A program made the position numbers and the translations under genes. This document shows positions 1-41,504 of a stretch of 41,504 nucleotides of DNA, one piece after another; the stretch's first letter is position 1, and every line of letters begins with the position of its first letter. The notes under the pieces are model-generated. The model was not told the origin of the DNA. It searched no databases and saw only the letters and a program-made list of their open reading frames with translations. The DNA is from an uncultured Acidobacteriota bacterium (GTDB lineage Bacteria > Acidobacteriota > Thermoanaerobaculia > UBA5066): contig CAIMWE010000093.1 in NCBI GenBank assembly GCA_903845115.1, forward strand, positions 1-41,504, read 5' to 3'.

Positions 1-1
1 C

Positions 2-1156
2 GCGGTGAACCTGAAGCTCCTGCGCGCGATCCTCCAGAAGGCAGGCCACCGCGTCGTCGAGGCGGCCAGCGGGCGGGAAGCGCTGGAGAAGGTCCGCGAG
101 GCCGCCCCCGACCTGATCCTCCTCGACGTGATGATGCCGGGCATGGACGGCTACGAGGTCTGCCGCACCCTGAAGAGCGACCCCGCCACCTCCGCCATCC
201 CGATCGTCTTCGTCTCCGCCCTCGGCGAGGTGACCGACCGGATCAGGGGCCTCGAGATCGGGGCGGAGGACTACCTCTCCAAGCCGTTCGACAACGGGGA
301 GGTCGTGGCCCGCGTCAAGACCCAGCTGCGCCTCCGGCAGCTCACGCGCACGCTCGAGGGCCTCAACCGCGAGCTGCAGGGAAAGCAGCGGCTGATCGAG
401 GAGGACCTGAGGGCTGCCGCCGAGATCCAGCGCGCCCTCCTCCCCCGGCCCGACGTCCGGGTGGCGGGCCTCCGGTCGGCGTGGCGCTTCGCGCCGTGCG
501 CGACCATCGGGGGCGACATCTTCAACGTCATCGCCCTCGACGACGACCACGTCGCCGCGTACGTCATCGACGTCAGCGGACACGGCGTCCCGCCGGCCCT
601 CCTGACCGTCTCCGTCTCCCAGGCCCTCGCTCCCGGCTCGGGCGCGACGCTCCGTCTCCTCCCCGACGGGAGCCGCACCGTGGCGGGCCCCGCCGAGGTC
701 CTCCGGCTGCTGGACGCCGAGTACCCCATCGAGCGGTTCGGGATGTTCTTCACCATCGCCTACCTCGTCCTGCGGCTCTCCGACGGGACGCTCCGGTACA
801 GCACCGGCGGCCACCCGCCGCCGCTCCTCCTGAAGCCGGACGGCGAGGTCCGGCCGCTCGAGGAGGGCGGACCGATCATCGGGATCGGGGTCGGGCTCGA
901 CTACGAGGAGGGGGCCGTCGCGCTCGCCCCCGGCGACCGCATCCTCCTCTACACCGACGGCGTCGTGGAGCACATGGACCCCTCGCGCGAGCTCTTCGGC
1001 GACGACCGCCTCCGGGAGCTCCTCCGAGACCGCCGGGGAGAGCCGCTCGAGACGTTCTGCGAGGCGATCCAGTCCGCCCTCGCCGCCCACGGGCGGGGGG
1101 AGCCCCCGCTCGACGACGTCTCGCTCCTCGTCCTCGAGTACGAGGGGACCGCTTGA
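2..1156 (+). CDS. Response regulator with PP2C/SpoIIE-type phosphatase output (5' partial)
   Basis: This is an RsbU-like phosphatase under a receiver domain. It would dephosphorylate an anti-sigma-factor antagonist in response to phosphorylation. Numbered from the GTG codon at position 5, the receiver covers residues 1-115, with phospho-acceptor D41 in LLDVMMPGMDG and the conserved K93 in LSKPF. A helical linker follows (about 105-145), then a PP2C-type phosphatase (about 150-380) with the metal-binding motifs GGDIFN and DVSGHG. The frame is open to the window edge. The usual N-terminal beta strand and acidic pair of a receiver are missing, so the true start lies upstream and the GTG at 5 is internal. 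The stop overlaps the next start (TTGA), which couples it to the RsbW-like gene. Family assignment is firm; the signal is unknown. Confidence 0.93.
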   Translation, partial: AVNLKLLRAILQKAGHRVVEAASGREALEKVREAAPDLILLDVMMPGMDGYEVCRTLKSDPATSAIPIVFVSALGEVTDRIRGLEIGAEDYLSKPFDNGEVVARVKTQLRLRQLTRTLEGLNRELQGKQRLIEEDLRAAAEIQRALLPRPDVRVAGLRSAWRFAPCATIGGDIFNVIALDDDHVAAYVIDVSGHGVPPALLTVSVSQALAPGSGATLRLLPDGSRTVAGPAEVLRLLDAEYPIERFGMFFTIAYLVLRLSDGTLRYSTGGHPPPLLLKPDGEVRPLEEGGPIIGIGVGLDYEEGAVALAPGDRILLYTDGVVEHMDPSRELFGDDRLRELLRDRRGEPLETFCEAIQSALAAHGRGEPPLDDVSLLVLEYEGTA

Positions 1157-1593
1157 AGCCCCGCACTATCGAGCTGGCGGTCACGAGCGAGATCGAGAAC
1201 GTCTCGCTCCTCGGCCACTGCGCCAGCAAGCTCGCCGAGTCGTGCGGGCTGGACGAGATGGAGCGGTTCCACGTCGAGCTGTGCATCGTGGAAGCCGCCA
1301 CCAACGCCGTCCTGCACGCCTACCGGGGCGAGCCCGGGCGCCGCGTCACGCTCCTGGTCACCCTCGAGTCCGGCGTCCTCCGCTTTCGCCTCCGGGACGA
1401 CGGCACGCCGATCCCCGAGGAGCGCCGCGCCCCGCCGCCCGACCTCGAGGAGACGGAGGAATCGCTCCTCAGGGAAGGCGGGCGGGGCCTCTTCCTCATC
1501 CACCGTCTGATGGACCGGGTCGAGTACACGGCCGGTCCCTCGGGGAACGAGCTCCTCCTCGAGAAGAAGATGCACCGGGACCCGAGGCCATGA
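1153..1593 (+). CDS. RsbW-like ATP-binding protein (anti-sigma factor kinase, GHKL family)
   Basis: This 146-residue single-domain GHKL ATPase is of the RsbW/SpoIIAB type. Such proteins bind a sigma factor or phosphorylate a STAS-domain antagonist. The N-box (VEAATNAVLHAY), the G1-type segment (RLRDDGTPIP) and the G2 segment (GGRGLFLIHRL) are all present. The frame is open far upstream, but that part reads as Arg/Pro-rich shadow of the phosphatase gene. The TTG at 1153 overlaps the phosphatase stop and has a GAGGGG Shine-Dalgarno just upstream. The 3' end overlaps the hybrid kinase start by ATGA. No STAS protein or sigma factor is visible here, so the partner is either upstream of the window or elsewhere. 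The start codon is inferred; the family is clear. Confidence 0.88.
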   Translation: MKPRTIELAVTSEIENVSLLGHCASKLAESCGLDEMERFHVELCIVEAATNAVLHAYRGEPGRRVTLLVTLESGVLRFRLRDDGTPIPEERRAPPPDLEETEESLLREGGRGLFLIHRLMDRVEYTAGPSGNELLLEKKMHRDPRP

Positions 1594-3992
1594 CGGCCGC
1601 CGGCGAGCCGGAGGCTGGACTGCCGGGACTCGGCGGCGCGACCAGGGAGATCCTCGACACCGTCTCCCTCCCGATCGTCGCGATCGACGAGCGGGGGTCG
1701 ATCCTCTTCTTCAACCGGGCCGCCGAGAAGCTCTTCTGCTACCCGGCGGCCGAGGTCCTGGGCACGAACGCGGCGCGCCTCGTCGCCCCCCCGCACGGAG
1801 AGCAGCTCCTCGCGGTCATCGCACGCTACACCGCGACCGGAGACCGGCGGCTCCTGGAGACCGCCCGCGAGGCGGAGGCGGTCCGCAAGGACGGCTCCCG
1901 GGTCCTCTGCGAGATGACGGCCGGGGAGGTCCACGTCGGCGGCCGGCGGGTCTTCACCGGCTTCATCCGGGACGTCTCGGAGCGCCGCCAGGCCGAGATC
2001 GAGCTCCGGAGGGCCAAGGAGGCCGCGGAGAACACCGACCGGCTGAAGACCGACTTCCTGGCCAACGTCAGCCACGAGATCCGGACGCCGATGAACGCCG
2101 TGATCGGGATGACGGGGCTCCTCCTCGACACCGAGCTGACCTCCGAGCAGCGCGACTACGTGGAGACGATCCGGACCAGCGGCGACGCCCTGCTGACGCT
2201 CATCAACGGGATCCTCGACTTCGCCAAGATCGAGGCCGGAAAGCTCGCCCTCGACGAGGAGGACTTCGACCTCCGTGACTGCGTGGAGGAGTCCGTCGAG
2301 CTGGTCTCCGCTCAGGCCGCCGAGAAGGGGCTGGAGCTGATCTACACCATCGACGACCGGACTCCCGCGATCTTCCGGGGCGACGTCACGAGGCTCCGGC
2401 AGGTCCTCCTGAACCTCCTCTCGAACGCCGTGAAGTTCACGCGGGAAGGCGAGGTCTTCCTCTCGGCCGAGGCCAGGCCGCTCGCCGGCTCCGACTACGA
2501 AGTCCACTTCTGGGTGAGGGACACCGGGATCGGGATCCCGGCCGACCGGACCGACCGCCTCTTCAAGTCGTTCAGCCAGCTCGACTCGGCCACGACGCGG
2601 CAGTTCGGGGGGACCGGGCTCGGCCTCGCGATCAGCGCCGAGCTGGTGCGGCTGATGGGGGGCGCGATCGACGTCGCCAGCGAGCCCGGGAAGGGGTCCA
2701 CGTTCCACTTCACCGTCTGCCTCCCCTTCCTGCAGAGGTCGGGAGTCATCCGCCGGCTCCAGCCCTCCCTCCTGGGGAAGCGGCTCCTCGTCGTGGACGA
2801 CAACGCCACCAGCCGCCGCGTGCTGGAGCAGTACCTCCGCGCCTGGGGAATGGAGGCCATCGCCGTCGGCTCGGCCGCGGAGGCCCTCGCCCGGGTCGAC
2901 GCCGGGGAGCTCTTCGACGCGGCGCTCGTGGACCTCCTGCCCGACGTGGGCGGTCCGTCGATCTTCCTCGAGCTGCGCCGTAGGCAGGACCCCGCGTCGC
3001 TGCCGATCGTCCTCCTCGCGCCCCTCGGGAAGCGGGAGACTCCGGCGGGCGTCTCGACCGTCCGGGGAGTCGACCTCGCCGCCACGTTGACGAAGCCGAT
3101 CCGCCAGAAGCCGCTCCACGAGATCCTGACGGCGCTCTTCGCGGGCGACTCCGCCTTCACGCGGCGCCGGCGGACCGAGAAGGGCCTCGCAGTCCGCCTC
3201 GCCGACCGCCTCCCGCTCCGGATCCTCCTCGCCGAGGACAACGTCGTGAACCAGAAGGTCGCCCTCAAGCTCCTCGAGAAGCTGGGGTACCGGGCCGACG
3301 TCGCCGGCAACGGGATCGAGGTCCTCCAGGCCCTCCGGCGGCAGCGGTACGACATCCTCCTCCTGGACGTCCAGATGCCCGAGATGGACGGCCTGGAGGC
3401 CGCCCGCTTCATCCGGGAGGAATGGGCCGACGGCGTGCGCCCCCGGATCCTGGCCATGACCGCCAATGCCATGACCGGCGACCGCGAGCGGTGCCTGGAG
3501 GCCGGGATGGACGACTACATCAGCAAGCCGGTCCAGCTCGACGAGCTCCAGCTGGCGCTCGAGCGCTGGGCCCCCGAGAGCCCGCCGAAGCCAGCCGGGC
3601 CGGCGGCGCAGGAGTGGCGGGCCCCGCTCTTCGCCCGGATGAAGGAGCTGGCGGAGCTGACCGGCCTGGGCGAGCGAGACTGCGCGGAGGAGATCGCCGA
3701 GGTCTTCGTCGCGGACTTCCCGGCCCGGATCGCGGCCCTCCGGACGGCCGTGGCCGCCGGCCAGTCCGAGGCCGCGAGGCAAGCGGCCCACGCGCTCAAG
3801 GGCTCGAGCGCCAACCTCGGCGCCGGCCGCCTCGCGGAGCTGTGCAAGGTCCTCGAGGCCGAGATCGGGACCTCGCCGTCGCTGTCGACCGCCCGCGGGT
3901 TCGTCGACCGGATCGAGCACGAGTTCGGCCTCGTGAGGGATTACCTGAGCGCGTGCCCGTGGCGGGACGCTCCCCCTTCACCGGGGGGCTGA
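1590..3992 (+). CDS. Hybrid sensor histidine kinase: PAS-HisKA-HATPase-REC-REC-HPt
   Basis: This 800-residue soluble phosphorelay kinase is BarA/ArcB-like in layout but has no membrane segment. The PAS domain is at about 18-130. The HisKA dimerisation domain follows, with H162 in NVSHEIRTPMN. The HATPase domain (about 265-378) shows the N-box LLNLLSNAVKF, DTGIGIP and GGTGLGL. Receiver 1 is at about 397-517 (D448, TKP at 501-503). Receiver 2 is at about 544-660 (D593 in LLDVQMPEMDG, SKP at 645-647). The C-terminal HPt domain has H734 in AAHALKGSSANLG. A complete intramolecular His-Asp-Asp-His relay is therefore possible; the natural acceptor may be the receiver-phosphatase two genes upstream. 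The ATG at 1590 overlaps the previous stop. The 3' end overlaps the convergent MOSC gene by 15 bp. Confidence 0.95.
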   Translation: MTAAGEPEAGLPGLGGATREILDTVSLPIVAIDERGSILFFNRAAEKLFCYPAAEVLGTNAARLVAPPHGEQLLAVIARYTATGDRRLLETAREAEAVRKDGSRVLCEMTAGEVHVGGRRVFTGFIRDVSERRQAEIELRRAKEAAENTDRLKTDFLANVSHEIRTPMNAVIGMTGLLLDTELTSEQRDYVETIRTSGDALLTLINGILDFAKIEAGKLALDEEDFDLRDCVEESVELVSAQAAEKGLELIYTIDDRTPAIFRGDVTRLRQVLLNLLSNAVKFTREGEVFLSAEARPLAGSDYEVHFWVRDTGIGIPADRTDRLFKSFSQLDSATTRQFGGTGLGLAISAELVRLMGGAIDVASEPGKGSTFHFTVCLPFLQRSGVIRRLQPSLLGKRLLVVDDNATSRRVLEQYLRAWGMEAIAVGSAAEALARVDAGELFDAALVDLLPDVGGPSIFLELRRRQDPASLPIVLLAPLGKRETPAGVSTVRGVDLAATLTKPIRQKPLHEILTALFAGDSAFTRRRRTEKGLAVRLADRLPLRILLAEDNVVNQKVALKLLEKLGYRADVAGNGIEVLQALRRQRYDILLLDVQMPEMDGLEAARFIREEWADGVRPRILAMTANAMTGDRERCLEAGMDDYISKPVQLDELQLALERWAPESPPKPAGPAAQEWRAPLFARMKELAELTGLGERDCAEEIAEVFVADFPARIAALRTAVAAGQSEAARQAAHALKGSSANLGAGRLAELCKVLEAEIGTSPSLSTARGFVDRIEHEFGLVRDYLSACPWRDAPPSPGG

Positions 3993-4463
3993 CGGGCCGC
4001 CGTTATCGAGCCGGACCGCTTCCCCTGCGCGGAGAGTCCCCGGCACGAGGACGCAGGCGTAGAGGCGCGACTCCCCGGGACGGCGCTCCTGATCGATCCG
4101 GCGGATCCTCCCCTCCAGGAACGAACCCTGGATCTTCGAGCACGGCTCGCAGTACGAGACCACCTCCAGCACCACGCCCCCGTCGAAGGCGAGGCGGATG
4201 CCGGGAGAGACGGCGGCCCACTCCAGCCCCCCCAGCGTCAGGTTCTCACCGGCCGTCCCGGGCGCGATCGGGTGTCCCTCCGCCCGGAGCCTCTCGATCA
4301 CCTCGAGGCTGAAGAGGCAGACCGCCCGGTCGGGGCCGCCGTGGTACCGGAGGTCGGACTGGGCGTCGCCTTCGACCCCCGCCGCCGTGACACCGGCCGA
4401 GGGGACGGGGCGCTTCGGCACGCCGCCACGCGAGACGTTGATCGAGGCGACCCGTCCGGTCAT
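3978..4463 (-). CDS. MOSC domain protein
   Basis: This 161-residue stand-alone MOSC (molybdenum cofactor sulfurase C-terminal) domain protein resembles short YiiM-like members. The recognisable elements are an N-terminal strand followed by GVEGDAQSDLRYHGGPDRAV, GTAGENLTLGGL, and the conserved Cys region YCEPCSKIQG. MOSC proteins handle sulfur or molybdenum cofactor chemistry, but small stand-alone members often have no defined substrate. It is the last gene of the importer operon, starting 7 bp after the ATPase stop, so its substrate may relate to what the importer carries; that is inference. It converges on the hybrid kinase gene with a 15-bp overlap. The ATG at 4463 is the only start that keeps the whole domain. 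Confidence 0.88.
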   Translation of the reverse strand: MTGRVASINVSRGGVPKRPVPSAGVTAAGVEGDAQSDLRYHGGPDRAVCLFSLEVIERLRAEGHPIAPGTAGENLTLGGLEWAAVSPGIRLAFDGGVVLEVVSYCEPCSKIQGSFLEGRIRRIDQERRPGESRLYACVLVPGTLRAGEAVRLDNGGPSAPR

Positions 4464-4470
4464 CCGGCGC

Positions 4471-5319
4471 TCAGTCCGCCGTGGCGAGCCGCGCCTCGGC
4501 CTCGGCGTGCCGGCGCTGCTCCTCCATGACCATCTCCGTCAGCTCCCGCTTCAGCTTGTTGAATTCCGGGGAGCTGACGTCGCGGAGCCGGGGCATCCCG
4601 ACCTCCACGATCTTCTTCACCCGCCCCGGCCGGTACGTCATGACGACGATCCGGTCGGCGAGGTAGATCGATTCCTCGATCCCGTGGGTCACGAAGAGGA
4701 TCGTCTTCTTCCACTCCGACCAGATGCGGAGCAGCTCGTCCTGCAGGTTGCGGCGCGTCAGGGCGTCCAGCGCCCCGAACGGCTCGTCCATCAGCAGCAC
4801 CGGCGAGTCGAGCGCGAGGACCCGCGCGATCGCGACCCGCTGCCGCATCCCGCCCGAGAGGTCTTTCGGGAACCGCTCCCGGAACTCCGTCAGGTGGAGC
4901 GTGGCCAGCAGGGCGTCGACCGTCTCTTTGATCTCGCCCCGGCGCACGCCCTTGATCTCCAGCCCGAACGCCACGTTCGCGAAGACGGTCATCCAGGGGA
5001 AGAGCGCGTACTCCTGGAAGACCATCGCCCGGTCGGGGCCCGGCGCCGTCACCTCGACGCCGTCCGTCTTCACCGACCCGGACGTCGGCAGCGAGAACCC
5101 GGCCACCGCGTTGAGCAGCGTCGACTTGCCGCACCCGGAGGGCCCGAGGAGGCAGACGAACTCGCCCTTCGCCACGTCCAGGTCGATCCCGTCCAGGGCC
5201 ACCACCGTTCCCAAGTCCTTCGCCTCGAACGTCTTCGTCACTCCCCGGATGGTGATGGCCGGCCGGGCCGGCTCCGGGACGCTTCCCGCCCCTGGAGCGT
5301 TCGCGCCCATCGCGCTCAC
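4471..5319 (-). CDS. ABC importer ATPase, nitrate/sulfonate/taurine (NitT/TauT) family
   Basis: This 282-residue ATPase resembles SsuB/TauB and powers the neighbouring permease from the cytoplasmic side. Visible motifs are Walker A (LLGPSGCGKSTLL), a Q-loop region (MVFQEYALFPWMTV), the ABC signature (LSGGMRQRVAIAR), Walker B (VLLMDEPFGALD) and the H-loop (FVTHGIEES). The C-terminal tail is Glu/Arg-rich. The GTG at 5319 overlaps the permease stop (GTGA) and suits translational coupling; an ATG three codons later (5310) is the alternative. The family transports aliphatic sulfonates, nitrate, thiamine precursors and similar small compounds. The substrate cannot be read from the sequence. Confidence 0.93.
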   Translation of the reverse strand: MSAMGANAPGAGSVPEPARPAITIRGVTKTFEAKDLGTVVALDGIDLDVAKGEFVCLLGPSGCGKSTLLNAVAGFSLPTSGSVKTDGVEVTAPGPDRAMVFQEYALFPWMTVFANVAFGLEIKGVRRGEIKETVDALLATLHLTEFRERFPKDLSGGMRQRVAIARVLALDSPVLLMDEPFGALDALTRRNLQDELLRIWSEWKKTILFVTHGIEESIYLADRIVVMTYRPGRVKKIVEVGMPRLRDVSSPEFNKLKRELTEMVMEEQRRHAEAEARLATAD

Positions 5320-6143
5320 TTGCCCACCTCGATCCCGCGGTGCCAGCGGAGGAGGTGGTCGGAGAGGCGGCTGAGCCCCGTGTCGATGGCGAGGCCGAGG
5401 AGGCCGATGGAGATCATCCCGGCGATGATCTTGTCCGACCAGAAGAACTCCCGCGCCTCCAGGATCCGGTAGCCGAGGCCGTTGTTCACCGCGATCATCT
5501 CGGCCACGATCACCACGATGAAGGCCACGCCGAAGCCGACGCGAAGGCCGGTCATGATGTGGGGCGTGGCGGCGGGGAGGATCACGCGCCAGAAGAGCGT
5601 GGCGCCGGACGCCCCGAGGTTCCGGGCGGCTCGGATGTAGATCGCGTCCACCGTCCGGACGCCGCCGATCGTGTTCATCACCACCGGGAAGAACGCCCCC
5701 AGGCTGATCAGGAAGAACGCGGGCGGGTTCCCCAGCCCGAACCAGAGGATGGCCAGCGGGATGTACGCGATGGGGGGGATCGGCCGGAGGATCTGGAGGA
5801 GCGGGTTGAGCAGCCGGTAGACCGTCTCGCTCGTCCCCATCAGGAGGCCGACCGGCAGCGCGAGGCCCGCCCCGATCACGAAGCCCATCACCACCCGGTA
5901 GAGGCTGGCCGCCGCGTCGTGCAACAGCTCGCCGGAGAAGAACCAGGCCAGGTACGTCCCCTCCGCCGGGTCGAACGGCCTCGCGGGCCGGGCGTACGCA
6001 ACCCAGCGGAGGAAGACCGCCGACGGGGACGGCAGGATCATCGGGTTGATTACTCCGGCCCGCGACGCTGCCTCCCAGATCGCCAGCAGGGCCACCGGGA
6101 CGGCGAGCGACCAGACGAGGGAGCCCGCGTTCTTCTTGGCCAT
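5316..6143 (-). CDS. ABC importer permease, NitT/TauT family
   Basis: This 275-residue integral membrane permease resembles SsuC/TauC. An N-terminal membrane helix begins near residue 8. The family's ILPSPSAVF segment follows, then about five further hydrophobic spans. The EAA-type coupling loop (about residues 180-200, AARNLGASGATLFWRVILPAATPHI) contacts the ATPase. The ATG at 6143 has GAGG just upstream and lies 11 bp after the binding-protein stop. The frame runs further upstream only through binding-protein sequence in another frame, so the longer version is not real. A 20-residue insert between the first two helices (PARPFDPAEGTYLAWFFSGE) is longer than in many homologues, which is a mild oddity. 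Confidence 0.93.
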   Translation of the reverse strand: MAKKNAGSLVWSLAVPVALLAIWEAASRAGVINPMILPSPSAVFLRWVAYARPARPFDPAEGTYLAWFFSGELLHDAAASLYRVVMGFVIGAGLALPVGLLMGTSETVYRLLNPLLQILRPIPPIAYIPLAILWFGLGNPPAFFLISLGAFFPVVMNTIGGVRTVDAIYIRAARNLGASGATLFWRVILPAATPHIMTGLRVGFGVAFIVVIVAEMIAVNNGLGYRILEAREFFWSDKIIAGMISIGLLGLAIDTGLSRLSDHLLRWHRGIEVGK

Positions 6144-6154
6144 CACCTCGGCCG

Positions 6155-7129
6155 CTACTTCGCGCCGAGCGCCTTCTTCGCCTGCTCCAGGAGGTCCAGC
6201 TTCACCCACTCCTTCGCGACCGGGGGCTTCTCCATCCGGCCGACGCCGTACTTCTGCATGAAGTCGGTCACCACCTGGACGTGCTTCTCGCTGATGTCGT
6301 ACGTGAAGGCGGCGTTGGACATCGAGTCGCGGTAGTCCTCGGCGCTCAGCTGCCCCTTGAAGACCTGCTCGCGAACGTACTTCTCGGCCACGTCCGGCTT
6401 CTCGAGGAAGAGCTTCGTCGCCTCCACGAAGCACTTCATCACGCGCGCCGCCACGTCCTTCTTTTCCTCGTACATCTTCTTCGTCATCACCATCGCCCGG
6501 ATCGGCTCCCCCATCTCGGTGTCGTAGGGCTTGACGATCTCGTTCCCGAACCCCTTGCTGATCGCCTGGGTCGACTGCGGCTCGCTCTGGGACATCGCGT
6601 CGATGTTCTTCCCCAGCAGCGCACCGTTGATGTCCGCGTACGCCAGGTAGACGATCTGCACGTCCTTCCCCGGCTTGTCCGACCAGGTGAGCCCGAATTT
6701 CGCGAGCTCCGCCAGCAGGCCCAGCTCCTGGGCCCCGCCGCGGGCCACGCCCACCTTCTTCCCCTTCAGGTCGGCCACCGTCTTCAGCTTCAGGTCGGCC
6801 CGCCCGACGATCCGCGACCCGCCCTTCGCGAAGCCGGCCACGACGTAGACCTGCGCCCCCGCCGCGCGTCCCGCGATGGCGGCGTCCAGCGCGCTCGCCG
6901 TGACGTCGATCTCGCCCGCGATCACGGCCGGGATGATGTCCAGCCCCTTCCCGAAGACCTTCTCGTCGATCTTCAGGTTGTACTTCGGCGCGATCTCCTT
7001 CATGTACCAGACCGCCCCGTAGTGGGCGAACTTCAGGTTGCCGAGCCTGACGACGTCCTCGGCGGCCGGGGCCGGCACGGCCGGGACGAGTAGAGCAGCG
7101 ACGGTCGCCAGCAACAGGAATCTCTTCAT
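6155..7129 (-). CDS. ABC transporter periplasmic substrate-binding protein (NMT1/SsuA-like)
   Basis: This 324-residue secreted binding protein is the first gene of the importer operon. A Sec signal peptide (MKRFLLLATVAALLVPAVPAPAAE) is cut near AxA. There is no lipobox cysteine, so it should be a soluble periplasmic protein. The mature part has the NMT1/SsuA pattern: an N-terminal strand and helix (LGNLKFAHYGAVWYMKEI), GLDIIPAVIAGEIDVTASALDAAIAG, and VADLKGKKVGVARGGAQ in the first lobe, then LAYADINGALLGKNIDA. The ATG at 7129 has GGAGA about 9 nt upstream. An in-frame upstream extension to 7360 lacks any signal peptide and crosses a structured leader, so it was rejected. Ligand unknown; sulfonate, nitrate or related anions are typical of the family. 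Confidence 0.92.
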   Translation of the reverse strand: MKRFLLLATVAALLVPAVPAPAAEDVVRLGNLKFAHYGAVWYMKEIAPKYNLKIDEKVFGKGLDIIPAVIAGEIDVTASALDAAIAGRAAGAQVYVVAGFAKGGSRIVGRADLKLKTVADLKGKKVGVARGGAQELGLLAELAKFGLTWSDKPGKDVQIVYLAYADINGALLGKNIDAMSQSEPQSTQAISKGFGNEIVKPYDTEMGEPIRAMVMTKKMYEEKKDVAARVMKCFVEATKLFLEKPDVAEKYVREQVFKGQLSAEDYRDSMSNAAFTYDISEKHVQVVTDFMQKYGVGRMEKPPVAKEWVKLDLLEQAKKALGAK

Positions 7130-7163
7130 CGAAAGTCTCCTCGCGCGTGTTTTCGCGATCTTA

Positions 7164-7231
7164 GCGCCCGGACGGGCGCCCCCGGACCTCGTCACCCGCC
7201 TTAGGCACCTCGGGTGCTCGAGGGTCCGGGG
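7164..7231 (-). promoter_or_regulatory. Structured 5' leader of the ABC importer operon (candidate cis-regulatory RNA)
   Basis: Read on the minus strand, a perfect 9-bp stem (CCCCGGACC at 7223-7231 with GGTCCGGGG at 7180-7188) encloses 34 nt. Those 34 nt can form GCACC-CGA-GGTGC, or alternatively pair CACCC with GGGTG. Immediately downstream is a second hairpin, GCGCCC-GTCC-GGGCGC (7164-7179), ending 34 nt before the ATG at 7129. No U-tract follows, so it is not a standard terminator. It does not match the thiamine, cobalamin or guanidine-I consensus motifs that I know. It could be a riboswitch, a protein-binding leader, or incidental GC-rich pairing. Confidence 0.4.
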
Positions 7232-7299
7232 TCGAAATCGACCGCCATGGCCTCCCGAGCGATGTCCTGCCGCCAGTGTCTCAAGTGTGTCATCTGTCT

Positions 7300-7365
7300 C
7301 CGTGGCACGTCTCACGGAACAGTCACGGAAAGCTAAATCATTGATATGAAATAACTTCAATCATG
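7300..7365. promoter_or_regulatory. Divergent intergenic control region: CCGTG/CACGG repeats plus AT-rich patch
   Basis: The 312-bp gap between the divergent genes at 7129 and 7442 holds the structured leader and this zone. CCGTG (7300-7304), CACGG (7313-7317) and CACGG (7324-7328) form one inverted pair (8-nt spacer) and one direct pair repeated at 11 bp, about one helical turn. This is the look of an operator for a dimeric regulator. Next to it, 7329-7365 is unusually AT-rich for this window and is where promoters would be expected. On the minus strand TTGAAG (7355-7360) could act as a -35, but no good -10 lies at the right distance. Function is inferred. Confidence 0.3.
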
Positions 7366-7441
7366 GCCCCCCCGCTGCAATACCCCAGGCATGAGCCACG
7401 GAACGCAGCGAGCAGAAGAGAACAACCGGGAGGGCCAGACA

Positions 7442-8137
7442 GTGAGAAACAGCCAGATCGACCCGGGCAGCCACCACACCGACACCGAGGCCGGCTTCAG
7501 CCCCAAGCCCCTCCTGAGCAGCGCCCCGGGCATTCGCGCTCTTCTCCTGTTCTGCCTGGTGGCCGGACCGCTCTCGGCGACCGTTCCCGTCCCCTCGCCC
7601 GAGCAGCTCCCGACCTGGCCGCCCGTTCACACGATGGTGGCCCCGTACTACGTCGCGCCTTCCACGCCCTCGGTGACGACCTACAGCCTGGACGAGGCTC
7701 CGGAATGCGCCGCGACCTGCTCCAACGAGGGCACCGCGAAGCTCGCGATGGCTCCCTCGATCGCCTGGACGAACGTCACCGTCGACCTCGTTTACGCCTG
7801 GATGAGAGCGGGAGTCCTGAAGGGCACCGTCCCGTCCAAGTGGGGCTACGTTCCGCCGGACTCGGCCTGGACGAAGATCTACCCGACCGTCCACTTCTGC
7901 TCGAACAAGTTCATGATCGAGGGAGTCAGCGGGACGTCCAACATCTATGCGTGCGCACACAGCGCAGCGGGTTTCGACACCCTGACCGTGGCCCTCGAGA
8001 ACCCCAGCCAGGCAAAGGCCCGCATCGCCTGGGAGAGCTGCAACGCGGTCCTCTTCTACCACCTCGAGAACTGGACGCTCTCGGACGGAACCATCGTCGC
8101 CAACTGCACGGACTTCGTCGCCGCCAACAACCCCTGA
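7442..8137 (+). CDS. Secreted protein of unknown function
   Basis: I do not recognise a family. The 231-residue product has about 25 polar residues, then a hydrophobic segment (IRALLLFCLVAGPLSA) that looks like a signal peptide or signal anchor with a long n-region. The exported part is rich in Thr, Ser and Ala and contains several Cys (for example ECAATCSNEG, HFCSNKF, NCTDF), so disulfides are likely outside the cytoplasm. The GTG at 7442 was chosen because GGGAGGG lies 7 nt upstream. An ATG 51 bp earlier (7391) is in frame but has no ribosome binding site. The gene is monocistronic and closed by a strong terminator. It sits beside the importer but faces away from it. Confidence 0.75.
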   Translation: MRNSQIDPGSHHTDTEAGFSPKPLLSSAPGIRALLLFCLVAGPLSATVPVPSPEQLPTWPPVHTMVAPYYVAPSTPSVTTYSLDEAPECAATCSNEGTAKLAMAPSIAWTNVTVDLVYAWMRAGVLKGTVPSKWGYVPPDSAWTKIYPTVHFCSNKFMIEGVSGTSNIYACAHSAAGFDTLTVALENPSQAKARIAWESCNAVLFYHLENWTLSDGTIVANCTDFVAANNP

Positions 8138-8163
8138 AGAACCCCGAAAAACCCAGGTCCTCC

Positions 8164-8190
8164 GGGACGGCGACCCTCGCCGTCCCTTTT
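8164..8190 (+). terminator. Rho-independent terminator
   Basis: A perfect 10-bp GC-rich stem (GGGACGGCGA / TCGCCGTCCC) with a CCC loop is followed by TTTT, 26 bp after the stop of the secreted protein gene. It separates that gene from the subtilase gene. Confidence 0.9.
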
Positions 8191-8239
8191 CATCGATAGG
8201 ACGGGGGGGATCTCCAGAATCTCGAAAATATCGGAACCA

Positions 8240-8264
8240 GGGGACAGAAACGGGGAATAACCCG
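8240..8264 (+). repeat. Possible REP-like motif (GGGGACAGAAAC plus small hairpin)
   Basis: The segment GGGGACAGAAACGGGGAAT followed by AACCCG contains a short CGGG/CCCG stem. It resembles the GGGGACAG-type ends that I associate with REP sequences mobilised by IS200-like Y1 (RAYT) transposases. Only one copy is here, so this rests on resemblance alone. The rest of the 257-bp gap holds the terminator and a candidate promoter. Confidence 0.25.
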
Positions 8265-8336
8265 ATCCCATCGATTGTCCTGTTCACCGACTCGATATAG
8301 ACCAAGAAGCCACGGGGTAGAGACCCCATACTGGCT

Positions 8337-8367
8337 TTGTCGGCCTTCGCGTCGGCCTCGGTAAAAT
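8337..8367 (+). promoter_or_regulatory. Candidate sigma70-type promoter for the subtilase gene
   Basis: TTGTCG (8337-8342) and TAAAAT (8362-8367) are separated by 19 bp. The -10 is one base from consensus, while the spacer is long. Transcription would start near 8374, just ahead of the AAGGAGG ribosome binding site at 8377-8383 and the GTG at 8395. Confidence 0.35.
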
Positions 8368-8394
8368 GCGGGGGCCAAGGAGGCGACTCGACCA

Positions 8395-11300
8395 GTGAAA
8401 CGGCCCTTCCTGCCCGTCGCCGCCGTCCTTTCCTTCCTGATCCCGGCCTCCCACGCCGCCGCGGAAGGACCGGTCATCGTGATGCTCGAGCTGAACGACG
8501 AGCCGGCGGTCGAGACCCATCTCCGGGCTCTCGCGTCAGCAAAGGCGACAACGACCCTCTCTCCACAGGCCCAGGCCGCCAGAACTGTCAGAGCCCACCT
8601 CGTCCACCTGGATGCCGTCCAGGAGGCCCTCTCGGCTCGCCTCGCCGGACCCGACCTCGGCGCTCGCCCCCTCTTCCGGCTGCAACGCGCCTATGCCGGC
8701 ATCGCGGTCGAGGTGGACGAGGGCCGCTTCGCCCGGCTCGCCTCCCTGCCGGGGGTCAAGGCCGTCCACCGGATGGCCCCGTACCGCCCGGAGCTTGCGA
8801 CCAGCGTGCCCCTGGCCGGCGCCCCGACGGCCTGGATGGCCGCTTCCAACCTGACCGGGGAGGGGTTCCGCATCGGGATCATCGACACCGGGATCGATTA
8901 CCGCCACGCCGACTTCGGCGGGTCGGGATTCCCCGGCCCGAAGGTGGCCGGCGGGGTCGACCTGGCCGGCGACGCCTACGACGCCGACAGCACGGACCCC
9001 GCGAAGCGGATTCCCCATCCCGACGCCGACCCGATGGACTGCAACGGCCACGGAACCCACGTCGCGGGGATCGCCGCCGGGTACGGCGTCAAGGCAGACG
9101 GGACGAGGTACGCCGGCTCCTACGGCCCCGAGACGCCGTTCGACTCGCTCAGGATCGGACCGGGCGTCGCCCCGGGGGCGAAGCTCTACGCGATCAAGGT
9201 CTTCGGCTGCTCCGGGAGCTCCTACCTGACCGCCGCCGGCATCGAGTGGGCCGTCGACCCGAACGGCGACGGCGACTTCTCCGACCACCTGGACGTCCTG
9301 AACATCTCCATCGGCGCGGCGTACATCGCACCGGACGACCCCGCCGAGGTCGCGGCCGACAACGCCTCGCGGCTCGGCGTCCTCGTCGCGCGAAGCGCCG
9401 GGAACGACGGCGACGCCACCTTCATCTCCGGGGCCCGCAGCTCTCTCGCCGTCGTCACCGCGGCCTCCCTCAACCTCGGCTGGGTCGTCGACGCCATCCG
9501 CGTGGTGTCTCCCGCCTCCCTGGCCGGCCCCAAGAGCGCGACCTTTTCCGCCGCCTTCGCCTGGGACCAGATGACCGCGCCGGTCACGGCCGCACTCGCG
9601 TACCCCACCAGCCAGCCCACCGGCTGCGCCCCCTTCGATTCGACGAGCAGCGCCCTCCTCGCCGGGAAGATCGCCCTTCTCGACTATCCCTCCGGCGGCT
9701 GCGGCTCGGCCACCCGGGTCGGCGCCGCGAAGAGTGCCGGAGCCGTCGGCGCCGTCTTTGCCTACGCCTCCACGCCGCTCGACACCATCCTGAGCGGGAC
9801 CAGCCAGATCCCCGCCGTCCTCGTGGACAGGGCCACCGGCGACGCTCTCAGGTCCGCCTCCCCGTCGGGGGTCACCGTCACGCTCTCGAAGGACCTGCGG
9901 AACGCGAGCCGCGTCGACAACCCCGCCAACGTCGACAGCCTCTCGTCGTTCAGCTCACTCGGTCCGTCCAGCACCGGCATCCTGAAGCCCGACGTCACGG
10001 CTCCCGGTCAGGTCATCTTCTCGGCGGCCGCGCAGACCGGCAGCCAGGGCGTCTCGAACAGCGGGACCTCCATGGCCTCACCCCACGTCGCCGGCGCGCT
10101 CGCGCTTCTCCGCCAGCTCCACCCCACCTGGAGCGTCTCCGAGATCAAGGCGGCTCTCCTCGGCACCGCCGGCCACGACCTCTTCACGCAGCCGGGCCAG
10201 ACGCCTCCCTCGTATTCCCCGTCCCGCGTCGGGACCGGGCGGATCGACCTCGCGGCCGCCTCGGCGGCGACCGTTCTCGCCTACGACGCCGACAACCCCG
10301 GCCTCGTCCACCTCTCGTTCGGGCTCCTGGAGGTGGTGGGCAGCCTCACCGCCACCCGCACCCTGCGGATCTCCAACAAGGGAGTGGGCTCCGTCACCGT
10401 CGACGTCGCCTACCGGCCTTTCGCCGACGTCCCCGGCGTCTCGATCACGTTCCCGGCCGGCACCACGGCCACCGTTCTCGCCGGCGGGACCGTCGACCTG
10501 CCGGTCCGCCTGTCCGCCGTCGCGTCGCAGATGAGGCACAGCCGGGATCCGGCGATGCCCGCAACCCAGCAGGGAGCCCCCCGGCTCTGGCTCAGCGAAG
10601 AGCAGGGCCTCGTCCTCGTCACCCCGCGCGGCGGCTCCCCCCAGCGCGTCGGCCTCTACGCGGCGGCGCGCCCGGCCTCGAGAATGGCCTCCGCGGTGAA
10701 GGCGATCCCGGTGGCCGCCGCGACCGGCACCGCCGACCTCGGCCTCGCCGGGACGGGCGTCGACACCGGCTCGAGCTACCCGACCGACATCACCTCCGCC
10801 GTCACCCCGCTCGAGCTCGTCTACCTCTCGGTCGAGCCCCCGGCCGACCTCTCCGTTCGCGGCTCGGCGGCGCTCAAAGCCATCGGCGTCCGCACCGACG
10901 TCAAGACGATGCTGGCCCAGGGGAAGACCGTCGCCGACGCGACCCTCGCGATCGGCCTCGCCTCCTTCGTCCCCTGGGGGTCGCCGGTCGAGCTGGGGGT
11001 CACGATCCCGATCGACACGAACGGCGACGGCGTCAGCGACTTCTCCCTCTCGACCGCCCAGTACGTCAACAACGGGCAGCCGCTCGACAGCTTCATCGGT
11101 ACCCTCTGTCCGCTCCCGTCGGGGACCTGCACGGTGACCGGCCCGCTGAACAACCAGCTCCCGGAGAGCTTCGACACGGCACTCTTCGGCTCCGACGTCC
11201 TCTGGATCCCCGTCAAGGCCTCCGCCCTGGGCCTCTCCGCGAGCAAGTCGAAGATCTCGTTCCGGCTCCAGACCTCCCGCGTTCAGTCGTCGTACGCCGT

Positions 11301-13347
11301 CCCTTCCCTCACGACCTATGGCCCCTTCACCTTCGACGCGGGCCGCCCCGGTCTCGACGTCACGGGCGGCGACTTCGGATCGGGCGTCTACCGGGATCTC
11401 CCCACGACCACCATTCACGCCTCCTGGGACCGCGAGGCCGCGCTGGCCAACGGCTCGAAGGGGGTCCTCCTCCTGCACCACCACGACGTCTCCAGCACCC
11501 GGGCCGACGTGGTCCCCTTCACCGGCTCCGCCGACCTCGCCGTCGTCCAGGGCGTCGACCCCGACCCGGCGCAGACCGGGCGCAGCCTCGCCGTCACCGC
11601 TACCGTCTCCAACGCCGGACCCTGGTCGGCCTCCGCCGTCACCCTCTCCTTCGCCGTGCCGGCGGGCGCCACCTTCGTGTCGGTCTCACCGAGCCGCGGA
11701 ACCTGTGCCGGGACGACGGCGATCTCCTGCGCGCTCGGCCCGATGACCGGCGGGGCGACCGCCACAGTCAGGATCGTCCTCACGCCGACGACCTCCGGCT
11801 CCCTCGTGACCCGCTTCGACGTCTCGGCACCCGAGCCCGACCCCGACCCGTCCAGCAACTCCTCGACGAAGACGACCGCCGTCCTCGCCACCGCCACCGC
11901 CCGGAGGACGGTCCCGATCCTCCTCGACGTCGTCGGCCAGGGCGGGGCCCGCTTCTCCTCGGAGCTCTTCCTGGCGAACAGCTCCGCCACCGATGCCACC
12001 CTCACGCTCGCCTACACCGGGGCGACTCCCCTGGGCGGAGCCGGAACGGGGAGCGCCACGGTTTCTCTGCCGGCGGGCCGGCAGCTCGTCGTGGCCGACG
12101 CCCTCGCCTACCTGAGAGGCCTCGGCCTCGCCATCCCGCTCGACCCTCCGCAGGGAGGGACGCTCGGCGTCGCGTTCGCCGGGCTTTCTTCCCCAGGTGC
12201 GGCTTTCGCGGGCGCCAGGACGACGGCGCCCTCCGGCAACGGCCGGGCGGGCCTGGCCTACCCGGGGCTCGCTCCGGACTCGGTCGCGACCTCCGTCCTT
12301 CTGTACGGCCTGAGGCAGAACGCCACCGACCGCAGCAACCTGGCCCTCGTCAACGCGGGCACGTCGGCGGTCACGCTCCGCGTCACCCTCTTCTCCGGCT
12401 CGGGCGACCGGACCACCACCGTGCTTCCCGACGTCCCGCTCGCTGCCGGACAGTGGCTGCAGCTCAGCGGCGTCCTCTCCACCGCCTCGTACGCGAACGG
12501 CTACGCCCGCGTCGACCGCGTCGCCGGGACCGCCCCGTTCCAGGCCTACGCCGTCTTCAACGACAACGCGACGAGCGACGGCTCCTTCGTCCCGGCCGTC
12601 CTCCCGGACCGGACCGCCGGATGGCAGCTCCTCCCGGTCCTCGTGGAGACGGGCCTCTACGACAGCGAGCTGGTCCTGACGAACCCGCTCGAGACCCCCG
12701 TCCTCGTCACCCTCCGCTACCAGGAGACCCTGGCCGCCCCGACGGGCTTCACGGGAACCGTCACCGACAGCCTGGCCCCGCACGAGCAGCGGATCGTCCC
12801 CCACGCCCTCGACTACCTGAGGAGCCTCGGCGCCAGGATCGGTCCCAAGGGCGGCAGCTACGCCGGGCCGCTCTTCGTCCTGTTCCGGAGCCGCGACCTG
12901 CCCGCCGACGGTTTCGCCGGCGCCCGCACCTCCTCTCCCGCGCCCGGCGGAGGGCAGTACGGCGTCTTCTACCCGGCGCTGCTCGCAAGCGAAGGAGCGG
13001 CCTCGGAGGCCTGGGTCTACGGCCTGAAACAGGATGCGACCAGCCGGTCGAACCTGGCCGTCGGCAACATGTCGCAGGACGGCGCCCCGATCACCGTGGT
13101 CGTCGACATCTTCGACTCGGCGACCGGGCAGCTCGCCGCCACCACCGACCCGATCTCGCTGGGCCCGGGCGCCCGCCAGCAGCTCAACGCCTTCCTGGGG
13201 AGCTACGGCCTCGCCTCCGGGTACGTCCGGATCCGGAAGACCTCCGGCACTTCGTCCTTCTTCGCCTACGGCGTCGTCAACGACGGGGCGACCTCGGACA
13301 CCGGGACGAACGACGGCAGCTACGTGGGGATGACGGGAGGGGACTGA
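8395..13347 (+). CDS. Secreted subtilisin-like serine protease (S8) with PA insert, DUF11-type domain and tandem C-terminal modules
   Basis: This 1650-residue extracellular protease begins with a Sec signal peptide (residues 1-23) and an inhibitor I9-like propeptide (about 25-130). The S8 catalytic domain carries D164 in IIDTGID, H219 in NGHGTHVAG and S559 in SGTSMASPHVAG, so the triad is intact. The large gap between His and Ser is filled by a protease-associated (PA) insert at about 386-499. Beta-rich regions follow, including a DUF11/CARDB-like domain at about 1045-1162. The last 480 residues are two copies of a roughly 235-residue module (1172-1405 and 1409-1650), also found in the protein at 21257-24097. 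The GTG start has AAGGAGG 11 nt upstream. No transmembrane or sorting anchor is seen at the C terminus. The likely role is degradation of external protein. Confidence 0.93.
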   Translation: MKRPFLPVAAVLSFLIPASHAAAEGPVIVMLELNDEPAVETHLRALASAKATTTLSPQAQAARTVRAHLVHLDAVQEALSARLAGPDLGARPLFRLQRAYAGIAVEVDEGRFARLASLPGVKAVHRMAPYRPELATSVPLAGAPTAWMAASNLTGEGFRIGIIDTGIDYRHADFGGSGFPGPKVAGGVDLAGDAYDADSTDPAKRIPHPDADPMDCNGHGTHVAGIAAGYGVKADGTRYAGSYGPETPFDSLRIGPGVAPGAKLYAIKVFGCSGSSYLTAAGIEWAVDPNGDGDFSDHLDVLNISIGAAYIAPDDPAEVAADNASRLGVLVARSAGNDGDATFISGARSSLAVVTAASLNLGWVVDAIRVVSPASLAGPKSATFSAAFAWDQMTAPVTAALAYPTSQPTGCAPFDSTSSALLAGKIALLDYPSGGCGSATRVGAAKSAGAVGAVFAYASTPLDTILSGTSQIPAVLVDRATGDALRSASPSGVTVTLSKDLRNASRVDNPANVDSLSSFSSLGPSSTGILKPDVTAPGQVIFSAAAQTGSQGVSNSGTSMASPHVAGALALLRQLHPTWSVSEIKAALLGTAGHDLFTQPGQTPPSYSPSRVGTGRIDLAAASAATVLAYDADNPGLVHLSFGLLEVVGSLTATRTLRISNKGVGSVTVDVAYRPFADVPGVSITFPAGTTATVLAGGTVDLPVRLSAVASQMRHSRDPAMPATQQGAPRLWLSEEQGLVLVTPRGGSPQRVGLYAAARPASRMASAVKAIPVAAATGTADLGLAGTGVDTGSSYPTDITSAVTPLELVYLSVEPPADLSVRGSAALKAIGVRTDVKTMLAQGKTVADATLAIGLASFVPWGSPVELGVTIPIDTNGDGVSDFSLSTAQYVNNGQPLDSFIGTLCPLPSGTCTVTGPLNNQLPESFDTALFGSDVLWIPVKASALGLSASKSKISFRLQTSRVQSSYAVPSLTTYGPFTFDAGRPGLDVTGGDFGSGVYRDLPTTTIHASWDREAALANGSKGVLLLHHHDVSSTRADVVPFTGSADLAVVQGVDPDPAQTGRSLAVTATVSNAGPWSASAVTLSFAVPAGATFVSVSPSRGTCAGTTAISCALGPMTGGATATVRIVLTPTTSGSLVTRFDVSAPEPDPDPSSNSSTKTTAVLATATARRTVPILLDVVGQGGARFSSELFLANSSATDATLTLAYTGATPLGGAGTGSATVSLPAGRQLVVADALAYLRGLGLAIPLDPPQGGTLGVAFAGLSSPGAAFAGARTTAPSGNGRAGLAYPGLAPDSVATSVLLYGLRQNATDRSNLALVNAGTSAVTLRVTLFSGSGDRTTTVLPDVPLAAGQWLQLSGVLSTASYANGYARVDRVAGTAPFQAYAVFNDNATSDGSFVPAVLPDRTAGWQLLPVLVETGLYDSELVLTNPLETPVLVTLRYQETLAAPTGFTGTVTDSLAPHEQRIVPHALDYLRSLGARIGPKGGSYAGPLFVLFRSRDLPADGFAGARTSSPAPGGGQYGVFYPALLASEGAASEAWVYGLKQDATSRSNLAVGNMSQDGAPITVVVDIFDSATGQLAATTDPISLGPGARQQLNAFLGSYGLASGYVRIRKTSGTSSFFAYGVVNDGATSDTGTNDGSYVGMTGGD
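11911..13344 (+). repeat. Two tandem copies of a ~235-aa C-terminal module (in the subtilase)
   Basis: Copy 1 (11911 to about 12610) and copy 2 (about 12619 to 13344) share a fixed motif order: a start like PxLLDVV or PVLVETG with SELxLTN/ANS, then L..YLR.LG, a GxRTxxP segment, YGL+Q(N/D)AT.RSNLA, and an ending YGVVNDGATSDGS-type block. The copies are diverged at protein level, so this is an old domain duplication and not a recent DNA repeat. Confidence 0.75.
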
Positions 13348-13381
13348 TTCGACCGGAGAGCTTCTTCGAAGGGAACCCTCT

Positions 13382-14026
13382 TCAGCCGCCGGGTCTGCTC
13401 GGGGGAAACCGTCTCCCATCCTCCGATTCGGGATGCCTCAGGACCAGGTCGAATGGCTTCCGGCATTCGAACCGGCGAAGCGATGGCCACCAGCAGGCCA
13501 CGGTCCGGCCCCTGAACACGTACTTCACCACCGGCCCCTCTTTGCTCGTGAAGGTCAACCGGACCACCTCGGGCCGCCAGAACGAGCGGACCCAACCGCT
13601 CGCACGCAGGTACCGATAGGGGCGCCAGACGAGATGCAGCTTCGACCTGACCCGCTTCACGAACCTTCTGAAACGGGCGAGGGAAAGGCCAGATCCTCCC
13701 CGGAGGACAGGCCGATACCGGACAGTTCCCTTCTCGATACGCTCGAGGGCGATGACGAGCCCCACGAGGTTCTCCTCGGTGACCAACACCCGATCCGGCC
13801 GTAGGTTGGCATCGCCCTGCGCCACCAACCCGCCTGGCGCCGTTCCCACGATCCGATGGACGATATCCCCAGGCCCCTCGCCGTGCTCGCCCGCGCCGAA
13901 CACCACGACATCGCCAGGATGGATCTCGGAAAGGAGGCAGGAACGGAGGACCAGACAGTCGCCGGACTGGAAGGCGCCGGCCATGCTGCCGCCGAAATAG
14001 AAACGCCGGCTCTCCTGGTCCCTCAT
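13382..14026 (-). CDS. Soluble S24/S26-type signal-peptidase-like protease of the RiPP locus
   Basis: The 214-residue product matches the signal peptidase I fold. S14 sits in FGGSM (catalytic Ser position). GDVVVF follows at 38-43, then DIVHRIVG with H57, then the QGDAN box at 70-74. The residue at the general-base position is His, as in SipW/ER-type signal peptidases, so a Ser/His dyad is expected. There is no membrane anchor; the C-terminal 120 residues are Arg-rich with many aromatics. This suggests a cytoplasmic or peripheral enzyme working on a specific peptide, not general secretion. The ATG at 14026 overlaps the kinase stop (ATGA). As the last gene of the RiPP operon it is a good candidate for leader removal; that role is inferred. 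Confidence 0.8.
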   Translation of the reverse strand: MRDQESRRFYFGGSMAGAFQSGDCLVLRSCLLSEIHPGDVVVFGAGEHGEGPGDIVHRIVGTAPGGLVAQGDANLRPDRVLVTEENLVGLVIALERIEKGTVRYRPVLRGGSGLSLARFRRFVKRVRSKLHLVWRPYRYLRASGWVRSFWRPEVVRLTFTSKEGPVVKYVFRGRTVACWWPSLRRFECRKPFDLVLRHPESEDGRRFPPSRPGG

Positions 14027-14988
14027 CCTCGAGCCAGAACGGAGTCCACGGCTGCCCAATCGAGCGAGTCCGGGCGGAACTGCATCCGATGGAGGGGAAT
14101 CCCGCGGCAGGATTCGTAAACCATGTCGAAAGCCGCGGCCCGAATCGACTTCGGCAGCACCGGCCACACGAACCTGTGTTCGTTCCAGAGGAATTCGATC
14201 ACGTCGGTGAGTCGGATGGACGTCAACGAGAACGCTCGGCTCTTTTCCAGGAGGAAGATCCCTCCAACCGGCGCCTCGACGGGCCCGCTGGAGAAACGTC
14301 CGAGCGGGGTACCGTGAGCCCGGATCTCTCCCTTTTCCCGGCGGAGAATCACCTGGTCATCGCTGAGGACCTTTGACCCCAGGGCGGTGCGGACGACCGT
14401 CGTCTTCCCACCGCCGTCGTGAGCCAGAAAGAGCGCGGCCTTCCCCCCACGGATGACGGCGCCGGCGTGAATCATCACCGCGTCGAAATTCGGGAAGAAC
14501 GGGCACAGCATGTTCCGGTAACGGGCTACGAACTCGTCCCGGTCCGGAGAGACTCCCCCCCCGTCCGGATAGAAGAGATGGGAGTGGTTCGTCGCATGAT
14601 TCCGGAAGATCAGCCGGTTCCAGGCCATCTCGACGAAGGAAAGCTCCGGCGCCCTCAGGCACGAGTCCAGGACCTCGCGCACTCGGGGCTCGCGGAGGAG
14701 CTCGTTCGAGAGCCATCGCCGAGGAATCCCGAGAGCCGTCGCCGCAGCAGATTGCTCCTCTGGCGATAGGGGAGGTGCACACCGAGCATCCGGGTCGAGC
14801 GCGTGAATGCCGAGTTCCACCTCCGCCACCTCGGACGACACCCGGAAAGGCTCGAACAGCTCGTGGTCGAGATGCGGAAGAGCGAAGGCCGACTTCACGC
14901 GGAACGAAACACCCGCGAGCCTGTGCACGCGGGACCAGATGGTAGCCGAGGTCCTCTCGCCGCTGCTTTGCCGGCTTGCCCCGCTCAC
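14023..14988 (-). CDS. HprK-related kinase of the RiPP locus (possible ScmC-like protein)
   Basis: This 321-residue protein has an HPr kinase/PEPCK-like C-terminal half. The P-loop AHDGGGKT is at 189-196 (K195), preceded by the family's IHAGAVIRGGKAALFLA strand region. SDDQVILRR follows, then GTPLGRFSS, a segment often seen in HprK homologues of peptide clusters. The N-terminal 150 residues are poorly conserved. HprK homologues phosphorylate Ser in some RiPPs (the paeninodin lasso-peptide kinase is the known precedent), so Ser phosphorylation of the adjacent precursor is plausible. The cassette's conserved ScmC position could correspond to this gene, but I am not certain. The GTG at 14988 directly follows the precursor stop; no strong ribosome binding site is seen, so the start is uncertain. 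Confidence 0.75.
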   Translation of the reverse strand: MSGASRQSSGERTSATIWSRVHRLAGVSFRVKSAFALPHLDHELFEPFRVSSEVAEVELGIHALDPDARCAPPLSPEEQSAAATALGIPRRWLSNELLREPRVREVLDSCLRAPELSFVEMAWNRLIFRNHATNHSHLFYPDGGGVSPDRDEFVARYRNMLCPFFPNFDAVMIHAGAVIRGGKAALFLAHDGGGKTTVVRTALGSKVLSDDQVILRREKGEIRAHGTPLGRFSSGPVEAPVGGIFLLEKSRAFSLTSIRLTDVIEFLWNEHRFVWPVLPKSIRAAAFDMVYESCRGIPLHRMQFRPDSLDWAAVDSVLARG

Positions 14989-15264
14989 CTACTGCTGGTG
15001 AGCTCCGGACTTGCAGATCGTCGCAGCGGAACCGCCGAAATTGCATGACGGATCCAAATGAAATGAGCCTGAGCTACACGCGGACGTGTCCGCAGCCGAC
15101 CCCGTACTGCAAGGACTAGCAAGGAACGCTGGCCCGGCGACACAGCTGTGGTAAGGAACGCTGCCTGGCGTACACGACCCTTCGGTCTGCTGCCCCGCAG
15201 CTCCGCCGGAGTTGAGAGACTTCGCTACCGGCGGTTCGTAGATGCGGCGTCTGTTCATCGGCAT
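14989..15264 (-). CDS. Candidate RiPP precursor peptide with six regularly spaced CxxG units
   Basis: The 91-residue product has a basic leader start (NRRRIYEPPVAKSLN at 4-18) and a Gly/Ala/Gln linker (20-29). The core has cysteines at 31, 41, 52, 63, 74 and 84, spaced 10, 11, 11, 11 and 10 residues. Each Cys is followed by x-x-Gly (G34, G44, G55, G66, G77, G87). The core is also rich in Ser and Ala. There is no signal peptide or membrane segment. The ATG at 15264 shares its A with the stop of the upstream radical SAM gene (TGATG) and has GGAGG 6 nt upstream. Codon third positions are visibly less GC-rich than in neighbours. Its position between the radical SAM genes and the kinase supports a substrate role. 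The modification chemistry is unknown; thioether cross-links at Cys are one possibility. Confidence 0.82.
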   Translation of the reverse strand: MPMNRRRIYEPPVAKSLNSGGAAGQQTEGSCTPGSVPYHSCVAGPAFLASPCSTGSAADTSACSSGSFHLDPSCNFGGSAATICKSGAHQQ

Positions 15265-16430
15265 CACTGGCCTCCATCTCCGCCTTCGGCCCTCAGCGAG
15301 GCCGGAGTTCGTCTGCTTTCCGGAAAAAGCCCGAGACCAGAGGCGACATCGCAGAACCCGAAGGCAACGCTTAGTTTACCACCAAGGGAGTAGTTACTCG
15401 CAACGCACGAGCCGAGGCAGATATCCCGATGAAGGCACTCCCCGCAGACCCCTTCCAGCTCGTGTGGGATCTGTCTCCGGAGTCGCTGGAGACCAGGGCT
15501 CGATCGCCAAACTTCTCCTAGATCGTCGACGTCCAGGTGCCCGTAGACGAGCTCGGGCAAGGACGAGCCCACCCCGCAGATCGACAGCTCACCCGTGGCG
15601 AGGACCCCCAGGATATGGAGGACCGCGCAGTGGGCATTCGGCTCCCTCAACAGCCGGCGAATCGACCAGAACGCCATCGGGAAATCCGGATGGATGCTGA
15701 TCCCGGTGTAAGGCACCACGTCTTTTTCGAGGTGGCGGAGGAACTCGAGGGCGCGGGGGACGGAGAGCCCTTCCTCCCGCGAGAAGCGCTCCCCTCTCCC
15801 CATCTCCTGGATGATGTTGAACTTGACCGATCCGCAACCCAGCTTTTCAGCCAGACGGACCACTTCGGCGGCCTCCGAGACGTTCCCCTGGTGGAGAGAG
15901 CAGATCACCTGCGGACGGAACGAGGCATCGACGAGGGCCTTGATGCCGGCCACGGCTCTGTCGAAGCTCCCGGGGACCATCCGGAGCGCCTCGTGGGTCT
16001 CCGCCTTGGCGCCGTCCAGGCTGACGGAGATCGTCCCGGCCTTTCCCGTGTCCCGCAGGAACTCGGCCAGAGACCGGTCGATCAGCGTGCCGTTCGTCTC
16101 CATCCAGAACGGTACCCCCAGCCCGGCGACCAAGCTGACGAGTTCGCGAAACCGGGGATGCAGGGTCGGCTCGCCGCCCGTCAGCTTCACCTGAGAAAGA
16201 CCGACCGTCTTGGCCTCGCGGATGGCCTTTTCCACGTGCTCGAGCTTCACGAACGTTCCGTTGAGACCGTTCGGGGAGAACTGGGGCGTGATCCAGCAGT
16301 GCCGGCACGGAAGATTGCACGAGCCGGAAACGTAGATGTAAAGGGCCGTCAACGGCGGCGTGCCGGCTGGAAAGGCCAGGGGCGCCGCCTGCCGAGGCGC
16401 TCTAACGGAGGACGGGGAGTCTGGTGGCAT
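15264..16430 (-). CDS. scmF: Radical SAM/SPASM peptide maturase, ScmF-type
   Basis: This 388-residue PqqE-like enzyme has a CxxxCxxC cluster (C38, C42, C45 in GSCNLPCRHCWI). It has the TIM-barrel markers VKLTGGEPTLHP and METNGTLI, then SVSLDGAKAETHEALR. The C-terminal SPASM domain holds two further cluster Cys sets (CAVLHILGVLATGELSICG and GVCGECLHRDICLGSC). The SVKFNIIQEMGRGERF segment and the overall wording match the ScmF enzyme of the SynChlorMet cassette as I remember it. It would modify the ribosomal peptide through a 5'-deoxyadenosyl radical. The ATG at 16430 overlaps the end of the ScmE-like gene by 29 bp, and the precursor gene starts at its stop codon. Confidence 0.88.
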   Translation of the reverse strand: MPPDSPSSVRAPRQAAPLAFPAGTPPLTALYIYVSGSCNLPCRHCWITPQFSPNGLNGTFVKLEHVEKAIREAKTVGLSQVKLTGGEPTLHPRFRELVSLVAGLGVPFWMETNGTLIDRSLAEFLRDTGKAGTISVSLDGAKAETHEALRMVPGSFDRAVAGIKALVDASFRPQVICSLHQGNVSEAAEVVRLAEKLGCGSVKFNIIQEMGRGERFSREEGLSVPRALEFLRHLEKDVVPYTGISIHPDFPMAFWSIRRLLREPNAHCAVLHILGVLATGELSICGVGSSLPELVYGHLDVDDLGEVWRSSPGLQRLRRQIPHELEGVCGECLHRDICLGSCVASNYSLGGKLSVAFGFCDVASGLGLFPESRRTPASLRAEGGDGGQ

Positions 16431-17532
16431 GCGGGCTCTCTACCTCCATCAGGAAACGGCGGTAGCAGTCCTCTGGATTCGCCCTGTTGAGCTCGCCGGT
16501 CAGCTGGTGGGCCAGGCCGGGACAGCTTCCGTTGCAGTACGAGCTCCACTCGCACTGCTGACAGCCCTCGACCTCCTTCATCGGGATCGACCTCCGGGCC
16601 CGCATCGCCTGCATCGTCGGGTGCTCGCGCCAGATCTCCGCGAGGGAGTCGGTCTGGATCTTGCCCATCACCAGATCCGGAAGCATGGCGCACGGAACGA
16701 TGCTCCCGTCGTGAAGGACGTCGATCATCGAGTAGACGCATCCGCAGGCCGAGAGGTTTCCCATGCTCCAACCGTGAGCCAGCTCCCCGGTACGCGCGGC
16801 CAGCTCCATCTCGGCGTACATCCTGAGCTTCGCCTGCGGGCCTGCCGAGGCCGTCAGCCGCCCCGGATACCTCCGGGCGAGCCGGCCCATGGTTTCCATC
16901 GCCCGCGCTTTTTCGCCCGACGTCAGCGCCACGTCGTCGGCAGCGTGACAGCCGGCGCCCACCGGCATGGCGTCATTGGTCCCGATGGACGAGACGCCGA
17001 CGTCCTCCAGGAGGAGCCGAGCCAGGTTCTCCAGATCGTCCAGGTTGTGACGGTTGATCGTCACCCGGACCGTCACCGGCAAGCCGGCTCCCTTCAGCAG
17101 CCGGAGCCCACGGATGGCCCGATCGAAGCTCTTCGGGCGGCTCGCGTCGTGGACCTCGGCCGTCGACCCGTCGATCGAGACCTGGATGTAGTTGAGACGG
17201 AGGCGCCGCTTTCCCACGTCGAATTGCCCGACGACCTCCTCGTCCACCAGGGTTCCGTTCGTCAGCAGGCAGTAGCGCAGGCGGTTCTGGATCACGCCGT
17301 CGATCAGGACGAAGAGATCCGGGCGGGTCAACACCTCGCCTCCGGAGAGCGTGACATCCATCACCCCCATCTCCGTCAGCTGCCGAAAGAACGTCAGCCA
17401 CGCTTCTGTCGGAAGGTCCTTCAGCGCCTCCATCTCGTCGGCATAGAAGCAGTACTTGCAGCGGAGGTTGCACTTCCCCGTCAGGGCGATATTGACGCTC
17501 TTGGGCGTCGACGCCAGACCGGAGCGCCCCAT
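16402..17532 (-). CDS. scmE: Radical SAM/SPASM peptide maturase, ScmE-type
   Basis: This 376-residue enzyme has C21, C25 and C28 in TGKCNLRCKYCFYADEM, then VMDVTLSGGEVLTRPD, LLTNGTLV and IQVSIDGSTAEVHDASRP. A SPASM region (about 245-350) carries SACGCVYSMIDVLHDG and GCQQCEWSSYCNGSCPG. The run of conserved wording (KRRLRLNYIQVSIDG, VTVRVTINRHNLDDLE, LLLEDVG) is that of ScmE in the SynChlorMet cassette as I recall it. The partner ScmF-like enzyme overlaps its 3' end by 29 bp; the two probably act in sequence or as a complex on the same peptide. The ATG at 17532 lies 12 bp after the PqqD-like stop, with GAAGG 9 nt upstream. Confidence 0.88.
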   Translation of the reverse strand: MGRSGLASTPKSVNIALTGKCNLRCKYCFYADEMEALKDLPTEAWLTFFRQLTEMGVMDVTLSGGEVLTRPDLFVLIDGVIQNRLRYCLLTNGTLVDEEVVGQFDVGKRRLRLNYIQVSIDGSTAEVHDASRPKSFDRAIRGLRLLKGAGLPVTVRVTINRHNLDDLENLARLLLEDVGVSSIGTNDAMPVGAGCHAADDVALTSGEKARAMETMGRLARRYPGRLTASAGPQAKLRMYAEMELAARTGELAHGWSMGNLSACGCVYSMIDVLHDGSIVPCAMLPDLVMGKIQTDSLAEIWREHPTMQAMRARRSIPMKEVEGCQQCEWSSYCNGSCPGLAHQLTGELNRANPEDCYRRFLMEVESPHATRLPVLR

Positions 17533-17544
17533 TCCTTTCGGCCT

Positions 17545-17844
17545 TCAGCCCTTCCTGAGTCCCAGAAATCCGCCGGAGACCATTTCCGCCAGGAACTTCT
17601 CCACTTCATTCGAGACGGCGTCGTCGGGGACGTCTTCGAACTCGCCCCGGATCGCATCCACCAGCTCCGGCCTTCCTCGAGTTCCGTCGCTCTTCCGCCA
17701 GAGGAACAGCGCCGTCGCATTCAACACCCGGACGTCGTTCGTGTCGGGATTGAAGAGCAACCCCCCGTCCTCGTCCTCTTCCCGGAGGACGACGTCGGGA
17801 TTTCTCACATAACCCACGTTCTCGACAAATCCTTCAGCGGTCAT
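17545..17844 (-). CDS. scmD: PqqD-like peptide-binding chaperone, ScmD-type
   Basis: The 99-residue product is a RiPP recognition element of the PqqD family. It would bind the precursor leader and present it to the radical SAM enzymes. The signature order is NPDVVLREEDEDGGLLFNPDT, then VLNATALFLW, then a helical C-terminal half ending VEKFLAEMVSGGFLGL. The REED-x-LFNPDT wording fits the Scm-cassette PqqD relative. It is the first gene of the leftward RiPP operon. Two ATGs are possible: 17850 touches GAGGG directly, while 17844 has GAGGG at 6 nt and was preferred. Confidence 0.87.
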   Translation of the reverse strand: MTAEGFVENVGYVRNPDVVLREEDEDGGLLFNPDTNDVRVLNATALFLWRKSDGTRGRPELVDAIRGEFEDVPDDAVSNEVEKFLAEMVSGGFLGLRKG

Positions 17845-17865
17845 CTCCATCCCTCAAGTGCCTCT

Positions 17866-17871
17866 ATTCTA
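17866..17871 (-). promoter_or_regulatory. Candidate -10 element of the RiPP operon
   Basis: On the minus strand TAGAAT (one mismatch to TATAAT) would place transcription near 17859, giving a leader of about 15 nt before the ATG at 17844. No convincing -35 is seen. The whole divergent gap to the ABC exporter is only about 120 bp, so both promoters must lie within it. Confidence 0.3.
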
Positions 17872-17968
17872 CAGGACACGTTCGGAGTTCTTGCGCCAGG
17901 GAGGCCGGTCCGCCGCCACTCGAATCCACGGTTCGTCCCGGCTGCGGCCCCGGTCGACGTCGATCAGA

Positions 17969-19810
17969 ATGACAGAGCCGATGCCCACGACCGCTCATCG
18001 TCAGGAACCGCTTCGCGAGAAAGCTCGAAGGGTCCTCCGGCTGGGCCGCGCCTTCCGGCTCGCGTGGGAGGCGGCCCCAGGGCTCGTCGTGGCCCAGGCT
18101 GCGCTCCAGACCCTCTCGGGGGCCCTCCCTCTCGCCGGCCTCCTCTTCACCAAGCTCGCCATCGACGCGGTGGTCGCCGGCGCCGCCGCGGGCGGGGGGC
18201 CGACCGCCTTCCGCCACGCGCTCGGCTGGCTCGTCGCAGCGGCGGCGGTGACCATCGCCTCCTCGGCTCTCGGGAACCTGACCGGCGTCGTGTCGAACGC
18301 CCAGTCCCAGATCGTCACCGACCACGTCCTGGACGGTCTGCACAGGAGGTCCGTCGAGATCGACCTCCGGTTTTACGAGGATCCGGCCTACCACGACACT
18401 CTCCACCGCGCGCTGCAGGAAGCTCCCTCCCGGCCATCGCGGATCGTGGGCGAGCTGTCCCAGCTCGCCCAGAGCTTCGTGGGCCTCGTGGCGATGGGAG
18501 GATTCCTCGCGACTCTCCGGTGGTGGATGACCGGCCTCCTTCTCCTGGCGGCTATCCCCGGTATCGCCGTTCGACTCGGCTTTTCCCGGAAACTGCTCGC
18601 CTTTCGCCGCGAGGTGACCCCCGACGAGCGGCGTGCCTGGTACCACCACTGGCTGATGACCGGCCCCGCCAGCGCCGCTGAATTGCGCCTCCTCGGCCTC
18701 GGCGCGCTGTTCCGGGGGCGTTCGACGGAGATTCGCCGCCGCCTGCGCGAGAAGAGCCTCTCCCTCGGGAGGAGGAAGGCCGCGGGAGAGGCCCTCGCCC
18801 AGGCCGCCGGTTCCACGGTCGTCTTCGGCGCCTTCGGCTTCCTCGCCTACCAGGCCGTCGGGGGAGCGTTCACGGTCGGAGCCTTCGTCGCCTACTTCCA
18901 GGCATTCCAGCGAGGGCTCGGCGCCCTGCAGGGACTCCTCGGCAGCCTGGCCGGTCTCTGGGAGGACAACCTCTTCCTGTCCGACTTCGACGCCTTTCTC
19001 GCGATCACGCCGAACGTGGTCGAACCGGTCCAGCCCGTTCCCTTCCCACGCCCCCTCACCCGTGGCCTCGCCCTCGAATCGGTCAGCTTCACCTACCGCG
19101 GCTCCGACTCTCCCGCCATCTCGGAGCTCAGCGTCTGCATCCGGCCCGGGGAGATCGTCGCCCTCGTCGGCCCCAACGGCTCGGGCAAGACGACACTCGT
19201 CAAGCTCCTCCTTCGACTCTACGACCCCGACGCGGGACGGATCACCGCGGACGGCGTCGACCTCCGTTCCCTCGCCACCGCTGACCTCCGCCGAAGCTTC
19301 GCCGTCTTGCCGCAGGACTTCGGCCGCTATGCCTTCACGGCTCGCGAGAACGTCTGGCTCGGGAACACGGAAGCTCCCTCGGATTCGCCCCGGGTCCTCG
19401 AGGCCGCGGAGCTCTCGGGCGCCCGGGAAGAGGTCGAAGCGCTCCCGAACCGCTGGGAGACGGTCCTGGGTTCCTGGTTCGGCGACGGCCGCGACCTCAG
19501 CCCCGGACAGTGGCAGAAGATCGCCCTCGCAAGGACCCTCTTCCGCAACGCCCCGATCGTCGTCCTCGACGAACCCTCGTCGGCACTGGACCCTCTCGCC
19601 GAACGCGAGCTGTTCGACCGGTTCCGGACCCTCGCGGCGGGGAGGACGGCCCTCTTCATCAGTCACCGGTTCTCGACCGTCCGGATGGCCGACCGGATCC
19701 TCGTCCTGGACCAGGGGCGCCTGGTCGAGGACGGGACCGATGAAAAGCTGCGGTCCCTTGGCGGCCTCTACGCGCGGATGAGGGCCGCTCAGGGAGAGGT
19801 TCTCGGCTAA
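17969..19810 (+). CDS. ABC exporter (fused membrane and ATPase domains), probable RiPP exporter
   Basis: This 613-residue half-transporter is of the exporter type. The membrane domain (about 40-360) has several hydrophobic spans, starting with the helix around LVVAQAALQTLSGALPLAGLLF. The ATPase domain has Walker A (LVGPNGSGKTTL, K407), a signature reading LSPGQ (510-514) in place of LSGGQ, Walker B (IVVLDEPSSALD) and the H-loop (FISHRF). No C39 peptidase domain precedes the membrane part, so it cannot cleave a double-Gly leader itself; the S26-type enzyme may do that. It is divergent from the RiPP operon across about 120 bp, so export of the finished peptide is the natural guess. The ATG at 17969 lacks a clear ribosome binding site; the ATG at 17981 is the alternative. 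The frame open from 17858 is unsupported. Confidence 0.85.
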   Translation: MTEPMPTTAHRQEPLREKARRVLRLGRAFRLAWEAAPGLVVAQAALQTLSGALPLAGLLFTKLAIDAVVAGAAAGGGPTAFRHALGWLVAAAAVTIASSALGNLTGVVSNAQSQIVTDHVLDGLHRRSVEIDLRFYEDPAYHDTLHRALQEAPSRPSRIVGELSQLAQSFVGLVAMGGFLATLRWWMTGLLLLAAIPGIAVRLGFSRKLLAFRREVTPDERRAWYHHWLMTGPASAAELRLLGLGALFRGRSTEIRRRLREKSLSLGRRKAAGEALAQAAGSTVVFGAFGFLAYQAVGGAFTVGAFVAYFQAFQRGLGALQGLLGSLAGLWEDNLFLSDFDAFLAITPNVVEPVQPVPFPRPLTRGLALESVSFTYRGSDSPAISELSVCIRPGEIVALVGPNGSGKTTLVKLLLRLYDPDAGRITADGVDLRSLATADLRRSFAVLPQDFGRYAFTARENVWLGNTEAPSDSPRVLEAAELSGAREEVEALPNRWETVLGSWFGDGRDLSPGQWQKIALARTLFRNAPIVVLDEPSSALDPLAERELFDRFRTLAAGRTALFISHRFSTVRMADRILVLDQGRLVEDGTDEKLRSLGGLYARMRAAQGEVLG

Positions 19811-19841
19811 GTCCTGGAAGCCGGGCCGAGCTGGGGGCGGG

Positions 19842-21125
19842 TCAACAATCGTCCCGGCCCTTCCCGTTCCTCGCCATGGCGCATGTCCGAAGGCGTGCCA
19901 GCAAACGATCGGCCTGCTTGACGCTGACGTCCACCGGATGCTCCTCCCCCCCGGGCGCCAGGCGACCGGAAGCGAGCCTCATGGCCTCCGGTCCGTAGGC
20001 TCTGGTAAGGTCCCACACCCTCCGAACATATCCGACAGCCATGCGGGGAGACCTCGCGGGAATCCCGTAGAACGCGGCCATCTCCCTTGGCGAAGGGAAT
20101 AGCCTCCGCATGAACAGCCCCAGCTTCGATGAGGCGGAGCCTTCCAGGAAGACTCTCCTGACGTTGTCCGATACGGCTGCGTACGGTCGCGGCCCCGCAA
20201 GGACGAGGCCCTGCACGTCGCGGACGATCCCCTCGTCCATTCCTTCGGGGAGAACGAGCTCCAGCACGCCTTCGGGCACGGCGGCCCCGGCGAGGTCGCG
20301 CGCCATCGACAGGAATACGAACAGCTCTCCTGGCGCTCCCCACAGCCTCGCTCGCTCGGCGAGAGCCGGCCAGTCGAGCCGGGCTCCGTGCGTAGCCAGG
20401 GTTGCGGCCAGGTCGAAGAGCGTCCGCGGGCCGAGCTCGAAGCGGTGATGGACCGAATCGTGGACGACGAGGTGGAGGAGGAGGTCTTCCACGCAGAGGC
20501 CACGGGCGGCGCGCCCCGCCACCTCGAAAGGGATCGACCGGGTGAAAAGGCCAGCCACGTCTGCCTGGACACTCGAACCCGGCCGTACGAGATCCCAGTG
20601 CAGCTCGAGGCACGACCCATCGGCGCGCAGCAGCTGGGGAGCCTGGTCCTGCACCAACCGAAGATCCTCGAGAAGGCACGGACCATTCGGCATCCATCCT
20701 GCCAGTCCAAGGGCAGCGATCGCCTCTGCCACCTTCTCGAACGGAACGAGGAGATCCAGGTCCCCCATGGGGCGGGCGCCCGGCCGCTCGAAGACGGCAT
20801 GAGCGAGATACCCGCCCTTCAGGACGACGACGGAGCACTTCTCTCTCCCGAGTACCGACAGCGCCTCGCAAAGGGCTCTCTCTGCCAGAAGCTGCCGTCC
20901 GGCAGAGACGAGGAACGCCTCTCTCAGCTCCTGGCGGACCTGGGCAGGCACCCGCTCGAAATCAACCCGCTTCTGGAGCCGAACGTAGAGCAGCGGCGCC
21001 AGCTTCGTCTCACGGGCTCTGAGGATCAGCGCCGGCCACTCGTTCTCCGCCGGCCATTCAGCCGTGGGCCGCTCCAACGAAGCCAGGACACGGCAGAGCC
21101 GTTCAGCAAGCGGGATCGCGTCCAT
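19842..21125 (-). CDS. Nucleotidyltransferase family protein (NTP_transf_5 type) beside the RiPP operon
   Basis: This 427-residue member of the nucleotidyltransferase fold family is often found in RiPP clusters. The signature is VVVLKGGYLAHAVF followed by GARPMGDLDLLV (GDLDLLV at 121-127), where the Asp pair should bind metal. LCVEDLLLHLVVHDSVHHRF and FDLAATLATHG then match the family's middle part. Homologues accompany some lasso-peptide and other peptide clusters; their reaction is mostly undefined, and transfer of a nucleotide or sugar nucleotide moiety is the structural expectation. It converges on the exporter gene (31-bp gap). The start is uncertain: an in-frame ATG at 21197 gives 24 more residues but runs across a strong hairpin, so 21125 was preferred. 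Neither has a clear ribosome binding site. Confidence 0.82.
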   Translation of the reverse strand: MDAIPLAERLCRVLASLERPTAEWPAENEWPALILRARETKLAPLLYVRLQKRVDFERVPAQVRQELREAFLVSAGRQLLAERALCEALSVLGREKCSVVVLKGGYLAHAVFERPGARPMGDLDLLVPFEKVAEAIAALGLAGWMPNGPCLLEDLRLVQDQAPQLLRADGSCLELHWDLVRPGSSVQADVAGLFTRSIPFEVAGRAARGLCVEDLLLHLVVHDSVHHRFELGPRTLFDLAATLATHGARLDWPALAERARLWGAPGELFVFLSMARDLAGAAVPEGVLELVLPEGMDEGIVRDVQGLVLAGPRPYAAVSDNVRRVFLEGSASSKLGLFMRRLFPSPREMAAFYGIPARSPRMAVGYVRRVWDLTRAYGPEAMRLASGRLAPGGEEHPVDVSVKQADRLLARLRTCAMARNGKGRDDC

Positions 21126-21168
21126 ACTGAATGCCAAGCGTTCGCCCGGATCACCCCTCAACGCACGA

Positions 21169-21194
21169 GGGGTGGACCCCTTCGAGTCCACCCC
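21169..21194 (-). other. Strong hairpin between the matrixin-like gene and the nucleotidyltransferase gene
   Basis: GGGGTGGAC (21169-21177) pairs perfectly with GTCCACCCC (21186-21194) across an 8-nt loop. There is no U-tract on either strand. It lies 63 bp after the stop at 21257 and could limit readthrough from the upstream minus-strand gene or fold in the leader of the next one. Confidence 0.45.
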
Positions 21195-21256
21195 CATTCA
21201 TGCGGTCCCGAGGCACCGACCGGAGCTTGGAAACGATGAGCTTCGGCCGGCGGCGC

Positions 21257-24097
21257 TCAGGGAATTACGTACGGCACGAAAGCCCCATCGCCGCTGCGGT
21301 CCCCGGGGTTCGCCCCGTCGTTCACGACGGCGTAGGAGATGAAGGGGTTCTGACCGGTCATGCGGGTCACCCTCGCGTATCCGAGGCTGACGGAGGGCGA
21401 GATCTGATTGAGGACCTGGTCGAACTGCATCCACTCGAAAGGCCGGAGGGTGGCCGTCGATTGTCCGGCCTTCGCCCCCGTGACGCCGTCGAAAGTCTCG
21501 ATCAGGTAGTCGCTCGACGAGGTGTCCAGCTCGCCGGTGTTCACGATGGCCAGGTTCGCGCGGTTCTCGCTGTCCTTGCGGAGGATTGAAAGCCAGGCGC
21601 TTCCCGTCGCGTTGTACCCGTTGTACGCGCCCTGGCAGAAGACGCCGTAGTACCCGACCGGTCCGGGGTTCGTCACCCGCCCCGAGATGGCGATTCCCTG
21701 GGTGTCGAGGCCTGGTCCAGGGACCAGGACGAACACGGCTCCCAGAAAGGCCGGGCCAACCGGCCCGACGCCGGGGGCGTGCATGTCACGAAGGACCTGG
21801 ACGAAGCTCGGAAGCTGCAGCTGCGAGTGCGGCGGCAGGGTGAACGAGACGGTCGTGGAGCCGCCCGTGATCGCCTTCGCGACGTACATGATCGGCACCG
21901 ACTTCGCCACGTCCCCGACATTCGTCAGGATGACCTCGGTGATGTACGACCCGGTCTCCACGGCCACCGGCAGCGTGAGCCCGGCCTTGCAGGTCTGGCA
22001 GAGGATCGGGAACTCGTTGATCGGGAGAATGTAGGACCCGTCAGAGTTGAGGTTGTCGTTGATGACCGCGTAGGTCCAGAACGGGGCCGTCCCGCCCACC
22101 TTTTCGACCTTCACGTAGCCCTGGACGGCATTCGGGGCGATGTCCGTGAGCGCCACCTGGACCCAGCCGCCGGGGCTGATGGTTACCTGGTAGGGCGGAG
22201 AGATCGGTCCCGACCCGTCCCCGGCGTAGTACGTCGCCTTGAGAGTGATGTCTCCCGAACCCGTGACCCCGGCATTCTCGAACGCGACGTTCGTCCGGTC
22301 CTGCGCGTTCTGCCTGAGACCCACGAGGAACCCGAGAGTCGTGAGGAGCTTCGCCGCCGGCACTCCCGCGTAGGCGAGTCCCGCGCGGCCATTCGGCGAG
22401 GTCGGCGGGACAGGAGTCGTGGTACGGACCGCGATTCCCGCGTCGCTGGTCGCCGAGAGGCCGCTGAAGCTCGCCAGGATCGTCCCGAGCGCATCGGCGT
22501 TGCTCGGGATCGCGAGTCCCTTCTGTCTCAGGTAGGCGATCGCGTCCGGGATGAGCGTCTGCTTCCCGGCCGCCAGCGAGTCCGTGACGGAGCCGGCGCC
22601 TTGCCCCAGGGAGGGCACGTACTGGTAGACGATCGAAGCGTCCAGGGGCCCGCTATTCGTGACGGTCATCTCGGACGAGAAGACCGAGTTGCCCTTCCCG
22701 GCGACCGAAAGGACCACCGGGACGAAGAGGGTCGTGTTGACCGTCCCTGAAGAACTGCAGTTGCCGTACAGGTAGCAGGCCCCTGCGACGTCGTCCGCTC
22801 CGAGGCCGGTCCCCCTCTGGATGGAGAGGAACGTGACCATGATCGCGTCAGCGTCGTCGGTCGGGATCGTGTCCGTCGCATTGATGGACAGGTCGGCGTT
22901 CGAAAGGCCCAGGGTGGTCCCGATCATCTGGGTGATGATGTTCGTGTAGACGTTCGCCGGATACGCGGTGGTGCCGCAGCTCGCCTTGCGGACCCATCCC
23001 ACCCCGGCGGCGATCGACTTCCAGCTCTGGCCCTTCCACGTGTGGGTGGAGCCGTCCGTGAGCCAGGACCCGATCCCCAGGACGCCTCCCAACGTCAGCG
23101 GACAGGAGATCGGGGACCCCTGGAATTCCGGCTGGCTCAGGTCGTCCAGGTAGAACTTGATCTGTCCGCGCGGCGGGTACGCCGACGGGTCGCCGCAGCA
23201 TTCGTAGGTGACGCAGTCCACTCCGCGGGAGAGGTTGATGTTCGCCTGCGGAGCCGTGTTGTCCCAGAACTGCATCGCCTGGGTGAACTGGGCGAGGCCG
23301 CCTCCGTCGACGCCACCCTCCCCGAGGGTCGACGCGTCCTCGTCGCACCACCAGAGCGAGGCGCTGGCGTTGTTCGTCCAGCGAGCCGAGATGGGGTTCG
23401 CGCACGTCATCGTGCCGTCCGCGCACCACCTGCTGTCCCAGAGCGGGGAGTACGGCCCGGACGCGCCGGCGGGGCGCAGGTCCGTTCGATTCGCGGCGAG
23501 GTAGCTGGGCGCCGCGTTCGACAGGGAGCCTACCGGCGCGCTCCGGACGAAGGCGACGAAGTTGCCGAAGTCCCGGAGGGGTTCGTGCTCGATCGCGACC
23601 ACTCCGGCCCGGTTGATCCGCGAGGAGGGAGGCGTCGCAGCCCCGCGGAACACCATCCTCGTCGCATAGAGGCGGCCCTTCCCGTCCTGGACCACGTCGA
23701 AGGCGCCGAGCGACTGTTCCACCACGCCGTAGGAGCCGTCCTCCCTTGGCGAGAGAGCGAGGAGATATTGCCTTCCCGCCGCGAACCGCGGAACGCCGGG
23801 CACCACCAGCTCGGTGCCGTCCGGCAGCTTGCCGCCGATGACGCCGACCTCCACCTGCTCCGGCAAAGTTCCGCGCAGGATGTCGACGACCTTGAAGGTG
23901 CTCCGCGTCTCCGGCAGCTTGCCCGGAAGCGCCAGAACGGTGGAACCCAGGCTCTCGACGACGGCCATCGCGGGCGCCCGCCTCACGAGCTCGTCGTCCG
24001 CGATCGGAGCGTAGACCGCAGCCTGAGACGGAACGGCCTGCGCGAGGCACACGAGCACGCCAGCGGTCAGAGCCAAGCGCGTTCCCTTAAGCCTCAT
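21257..24097 (-). CDS. Secreted matrixin-like pseudo-metalloprotease with tandem C-terminal modules
   Basis: The 946-residue product starts with a signal peptide (1-27, ending SQAA). A beta-rich N-terminal domain (about 28-170) precedes a region (about 230-445) whose motif order is that of matrixins: AMQFWDNTAPQANINLS, GGVLGIGSW, then IITQMIGTTLGLSN, then DDADAIM. At the zinc-binding consensus HExxHxxGxxH this protein reads Q390, M391, T394, G397, N400. All ligands and the catalytic Glu are gone while the Gly and hydrophobic frame remain, so it should be inactive as a protease. Residues 454-700 and 702-946 are two copies of the module shared with the subtilase at 8395-13347. The ATG at 24097 has GAGGAGG 6 nt upstream. 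A role in binding or surface structure is inferred. Confidence 0.85.
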   Translation of the reverse strand: MRLKGTRLALTAGVLVCLAQAVPSQAAVYAPIADDELVRRAPAMAVVESLGSTVLALPGKLPETRSTFKVVDILRGTLPEQVEVGVIGGKLPDGTELVVPGVPRFAAGRQYLLALSPREDGSYGVVEQSLGAFDVVQDGKGRLYATRMVFRGAATPPSSRINRAGVVAIEHEPLRDFGNFVAFVRSAPVGSLSNAAPSYLAANRTDLRPAGASGPYSPLWDSRWCADGTMTCANPISARWTNNASASLWWCDEDASTLGEGGVDGGGLAQFTQAMQFWDNTAPQANINLSRGVDCVTYECCGDPSAYPPRGQIKFYLDDLSQPEFQGSPISCPLTLGGVLGIGSWLTDGSTHTWKGQSWKSIAAGVGWVRKASCGTTAYPANVYTNIITQMIGTTLGLSNADLSINATDTIPTDDADAIMVTFLSIQRGTGLGADDVAGACYLYGNCSSSGTVNTTLFVPVVLSVAGKGNSVFSSEMTVTNSGPLDASIVYQYVPSLGQGAGSVTDSLAAGKQTLIPDAIAYLRQKGLAIPSNADALGTILASFSGLSATSDAGIAVRTTTPVPPTSPNGRAGLAYAGVPAAKLLTTLGFLVGLRQNAQDRTNVAFENAGVTGSGDITLKATYYAGDGSGPISPPYQVTISPGGWVQVALTDIAPNAVQGYVKVEKVGGTAPFWTYAVINDNLNSDGSYILPINEFPILCQTCKAGLTLPVAVETGSYITEVILTNVGDVAKSVPIMYVAKAITGGSTTVSFTLPPHSQLQLPSFVQVLRDMHAPGVGPVGPAFLGAVFVLVPGPGLDTQGIAISGRVTNPGPVGYYGVFCQGAYNGYNATGSAWLSILRKDSENRANLAIVNTGELDTSSSDYLIETFDGVTGAKAGQSTATLRPFEWMQFDQVLNQISPSVSLGYARVTRMTGQNPFISYAVVNDGANPGDRSGDGAFVPYVIP
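21260..22738 (-). repeat. Two tandem copies of the shared ~240-aa C-terminal module (in the matrixin-like protein)
   Basis: Copy 1 covers about 22738-22000 and copy 2 about 21994-21260. Both show the same order as in the subtilase: FVPVVLSVAG or TLPVAVETG with xSEMTVTN or TEVILTN, IAYLRQKGL or VQVLRDMHA, RTTTP or RVTNP, GLRQNAQDRTNVA or RKDSENRANLA, and a final FxxYAVxNDxxNxDG block. This unites two otherwise unrelated secreted proteins of the window. Confidence 0.75.
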
Positions 24098-24179
24098 CCT
24101 GAACCTCCTCATTCCAGTTACCACATGCTCGAAACGTACAGCGAGGGCCACCCGGCCCCTGCGCTCCCCGAGCGGTCAT

Positions 24180-24914
24180 TCAGTTCGGAGACGGGTTCGG
24201 CCGCGAGAAAGAGAGGGGCGGACGGGTCGGAGTCGGGGTCGGGGGGCGAGGACCCGGGGTCAGGCCGTCCGGGTTGCCGCAGGTCGCCGCCGTCGTCGAC
24301 TGCATGCCGCTTGAGGGCGCGGTCTGGGAGGTGATGGCCGCGGGATCCGAGGTCCGCTTGCCGGCCGGTACCGCCCCCGCCACGGCGGCACAAGGGGTCA
24401 CGGACCGGAACTCCCCGGAGGGCGAGATCATGGCCACGATCCCCTCGCAGCCGAATCCGGCGGGGTTCTGGTTCTGGTCGACGGCCGTGAGGCCCAGGAC
24501 GATATTCCGAGCGGCGCGCAGCTCCTCGGCCGACAGGCTGACGGCGCAGGTCGAAGAGATGGCCGCCCTGGCGGAAGGCGTGGAGACCGAGTTCCCGCTC
24601 CCGTCGCGCGCGACGATCCGGTAGACCACGAAGCCTTCCGCGCTGTCGGCGGCCGGGAGGACAGCCCAGTAGCGGTCCAGATCCCCCCGCCTCATCTCCA
24701 GGAAGTATTCGGAGGCCTGCCCCTCCTGCCGGAAATAGACCCGGGCAGAGGTGAGGGAATCCGGCAGCTTGATACTGGCGACGACCCGCGCACTGGCGCG
24801 GGCCGGGACGCACGTCAGCGGGTCATGACCGATCTTCGTCGTGGGAGCCGCCCACAGAGACGTAGCGACACCCAGAAAGACTCCGGCTACTACGAGACGG
24901 TACGAATTACTCAT
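24180..24914 (-). CDS. Secreted protein with Ig-like segment and Pro/Thr-rich tail, function unknown
   Basis: The 244-residue product has a signal peptide (LVVAGVFLGVATSLWAAP). The middle reads like a small beta-sandwich (residues about 35-115: ARVVASIKLPDSLTSARVYF, YFLEMRRGDLDRYWAVLPA, VVYRIVARDGSGN). Several Cys follow, then a low-complexity tail rich in Pro, Thr and Ser (PRPPTPTPTRPP). I recognise no catalytic motif. The ATG at 24914 has AGGAGA 8 nt upstream; a longer frame to 25031 is not supported because it crosses a good promoter. It precedes the matrixin-like gene by 82 bp on the same strand and may be co-transcribed with it. Confidence 0.72.
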   Translation of the reverse strand: MSNSYRLVVAGVFLGVATSLWAAPTTKIGHDPLTCVPARASARVVASIKLPDSLTSARVYFRQEGQASEYFLEMRRGDLDRYWAVLPAADSAEGFVVYRIVARDGSGNSVSTPSARAAISSTCAVSLSAEELRAARNIVLGLTAVDQNQNPAGFGCEGIVAMISPSGEFRSVTPCAAVAGAVPAGKRTSDPAAITSQTAPSSGMQSTTAATCGNPDGLTPGPRPPTPTPTRPPLSFSRPNPSPN

Positions 24915-25026
24915 GGGCTGTCTCCTAAGGTCTCTCCAAAAACGGGACCGTTCAGATCGAAATTGAGAACCAGAACGCCGTCCGAGCCCTCGAGTGAGCG
25001 ATCCGGAAGAGAACCAACCAGACACT

Positions 25027-25056
25027 ATCATTCGGCCGCCAATTAAGAAATGTCAA
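25027..25056 (-). promoter_or_regulatory. Sigma70-type promoter for the secreted-protein genes at 24180 and 21257
   Basis: On the minus strand a perfect TTGACA (25051-25056) is followed after 18 bp by AATGAT (25027-25032). This lies in an AT-rich patch between two genes. Transcription would start near 25020, leaving a leader of about 105 nt before the ATG at 24914. Confidence 0.5.
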
Positions 25057-25069
25057 TGGAACGGAATGA

Positions 25070-25975
25070 TCAGCCCAGGATCCTCTTCTTGTAGTACTCG
25101 AGAAAAGGACTCGAAACGAGCTTCGGCACGCACTTTTCCATGAGACGCCGGGCCTTTTCCACTGATCCTGTCTCAAAAAGAGACACGGCCGCGTAGAACA
25201 TCGACCCTTCTTCCCCATCCCTGAATGGCTCCAGCTGCGATATTTGCCTTTCGCCCGTTTCGAAGCTTTTGCTCAGTACGGATGATTCGAGAACCATCTT
25301 CCTGACCTCGCGGCTCGAGGGGTCGCGCTCCAGCAGGACGAGCGAAGCGGCGAGCGCCTTGTCGAAACTCTTTTTCTGCAGCAGCTTCTGCACGTCGGCC
25401 TGCGAGAGGGCCTGCTCCGGAGGAGCCCTTTCCACGGGCACCGCTACGAGCGGGCTCGGCGCGGGTGAGGGCTCGCGTCGCTGGGTCGCAACCGTTGCCG
25501 GTGCCTGCAACGGCGCAGGTGCCGTCCTTGCCATTGCTGGCGATGGCTGCGCCGACGGAACGGAGAGCGTCGCCGCCAGGGTCTCGAACCCCTTGCTCTC
25601 CTTCACGAGCTTCACGAAACTGGTCCGGACAGGCAGCTCGAGGTCCACCTGCTTCCAGACTCCGAAGCGTGTTTCGATCTCCCTGAACCGCCGCAGCGTC
25701 TCCTCCACGTCCGCGATCCGGCCCGCCCCCTTCTGGGCCAGCGCCAGCCGCGCTGTGCATTCCAGGAGGGCCGGCGGCCGATCCAGAAGACCGAAGCAGC
25801 CGATCCGGAACTCGTCGGCCGCTTCCTGGAACCGGCCCGCATTGAAGGCTTCCTTGCCCGAGGCGATCCGGACGACGTAGAAGGGGTCGATCCCCGCCGC
25901 TGACGCCCGTAGAATGAAGGACACTCCGAGCAAGAGGCCGAACACGAGATGCAGCCGCGACGTATTCACAGACAC
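25070..25975 (-). CDS. Exported TPR-like helical protein, function unknown
   Basis: The 301-residue product has a signal sequence (LHLVFGLLLGVSFILRASA). A helical, TPR-like stretch follows (GKEAFNAGRFQEAADEFRIGCF and ALLECTARLALAQKGAGRIADVEETLRRF). A Pro/Ala-rich linker (about 155-205) comes next, then a second helical repeat region (ADVQKLLQKKSFDKALAASLVLLERDP and on to the C terminus). This layout suggests a periplasmic scaffold or adaptor protein. It is divergent from the polymerase gene at 25949, and the two 5' ends overlap by 27 bp, which is unusual. GTG codons at 25975 (AGGAG at 9 nt) and 25969 (GAAGG at 5 nt) are both workable starts. The link to polysaccharide export is by position only. 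Confidence 0.75.
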   Translation of the reverse strand: MSVNTSRLHLVFGLLLGVSFILRASAAGIDPFYVVRIASGKEAFNAGRFQEAADEFRIGCFGLLDRPPALLECTARLALAQKGAGRIADVEETLRRFREIETRFGVWKQVDLELPVRTSFVKLVKESKGFETLAATLSVPSAQPSPAMARTAPAPLQAPATVATQRREPSPAPSPLVAVPVERAPPEQALSQADVQKLLQKKSFDKALAASLVLLERDPSSREVRKMVLESSVLSKSFETGERQISQLEPFRDGEEGSMFYAAVSLFETGSVEKARRLMEKCVPKLVSSPFLEYYKKRILG

Positions 25976-27481
25976 CTTCGTTCTCCTGGCTTCCTTCTGC
26001 TGTTGGTCCTTGTCGCCACGCTGCCCGTTCCCTACGGGTGTGTCCTGCCCGGGGGCACCCTCAAGCTTCAAGTCCTGGCCTTCCTGACGGCGGCCTTTGT
26101 TTTCCTCGACTCTTCGGGACGACCGGACGCACGATTGGCCCCGCTCCCTTCGCCCGTACGGTTCGCCTTGGCCGCGGTCCTCGGTCTCTCTTGCCTCGCG
26201 GGTTTCCAGCTGCTCCCCCTCCCGGACGCGGTCATCCACGGCCTGTCGCCCGTCGCCTCGGAAGTTTACCGCAGCGCCGGAAGGACGCTCGGGATCCTGG
26301 CTGGCTCCGACGGCTCCGGAATCACCTCCTCGCCCCTCGAGCGCCTTTCCATCTACCCGACAGAGACGATCACAGTGGGCCTCCTGACTCTCTCGTACGC
26401 CGCGATCTTCTTCTCCGCCTTCCGGCTCCTTCGCACGCGACCGCGTCGTCGCGTCTTCTTCGGAGTCGTCCTCGTCTCGTCCCTCGCGTACGTCGCCATG
26501 GGCGTGCTGTCCGACCTTGCCGAGGAGAGGCTGCACGGCCCGTACGTCAACCCCGACCACTTCGCGGGTTTCCTCGAGATCGGCCTCGCGGTGGCGTTCG
26601 GCTTCTCGTGGACCGTTCTTTCCTACGCCTTGCCGGGAGGATGGAAGGGGGGACGGGCGGCCAGCAAGGGCGACCGCCTCGAGCAGCGCCTGGTGGCCTC
26701 CGCCGCGGCCATCCTGGTCTGGGGGGTCCTCGCCACGGCGATCGGCCTCACCCGCTCCCGCGGGGGGATTCTCGCCGCTACCGGAAGCACGGTATTCCTG
26801 CTGACCATGTCGGCCATCTCGGGTCTGCGCCGGACGGATGCGGTCCGCAAGCGTGAACGGGTGGTCTCCGGCGCCGCCGCCGTCTTCCTGGGGCTTCTCT
26901 TCGTCGCGGCGGCAGCCGGGAGTCGGCCGCTCTTACGGTTCCTCCAGACCGACCCGCGCGACCTCGGCTCCGACACCCGGGTCAGGCTCTGGGACCTCTC
27001 CCTCCAGGCCTGGAGGAGATTCCCGGTCTTCGGTTCGGGCCTCGGCACGTACCGCGAGGCGATCCGCGCCTTGCAGCCCCGCGACCTCGTCGGCCAGGTG
27101 GAAAACGCGCACAGCGATCCCCTGCAGCTCCTCGTCACGGGCGGAGTGCTGGGAGGGGCCCTGGGCGCCCTCGCTCTGGGTGGCCTCCTGTACTTCCTGG
27201 TCCGCAACTGGCACCACCAGCCTCATCGCGAGGAGCGGGCCTTCGCCCTGGCGGGCCTCGGGGCCCTCGTCTCCTTGGCCCTTCACGGCCTCGTGGAATT
27301 CAACTTCTCGCTCCCCGCGACTCCCGCTGCCCTCGCCGCCGTCCTCGGCGCCTCGGTGGCCGCATCCATCGCCTCGCCGGAACGGGACGAGCTGGCGGCC
27401 GTTCTCCCCTCCGTTCGCTCCACACGAGTGACGACCACGCGCCCGACGAGCGCTCCCGTCGCGAACGTCGACCGCCCCTGA
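25949..27481 (+). CDS. O-antigen ligase / Wzy-type polymerase membrane protein
   Basis: This 510-residue polytopic membrane protein has about ten or more hydrophobic spans and the O-antigen ligase/polymerase (Wzy_C) hallmarks. These are GLTRSRGGILAA in a cytoplasm-side loop, then RVRLWDLSLQAWRRFPVFGSGLGTY, then ENAHSDPLQLLVTGGVLGG. Such proteins join or ligate lipid-linked oligosaccharide units in the periplasm. It is the only plus-strand gene of the polysaccharide locus. The ATG at 25949 has AAGAGG about 11 nt upstream. Its last 199 bp overlap, antisense, the end of the gene at 27283-29049; the C-terminal 35 residues are a hydrophilic tail past the last membrane span. Polymerase versus ligase cannot be decided by sequence alone. 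Confidence 0.85.
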   Translation: MQPRRIHRHLRSPGFLLLLVLVATLPVPYGCVLPGGTLKLQVLAFLTAAFVFLDSSGRPDARLAPLPSPVRFALAAVLGLSCLAGFQLLPLPDAVIHGLSPVASEVYRSAGRTLGILAGSDGSGITSSPLERLSIYPTETITVGLLTLSYAAIFFSAFRLLRTRPRRRVFFGVVLVSSLAYVAMGVLSDLAEERLHGPYVNPDHFAGFLEIGLAVAFGFSWTVLSYALPGGWKGGRAASKGDRLEQRLVASAAAILVWGVLATAIGLTRSRGGILAATGSTVFLLTMSAISGLRRTDAVRKRERVVSGAAAVFLGLLFVAAAAGSRPLLRFLQTDPRDLGSDTRVRLWDLSLQAWRRFPVFGSGLGTYREAIRALQPRDLVGQVENAHSDPLQLLVTGGVLGGALGALALGGLLYFLVRNWHHQPHREERAFALAGLGALVSLALHGLVEFNFSLPATPAALAAVLGASVAASIASPERDELAAVLPSVRSTRVTTTRPTSAPVANVDRP

Positions 27482-29049
27482 AGCCCGGCGAGCGGGAACC
27501 GGATCACGGCCTTCCCCTCGACGAGGCGGTCGCCCCATCGTGCCTGGTTTCCGGCCCACTCCACGAGAGCAGGCGTCCCGGCTGGCGCCTCCACCTCCAC
27601 GTCGAGGAAGCCCGAGGCATCCACGGCCGGATCCACGCAGAGCGAGATGGCGCCGGTTGGAGAGACCGAGTCCAGTCCCACCGGCGGGCGCTGGGACGTG
27701 CGGAGGAGCTGGTTCGCTTCGTCTCTCCCGGCGGGGTCCCCGAGTGCGGCCGCGACGTCGCGGCGGGTCAGAAGAACGGCGCACTCTCCCCGCGCAGCCG
27801 AGGCCACGCTCCCGAGCGTGCGCAGCGCCTCGTCCGGATGTCCCTCCCTCAGCTCCGCCCTGGCCTTCTCCACGAAGAAAGGCGTCCACTCGAGCGACCC
27901 CGCTCCGTCGGAGGAACGGATCGCTCCTTCCATCGCATACCGGTCCGAAACCAGGAGGGCGACGCGCGCGGCGATCGACTCCGGCACGCCGGTCAGCGCT
28001 CCAACGGCTCGCGACATCGCCGCCGGCAGGACGTCGCCGGCGCGCCCGTCCAGGAAGTACCGGACCATCTCGCCGCGCGGGTCTCCGCGCCACGTCCCCC
28101 TCACGTCGTCGGGCCACAGGTCGAGGACTCGGGCCATCTGTTTCCGCGTGCCGGTCGTGTCGAAATCCAGGACCCGGTGGGCAGCGGCCCAGGCACGGCA
28201 CCCGTCCCGCACGCCGTCCACGTCGCCCATCTCCGCCCGCCGTTCCAGCTTCGCCAGATCGGCCCTGCGGCTCTTCATCTCCGCCGCCTCCCAGGTTCCC
28301 ACGACTTTCGCGGCTGCCGGAACGTCCCCGATACGGGCCATCTCCGCCAGCGCCACGGTCAAGGCCACCGGTTCGTCCGGCACCAGCGACAGGGCCTCGT
28401 CTCGTCCGAGGACATTCACGGTCTGCCCGAACTTCCAGGCGAGGAAGCCCTGGTCCAGGAACGCCCGCGCCAGGAGCTTTCGGACGTCCTTCTTGTCGCG
28501 CTCGCCCAGCACCTTCCAGTTATCGACGATCGCCTCCGCCAGGAAGCCGGCCGGGGAGTCGAGCCCAGGGGCCATGGCCACGGCCTGACCCAGCGGGACC
28601 AGCCACACCTCTGGGCGGGAACCGACGCCCCCGCCTTTCCTCCTCTCCCTCAGGTAGGCCAGCTGGCCGGCGAAGAAGCGATGGAAGGCCCAGCCAGGGT
28701 TCGCCGCCATCGCCTGACTCATCAGGGCAATCGCCTCCGTCAGCTCCTCGTCTCTCCCGGCGAAGGAAGCCAGCCAGGCTGCCCGCTGCTCGGCGCTCAG
28801 CTCGGACCAAGCCACCGAGCCGGTCTCCTCCCGAACCACGGTGTCTGCCACCACGCTCGCAGCGAAATCGGGGGAGGGCTCGAAGCGCGTCTGCTCGAGC
28901 AGGCCCGGCCACCGGACGTCGAGGCCGAATTTGCGCACGAAGGCATCCACCGGCGCCGCGCGGCTCCTCTGGGACGCGTATTGCACTCCCGACAGCACGG
29001 CGAGCAGAGCGCAGCCCAGGGCCAGGAGCCAGGCACGGGCCTTCTTCAT
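27283..29049 (-). CDS. Exported protein of the polysaccharide operon, function unknown
   Basis: The 588-residue product has an N-terminal signal or anchor (RAWLLALGCALLAVLSGVQYA). Its mainly helical body has TPR-like character (for example EELTEAIALMSQAMAANPGWAFHRFF and WTPFFVEKARAELREGHPDEALRTLGS). A beta-rich C-terminal domain follows (about 470-545: ISLCVDPAVDASGFLDVEVEAPAG). I do not recognise the family. The ATG at 29049 overlaps the CpsB-like gene stop (ATGA), making it the last gene of the long leftward operon. Its 3' end runs 199 bp into the convergent polymerase gene. The last roughly 40 residues are low-complexity Ala/Arg/Ser, as expected of sequence shared with an opposite-strand gene; an earlier stop may have been lost. 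Confidence 0.75.
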   Translation of the reverse strand: MKKARAWLLALGCALLAVLSGVQYASQRSRAAPVDAFVRKFGLDVRWPGLLEQTRFEPSPDFAASVVADTVVREETGSVAWSELSAEQRAAWLASFAGRDEELTEAIALMSQAMAANPGWAFHRFFAGQLAYLRERRKGGGVGSRPEVWLVPLGQAVAMAPGLDSPAGFLAEAIVDNWKVLGERDKKDVRKLLARAFLDQGFLAWKFGQTVNVLGRDEALSLVPDEPVALTVALAEMARIGDVPAAAKVVGTWEAAEMKSRRADLAKLERRAEMGDVDGVRDGCRAWAAAHRVLDFDTTGTRKQMARVLDLWPDDVRGTWRGDPRGEMVRYFLDGRAGDVLPAAMSRAVGALTGVPESIAARVALLVSDRYAMEGAIRSSDGAGSLEWTPFFVEKARAELREGHPDEALRTLGSVASAARGECAVLLTRRDVAAALGDPAGRDEANQLLRTSQRPPVGLDSVSPTGAISLCVDPAVDASGFLDVEVEAPAGTPALVEWAGNQARWGDRLVEGKAVIRFPLAGLQGRSTFATGALVGRVVVTRVERTEGRTAASSSRSGEAMDAATEAPRTAARAAGVAGSEKLNSTRP

Positions 29050-29789
29050 GGGGAGCCCGGTCCCATGTAGGGCAGCGGCTGGCTCGACAGGACAGCCCTG
29101 GGGTTCAGGTCGAAGAGAGCGCCCTCCACCTCGTCTCCCCAGCTCCGCCGAACCCATTCCCGCGCCGCGGCCAGGCGAGGCGGACGGGCGCTCAGCGAGT
29201 GAGCGTCGGACGACACGAGATGGAGCATTCCAGCCTCGAAGAGCTCCAGGGCCGCCTGCTGCACCCTGAGGCCCAGCTCGCCGAGAAGGCTGGCGGCGGT
29301 CACCTGCACTACCGCGCCCCGCTCCACCAGCTCCCCCAGCCGCGCGGGGTTGCGCGCGAACGCCTGATTCCGCTCGGGGTGGGCCACGACCGGCGTGATC
29401 CCCATCAGCCCCAGCTCGTGAAACGCCGCGTTCGCCAGAGACGGCACCTCCCCCGGTGGGAACTCCACCAGGAGGTACCGCCCCCGGTTCAGCGTCGTCA
29501 TCGGCCCTACAGATCCCCTCTCCAGCAGTGCCAGCATGTCCGAACCGAACCAGTACTCGGATCCGGGCAGGATTGCCGGCCGCCCGTCCAGCAGCGAGTT
29601 GAGCTTCGCGATCTGCCCGTCGCGTGCCTTCTGATCCTCGTTCAGCCACGGGTCGCGCAGCACGTGCGGCGTGGCGACGATCGTCTCCGTCCCTTCGTCG
29701 GCGGCCGCCCGGCAGAGGGCCACCGCTTCATCCCAGTCACCGGGGCCGTCGTCGATTCCCGGTAGGCAGTGGAAGTGAAGCTCGATCAA
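29046..29789 (-). CDS. CpsB/YwqE-like PHP-family tyrosine-protein phosphatase
   Basis: This 247-residue metal-dependent phosphatase should dephosphorylate the neighbouring Wzc-like tyrosine kinase. The PHP metal motifs are present: ELHFHCLPGIDDGP at the N terminus, ATPHVLRDP, PVVAHPERN and the final SSDAHS. The TTG at 29789 overlaps the kinase stop (TTGA) and is the only start that keeps the first metal motif without running into kinase sequence. CpsB-type phosphatases are typical of capsule loci, where cycling of the kinase's Tyr phosphorylation controls chain length and export. Function is well supported by motif and context; the rare start is inferred. Confidence 0.9.
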   Translation of the reverse strand: MIELHFHCLPGIDDGPGDWDEAVALCRAAADEGTETIVATPHVLRDPWLNEDQKARDGQIAKLNSLLDGRPAILPGSEYWFGSDMLALLERGSVGPMTTLNRGRYLLVEFPPGEVPSLANAAFHELGLMGITPVVAHPERNQAFARNPARLGELVERGAVVQVTAASLLGELGLRVQQAALELFEAGMLHLVSSDAHSLSARPPRLAAAREWVRRSWGDEVEGALFDLNPRAVLSSQPLPYMGPGSP

Positions 29790-32110
29790 GCCTGGGCGTC
29801 CGACACCGCGGCCTGGACCTCGGCCCCCTCTCCGTCCACCTTCTCGTAGGCCTTGTTGTAGCCGTAGTCGTAGGACGAGGACGAATAGACGGTCCCAGGG
29901 TCGGGCAGGTTGTTGATGAGGACGCCGAGGATCCGGGCTCCCGCCATCCGAAGCTTGTCTCGCGACCTGATGACCACCTCGCGGGGGGTGGACCCTCCCT
30001 TGACGCAGATCACCATGCCGTCGGCCATCTGGCCCAACAGCAGCGCGTCGGCCACCGGCTGGACCGGGGGCGAGTCGAAGAGGATGTGATCGAAGTTGTC
30101 GACGAGAACGGCGAGGAGCTTCTCCATCCGCTTCGAGGAGAGGAGGCCGGACGGGTTCGGCGAGAGCGGCCCCGACGTCATCACGGTCACGCCCGGAAGA
30201 TCCGTCTTCTGGAGGGCCGCGACGATCTCGCACCCTTCTGCCAGTACCGAGACCAGCCCCACGCGGTTCGACAGCTTCACGACCTCGTGCAGCCTGGGTT
30301 TGTGGAGGTCGGCGTCCACCACGAGGACCCTGCGGCCGAGCTGCCCCAGCACGATCGCCAGGTTCAGGGTCGTGGAGGTCTTCCCCTCCCCCGGGACCGA
30401 GGAGGTGATCACCAGGGACTTCCAGCCTCCCGCGCTCGAAAGGAGAACCGACGTCCGGAAGAGCCGGTAGGCCTCCGCGACGGCCGACCTCATCTGCAGG
30501 TGCGGCAGCATCTCGATGCTCACCTTCTCCTCGCGCTCGACCACCTTCGTGGCCGACTTCGTCCGCCTCACCTTCAGGCCGTATCCGTAGCCTCCATAGC
30601 CGTGTCCCCTCTTCCCGGTGGAGCCGGCCGCCGGGATCACCCCGAGCGCAGGCAGACCCAGGATCTTCTCGACCTGCTCCGTCGTCCGGATACTCCGGTC
30701 CAGGTACTCCAGGAAGAACGCCAGGCCGACGCCCGCTGCGAGCCCCAGGAAAAGGCCCAGCATGGCGCTTCTGCGGTACGAGGGGCTGAACCGGTAACTG
30801 GGCGGCAGGGCCCGGTCCACGATACGCACTCCCGATTCCCGCGTCCCCCGGAGCCGGGACATCACTTCCGTCTCGCTCTGACGCTTCAGGAGCGTGTCCA
30901 TCAGAGCCCGCTTCGTCGACACCTCGACCCGCAGATTGTTGTACTCGACGGCGTTGCTGTTCAGGGTCATGGCCTCGGTCTTCTGGACCCGGAGAACCTC
31001 CTTCAGGCTCTCCTCCCGGCGATGGGCGGTCTGGTAGTCGGTCCGGGCCGTCTCCTTCGCCTTCGCCACGGTCTCCTCGATCACCGTGTCCAGGTGCTGG
31101 TGGCCCTTCTGGATCTGCGTCCTCAGCTGCTGCATGGCGGGCCATTCCGGCTTGTAGATGTTCAGCTTCTCCGCGTAGTCTCGTTCCGACTTCAGGAGGT
31201 CGTTCCTGAGCTGCGTGACGAGCCCGTTCGAAAGCGAATCCGCCGTCGCGTCGGGCCGGGCCGTCTGCACCTCGTAGTACCGGGCTTCCTTCGCGACCCG
31301 GTCCGCCACCGCCGCCGCGTAATCCCTGTTCAGGGCCTCCAGCTTCTGGAGCGTCACGTTCTGATGGGGGTCGACGGAGATGATGTCCTTCTCCCGGCCG
31401 TAGGCCTGCAGGTCCCTCTCCTTCCCGTCCACCTCTCCCTTCAGCTGTTCGATCTGCTTCGAGAGGAACTGGGAGGCCTGCCCCACCACCTGGTATTTCG
31501 TCTCCAGCTTCCAGTCGATGTAGGCGTCCGCCACCGCGTTGGCGACGTCGGCCGCGACCTTCGCCGAGCCGGCGACGAAGGAGACCTCCACGAGGTTGGT
31601 GCCCCGGATTGGATTCGTCTGGATCCCCCCCTGGATCATCATCGCCGCCCGGGTCAGCGCCCGGGCCCCCTGTGGAGTTTCCTTGGCCGAGGCGCCTGTC
31701 GACACCTGTCTTGCTGCACCAGCCAGGGGAGGGTTGAAATCGGGGTTCTCCAGGAGATTCATCCGGATGACGGCGCGTTCGGCGATCTCGCGGCTCCTCA
31801 TCAGCCGGATTTGCGTCGGCAGGAACTCGGGGTTGTACCAGTCGTAGGAGACCGCCCCGCTCCCGATGTCGAGGGGGCCCCCCTTCTCCCGCTCCACATT
31901 CAGCACGGCGGTCGCCTGGTAGAGGGGTCGCGCCATGAAGCTGAGGACGGCCGAGATGGCGAGCGAAACCGCTACGGCAACGAGGATCAGCCGGCGTCGC
32001 TGGACCAGGATCGCCCAGTATTCGGCGAAATGGTTCTCGGTCTGCCCTTCAACGCGGGACTCCCCCCCCAGAGGGACCGGCCCCTCGGCCAGGACTTCCT
32101 CGCTGCTCAT
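29786..32110 (-). CDS. Wzc-like polysaccharide co-polymerase and bacterial tyrosine kinase
   Basis: This 774-residue inner-membrane protein has a Wzz-type chain-length domain (first membrane span at about 38-60; a long coiled-coil periplasmic part to about 430; second span near the FLGLAAGVGLAFFLEYLDR segment). A cytoplasmic BY-kinase domain follows with Walker A SSVPGEGKTST (K577), Walker A' VLVVDADLHKP and Walker B ILFDSPP. The C terminus carries a tyrosine cluster (YSSSSYDYGYNKAY), the usual autophosphorylation site. A Gly/Tyr-rich linker (HGYGGYGYG) joins the halves. The ATG at 32110 shares one base with the Wza-like stop. With the adjacent phosphatase this forms the standard control pair for capsule export. 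Confidence 0.93.
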   Translation of the reverse strand: MSSEEVLAEGPVPLGGESRVEGQTENHFAEYWAILVQRRRLILVAVAVSLAISAVLSFMARPLYQATAVLNVEREKGGPLDIGSGAVSYDWYNPEFLPTQIRLMRSREIAERAVIRMNLLENPDFNPPLAGAARQVSTGASAKETPQGARALTRAAMMIQGGIQTNPIRGTNLVEVSFVAGSAKVAADVANAVADAYIDWKLETKYQVVGQASQFLSKQIEQLKGEVDGKERDLQAYGREKDIISVDPHQNVTLQKLEALNRDYAAAVADRVAKEARYYEVQTARPDATADSLSNGLVTQLRNDLLKSERDYAEKLNIYKPEWPAMQQLRTQIQKGHQHLDTVIEETVAKAKETARTDYQTAHRREESLKEVLRVQKTEAMTLNSNAVEYNNLRVEVSTKRALMDTLLKRQSETEVMSRLRGTRESGVRIVDRALPPSYRFSPSYRRSAMLGLFLGLAAGVGLAFFLEYLDRSIRTTEQVEKILGLPALGVIPAAGSTGKRGHGYGGYGYGLKVRRTKSATKVVEREEKVSIEMLPHLQMRSAVAEAYRLFRTSVLLSSAGGWKSLVITSSVPGEGKTSTTLNLAIVLGQLGRRVLVVDADLHKPRLHEVVKLSNRVGLVSVLAEGCEIVAALQKTDLPGVTVMTSGPLSPNPSGLLSSKRMEKLLAVLVDNFDHILFDSPPVQPVADALLLGQMADGMVICVKGGSTPREVVIRSRDKLRMAGARILGVLINNLPDPGTVYSSSSYDYGYNKAYEKVDGEGAEVQAAVSDAQA

Positions 32111-32946
32111 CAGAAGAAGGACTCCTTCACGATCACCACGTCGTCGCCCTTGAGAACCGGGTCCGGGTCCTTGCCCGAGACGATTCTCTTGTAATCGGCG
32201 GTCATCTCCGCATCCCTTCCGTCCGGTCCTCTTCTCTTCATCCGGATGCTTCCACGGGCCGCCCGATCCGTCAGCCCGCCCGCCTTCGCGATGACCGAGA
32301 GGAGGGAGATCCGATCGTCGCTGTCGAACTCCAGCGCTCCCGGCGCTTTCACCTCTCCGAGGCAGAAGATCCGCACGGTCGTCTTCGCCGGAATGTTGAC
32401 GATATCCGACGGGAAGATCGGGATGTTCCACTTCGGCGACGACCGGACGAAGAGGTCGTCCGCGTCGATCTCGAGCCTCTCGGTCAGCCCGTTCTCCGAG
32501 CGGCGCAGGACGTAGACCTTCCGCCCGGCGCCGGCAGCCAGCCCTCCGGCCGCGGAGATCGCCTGCAGGAGGTCCCACCGGCCCGCGATCGTGAGCGAGC
32601 CCGGCCGAGTGACGGCTCCGACGATCGACACCGGCTTGTTCGCGAACTCCCTGATGACGACCGACACGTTCGCCCGGTTCACGTACTTGGCGGTGAGAAC
32701 GGCCTCGAGCCGCTCCGCGACTTCCACGGCCGTGAGCCCCTGGACCGACATCCCGCCGAGCAAGGGAAGCGAGATCTCCCCGTCGCCATTCACGCGCCTC
32801 TCGACGTTCAGGTCGGGGACCTCCAGGACCTTCACCTCGACGAGGTCCTTCGGGCCCAGCCGGTATTCCCCGTCGCCTCCCGCCTGACCCAGGGCCATTC
32901 CGGCCCCCGCCAGCAGGAATACGACCACGAACTTCACGATCTTCAT
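32110..32946 (-). CDS. Wza-like outer-membrane polysaccharide export protein
   Basis: This 278-residue export protein has a signal peptide (IVKFVVVFLLAGAGMALGQA) without a lipobox Cys, so unlike E. coli Wza it may not be lipidated. The Poly_export domain is at about 28-105 (YRLGPKDLVEVKVLEVPDL, GEISLPLLGGMSVQGLT). SLBB-type beta-grasp segments follow (VSIVGAVTRPGSLTI, then VRIFCLGEVKAPGALEF). It is shorter than Wza (about 360-380) and should form the periplasmic and outer-membrane channel with the Wzc-like kinase. The ATG at 32946 has GGGAGA a few nt upstream. It follows the beta-barrel gene by 22 bp. Confidence 0.9.
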   Translation of the reverse strand: MKIVKFVVVFLLAGAGMALGQAGGDGEYRLGPKDLVEVKVLEVPDLNVERRVNGDGEISLPLLGGMSVQGLTAVEVAERLEAVLTAKYVNRANVSVVIREFANKPVSIVGAVTRPGSLTIAGRWDLLQAISAAGGLAAGAGRKVYVLRRSENGLTERLEIDADDLFVRSSPKWNIPIFPSDIVNIPAKTTVRIFCLGEVKAPGALEFDSDDRISLLSVIAKAGGLTDRAARGSIRMKRRGPDGRDAEMTADYKRIVSGKDPDPVLKGDDVVIVKESFF

Positions 32947-32968
32947 CGCTCTCCCTCGCCCTCCGAGC

Positions 32969-34279
32969 CTATCGCGTCTGAACGCCGGCACCGACCTGGA
33001 GCATCCCGAAGTTCCAGTTCAGCCCCCCGGCAACGGTGAGAACACTCCGGCCCTGTCCCGGGAAGTTCGACGTGTACTGGTCATTTCGCACGGTCACCGC
33101 GAGTTTCGTCGTCGGCGACAAATTGAACCCCAGCGTCCCACCGACCGACACGACGTCGTCCTGCGGCGAAAGGAGAGCCGTCCCGTTCCAGACAGCCACG
33201 GGATAGGCATTGGTTCCGACGCTGAGGCTCCCGCCCAGGATCACCCGATAACCGAGACCGAAGTTCAGCATGACACCGTTTCGCGTCTCGAAGAAGTAAG
33301 GGTTCTGGGTGTAGTAGGAATACTGAGGTCTCCTCCATCCCGACACCTGCACTTCGACCTTCCTCGCAATGAAGTACGAGACGAAATATGAATACGTCCC
33401 CGTCCTGTACTCGGGGAAGCTCCCTTGCTCGTAGGCGCCCTTCGCCTGCTGATAGCCGCCGCTCAGGTCCACGTAGAGGCGCTCCCGGTCATACCTCACG
33501 GTAGCTACCGCCCCGACCCCTTCGTCGTTCCTGGCTATCGGCTCGTTGACGAACTGTGCTCGGGACCACTGGCCCATCAAGCGCACAGAAAGCCCGGAGT
33601 CGACACGGTACCGGAGTCCCGCACGCGCTCCGTACTCCGTCCTGTCCAGGAGCTGCGATTGCGCTCCCCCGGGCTGAGCGAAACCCGAGTCGTCAAGCCG
33701 GGTCTGCACCACCCGGTACGTTCCGAAGGCAGAGAGGCGCTTCAGGAACTCCATCTCCAGCGCCGCATCCCCGGTCGACTGCTTCTGGTGCGTCCATGAG
33801 TTGGACCCGCTGTTCACCAGCTGGATCGTGTCCGCGTATCGTCCCCCGGCCCCGATCGTCACCCGGTTCAGGAGGGCCAGGACCTGACCGTCCCCGTTGA
33901 AACCCCACCCCCGCAGGTAGGTCAGGTCCCTCCACCAGTAGTAGGAAGGCTCCGCACCCGCCCGAAGCACCACCTTCTGGCCGAAGGGAACCAGAATCCT
34001 CGCTCCAGGAGCTACCGTCGCCGTGTAGTCCGCCACCTTCTCGCCAGAGTAGGTGCCCAGGACGTTGTTGTTGTAGCCGATGTCTCTCAGGTTCAGGTAG
34101 GGCATCAGCCGGACGGCTCCCAGCCGGAACCGCGCCTCCTCCCGCTCCTGCTTCACCTGGTCGGGCAGCTGGAGAGTTCGAGCCGAGACGGTGTCCCCGA
34201 AGAGCTGCGCGGTGACCGGCTGGTGGGGCGTCAGGGCGAGGATCACGATCGCGGCACGCAGACCGCCGGGTATCTTCAT
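32969..34279 (-). CDS. Outer-membrane beta-barrel protein of the polysaccharide locus
   Basis: The 436-residue product has a signal peptide (AAIVILALTPHQPVTAQ) and then alternating amphipathic strands with many aromatic residues (PSYYWWRDLTYL, YFVSYFIARKVEVQVSGWRRPQYSYYTQNPYFF). The C-terminal strands end MLQVGAGVQTR. This is the pattern of a BBP2-like porin family often found beside Wza in exopolysaccharide clusters, where it may help export or anchor the polymer. The ATG at 34279 has GGAGGT 8 nt upstream and overlaps the previous stop (ATGA). The last residue is not the aromatic typical of BAM substrates, which is a minor oddity. Confidence 0.82.
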   Translation of the reverse strand: MKIPGGLRAAIVILALTPHQPVTAQLFGDTVSARTLQLPDQVKQEREEARFRLGAVRLMPYLNLRDIGYNNNVLGTYSGEKVADYTATVAPGARILVPFGQKVVLRAGAEPSYYWWRDLTYLRGWGFNGDGQVLALLNRVTIGAGGRYADTIQLVNSGSNSWTHQKQSTGDAALEMEFLKRLSAFGTYRVVQTRLDDSGFAQPGGAQSQLLDRTEYGARAGLRYRVDSGLSVRLMGQWSRAQFVNEPIARNDEGVGAVATVRYDRERLYVDLSGGYQQAKGAYEQGSFPEYRTGTYSYFVSYFIARKVEVQVSGWRRPQYSYYTQNPYFFETRNGVMLNFGLGYRVILGGSLSVGTNAYPVAVWNGTALLSPQDDVVSVGGTLGFNLSPTTKLAVTVRNDQYTSNFPGQGRSVLTVAGGLNWNFGMLQVGAGVQTR

Positions 34280-36183
34280 CTCTTTCCACCTCCCTCGGCA
34301 CTTGTCTCCCATGACGGCACTTCAGCTCCCACCGACGTGGGGGCCGTGTCAGCATTGCCCGGAATCTCTCGAAACGAGAGTTCCATTCGCAAGAGGTTCA
34401 CCCCGAGCTCGTCGCAAAGACGCGCCGCGTCCTGCAACCGCTCGGGCCCGATGTTCCGCGAGGAGACCAGCACCGTCAGCCCCGGGTGCTTGCTGGCCAG
34501 CTCACGAACCGCTTCCAGGCCACCCACGACCTTCACGCCGTTCAGGAACGTCCCCTTCTTCGCGGGGTCGTCATCGAGAAAAGCCACTGGCCGCAGCGTG
34601 ATCAGGTCGTTGCTCCACAACTCGCGCAATGCCAGGGCACCCGCGGCCCCCGCGCCGAACATCGCCGCCGGACTGCCGCTTCTTCGGCCCCTCTCCTTCT
34701 CATGCTCCAGCACCCTGTGCGACAACCTCGTTCCCACGGAAAGGCCCGTCTTCACCAGCCCGTACAGGAGGAACTGGGAGACAGGCGCCTCTCCTCCGAT
34801 GATCACGAGGTCCACCAGCAGGCCGACGAAGGTCGCGAGCCAGATGGCAACCATCAACCGAAGAATGTCCTCCAGGCCGGACAGCTTCCACACCTCCCGA
34901 TAGAGGCCCATCCGCCAGAGCACCCCGACCGTGACAGGGAAGAGGACCGCCAGCATCTCGAGAGCCACTCCCCGGTGGGTCGTCAGCCACGGGTCGTCAT
35001 ATTTCAGCGCGAAAGAGATCCAGATCGCCGCCGTGACCAGCACCAGGTCCACGAAGACGATGAAGAAGCTGTTCTTCAGCACCGGCGCCTCGTACACGCT
35101 CAGCGCGCTTCCCTTGCGGAGCAGGGCGAATTCGTCGTATCCGAGCCTCCAGACTCCGATCAGACCTGCCGCGAGCACGGCCACGAGAAGAAGCCCCGTC
35201 TGCTTCGCCGAGAGGAAGATCGAGATCAGTCCCACCGCCGCCACCACCAGCCCCGCCCCGTAGAGCGTCAGCACGGCGTGGCGCTGGTCGAGGCCCTTCT
35301 CGAGGAGCCGGTGATGGAAATGGCCCCGGTCCGCGCCCATCACCCGGACACCCGTCCCCTCCGCCTTCCGCACCATTCTCCGTGCCATCGAGACCAGCGT
35401 CTCCGCGAGCGGCATCCCGAGGATCACGACCGGGACGAGTACGGCGAAGCCGGCGGAGATCTTCCCTGCTCCCCTCAGGGCCAGGGCGCCAAGGACGAAG
35501 CCCAGGGAGGCCGAGCCCGTGTCCCCGAGGAAGACCCTCGCCGGATGCACGTTCCACGGAAGGAAACCCACGACCGCCCCTGCCAGCAGAATCGTCCCGG
35601 CGGCCAGGTCCCGTTGCCCCAGGGCGACGAACACGGCGGCCAGGCTCCCCGAGGAGATCAGGGCGAGCCCCGCCGCAAGACCGTCCAGTCCGTCCACGAT
35701 GTTGAACGCGTTCGTCAGGCCGGCTAGCCAGAGAACGGAGATGATGGGCGCCGCCGGTCCCAGAGAGATCTCCACTCCGCAAACGTGCACCTGCGGCGAG
35801 AGGACCAGTCCCCCGAAGACGGCGAGGCTCGCTCCGGCGAGATGGGCCAGCAGCTTCGGGACGGCCCTCAGGCGGCGAATGTCGTCCCACACCGACACGA
35901 AGAGGATCGGCAGGAGCCCAAAGCCCAGCGGCGCCCACAGGTCCTCCAGGTCGACCGGGTAGGGCACCAAGCTCCTTGCGACTCCGCTCCGCCACAATCC
36001 GGCAACCACGACCGACGCCGAGATCACCGCGAGGCCCCCCAATCGAGGGACTGGCTGCTCGTGCACCTTCCGAGGACCGGGCATGTCGACTGCGCCCACG
36101 AGAAAAGCCAATCGTCGGGCCAGGGGCGTCAACGCCGCGGCCAGAAAACCCGCGCTCAGCCCAGGGAGCAGGAGCGCCAGCAT
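34276..36183 (-). CDS. Fusion of WecA/MraY-like phosphoglycosyl transferase and CapD-N-like Rossmann domain
   Basis: The N-terminal half (about 1-330) of this 635-residue protein is a polytopic WecA/TagO enzyme that moves a sugar phosphate onto a polyprenyl phosphate. Its signatures are MPGPRKVHEQPVPRLGG, NAFNIVDGLDGLAAG, FLGDTGSASLG and the RGHFHHRL loop. The C-terminal half (about 345-635) has four more membrane spans, as in CapD/PglF, and a Rossmann-like CoA-binding_3 domain (AAMFGAGAAGALALREL, VAFLDDDPAKKG, VLVSSRNIG). It stops there: the SDR dehydratase domain of CapD is absent. The C-terminal part may therefore be a sensor or scaffold. The ATG at 36183 was taken; a TTG at 36192 is also possible. 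Confidence 0.87.
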   Translation of the reverse strand: MLALLLPGLSAGFLAAALTPLARRLAFLVGAVDMPGPRKVHEQPVPRLGGLAVISASVVVAGLWRSGVARSLVPYPVDLEDLWAPLGFGLLPILFVSVWDDIRRLRAVPKLLAHLAGASLAVFGGLVLSPQVHVCGVEISLGPAAPIISVLWLAGLTNAFNIVDGLDGLAAGLALISSGSLAAVFVALGQRDLAAGTILLAGAVVGFLPWNVHPARVFLGDTGSASLGFVLGALALRGAGKISAGFAVLVPVVILGMPLAETLVSMARRMVRKAEGTGVRVMGADRGHFHHRLLEKGLDQRHAVLTLYGAGLVVAAVGLISIFLSAKQTGLLLVAVLAAGLIGVWRLGYDEFALLRKGSALSVYEAPVLKNSFFIVFVDLVLVTAAIWISFALKYDDPWLTTHRGVALEMLAVLFPVTVGVLWRMGLYREVWKLSGLEDILRLMVAIWLATFVGLLVDLVIIGGEAPVSQFLLYGLVKTGLSVGTRLSHRVLEHEKERGRRSGSPAAMFGAGAAGALALRELWSNDLITLRPVAFLDDDPAKKGTFLNGVKVVGGLEAVRELASKHPGLTVLVSSRNIGPERLQDAARLCDELGVNLLRMELSFREIPGNADTAPTSVGAEVPSWETSAEGGGKR

Positions 36184-36196
36184 CGTGCTCAAGGTT

Positions 36197-37417
36197 TCAC
36201 TTCGCTCCGAGTCCCGTCAGCGCCGTCAGCATCGCAACCAACTTCGCCGTCTGCCCCTCTTTCGTGAAGTTTGCCTCGAAGACGACGCGGGCACGACGAC
36301 CCTCTTCCACCCGACGGTCCGGATCACTCCCGTAGCGCCGAAGCGTCTCGGACAGCCCCGTCGCATCTCCATTCGCAAGGCACGTCCCGCAACCAGACCG
36401 GGAAACGACCTCGTACGCCTCGCCTTCCGCCGGACCGACGTAGACCACGGGACGGCCCGCCGCGAGAATGCCGTAGAGCTTGCTCGGCACCAGCAACCCA
36501 GGCATTCCGGGTCTGAGCGTCACCACGTGAAGGTCTCCGGCCACCAGCAGATCTCCCAGGTCCTCGCGCTGAACCGCTGCATGAAATTCCACGTTGGAGA
36601 GTCTCCGCCTCGCGGCGCCCTCCTCCACTTCGACCCGCCTCGGTCCGCCACCCACGAAGGCGAACCGCGCCTCTGACCCCAGTTGTTCGGCCGCATCCAG
36701 CAGCGTCTCGAACTCGTGGGCCATTCCCATGTTACCCGAGTAGACGACCGAAAGCCGCCGATCCCACCCTCGTGCACGCCGCCAGGAGCTGGAATCGGCC
36801 GGCATCGGTCGAATGGCGTGCCCGTCCCCCCAGTTGTGGACGGCGACCACGTTGCCCCCTCCCAGGTCGCGAAGGCGTCCTGCCATCGTGTCGCCCAGCG
36901 CAATCACCAGGTCCGCCTCCCGGAGAGTCCAGCGGGAAAGCGCCCCGAAGGCCCGGCCCGCCAGTCCGGCCGGCCGGATCACCCCCAGGGCGAAGGCGAG
37001 GTCCGGGTATACATCCATCGCCCAGTAAGCGCTTCGACAACCGCGAAACCGAGCCGCCAGGACGGCCATCGCTCCCAGAATCGGCGGCGTCGACATCCCG
37101 ACGATCGCATCCGGTCTAGGACCGGAAAGGAGCCGCCACAGCGCTCCCGTCAGGAAGGTCGCGTAGTCCGCCACCCGCCCGAGGCTGTGGGACCGTCCGA
37201 AGCCCGTGGCAGCGGAGCGGGAGTACCTGATTCCATCTATGACTTCTTCGCCTGAATACCGGCGCGAGGGGTTGGAATACGAACGACCCGAGCAAACGAC
37301 CAGACACTCTGCCCCAGCTTCTCGGCACGCTCCCACCAGGTCCGCCAGCAGCTGCGCCGTCGCCGCCTCGTCCGGGAAAGCGTACTGGTTGACGAAGGCG
37401 AACCGGATAGCTCTCAA
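36197..37417 (-). CDS. Glycosyltransferase family 4 (WbuB-like)
   Basis: This 406-residue GT-B fold enzyme would add a sugar to the lipid-linked repeat unit. The N-terminal acceptor domain shows FVNQYAFPDEAATAQLLADL and SMSTPPILGAMAVLAARFRG with YWAMDVYPDLAFALG. The C-terminal donor domain shows VVYSGNMGMAHEFETLLDAA and FVGGGPRR, then the nucleotide-binding segment LVPSKLYGILAAGRPVVYVGPAEGEAYEVV with its conserved Glu. The TTG at 37417 has GAAGG a few nt upstream and follows the acyl-carrier gene by 7 bp. GC3 is a little lower than in the central genes of the window. The donor sugar cannot be read from the sequence. Confidence 0.88.
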   Translation of the reverse strand: MRAIRFAFVNQYAFPDEAATAQLLADLVGACREAGAECLVVCSGRSYSNPSRRYSGEEVIDGIRYSRSAATGFGRSHSLGRVADYATFLTGALWRLLSGPRPDAIVGMSTPPILGAMAVLAARFRGCRSAYWAMDVYPDLAFALGVIRPAGLAGRAFGALSRWTLREADLVIALGDTMAGRLRDLGGGNVVAVHNWGDGHAIRPMPADSSSWRRARGWDRRLSVVYSGNMGMAHEFETLLDAAEQLGSEARFAFVGGGPRRVEVEEGAARRRLSNVEFHAAVQREDLGDLLVAGDLHVVTLRPGMPGLLVPSKLYGILAAGRPVVYVGPAEGEAYEVVSRSGCGTCLANGDATGLSETLRRYGSDPDRRVEEGRRARVVFEANFTKEGQTAKLVAMLTALTGLGAK

Positions 37418-37424
37418 CCTGCCT

Positions 37425-37637
37425 TCATTTCGTGGCGGGTTTCCTGTCGACGAGGGACAGGGCCTCCCCGATGTCCTTCAGCAGCATCACCTCGAGGCTC
37501 TTCAGGTGGATGCCGAACTCCCGCCCGACTGCCGCCATGATCTTCAGGTGTCGAAACGAATCCCATCCTGGGATCTCCCGTGTCCGCATTTCATCTTCCA
37601 GTTTCGCGTCCGCGAGCCACAGATCGGTCGGGATCAC
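37425..37637 (-). CDS. Acyl carrier protein-like domain
   Basis: The 70-residue product contains the phosphopantetheine attachment signature in REIPGWDSFRHL (S27) followed by MAAVGREFGIHLKSLEVMLLKDIGEAL, the normal ACP helix pattern. The annotated start is a GTG at 37637. The first ACP helix looks short, and the frame stays open upstream to a TAA at 37683-37685, where GGAGAG precedes a CTG at 37670; the real start may be that rare codon. It lies between the carbamoyltransferase and GT4 genes, so it may carry an acyl or aminoacyl group used to decorate the polymer. No dedicated acyl-ligase is seen nearby. Confidence 0.75.
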   Translation of the reverse strand: MIPTDLWLADAKLEDEMRTREIPGWDSFRHLKIMAAVGREFGIHLKSLEVMLLKDIGEALSLVDRKPATK

Positions 37638-37737
37638 GTTCGCCAGGAGCGACCCAGACGCGACGACCAGCTCTCCTACCGCTTACTTTCTCAAGATGCT
37701 TCCGCCGCCATCCTCCACCCGCACGGTGGCATCCAGG

Positions 37738-39519
37738 TCAGGCTGCACCTGGCCTCGAGACCACCCAGTCTCCCATCACAAGGCGATGCATCTTGGTCCG
37801 AAGGAAGCAGGCCAACGCCTCTTCGGGAGTGTTCACGATCGGCTCGTTCTCATTGAACGAAGTGTTCAATACGACCGGAACGCCCGTGATTCCCTCGAAA
37901 GCCTTGATCAGCGACCAGTAGCGCGGGTTCTGCGCCTTCGACACCGTCTGAAGCCGACCCGTGCCGTCTACGTGGGTGACGGCCGGGATCACCGACCTCT
38001 TCTCCGGCCTGATGGGGTAGACCTTGATCATGAAGGGGTCGGGATAGCTCTCCTCGAAATACTCCCCTGTCGCTTCCTCGAGGATCGACGGAGCGAAAGG
38101 CCGGAACGGCTCCCGACGTTTGATCCGGGCGTTCAGGACTTCCTTCATCTCCGCCCGACGTGGGTCCACCACGATCGACCGGTTCCCCAGCGCCCTCGGC
38201 CCCCACTCGCTCCGCCCCTGGTACCAGCCGACGATCTCTCCCTCGGAGATGGCTCTCGCCGTCTCGGCGCAAAGGGACGCCTCGTCCACGTGACGTGCCA
38301 CGTGGAATTCCCCCATTCGCTGCCCCCAAGGCCCAGGGTCCACGGGAAGGTCTGGCAGCGCGCTCCGCAAAGCCTCCACGACGCGGGTCTCCGGGAACTC
38401 CGGCCCCCAGTAGGAATGCCGCATGACGAATTCCCGGGGCTTTCCCATGAGCTGATGCCAAACGTATTGGGCCGCCCCGAGCGACGTCCCCGCGTCCCCG
38501 GCCGCCGACTGGATAAAGACGTCGGTGAAGGGCGTATCACGGAATACCTTGCCGTTAGCGACGGAATTCATTGCGCAGCCACCTGCCAGGCAGAGCGCCT
38601 TCAGCCCAGTCCGGCGATGAAGCCAGCGGAGCCTGTGTATGAAGGCTTCCTCGTACATAGCCTGAAGCGACGAGGCGATATCGTGGTGCCGCTCGTTCAG
38701 CTCGGATCCTGCTTCGCGCGCCGGCCCCAGAAGCTCCACGAGCTTCGGAGAAAAGAGCGTTCCGATGAACGGCTCTCCACCTTCCCAGGACATCGTCACA
38801 CCTTCCGTCGCGTGGAGGAAATATTCCATGTCCGTCTCGAAGCTCCCGTCTTCAGTTAGATGAACGACGTTTCGAAGCTCCGCCAGGTACCGCGGTCTTC
38901 CATACGAGGCAAGCCCCATCACCTTGTACTCGTCCCCGTACTTCGGGAATCCGAGGTGCTGCGTCACTGCCGTGTAGAAAATGCCGAGGGAGTGGGGGAA
39001 GGCCACCGTATCGAGAACATCCAGCTTTCCTCCCCGACCAACGGCTGACATTGACGAGAGGAAATCTCCAAAACCGTCGATTGTCAGGCAGGCCGCCTCC
39101 TCAAATGGCGAGCAAAAGAAGGCTGACGCAAGGTGCGCCAGATGGTGCTCCACCGAGTAGACCTGCCCTTTCAGCCGCCCCGCACCCACGGCCTCCAACT
39201 GCCCCTCGATGCTGGCCACCTTCAGTTGGTTCGCTAGCCGCGAACGGATCGCCTCCAGAGACGGCCGCCGCCGGAAGGCGAAGAGGACCTTTTCCATCAG
39301 ATGCGCGGAGGGATCCCGGGACACGGCCACCGCACTGACGTCGCCCAAGGACACGCCTCCTGAACGCAACACTTCGGCCACCGCGGCAGACGGGAATCCC
39401 GCCCAGTGCTTCACGCGGTTCAGCCTCTCCTCCTCGACCCCGGCACTGAAGTGCCCGCCTCGCAGGAGCGCCGCCGCCGAGTCCCCGTGGAAGGCGTTAA
39501 TCCCCAGAATGAGGTTCAC
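37738..39519 (-). CDS. NodU/CmcH-family carbamoyltransferase
   Basis: This 593-residue enzyme transfers a carbamoyl group from carbamoyl phosphate, via carbamoyl-adenylate, to a hydroxyl. The N-terminal Kae1-like ATPase fold shows LGINAFHGDSAAALL, YSVEHHLAHLASAFFCSPF, TIDGFGD and CLAGGCAMNSVANG. The C-terminal YrdC-like half shows GWYQGRSEWGPRALGNRSI, FRPFAPSIL and VVLNTSFNENEPIV with the final LVMGDWVV. Length is normal. The GTG at 39519 has AAAGGAGG about 4 nt upstream. In this locus the target is probably a sugar hydroxyl of the polymer unit, as in Nod factor carbamoylation. Confidence 0.92.
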   Translation of the reverse strand: MNLILGINAFHGDSAAALLRGGHFSAGVEEERLNRVKHWAGFPSAAVAEVLRSGGVSLGDVSAVAVSRDPSAHLMEKVLFAFRRRPSLEAIRSRLANQLKVASIEGQLEAVGAGRLKGQVYSVEHHLAHLASAFFCSPFEEAACLTIDGFGDFLSSMSAVGRGGKLDVLDTVAFPHSLGIFYTAVTQHLGFPKYGDEYKVMGLASYGRPRYLAELRNVVHLTEDGSFETDMEYFLHATEGVTMSWEGGEPFIGTLFSPKLVELLGPAREAGSELNERHHDIASSLQAMYEEAFIHRLRWLHRRTGLKALCLAGGCAMNSVANGKVFRDTPFTDVFIQSAAGDAGTSLGAAQYVWHQLMGKPREFVMRHSYWGPEFPETRVVEALRSALPDLPVDPGPWGQRMGEFHVARHVDEASLCAETARAISEGEIVGWYQGRSEWGPRALGNRSIVVDPRRAEMKEVLNARIKRREPFRPFAPSILEEATGEYFEESYPDPFMIKVYPIRPEKRSVIPAVTHVDGTGRLQTVSKAQNPRYWSLIKAFEGITGVPVVLNTSFNENEPIVNTPEEALACFLRTKMHRLVMGDWVVSRPGAA

Positions 39520-39698
39520 GATTCCTCCTTTATTCCAGCTTCCCCCGACCCGAGCCCCCGAAGGGCGCTGCGAACCTTCTCGAGACTCACGAGAAGGTCA
39601 TCCTGGGAGACGTGCGGCCTGTGGCCGTACGCCAGGCCATAGTCGAACTCCGAGTCGGCAAATTCAAGAGTAGCTTCCGCTGGCCGCCCTAGACGCAC
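39516..39698 (-). CDS. Small hypothetical protein ahead of the carbamoyltransferase
   Basis: The 60-residue frame (GTG at 39698) ends in an overlap with the carbamoyltransferase start (GTGA). This fits the coupling seen throughout the operon. The product is acidic to neutral, has no membrane segment, and contains EFDYGLAYGHRPHVSQDDLLVSLEKVRSAL, which looks like a protein-like helix. I do not recognise a family. It could also be the remnant of a larger gene. Confidence 0.4.
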   Translation of the reverse strand: MRLGRPAEATLEFADSEFDYGLAYGHRPHVSQDDLLVSLEKVRSALRGLGSGEAGIKEES

Positions 39699-39721
39699 TC
39701 TTCCAGCCTCACAGGGCGGCC

Positions 39722-40984
39722 CTACGTGACCTTCGCCGCATGGGCCTTCCTCGTGAGCATCGTTCGCCCAAGGGCCAGAAGGCCGGCGGCCGAGACCAAG
39801 ACGACGACTACGTCTCCGATGAGGAAGAGAAGGTCGGTATCCACGGCCGGAAATCGGCTTCGAAGCGCCGGCAGCCTGAACATGATCGGTACGTCAATTC
39901 CCGCCAGGAACCACCAGCCGCAGAAGAGAGCTGACGCGACCTTCGAGCTCCTTGCCTCGACCGCGGCCAACGCCATCGCTGGCGCCGCGGCGGCAAACGC
40001 CGCGGGAGTGGAGTACGGGGCGAGAAATTGAAACGAACCTGCGGTCATGACGACCGGAAAGGTCACGTCCTGCGGGCCGGCCGCACGGTCTCGGGCGCGG
40101 TGAACTAGCCAGAGGCCGATGACCGTGAGGGCCAGCCCCGTCAGGCCAAGGGACACTGCTGGGGGGGCATCGACGACCCCGAACTTCTCCAGAAGGAACC
40201 AGGGATTCCCCGGCATTCGAAGTTGACTGAAATCGTCGAACGTCCCGTCCGCTTTCTCGAACCTCAGGTTCGCAGCGCTGAGGCCACAGGCGTGCAGGGC
40301 CAGGAAACCTCCAGCGGGAATCGAGATGGCCCAGATCCTCTCGGCCAAGGAGCAGTACAGAAGGGCCGGGGCGATGAACACGCATGCGGTCGGCTTCAGT
40401 AACAGGAGGGAGAGCCCTACCGTTAGTGCAACGGCCCGCCCGTTCCCAGGCGATAGCGTCAGGGCTACGACGACGGCGACGGAAAGGAAGATAAGGGACT
40501 CGTCCTGCCCGTCGAACCAGAAGGCTGATATCAGAAGCGGGTTGAGCAGCAGGACGAAGCTCGCCAGCCGGCCTCGCTCCTCACCAAGTCGAGCCGAGGC
40601 CGCTTTGATGAACAGGAGAGATGCGGCGAACTCGACCAACTGGGCGGCGACCACGATTCCTCGACCGTCGCCCGTGAGCCAAACGGCCGCCGCGATCATT
40701 GCGTTGAAAAGAAGACCGTAGGGAGATCCAAAATCGCGGCCGGGGATCCGGCCTTCGAGGATCCACCGCGCGTGAATTTCGAACCCCTGGACGTCACCGG
40801 TCAACGGGAAGCCGAAGAACCCATAGGCAACGACCAGGACCGTCCAGCGAAAGCCGAAGATGGCCGTCAGCTGAGCTCGAATCGCGGGTACTGGCAAGCG
40901 TCCAGCGAGCGCCAGCCAGGAAAGGAGTGACCCGAGCGCCATCAGCCCCAACTTTGCGACGAGGACTGTCAGCCCGGCCACCAT
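39722..40984 (-). CDS. Polytopic GT-C-like membrane glycosyltransferase
   Basis: The 420-residue product has about ten hydrophobic spans. An early periplasmic loop holds the pattern GDVQGFEIHARWILEGRIPGRDFGSPYGLLFN, typical of GT-C (DUF2029/mannosyltransferase-like) enzymes that use polyprenyl-linked sugars. FWFDGQDESLIFL resembles the second acidic loop. It starts the well-defined part of the leftward polysaccharide operon and would add a sugar on the periplasmic face. The start is uncertain: ATG 40984 was chosen because the upstream frame at 40969-41277 looks coding up to its stop, but GTG 41002 is also in frame. No good ribosome binding site is seen for either. Confidence 0.75.
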   Translation of the reverse strand: MVAGLTVLVAKLGLMALGSLLSWLALAGRLPVPAIRAQLTAIFGFRWTVLVVAYGFFGFPLTGDVQGFEIHARWILEGRIPGRDFGSPYGLLFNAMIAAAVWLTGDGRGIVVAAQLVEFAASLLFIKAASARLGEERGRLASFVLLLNPLLISAFWFDGQDESLIFLSVAVVVALTLSPGNGRAVALTVGLSLLLLKPTACVFIAPALLYCSLAERIWAISIPAGGFLALHACGLSAANLRFEKADGTFDDFSQLRMPGNPWFLLEKFGVVDAPPAVSLGLTGLALTVIGLWLVHRARDRAAGPQDVTFPVVMTAGSFQFLAPYSTPAAFAAAAPAMALAAVEARSSKVASALFCGWWFLAGIDVPIMFRLPALRSRFPAVDTDLLFLIGDVVVVLVSAAGLLALGRTMLTRKAHAAKVT

Positions 40985-41277
40985 GTCCTGAAGAGATGCC
41001 ACGAGGCCGGATAGGGCTTCGCGAAGGAGCCGTCGGTCCGCAGCATCGTGACGAAGGTCGAGTGCGAAACGTTTCGGCCGAAGTCGAGGAACCCGCCGCG
41101 GCGTATCTGACGGACCGTGAAACAGGCCGAAGCCAGGGCCGCCAGGACTTGATCCTCAACCTGCGATCGTAGCGGGCGCATCCCACGAAGATCTCGCTCG
41201 ACCCTGCGCCCTCGACGGCGACCTTGCTCTTCCTTGCGGACTACAGGAAGGGCCCGCGGTCCTGCGATGATGCGCAT
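40969..41277 (-). CDS. Hypothetical protein, possibly the 3' remnant of a larger gene
   Basis: The 102-residue frame from ATG 41277 has a weak Arg-rich first third. The C-terminal 65 residues have strong GC3 bias and ordinary protein composition (QVEDQVLAALASACFTVRQI and STFVTMLRTDGSFAKPY). This is unlike the Ser/Arg-rich shadows in the other frames. The stop overlaps the GT-C gene start. An inner ATG at 41181 gives 70 residues. No family is recognised. Confidence 0.4.
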   Translation of the reverse strand: MRIIAGPRALPVVRKEEQGRRRGRRVERDLRGMRPLRSQVEDQVLAALASACFTVRQIRRGGFLDFGRNVSHSTFVTMLRTDGSFAKPYPASWHLFRTWWPG

Positions 41278-41504
41278 GTCGGTTGAGCTCTATGACCTCA
41301 GAGTTCCGGCCCGATAGCGACAGCGAGTCTAGCACTCTCGAGACGCTCACTCACCGCCGCCTCGTCCCGAACGAACTGACGGCCTCAGACGGAACTATTC
41401 GAGCCGGCAGCCAGCAAGCGACCGAACGGATCGTAGCCAAACGGGCGAAAACCAAGGCCAGAGAGGATGCGTCTTGCCCCGGAGCAGTTTGTGTCCCAGA
41501 CCCC
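41278..41504. other. No gene seen; possible REP-like motif at the window end
   Basis: I see no supported reading frame here. The last 21 bases (41484-41504) read, on the minus strand, GGGGTCTGGGACACAAACTG. This resembles the GGGGTCTG-type termini of REP sequences associated with Y1 transposases and recalls the motif at 8240. The element would continue beyond the window. Confidence 0.25.

Follow-up and report, generated by a model that had tools for sequence, protein, structure and literature searches.

Clusters for linear polyphosphorylated peptides (LPPs) were described in 2026 and are stated to be restricted to Bacillota; they modify a precursor whose YxxP motif is bound by the RRE, and experiments showed that an HprK-like kinase phosphorylates Ser and that the leader is cleaved in an RRE-dependent manner by LppS, a SpI-type, signal-peptidase-like protease (S29, H68, D93) (PMC13381572). 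The paeninodin kinase and the pseudomycoidin nucleotidyltransferase modify lasso peptides in a similar manner (PMC9266682). The SCM (SynChlorMet) cassette is covered in NCBIfam by models TIGR04248–TIGR04252, for ScmA, ScmC, ScmD, ScmE and ScmF; our literature search found nothing specific on SynChlorMet or on ScmE/ScmF. We analysed a 41,504-nucleotide contig of an uncultured Acidobacteriota bacterium (hereafter, the window), for which an SCM-type cassette with an extended set of tools and a plausible precursor gene had been proposed. That proposal assumed that no SCM precursor had been identified, a premise that fails because NCBIfam already holds TIGR04252, 'SCM_precur_ScmA'.

ORF calls place the ScmD-like, ScmE-like, ScmF-like, Cys-rich, HprK-like and S26-like genes in one tightly packed minus-strand operon of overlapping or abutting ORFs, with a divergent ABC exporter and an adjacent nucleotidyltransferase, all at the coordinates and on the strands that the original prediction gave (Table 1). 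The scmF stop codon is overlapped by the precursor ATG (TGATG), which has gatGGAGG a few bases ahead of it, and the GTG start of the kinase gene immediately follows the precursor stop codon.

Table 1 Features of the SCM-type locus, in window coordinates
Feature	Position	Strand	Evidence
S26 peptidase, archaeal/SipW-type, predicted leader peptidase	13382-14026	-	TIGR02228 45 bits, E 7.8e-12
HprK-like kinase, positional equivalent of ScmC, GTG start	14023-14988	-	Alignment to ScmC-passing orthologues; fold
Predicted precursor peptide (91 aa; leader MPMNRRRIYEPPVAKSLNSGGAAGQQTEG; six CxxG units in the core)	14989-15264	-	Counterparts by position and sequence at no fewer than 39 of the 59 scmF loci
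ScmF-like radical SAM/SPASM enzyme	15264-16430	-	TIGR04251 339.3 bits; 7-Cys SPASM pattern Cx2Cx5Cx3C..C
ScmE-like radical SAM/SPASM enzyme	16402-17532	-	TIGR04250 387.6 bits; Pfam Radical_SAM and SPASM
ScmD-like PqqD/RRE protein, predicted precursor-leader binder	17545-17844	-	TIGR04248 65 bits; Pfam PqqD 46 bits
MsbA-type ABC exporter, divergent	17969-19810	+	Top NCBIfam match MsbA-related; Pfam ABC_tran
NTP_transf_5 nucleotidyltransferase	19842-21125	-	PF14907 163 bits

The assignment to the SCM families held in part. ScmD, ScmE and ScmF were the best NCBIfam families for the three proteins, and no other radical SAM family outscored ScmE or ScmF for the two enzymes: the runner-up families reached 126 bits for the ScmE-like and 122 bits for the ScmF-like enzyme, leaving margins of 261 and 217 bits, respectively. 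However, all three scores fell below the curated cut-offs (65 bits against 100 for ScmD, 388 against 400 for ScmE and 339 against 400 for ScmF). The kinase scored 14 bits directly against the ScmC model, TIGR04249 (cut-off 125), and the precursor ORF did not match the ScmA model, TIGR04252 (49 positions, cut-off 35 bits). In Pfam, the three enzymes appear as plain PqqD and Radical_SAM/SPASM domains; the SPASM cysteines of ScmF are invariant in the ScmF alignment. Identities as heme-synthesis or PQQ enzymes were considered for ScmE and ScmF and rejected, the scores being far below those of the SCM models.

A canonical SCM locus with the same layout as the window (L031) lies above all cut-offs (ScmF 521, ScmE 554 and ScmD 105 bits). 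The ScmF proteins of L031, L036 and L046 score 521–582 bits, and the kinases of L027, L033 and L038 score 188–248 bits on the ScmC model; since canonical loci thus pass the ScmF and ScmC cut-offs, the published models grade without a break into this family and its layout. We conclude that the locus is, as judged from its sequence, a divergent SCM-type RiPP cluster. We chose this label because the SCM models are the best families yet all scores lie below the curated cut-offs, and since none of the curated cut-offs is reached we stop short of formal SCM membership, although phylogeny, gene order and best-family results point there.

A genome scan with the ScmF alignment yielded 55 scm loci; a further 25 radical SAM loci, more distantly related, served as controls. 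The counts given below refer to a survey set of 59 scmF loci, spanning some 17 phyla, compared with the 25 control loci. In a maximum-likelihood ScmF tree, 57 scm rows were split from seven controls by a branch with 100/100 support, and the window ScmF grouped with canonical ScmF. It falls into a separate six-member clade (100/100), whose five other loci come from Chloroflexota, Aminicenantes and Acidobacteriota. In L013, L022, L024, L026 and L060 the genes are ordered as in the window. A second scm locus in the same genome (L009 7400-8910, contig C127) carries scmD and scmE, with an ScmE score of 521 bits, above the cut-off, and ends at a contig end ahead of scmF; a related genome also has two scm loci, one of them in the window gene order. 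Elsewhere, PqqD and ScmE are fused in a single ORF (L014 1818-3356), and a comparable fusion may account for the long ScmE ORFs in L053 and L073. Among the matches listed in a plasmid search there were just distant radical SAM proteins, with <30% identity.

The ORF that the original prediction named as the precursor contains six Cys, each within a CxxG, and matched no family in NCBIfam or Pfam. It aligns over its length with the five nearest precursors, and its own frame scored 220 and 193 against the same-place ORFs in L022 and L024, whereas other frames scored no more than 37. It was also the sole match when the whole genome was scanned with a precursor-family profile, with an E-value of 3.9e-15 that is optimistic because the ORF is itself among the profile's training sequences; a TIGR04252 search of the same genome returned noise only. 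The GC3 of the ORF, 0.66, is below the 0.78–0.88 of its neighbours, and codon-position GC, which supports the small ORF less clearly than it does the neighbours, was not used as evidence.

Similar Cys-rich ORFs are present in most homologous loci: at least 39 of the 59 scmF loci have, at or near scmF, a small ORF whose leader has YxxP early on and whose CxxG repeats lie about 10 residues apart, and no such ORF was found in the 25 control loci. A strict precursor miner identified precursors in 32 of the 59 scm loci; it found none in the 25 controls, in reversed sequence or in five shuffles, and returned 0–2 loci when set to other C-x(n)-G registers. A chance ORF was rejected by the frame-specific homology and these control tests. 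We conclude that assignment of the ORF as the putative precursor, in the role of ScmA, is strongly supported; it corresponds to ScmA in predicted role, leader and CxxG core, yet is missed by TIGR04252. The ORF might instead encode a structural or regulatory Cys-rich peptide that travels with the cassette and is not its substrate. Conservation of an RRE-type YxxP leader alongside a variable repeat core, across some 17 phyla, argues against this, as do the precursor duplicates in L071 and L050, which have the leader, not the core, in common, and we consider a non-substrate role highly improbable.

Across 44 curated precursors, the Tyr of YxxP is present in 43 and the Pro in all 44, with Leu favoured at +8. 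Gly occupies position +3 from Cys in 210 of 248 Cys units (85%), where about 50 would be expected after shuffling, although this set was chosen partly by CxxG and the comparison of scm with control loci matters for that reason. Spacing between Cys residues peaks at 10 (81), 11 (41) and 9 (22). Only 11 of the 44 precursors matched TIGR04252 at E-values up to 1, the best reaching 28.7 bits and none exceeding the 35-bit cut-off, so the predicted precursor family is far larger than TIGR04252 detects. About one third of scm loci are without a recognised precursor, partly owing to contig ends. The putative precursor family is widespread.

Ahead of the first Cys, A-x-[GA] occurs in 22 of the 44 precursors against 12.8 expected, a modest signal that would fit the -3/-1 preference of signal peptidases. 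In L071 (10220-11157), two tandem precursors have near-identical leaders ending in AYAQ and quite different repeat cores, an indication that leader and core meet at an AxA site. The precursors of L035 and L068 are very Cys-rich, with 14–16 Cys and CC or CGC motifs, and are possibly a different core type.

The combination of a Cys-rich precursor with radical SAM/SPASM maturases is also found in sactipeptides and ranthipeptides. In contrast to those systems, the RRE here is discrete rather than fused, and the CxxG repeats lie about 10 residues apart; moreover, the NCBIfam models for AlbA, SkfB, StsB and PapB gave no high-scoring match to the window enzymes. Judged by enzyme class, the two radical SAM/SPASM enzymes would install radical-based crosslinks, one per CxxG unit, most likely Cys thioethers. 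In the papers searched, we found no description of an SCM cluster product, so the thioether step is proposed by analogy only. The pair could instead make another Cys- or Gly-directed change, such as epimerisation, carbon–carbon bonds or Cys conversion, in a cluster otherwise as described. ScmE and ScmF are about equally far from the sactipeptide, ranthipeptide, PqqE, mycofactocin and heme-synthesis enzymes, none of which exceeds about 126 bits, and the frequent Gly at +3 is also compatible with such chemistry. On the other hand, SPASM enzymes acting with Cys-rich cores are generally known, so far, mostly as thioether makers (for example, PMC8188230 and PMC12093266), and we regard non-thioether chemistry as a minority possibility. 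A further alternative is that the peptide is a cofactor precursor, as for PQQ or mycofactocin, and that the cluster makes a small redox cofactor. The enzymes are indeed PqqD/PqqE-like, and the mycofactocin and PqqE models reach 112–113 bits on ScmE. However, the 4–9 CxxG units of the repeat cores, the several paralogous precursors per scm locus and the MsbA-type exporter fit an exported peptide better than a cofactor derived from one residue pair, making this alternative unlikely.

The remaining proteins, read in the original prediction as an extended toolset of this locus, are all present as described, but they are not peculiar to it. Profile searches detected the HprK-like kinase in 38 of the 59 scm loci and 0 of the 25 controls, the S26 peptidase in 31 and 0, the ABC exporter in 38 and three, and the NTP_transf_5 protein in 21 and 0, these counts being taken from a set in which many of the 59 scm loci are cut by contig ends. 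The same set is also found in LPP and paeninodin-type clusters (PMC13381572). Separately, we observed this finishing module alongside different radical SAM enzymes.

The kinase matches the HprK_rel_A and ScmC models weakly. It aligns by profile with the orthologues that pass the ScmC cut-off, with invariant GK and DD motifs, and by this homology through canonical loci it corresponds to ScmC. An AlphaFold model (pLDDT 91) has the PEPCK/HprK-superfamily fold (Z 14.5); a search of solved structures with the kinase sequence gave no meaningful match. When the model was compared using Foldseek and VIA, PEP carboxykinases ranked first and HPr kinase was absent among the matches listed, so the narrower HprK assignment draws on the weak model matches and the link to ScmC. 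In the S26 protein, S14, H57 and D72 are invariant in 12 homologues, and the residue types are those that LppS requires; a sequence search against solved structures returned weak SEC11 matches only.

A discrete RRE, an HprK-like kinase, an archaeal-type signal peptidase, an MsbA-like exporter, an NTP transferase and a YxxP leader are common to LPP clusters and the locus described here, and the five proteins that together define an LPP cluster (RRE, HprK kinase, SpI protease, NTP transferase and MsbA exporter; PMC13381572) all occur in it. Because these are the same parts, SCM clusters look, by analogy, like LPP-type machinery to which two radical SAM enzymes have been added; the main text of the LPP paper does not mention radical SAM enzymes (PMC13381572). 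The leaders differ: of the LPP motif YxxPxVLxHQxIxFETxxS, the window leader YEPPVAKSLNSGG has just YxxP. Lasso clusters of the paeninodin/pseudomycoidin type likewise combine an HprK-type kinase, a nucleotidyltransferase, a discrete RRE and a [Y/W]xxP leader (PMC9266682), but a macrolactam synthetase and a B2 cysteine protease are absent among the eight cluster proteins here, and the core here is Cys-rich.

Taking these comparisons together, we consider that the locus probably represents a divergent SCM-type RiPP cluster, with a precursor that would be modified, phosphorylated, cleaved and exported. By analogy with LPP and lasso systems, the YEPP motif of the leader would be bound by the PqqD-like RRE, ScmD, which would present the repeated CxxG core to both radical SAM/SPASM enzymes. 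The HprK-like kinase, in the role of ScmC, would phosphorylate Ser or Thr of the precursor, with the NTP_transf_5 protein possibly attaching another group. Leader removal, close to the A-x-G that precedes the first Cys, would then fall to the S26 signal-peptidase-like protease, and release of the product to the ABC exporter; the LPP and lasso systems also serve as the model for phosphorylation and cleavage. The directly supported parts of this pathway are the gene content, the precursor family with its motif statistics, the conserved active-site residues and the kinase fold.

With moderate confidence, we extend this reading to SCM clusters at large as a widespread RiPP class, present in bacteria and in methanogenic archaea, whose decapeptide CxxG repeat would be crosslinked once per unit by the radical SAM pair, and the product also phosphorylated and released by an LPP-type kinase/signal-peptidase module, with the orphan ScmC being a peptide kinase. 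The orphan cassette, familiar until now chiefly through family models, would thereby become a testable biosynthetic pathway, with a set of precursors from many phyla that reaches far beyond the existing ScmA model. ScmC would gain a likely biochemical role, as a peptide kinase, the S26 protein would be named as the predicted leader peptidase of SCM clusters, and radical SAM RiPPs would be tied both to phosphorylated lasso systems and to the recently described polyphosphorylated-peptide systems.

Two secreted proteins, a subtilase and one without an assignment, flank the cluster (window 8395-13347 and 21257-24151) and have a duplicated C-terminal domain in common (37% over 491 residues). Nearby is a polysaccharide locus (window 25949-39519) with an O-antigen ligase, Wzz and a tyrosine-kinase-type ATPase, glycosyltransferases and a carbamoyltransferase. 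A polysaccharide-type neighbourhood has likewise been reported for LPP and paeninodin clusters, and LPP clusters are also alike in often lying beside capsule genes.
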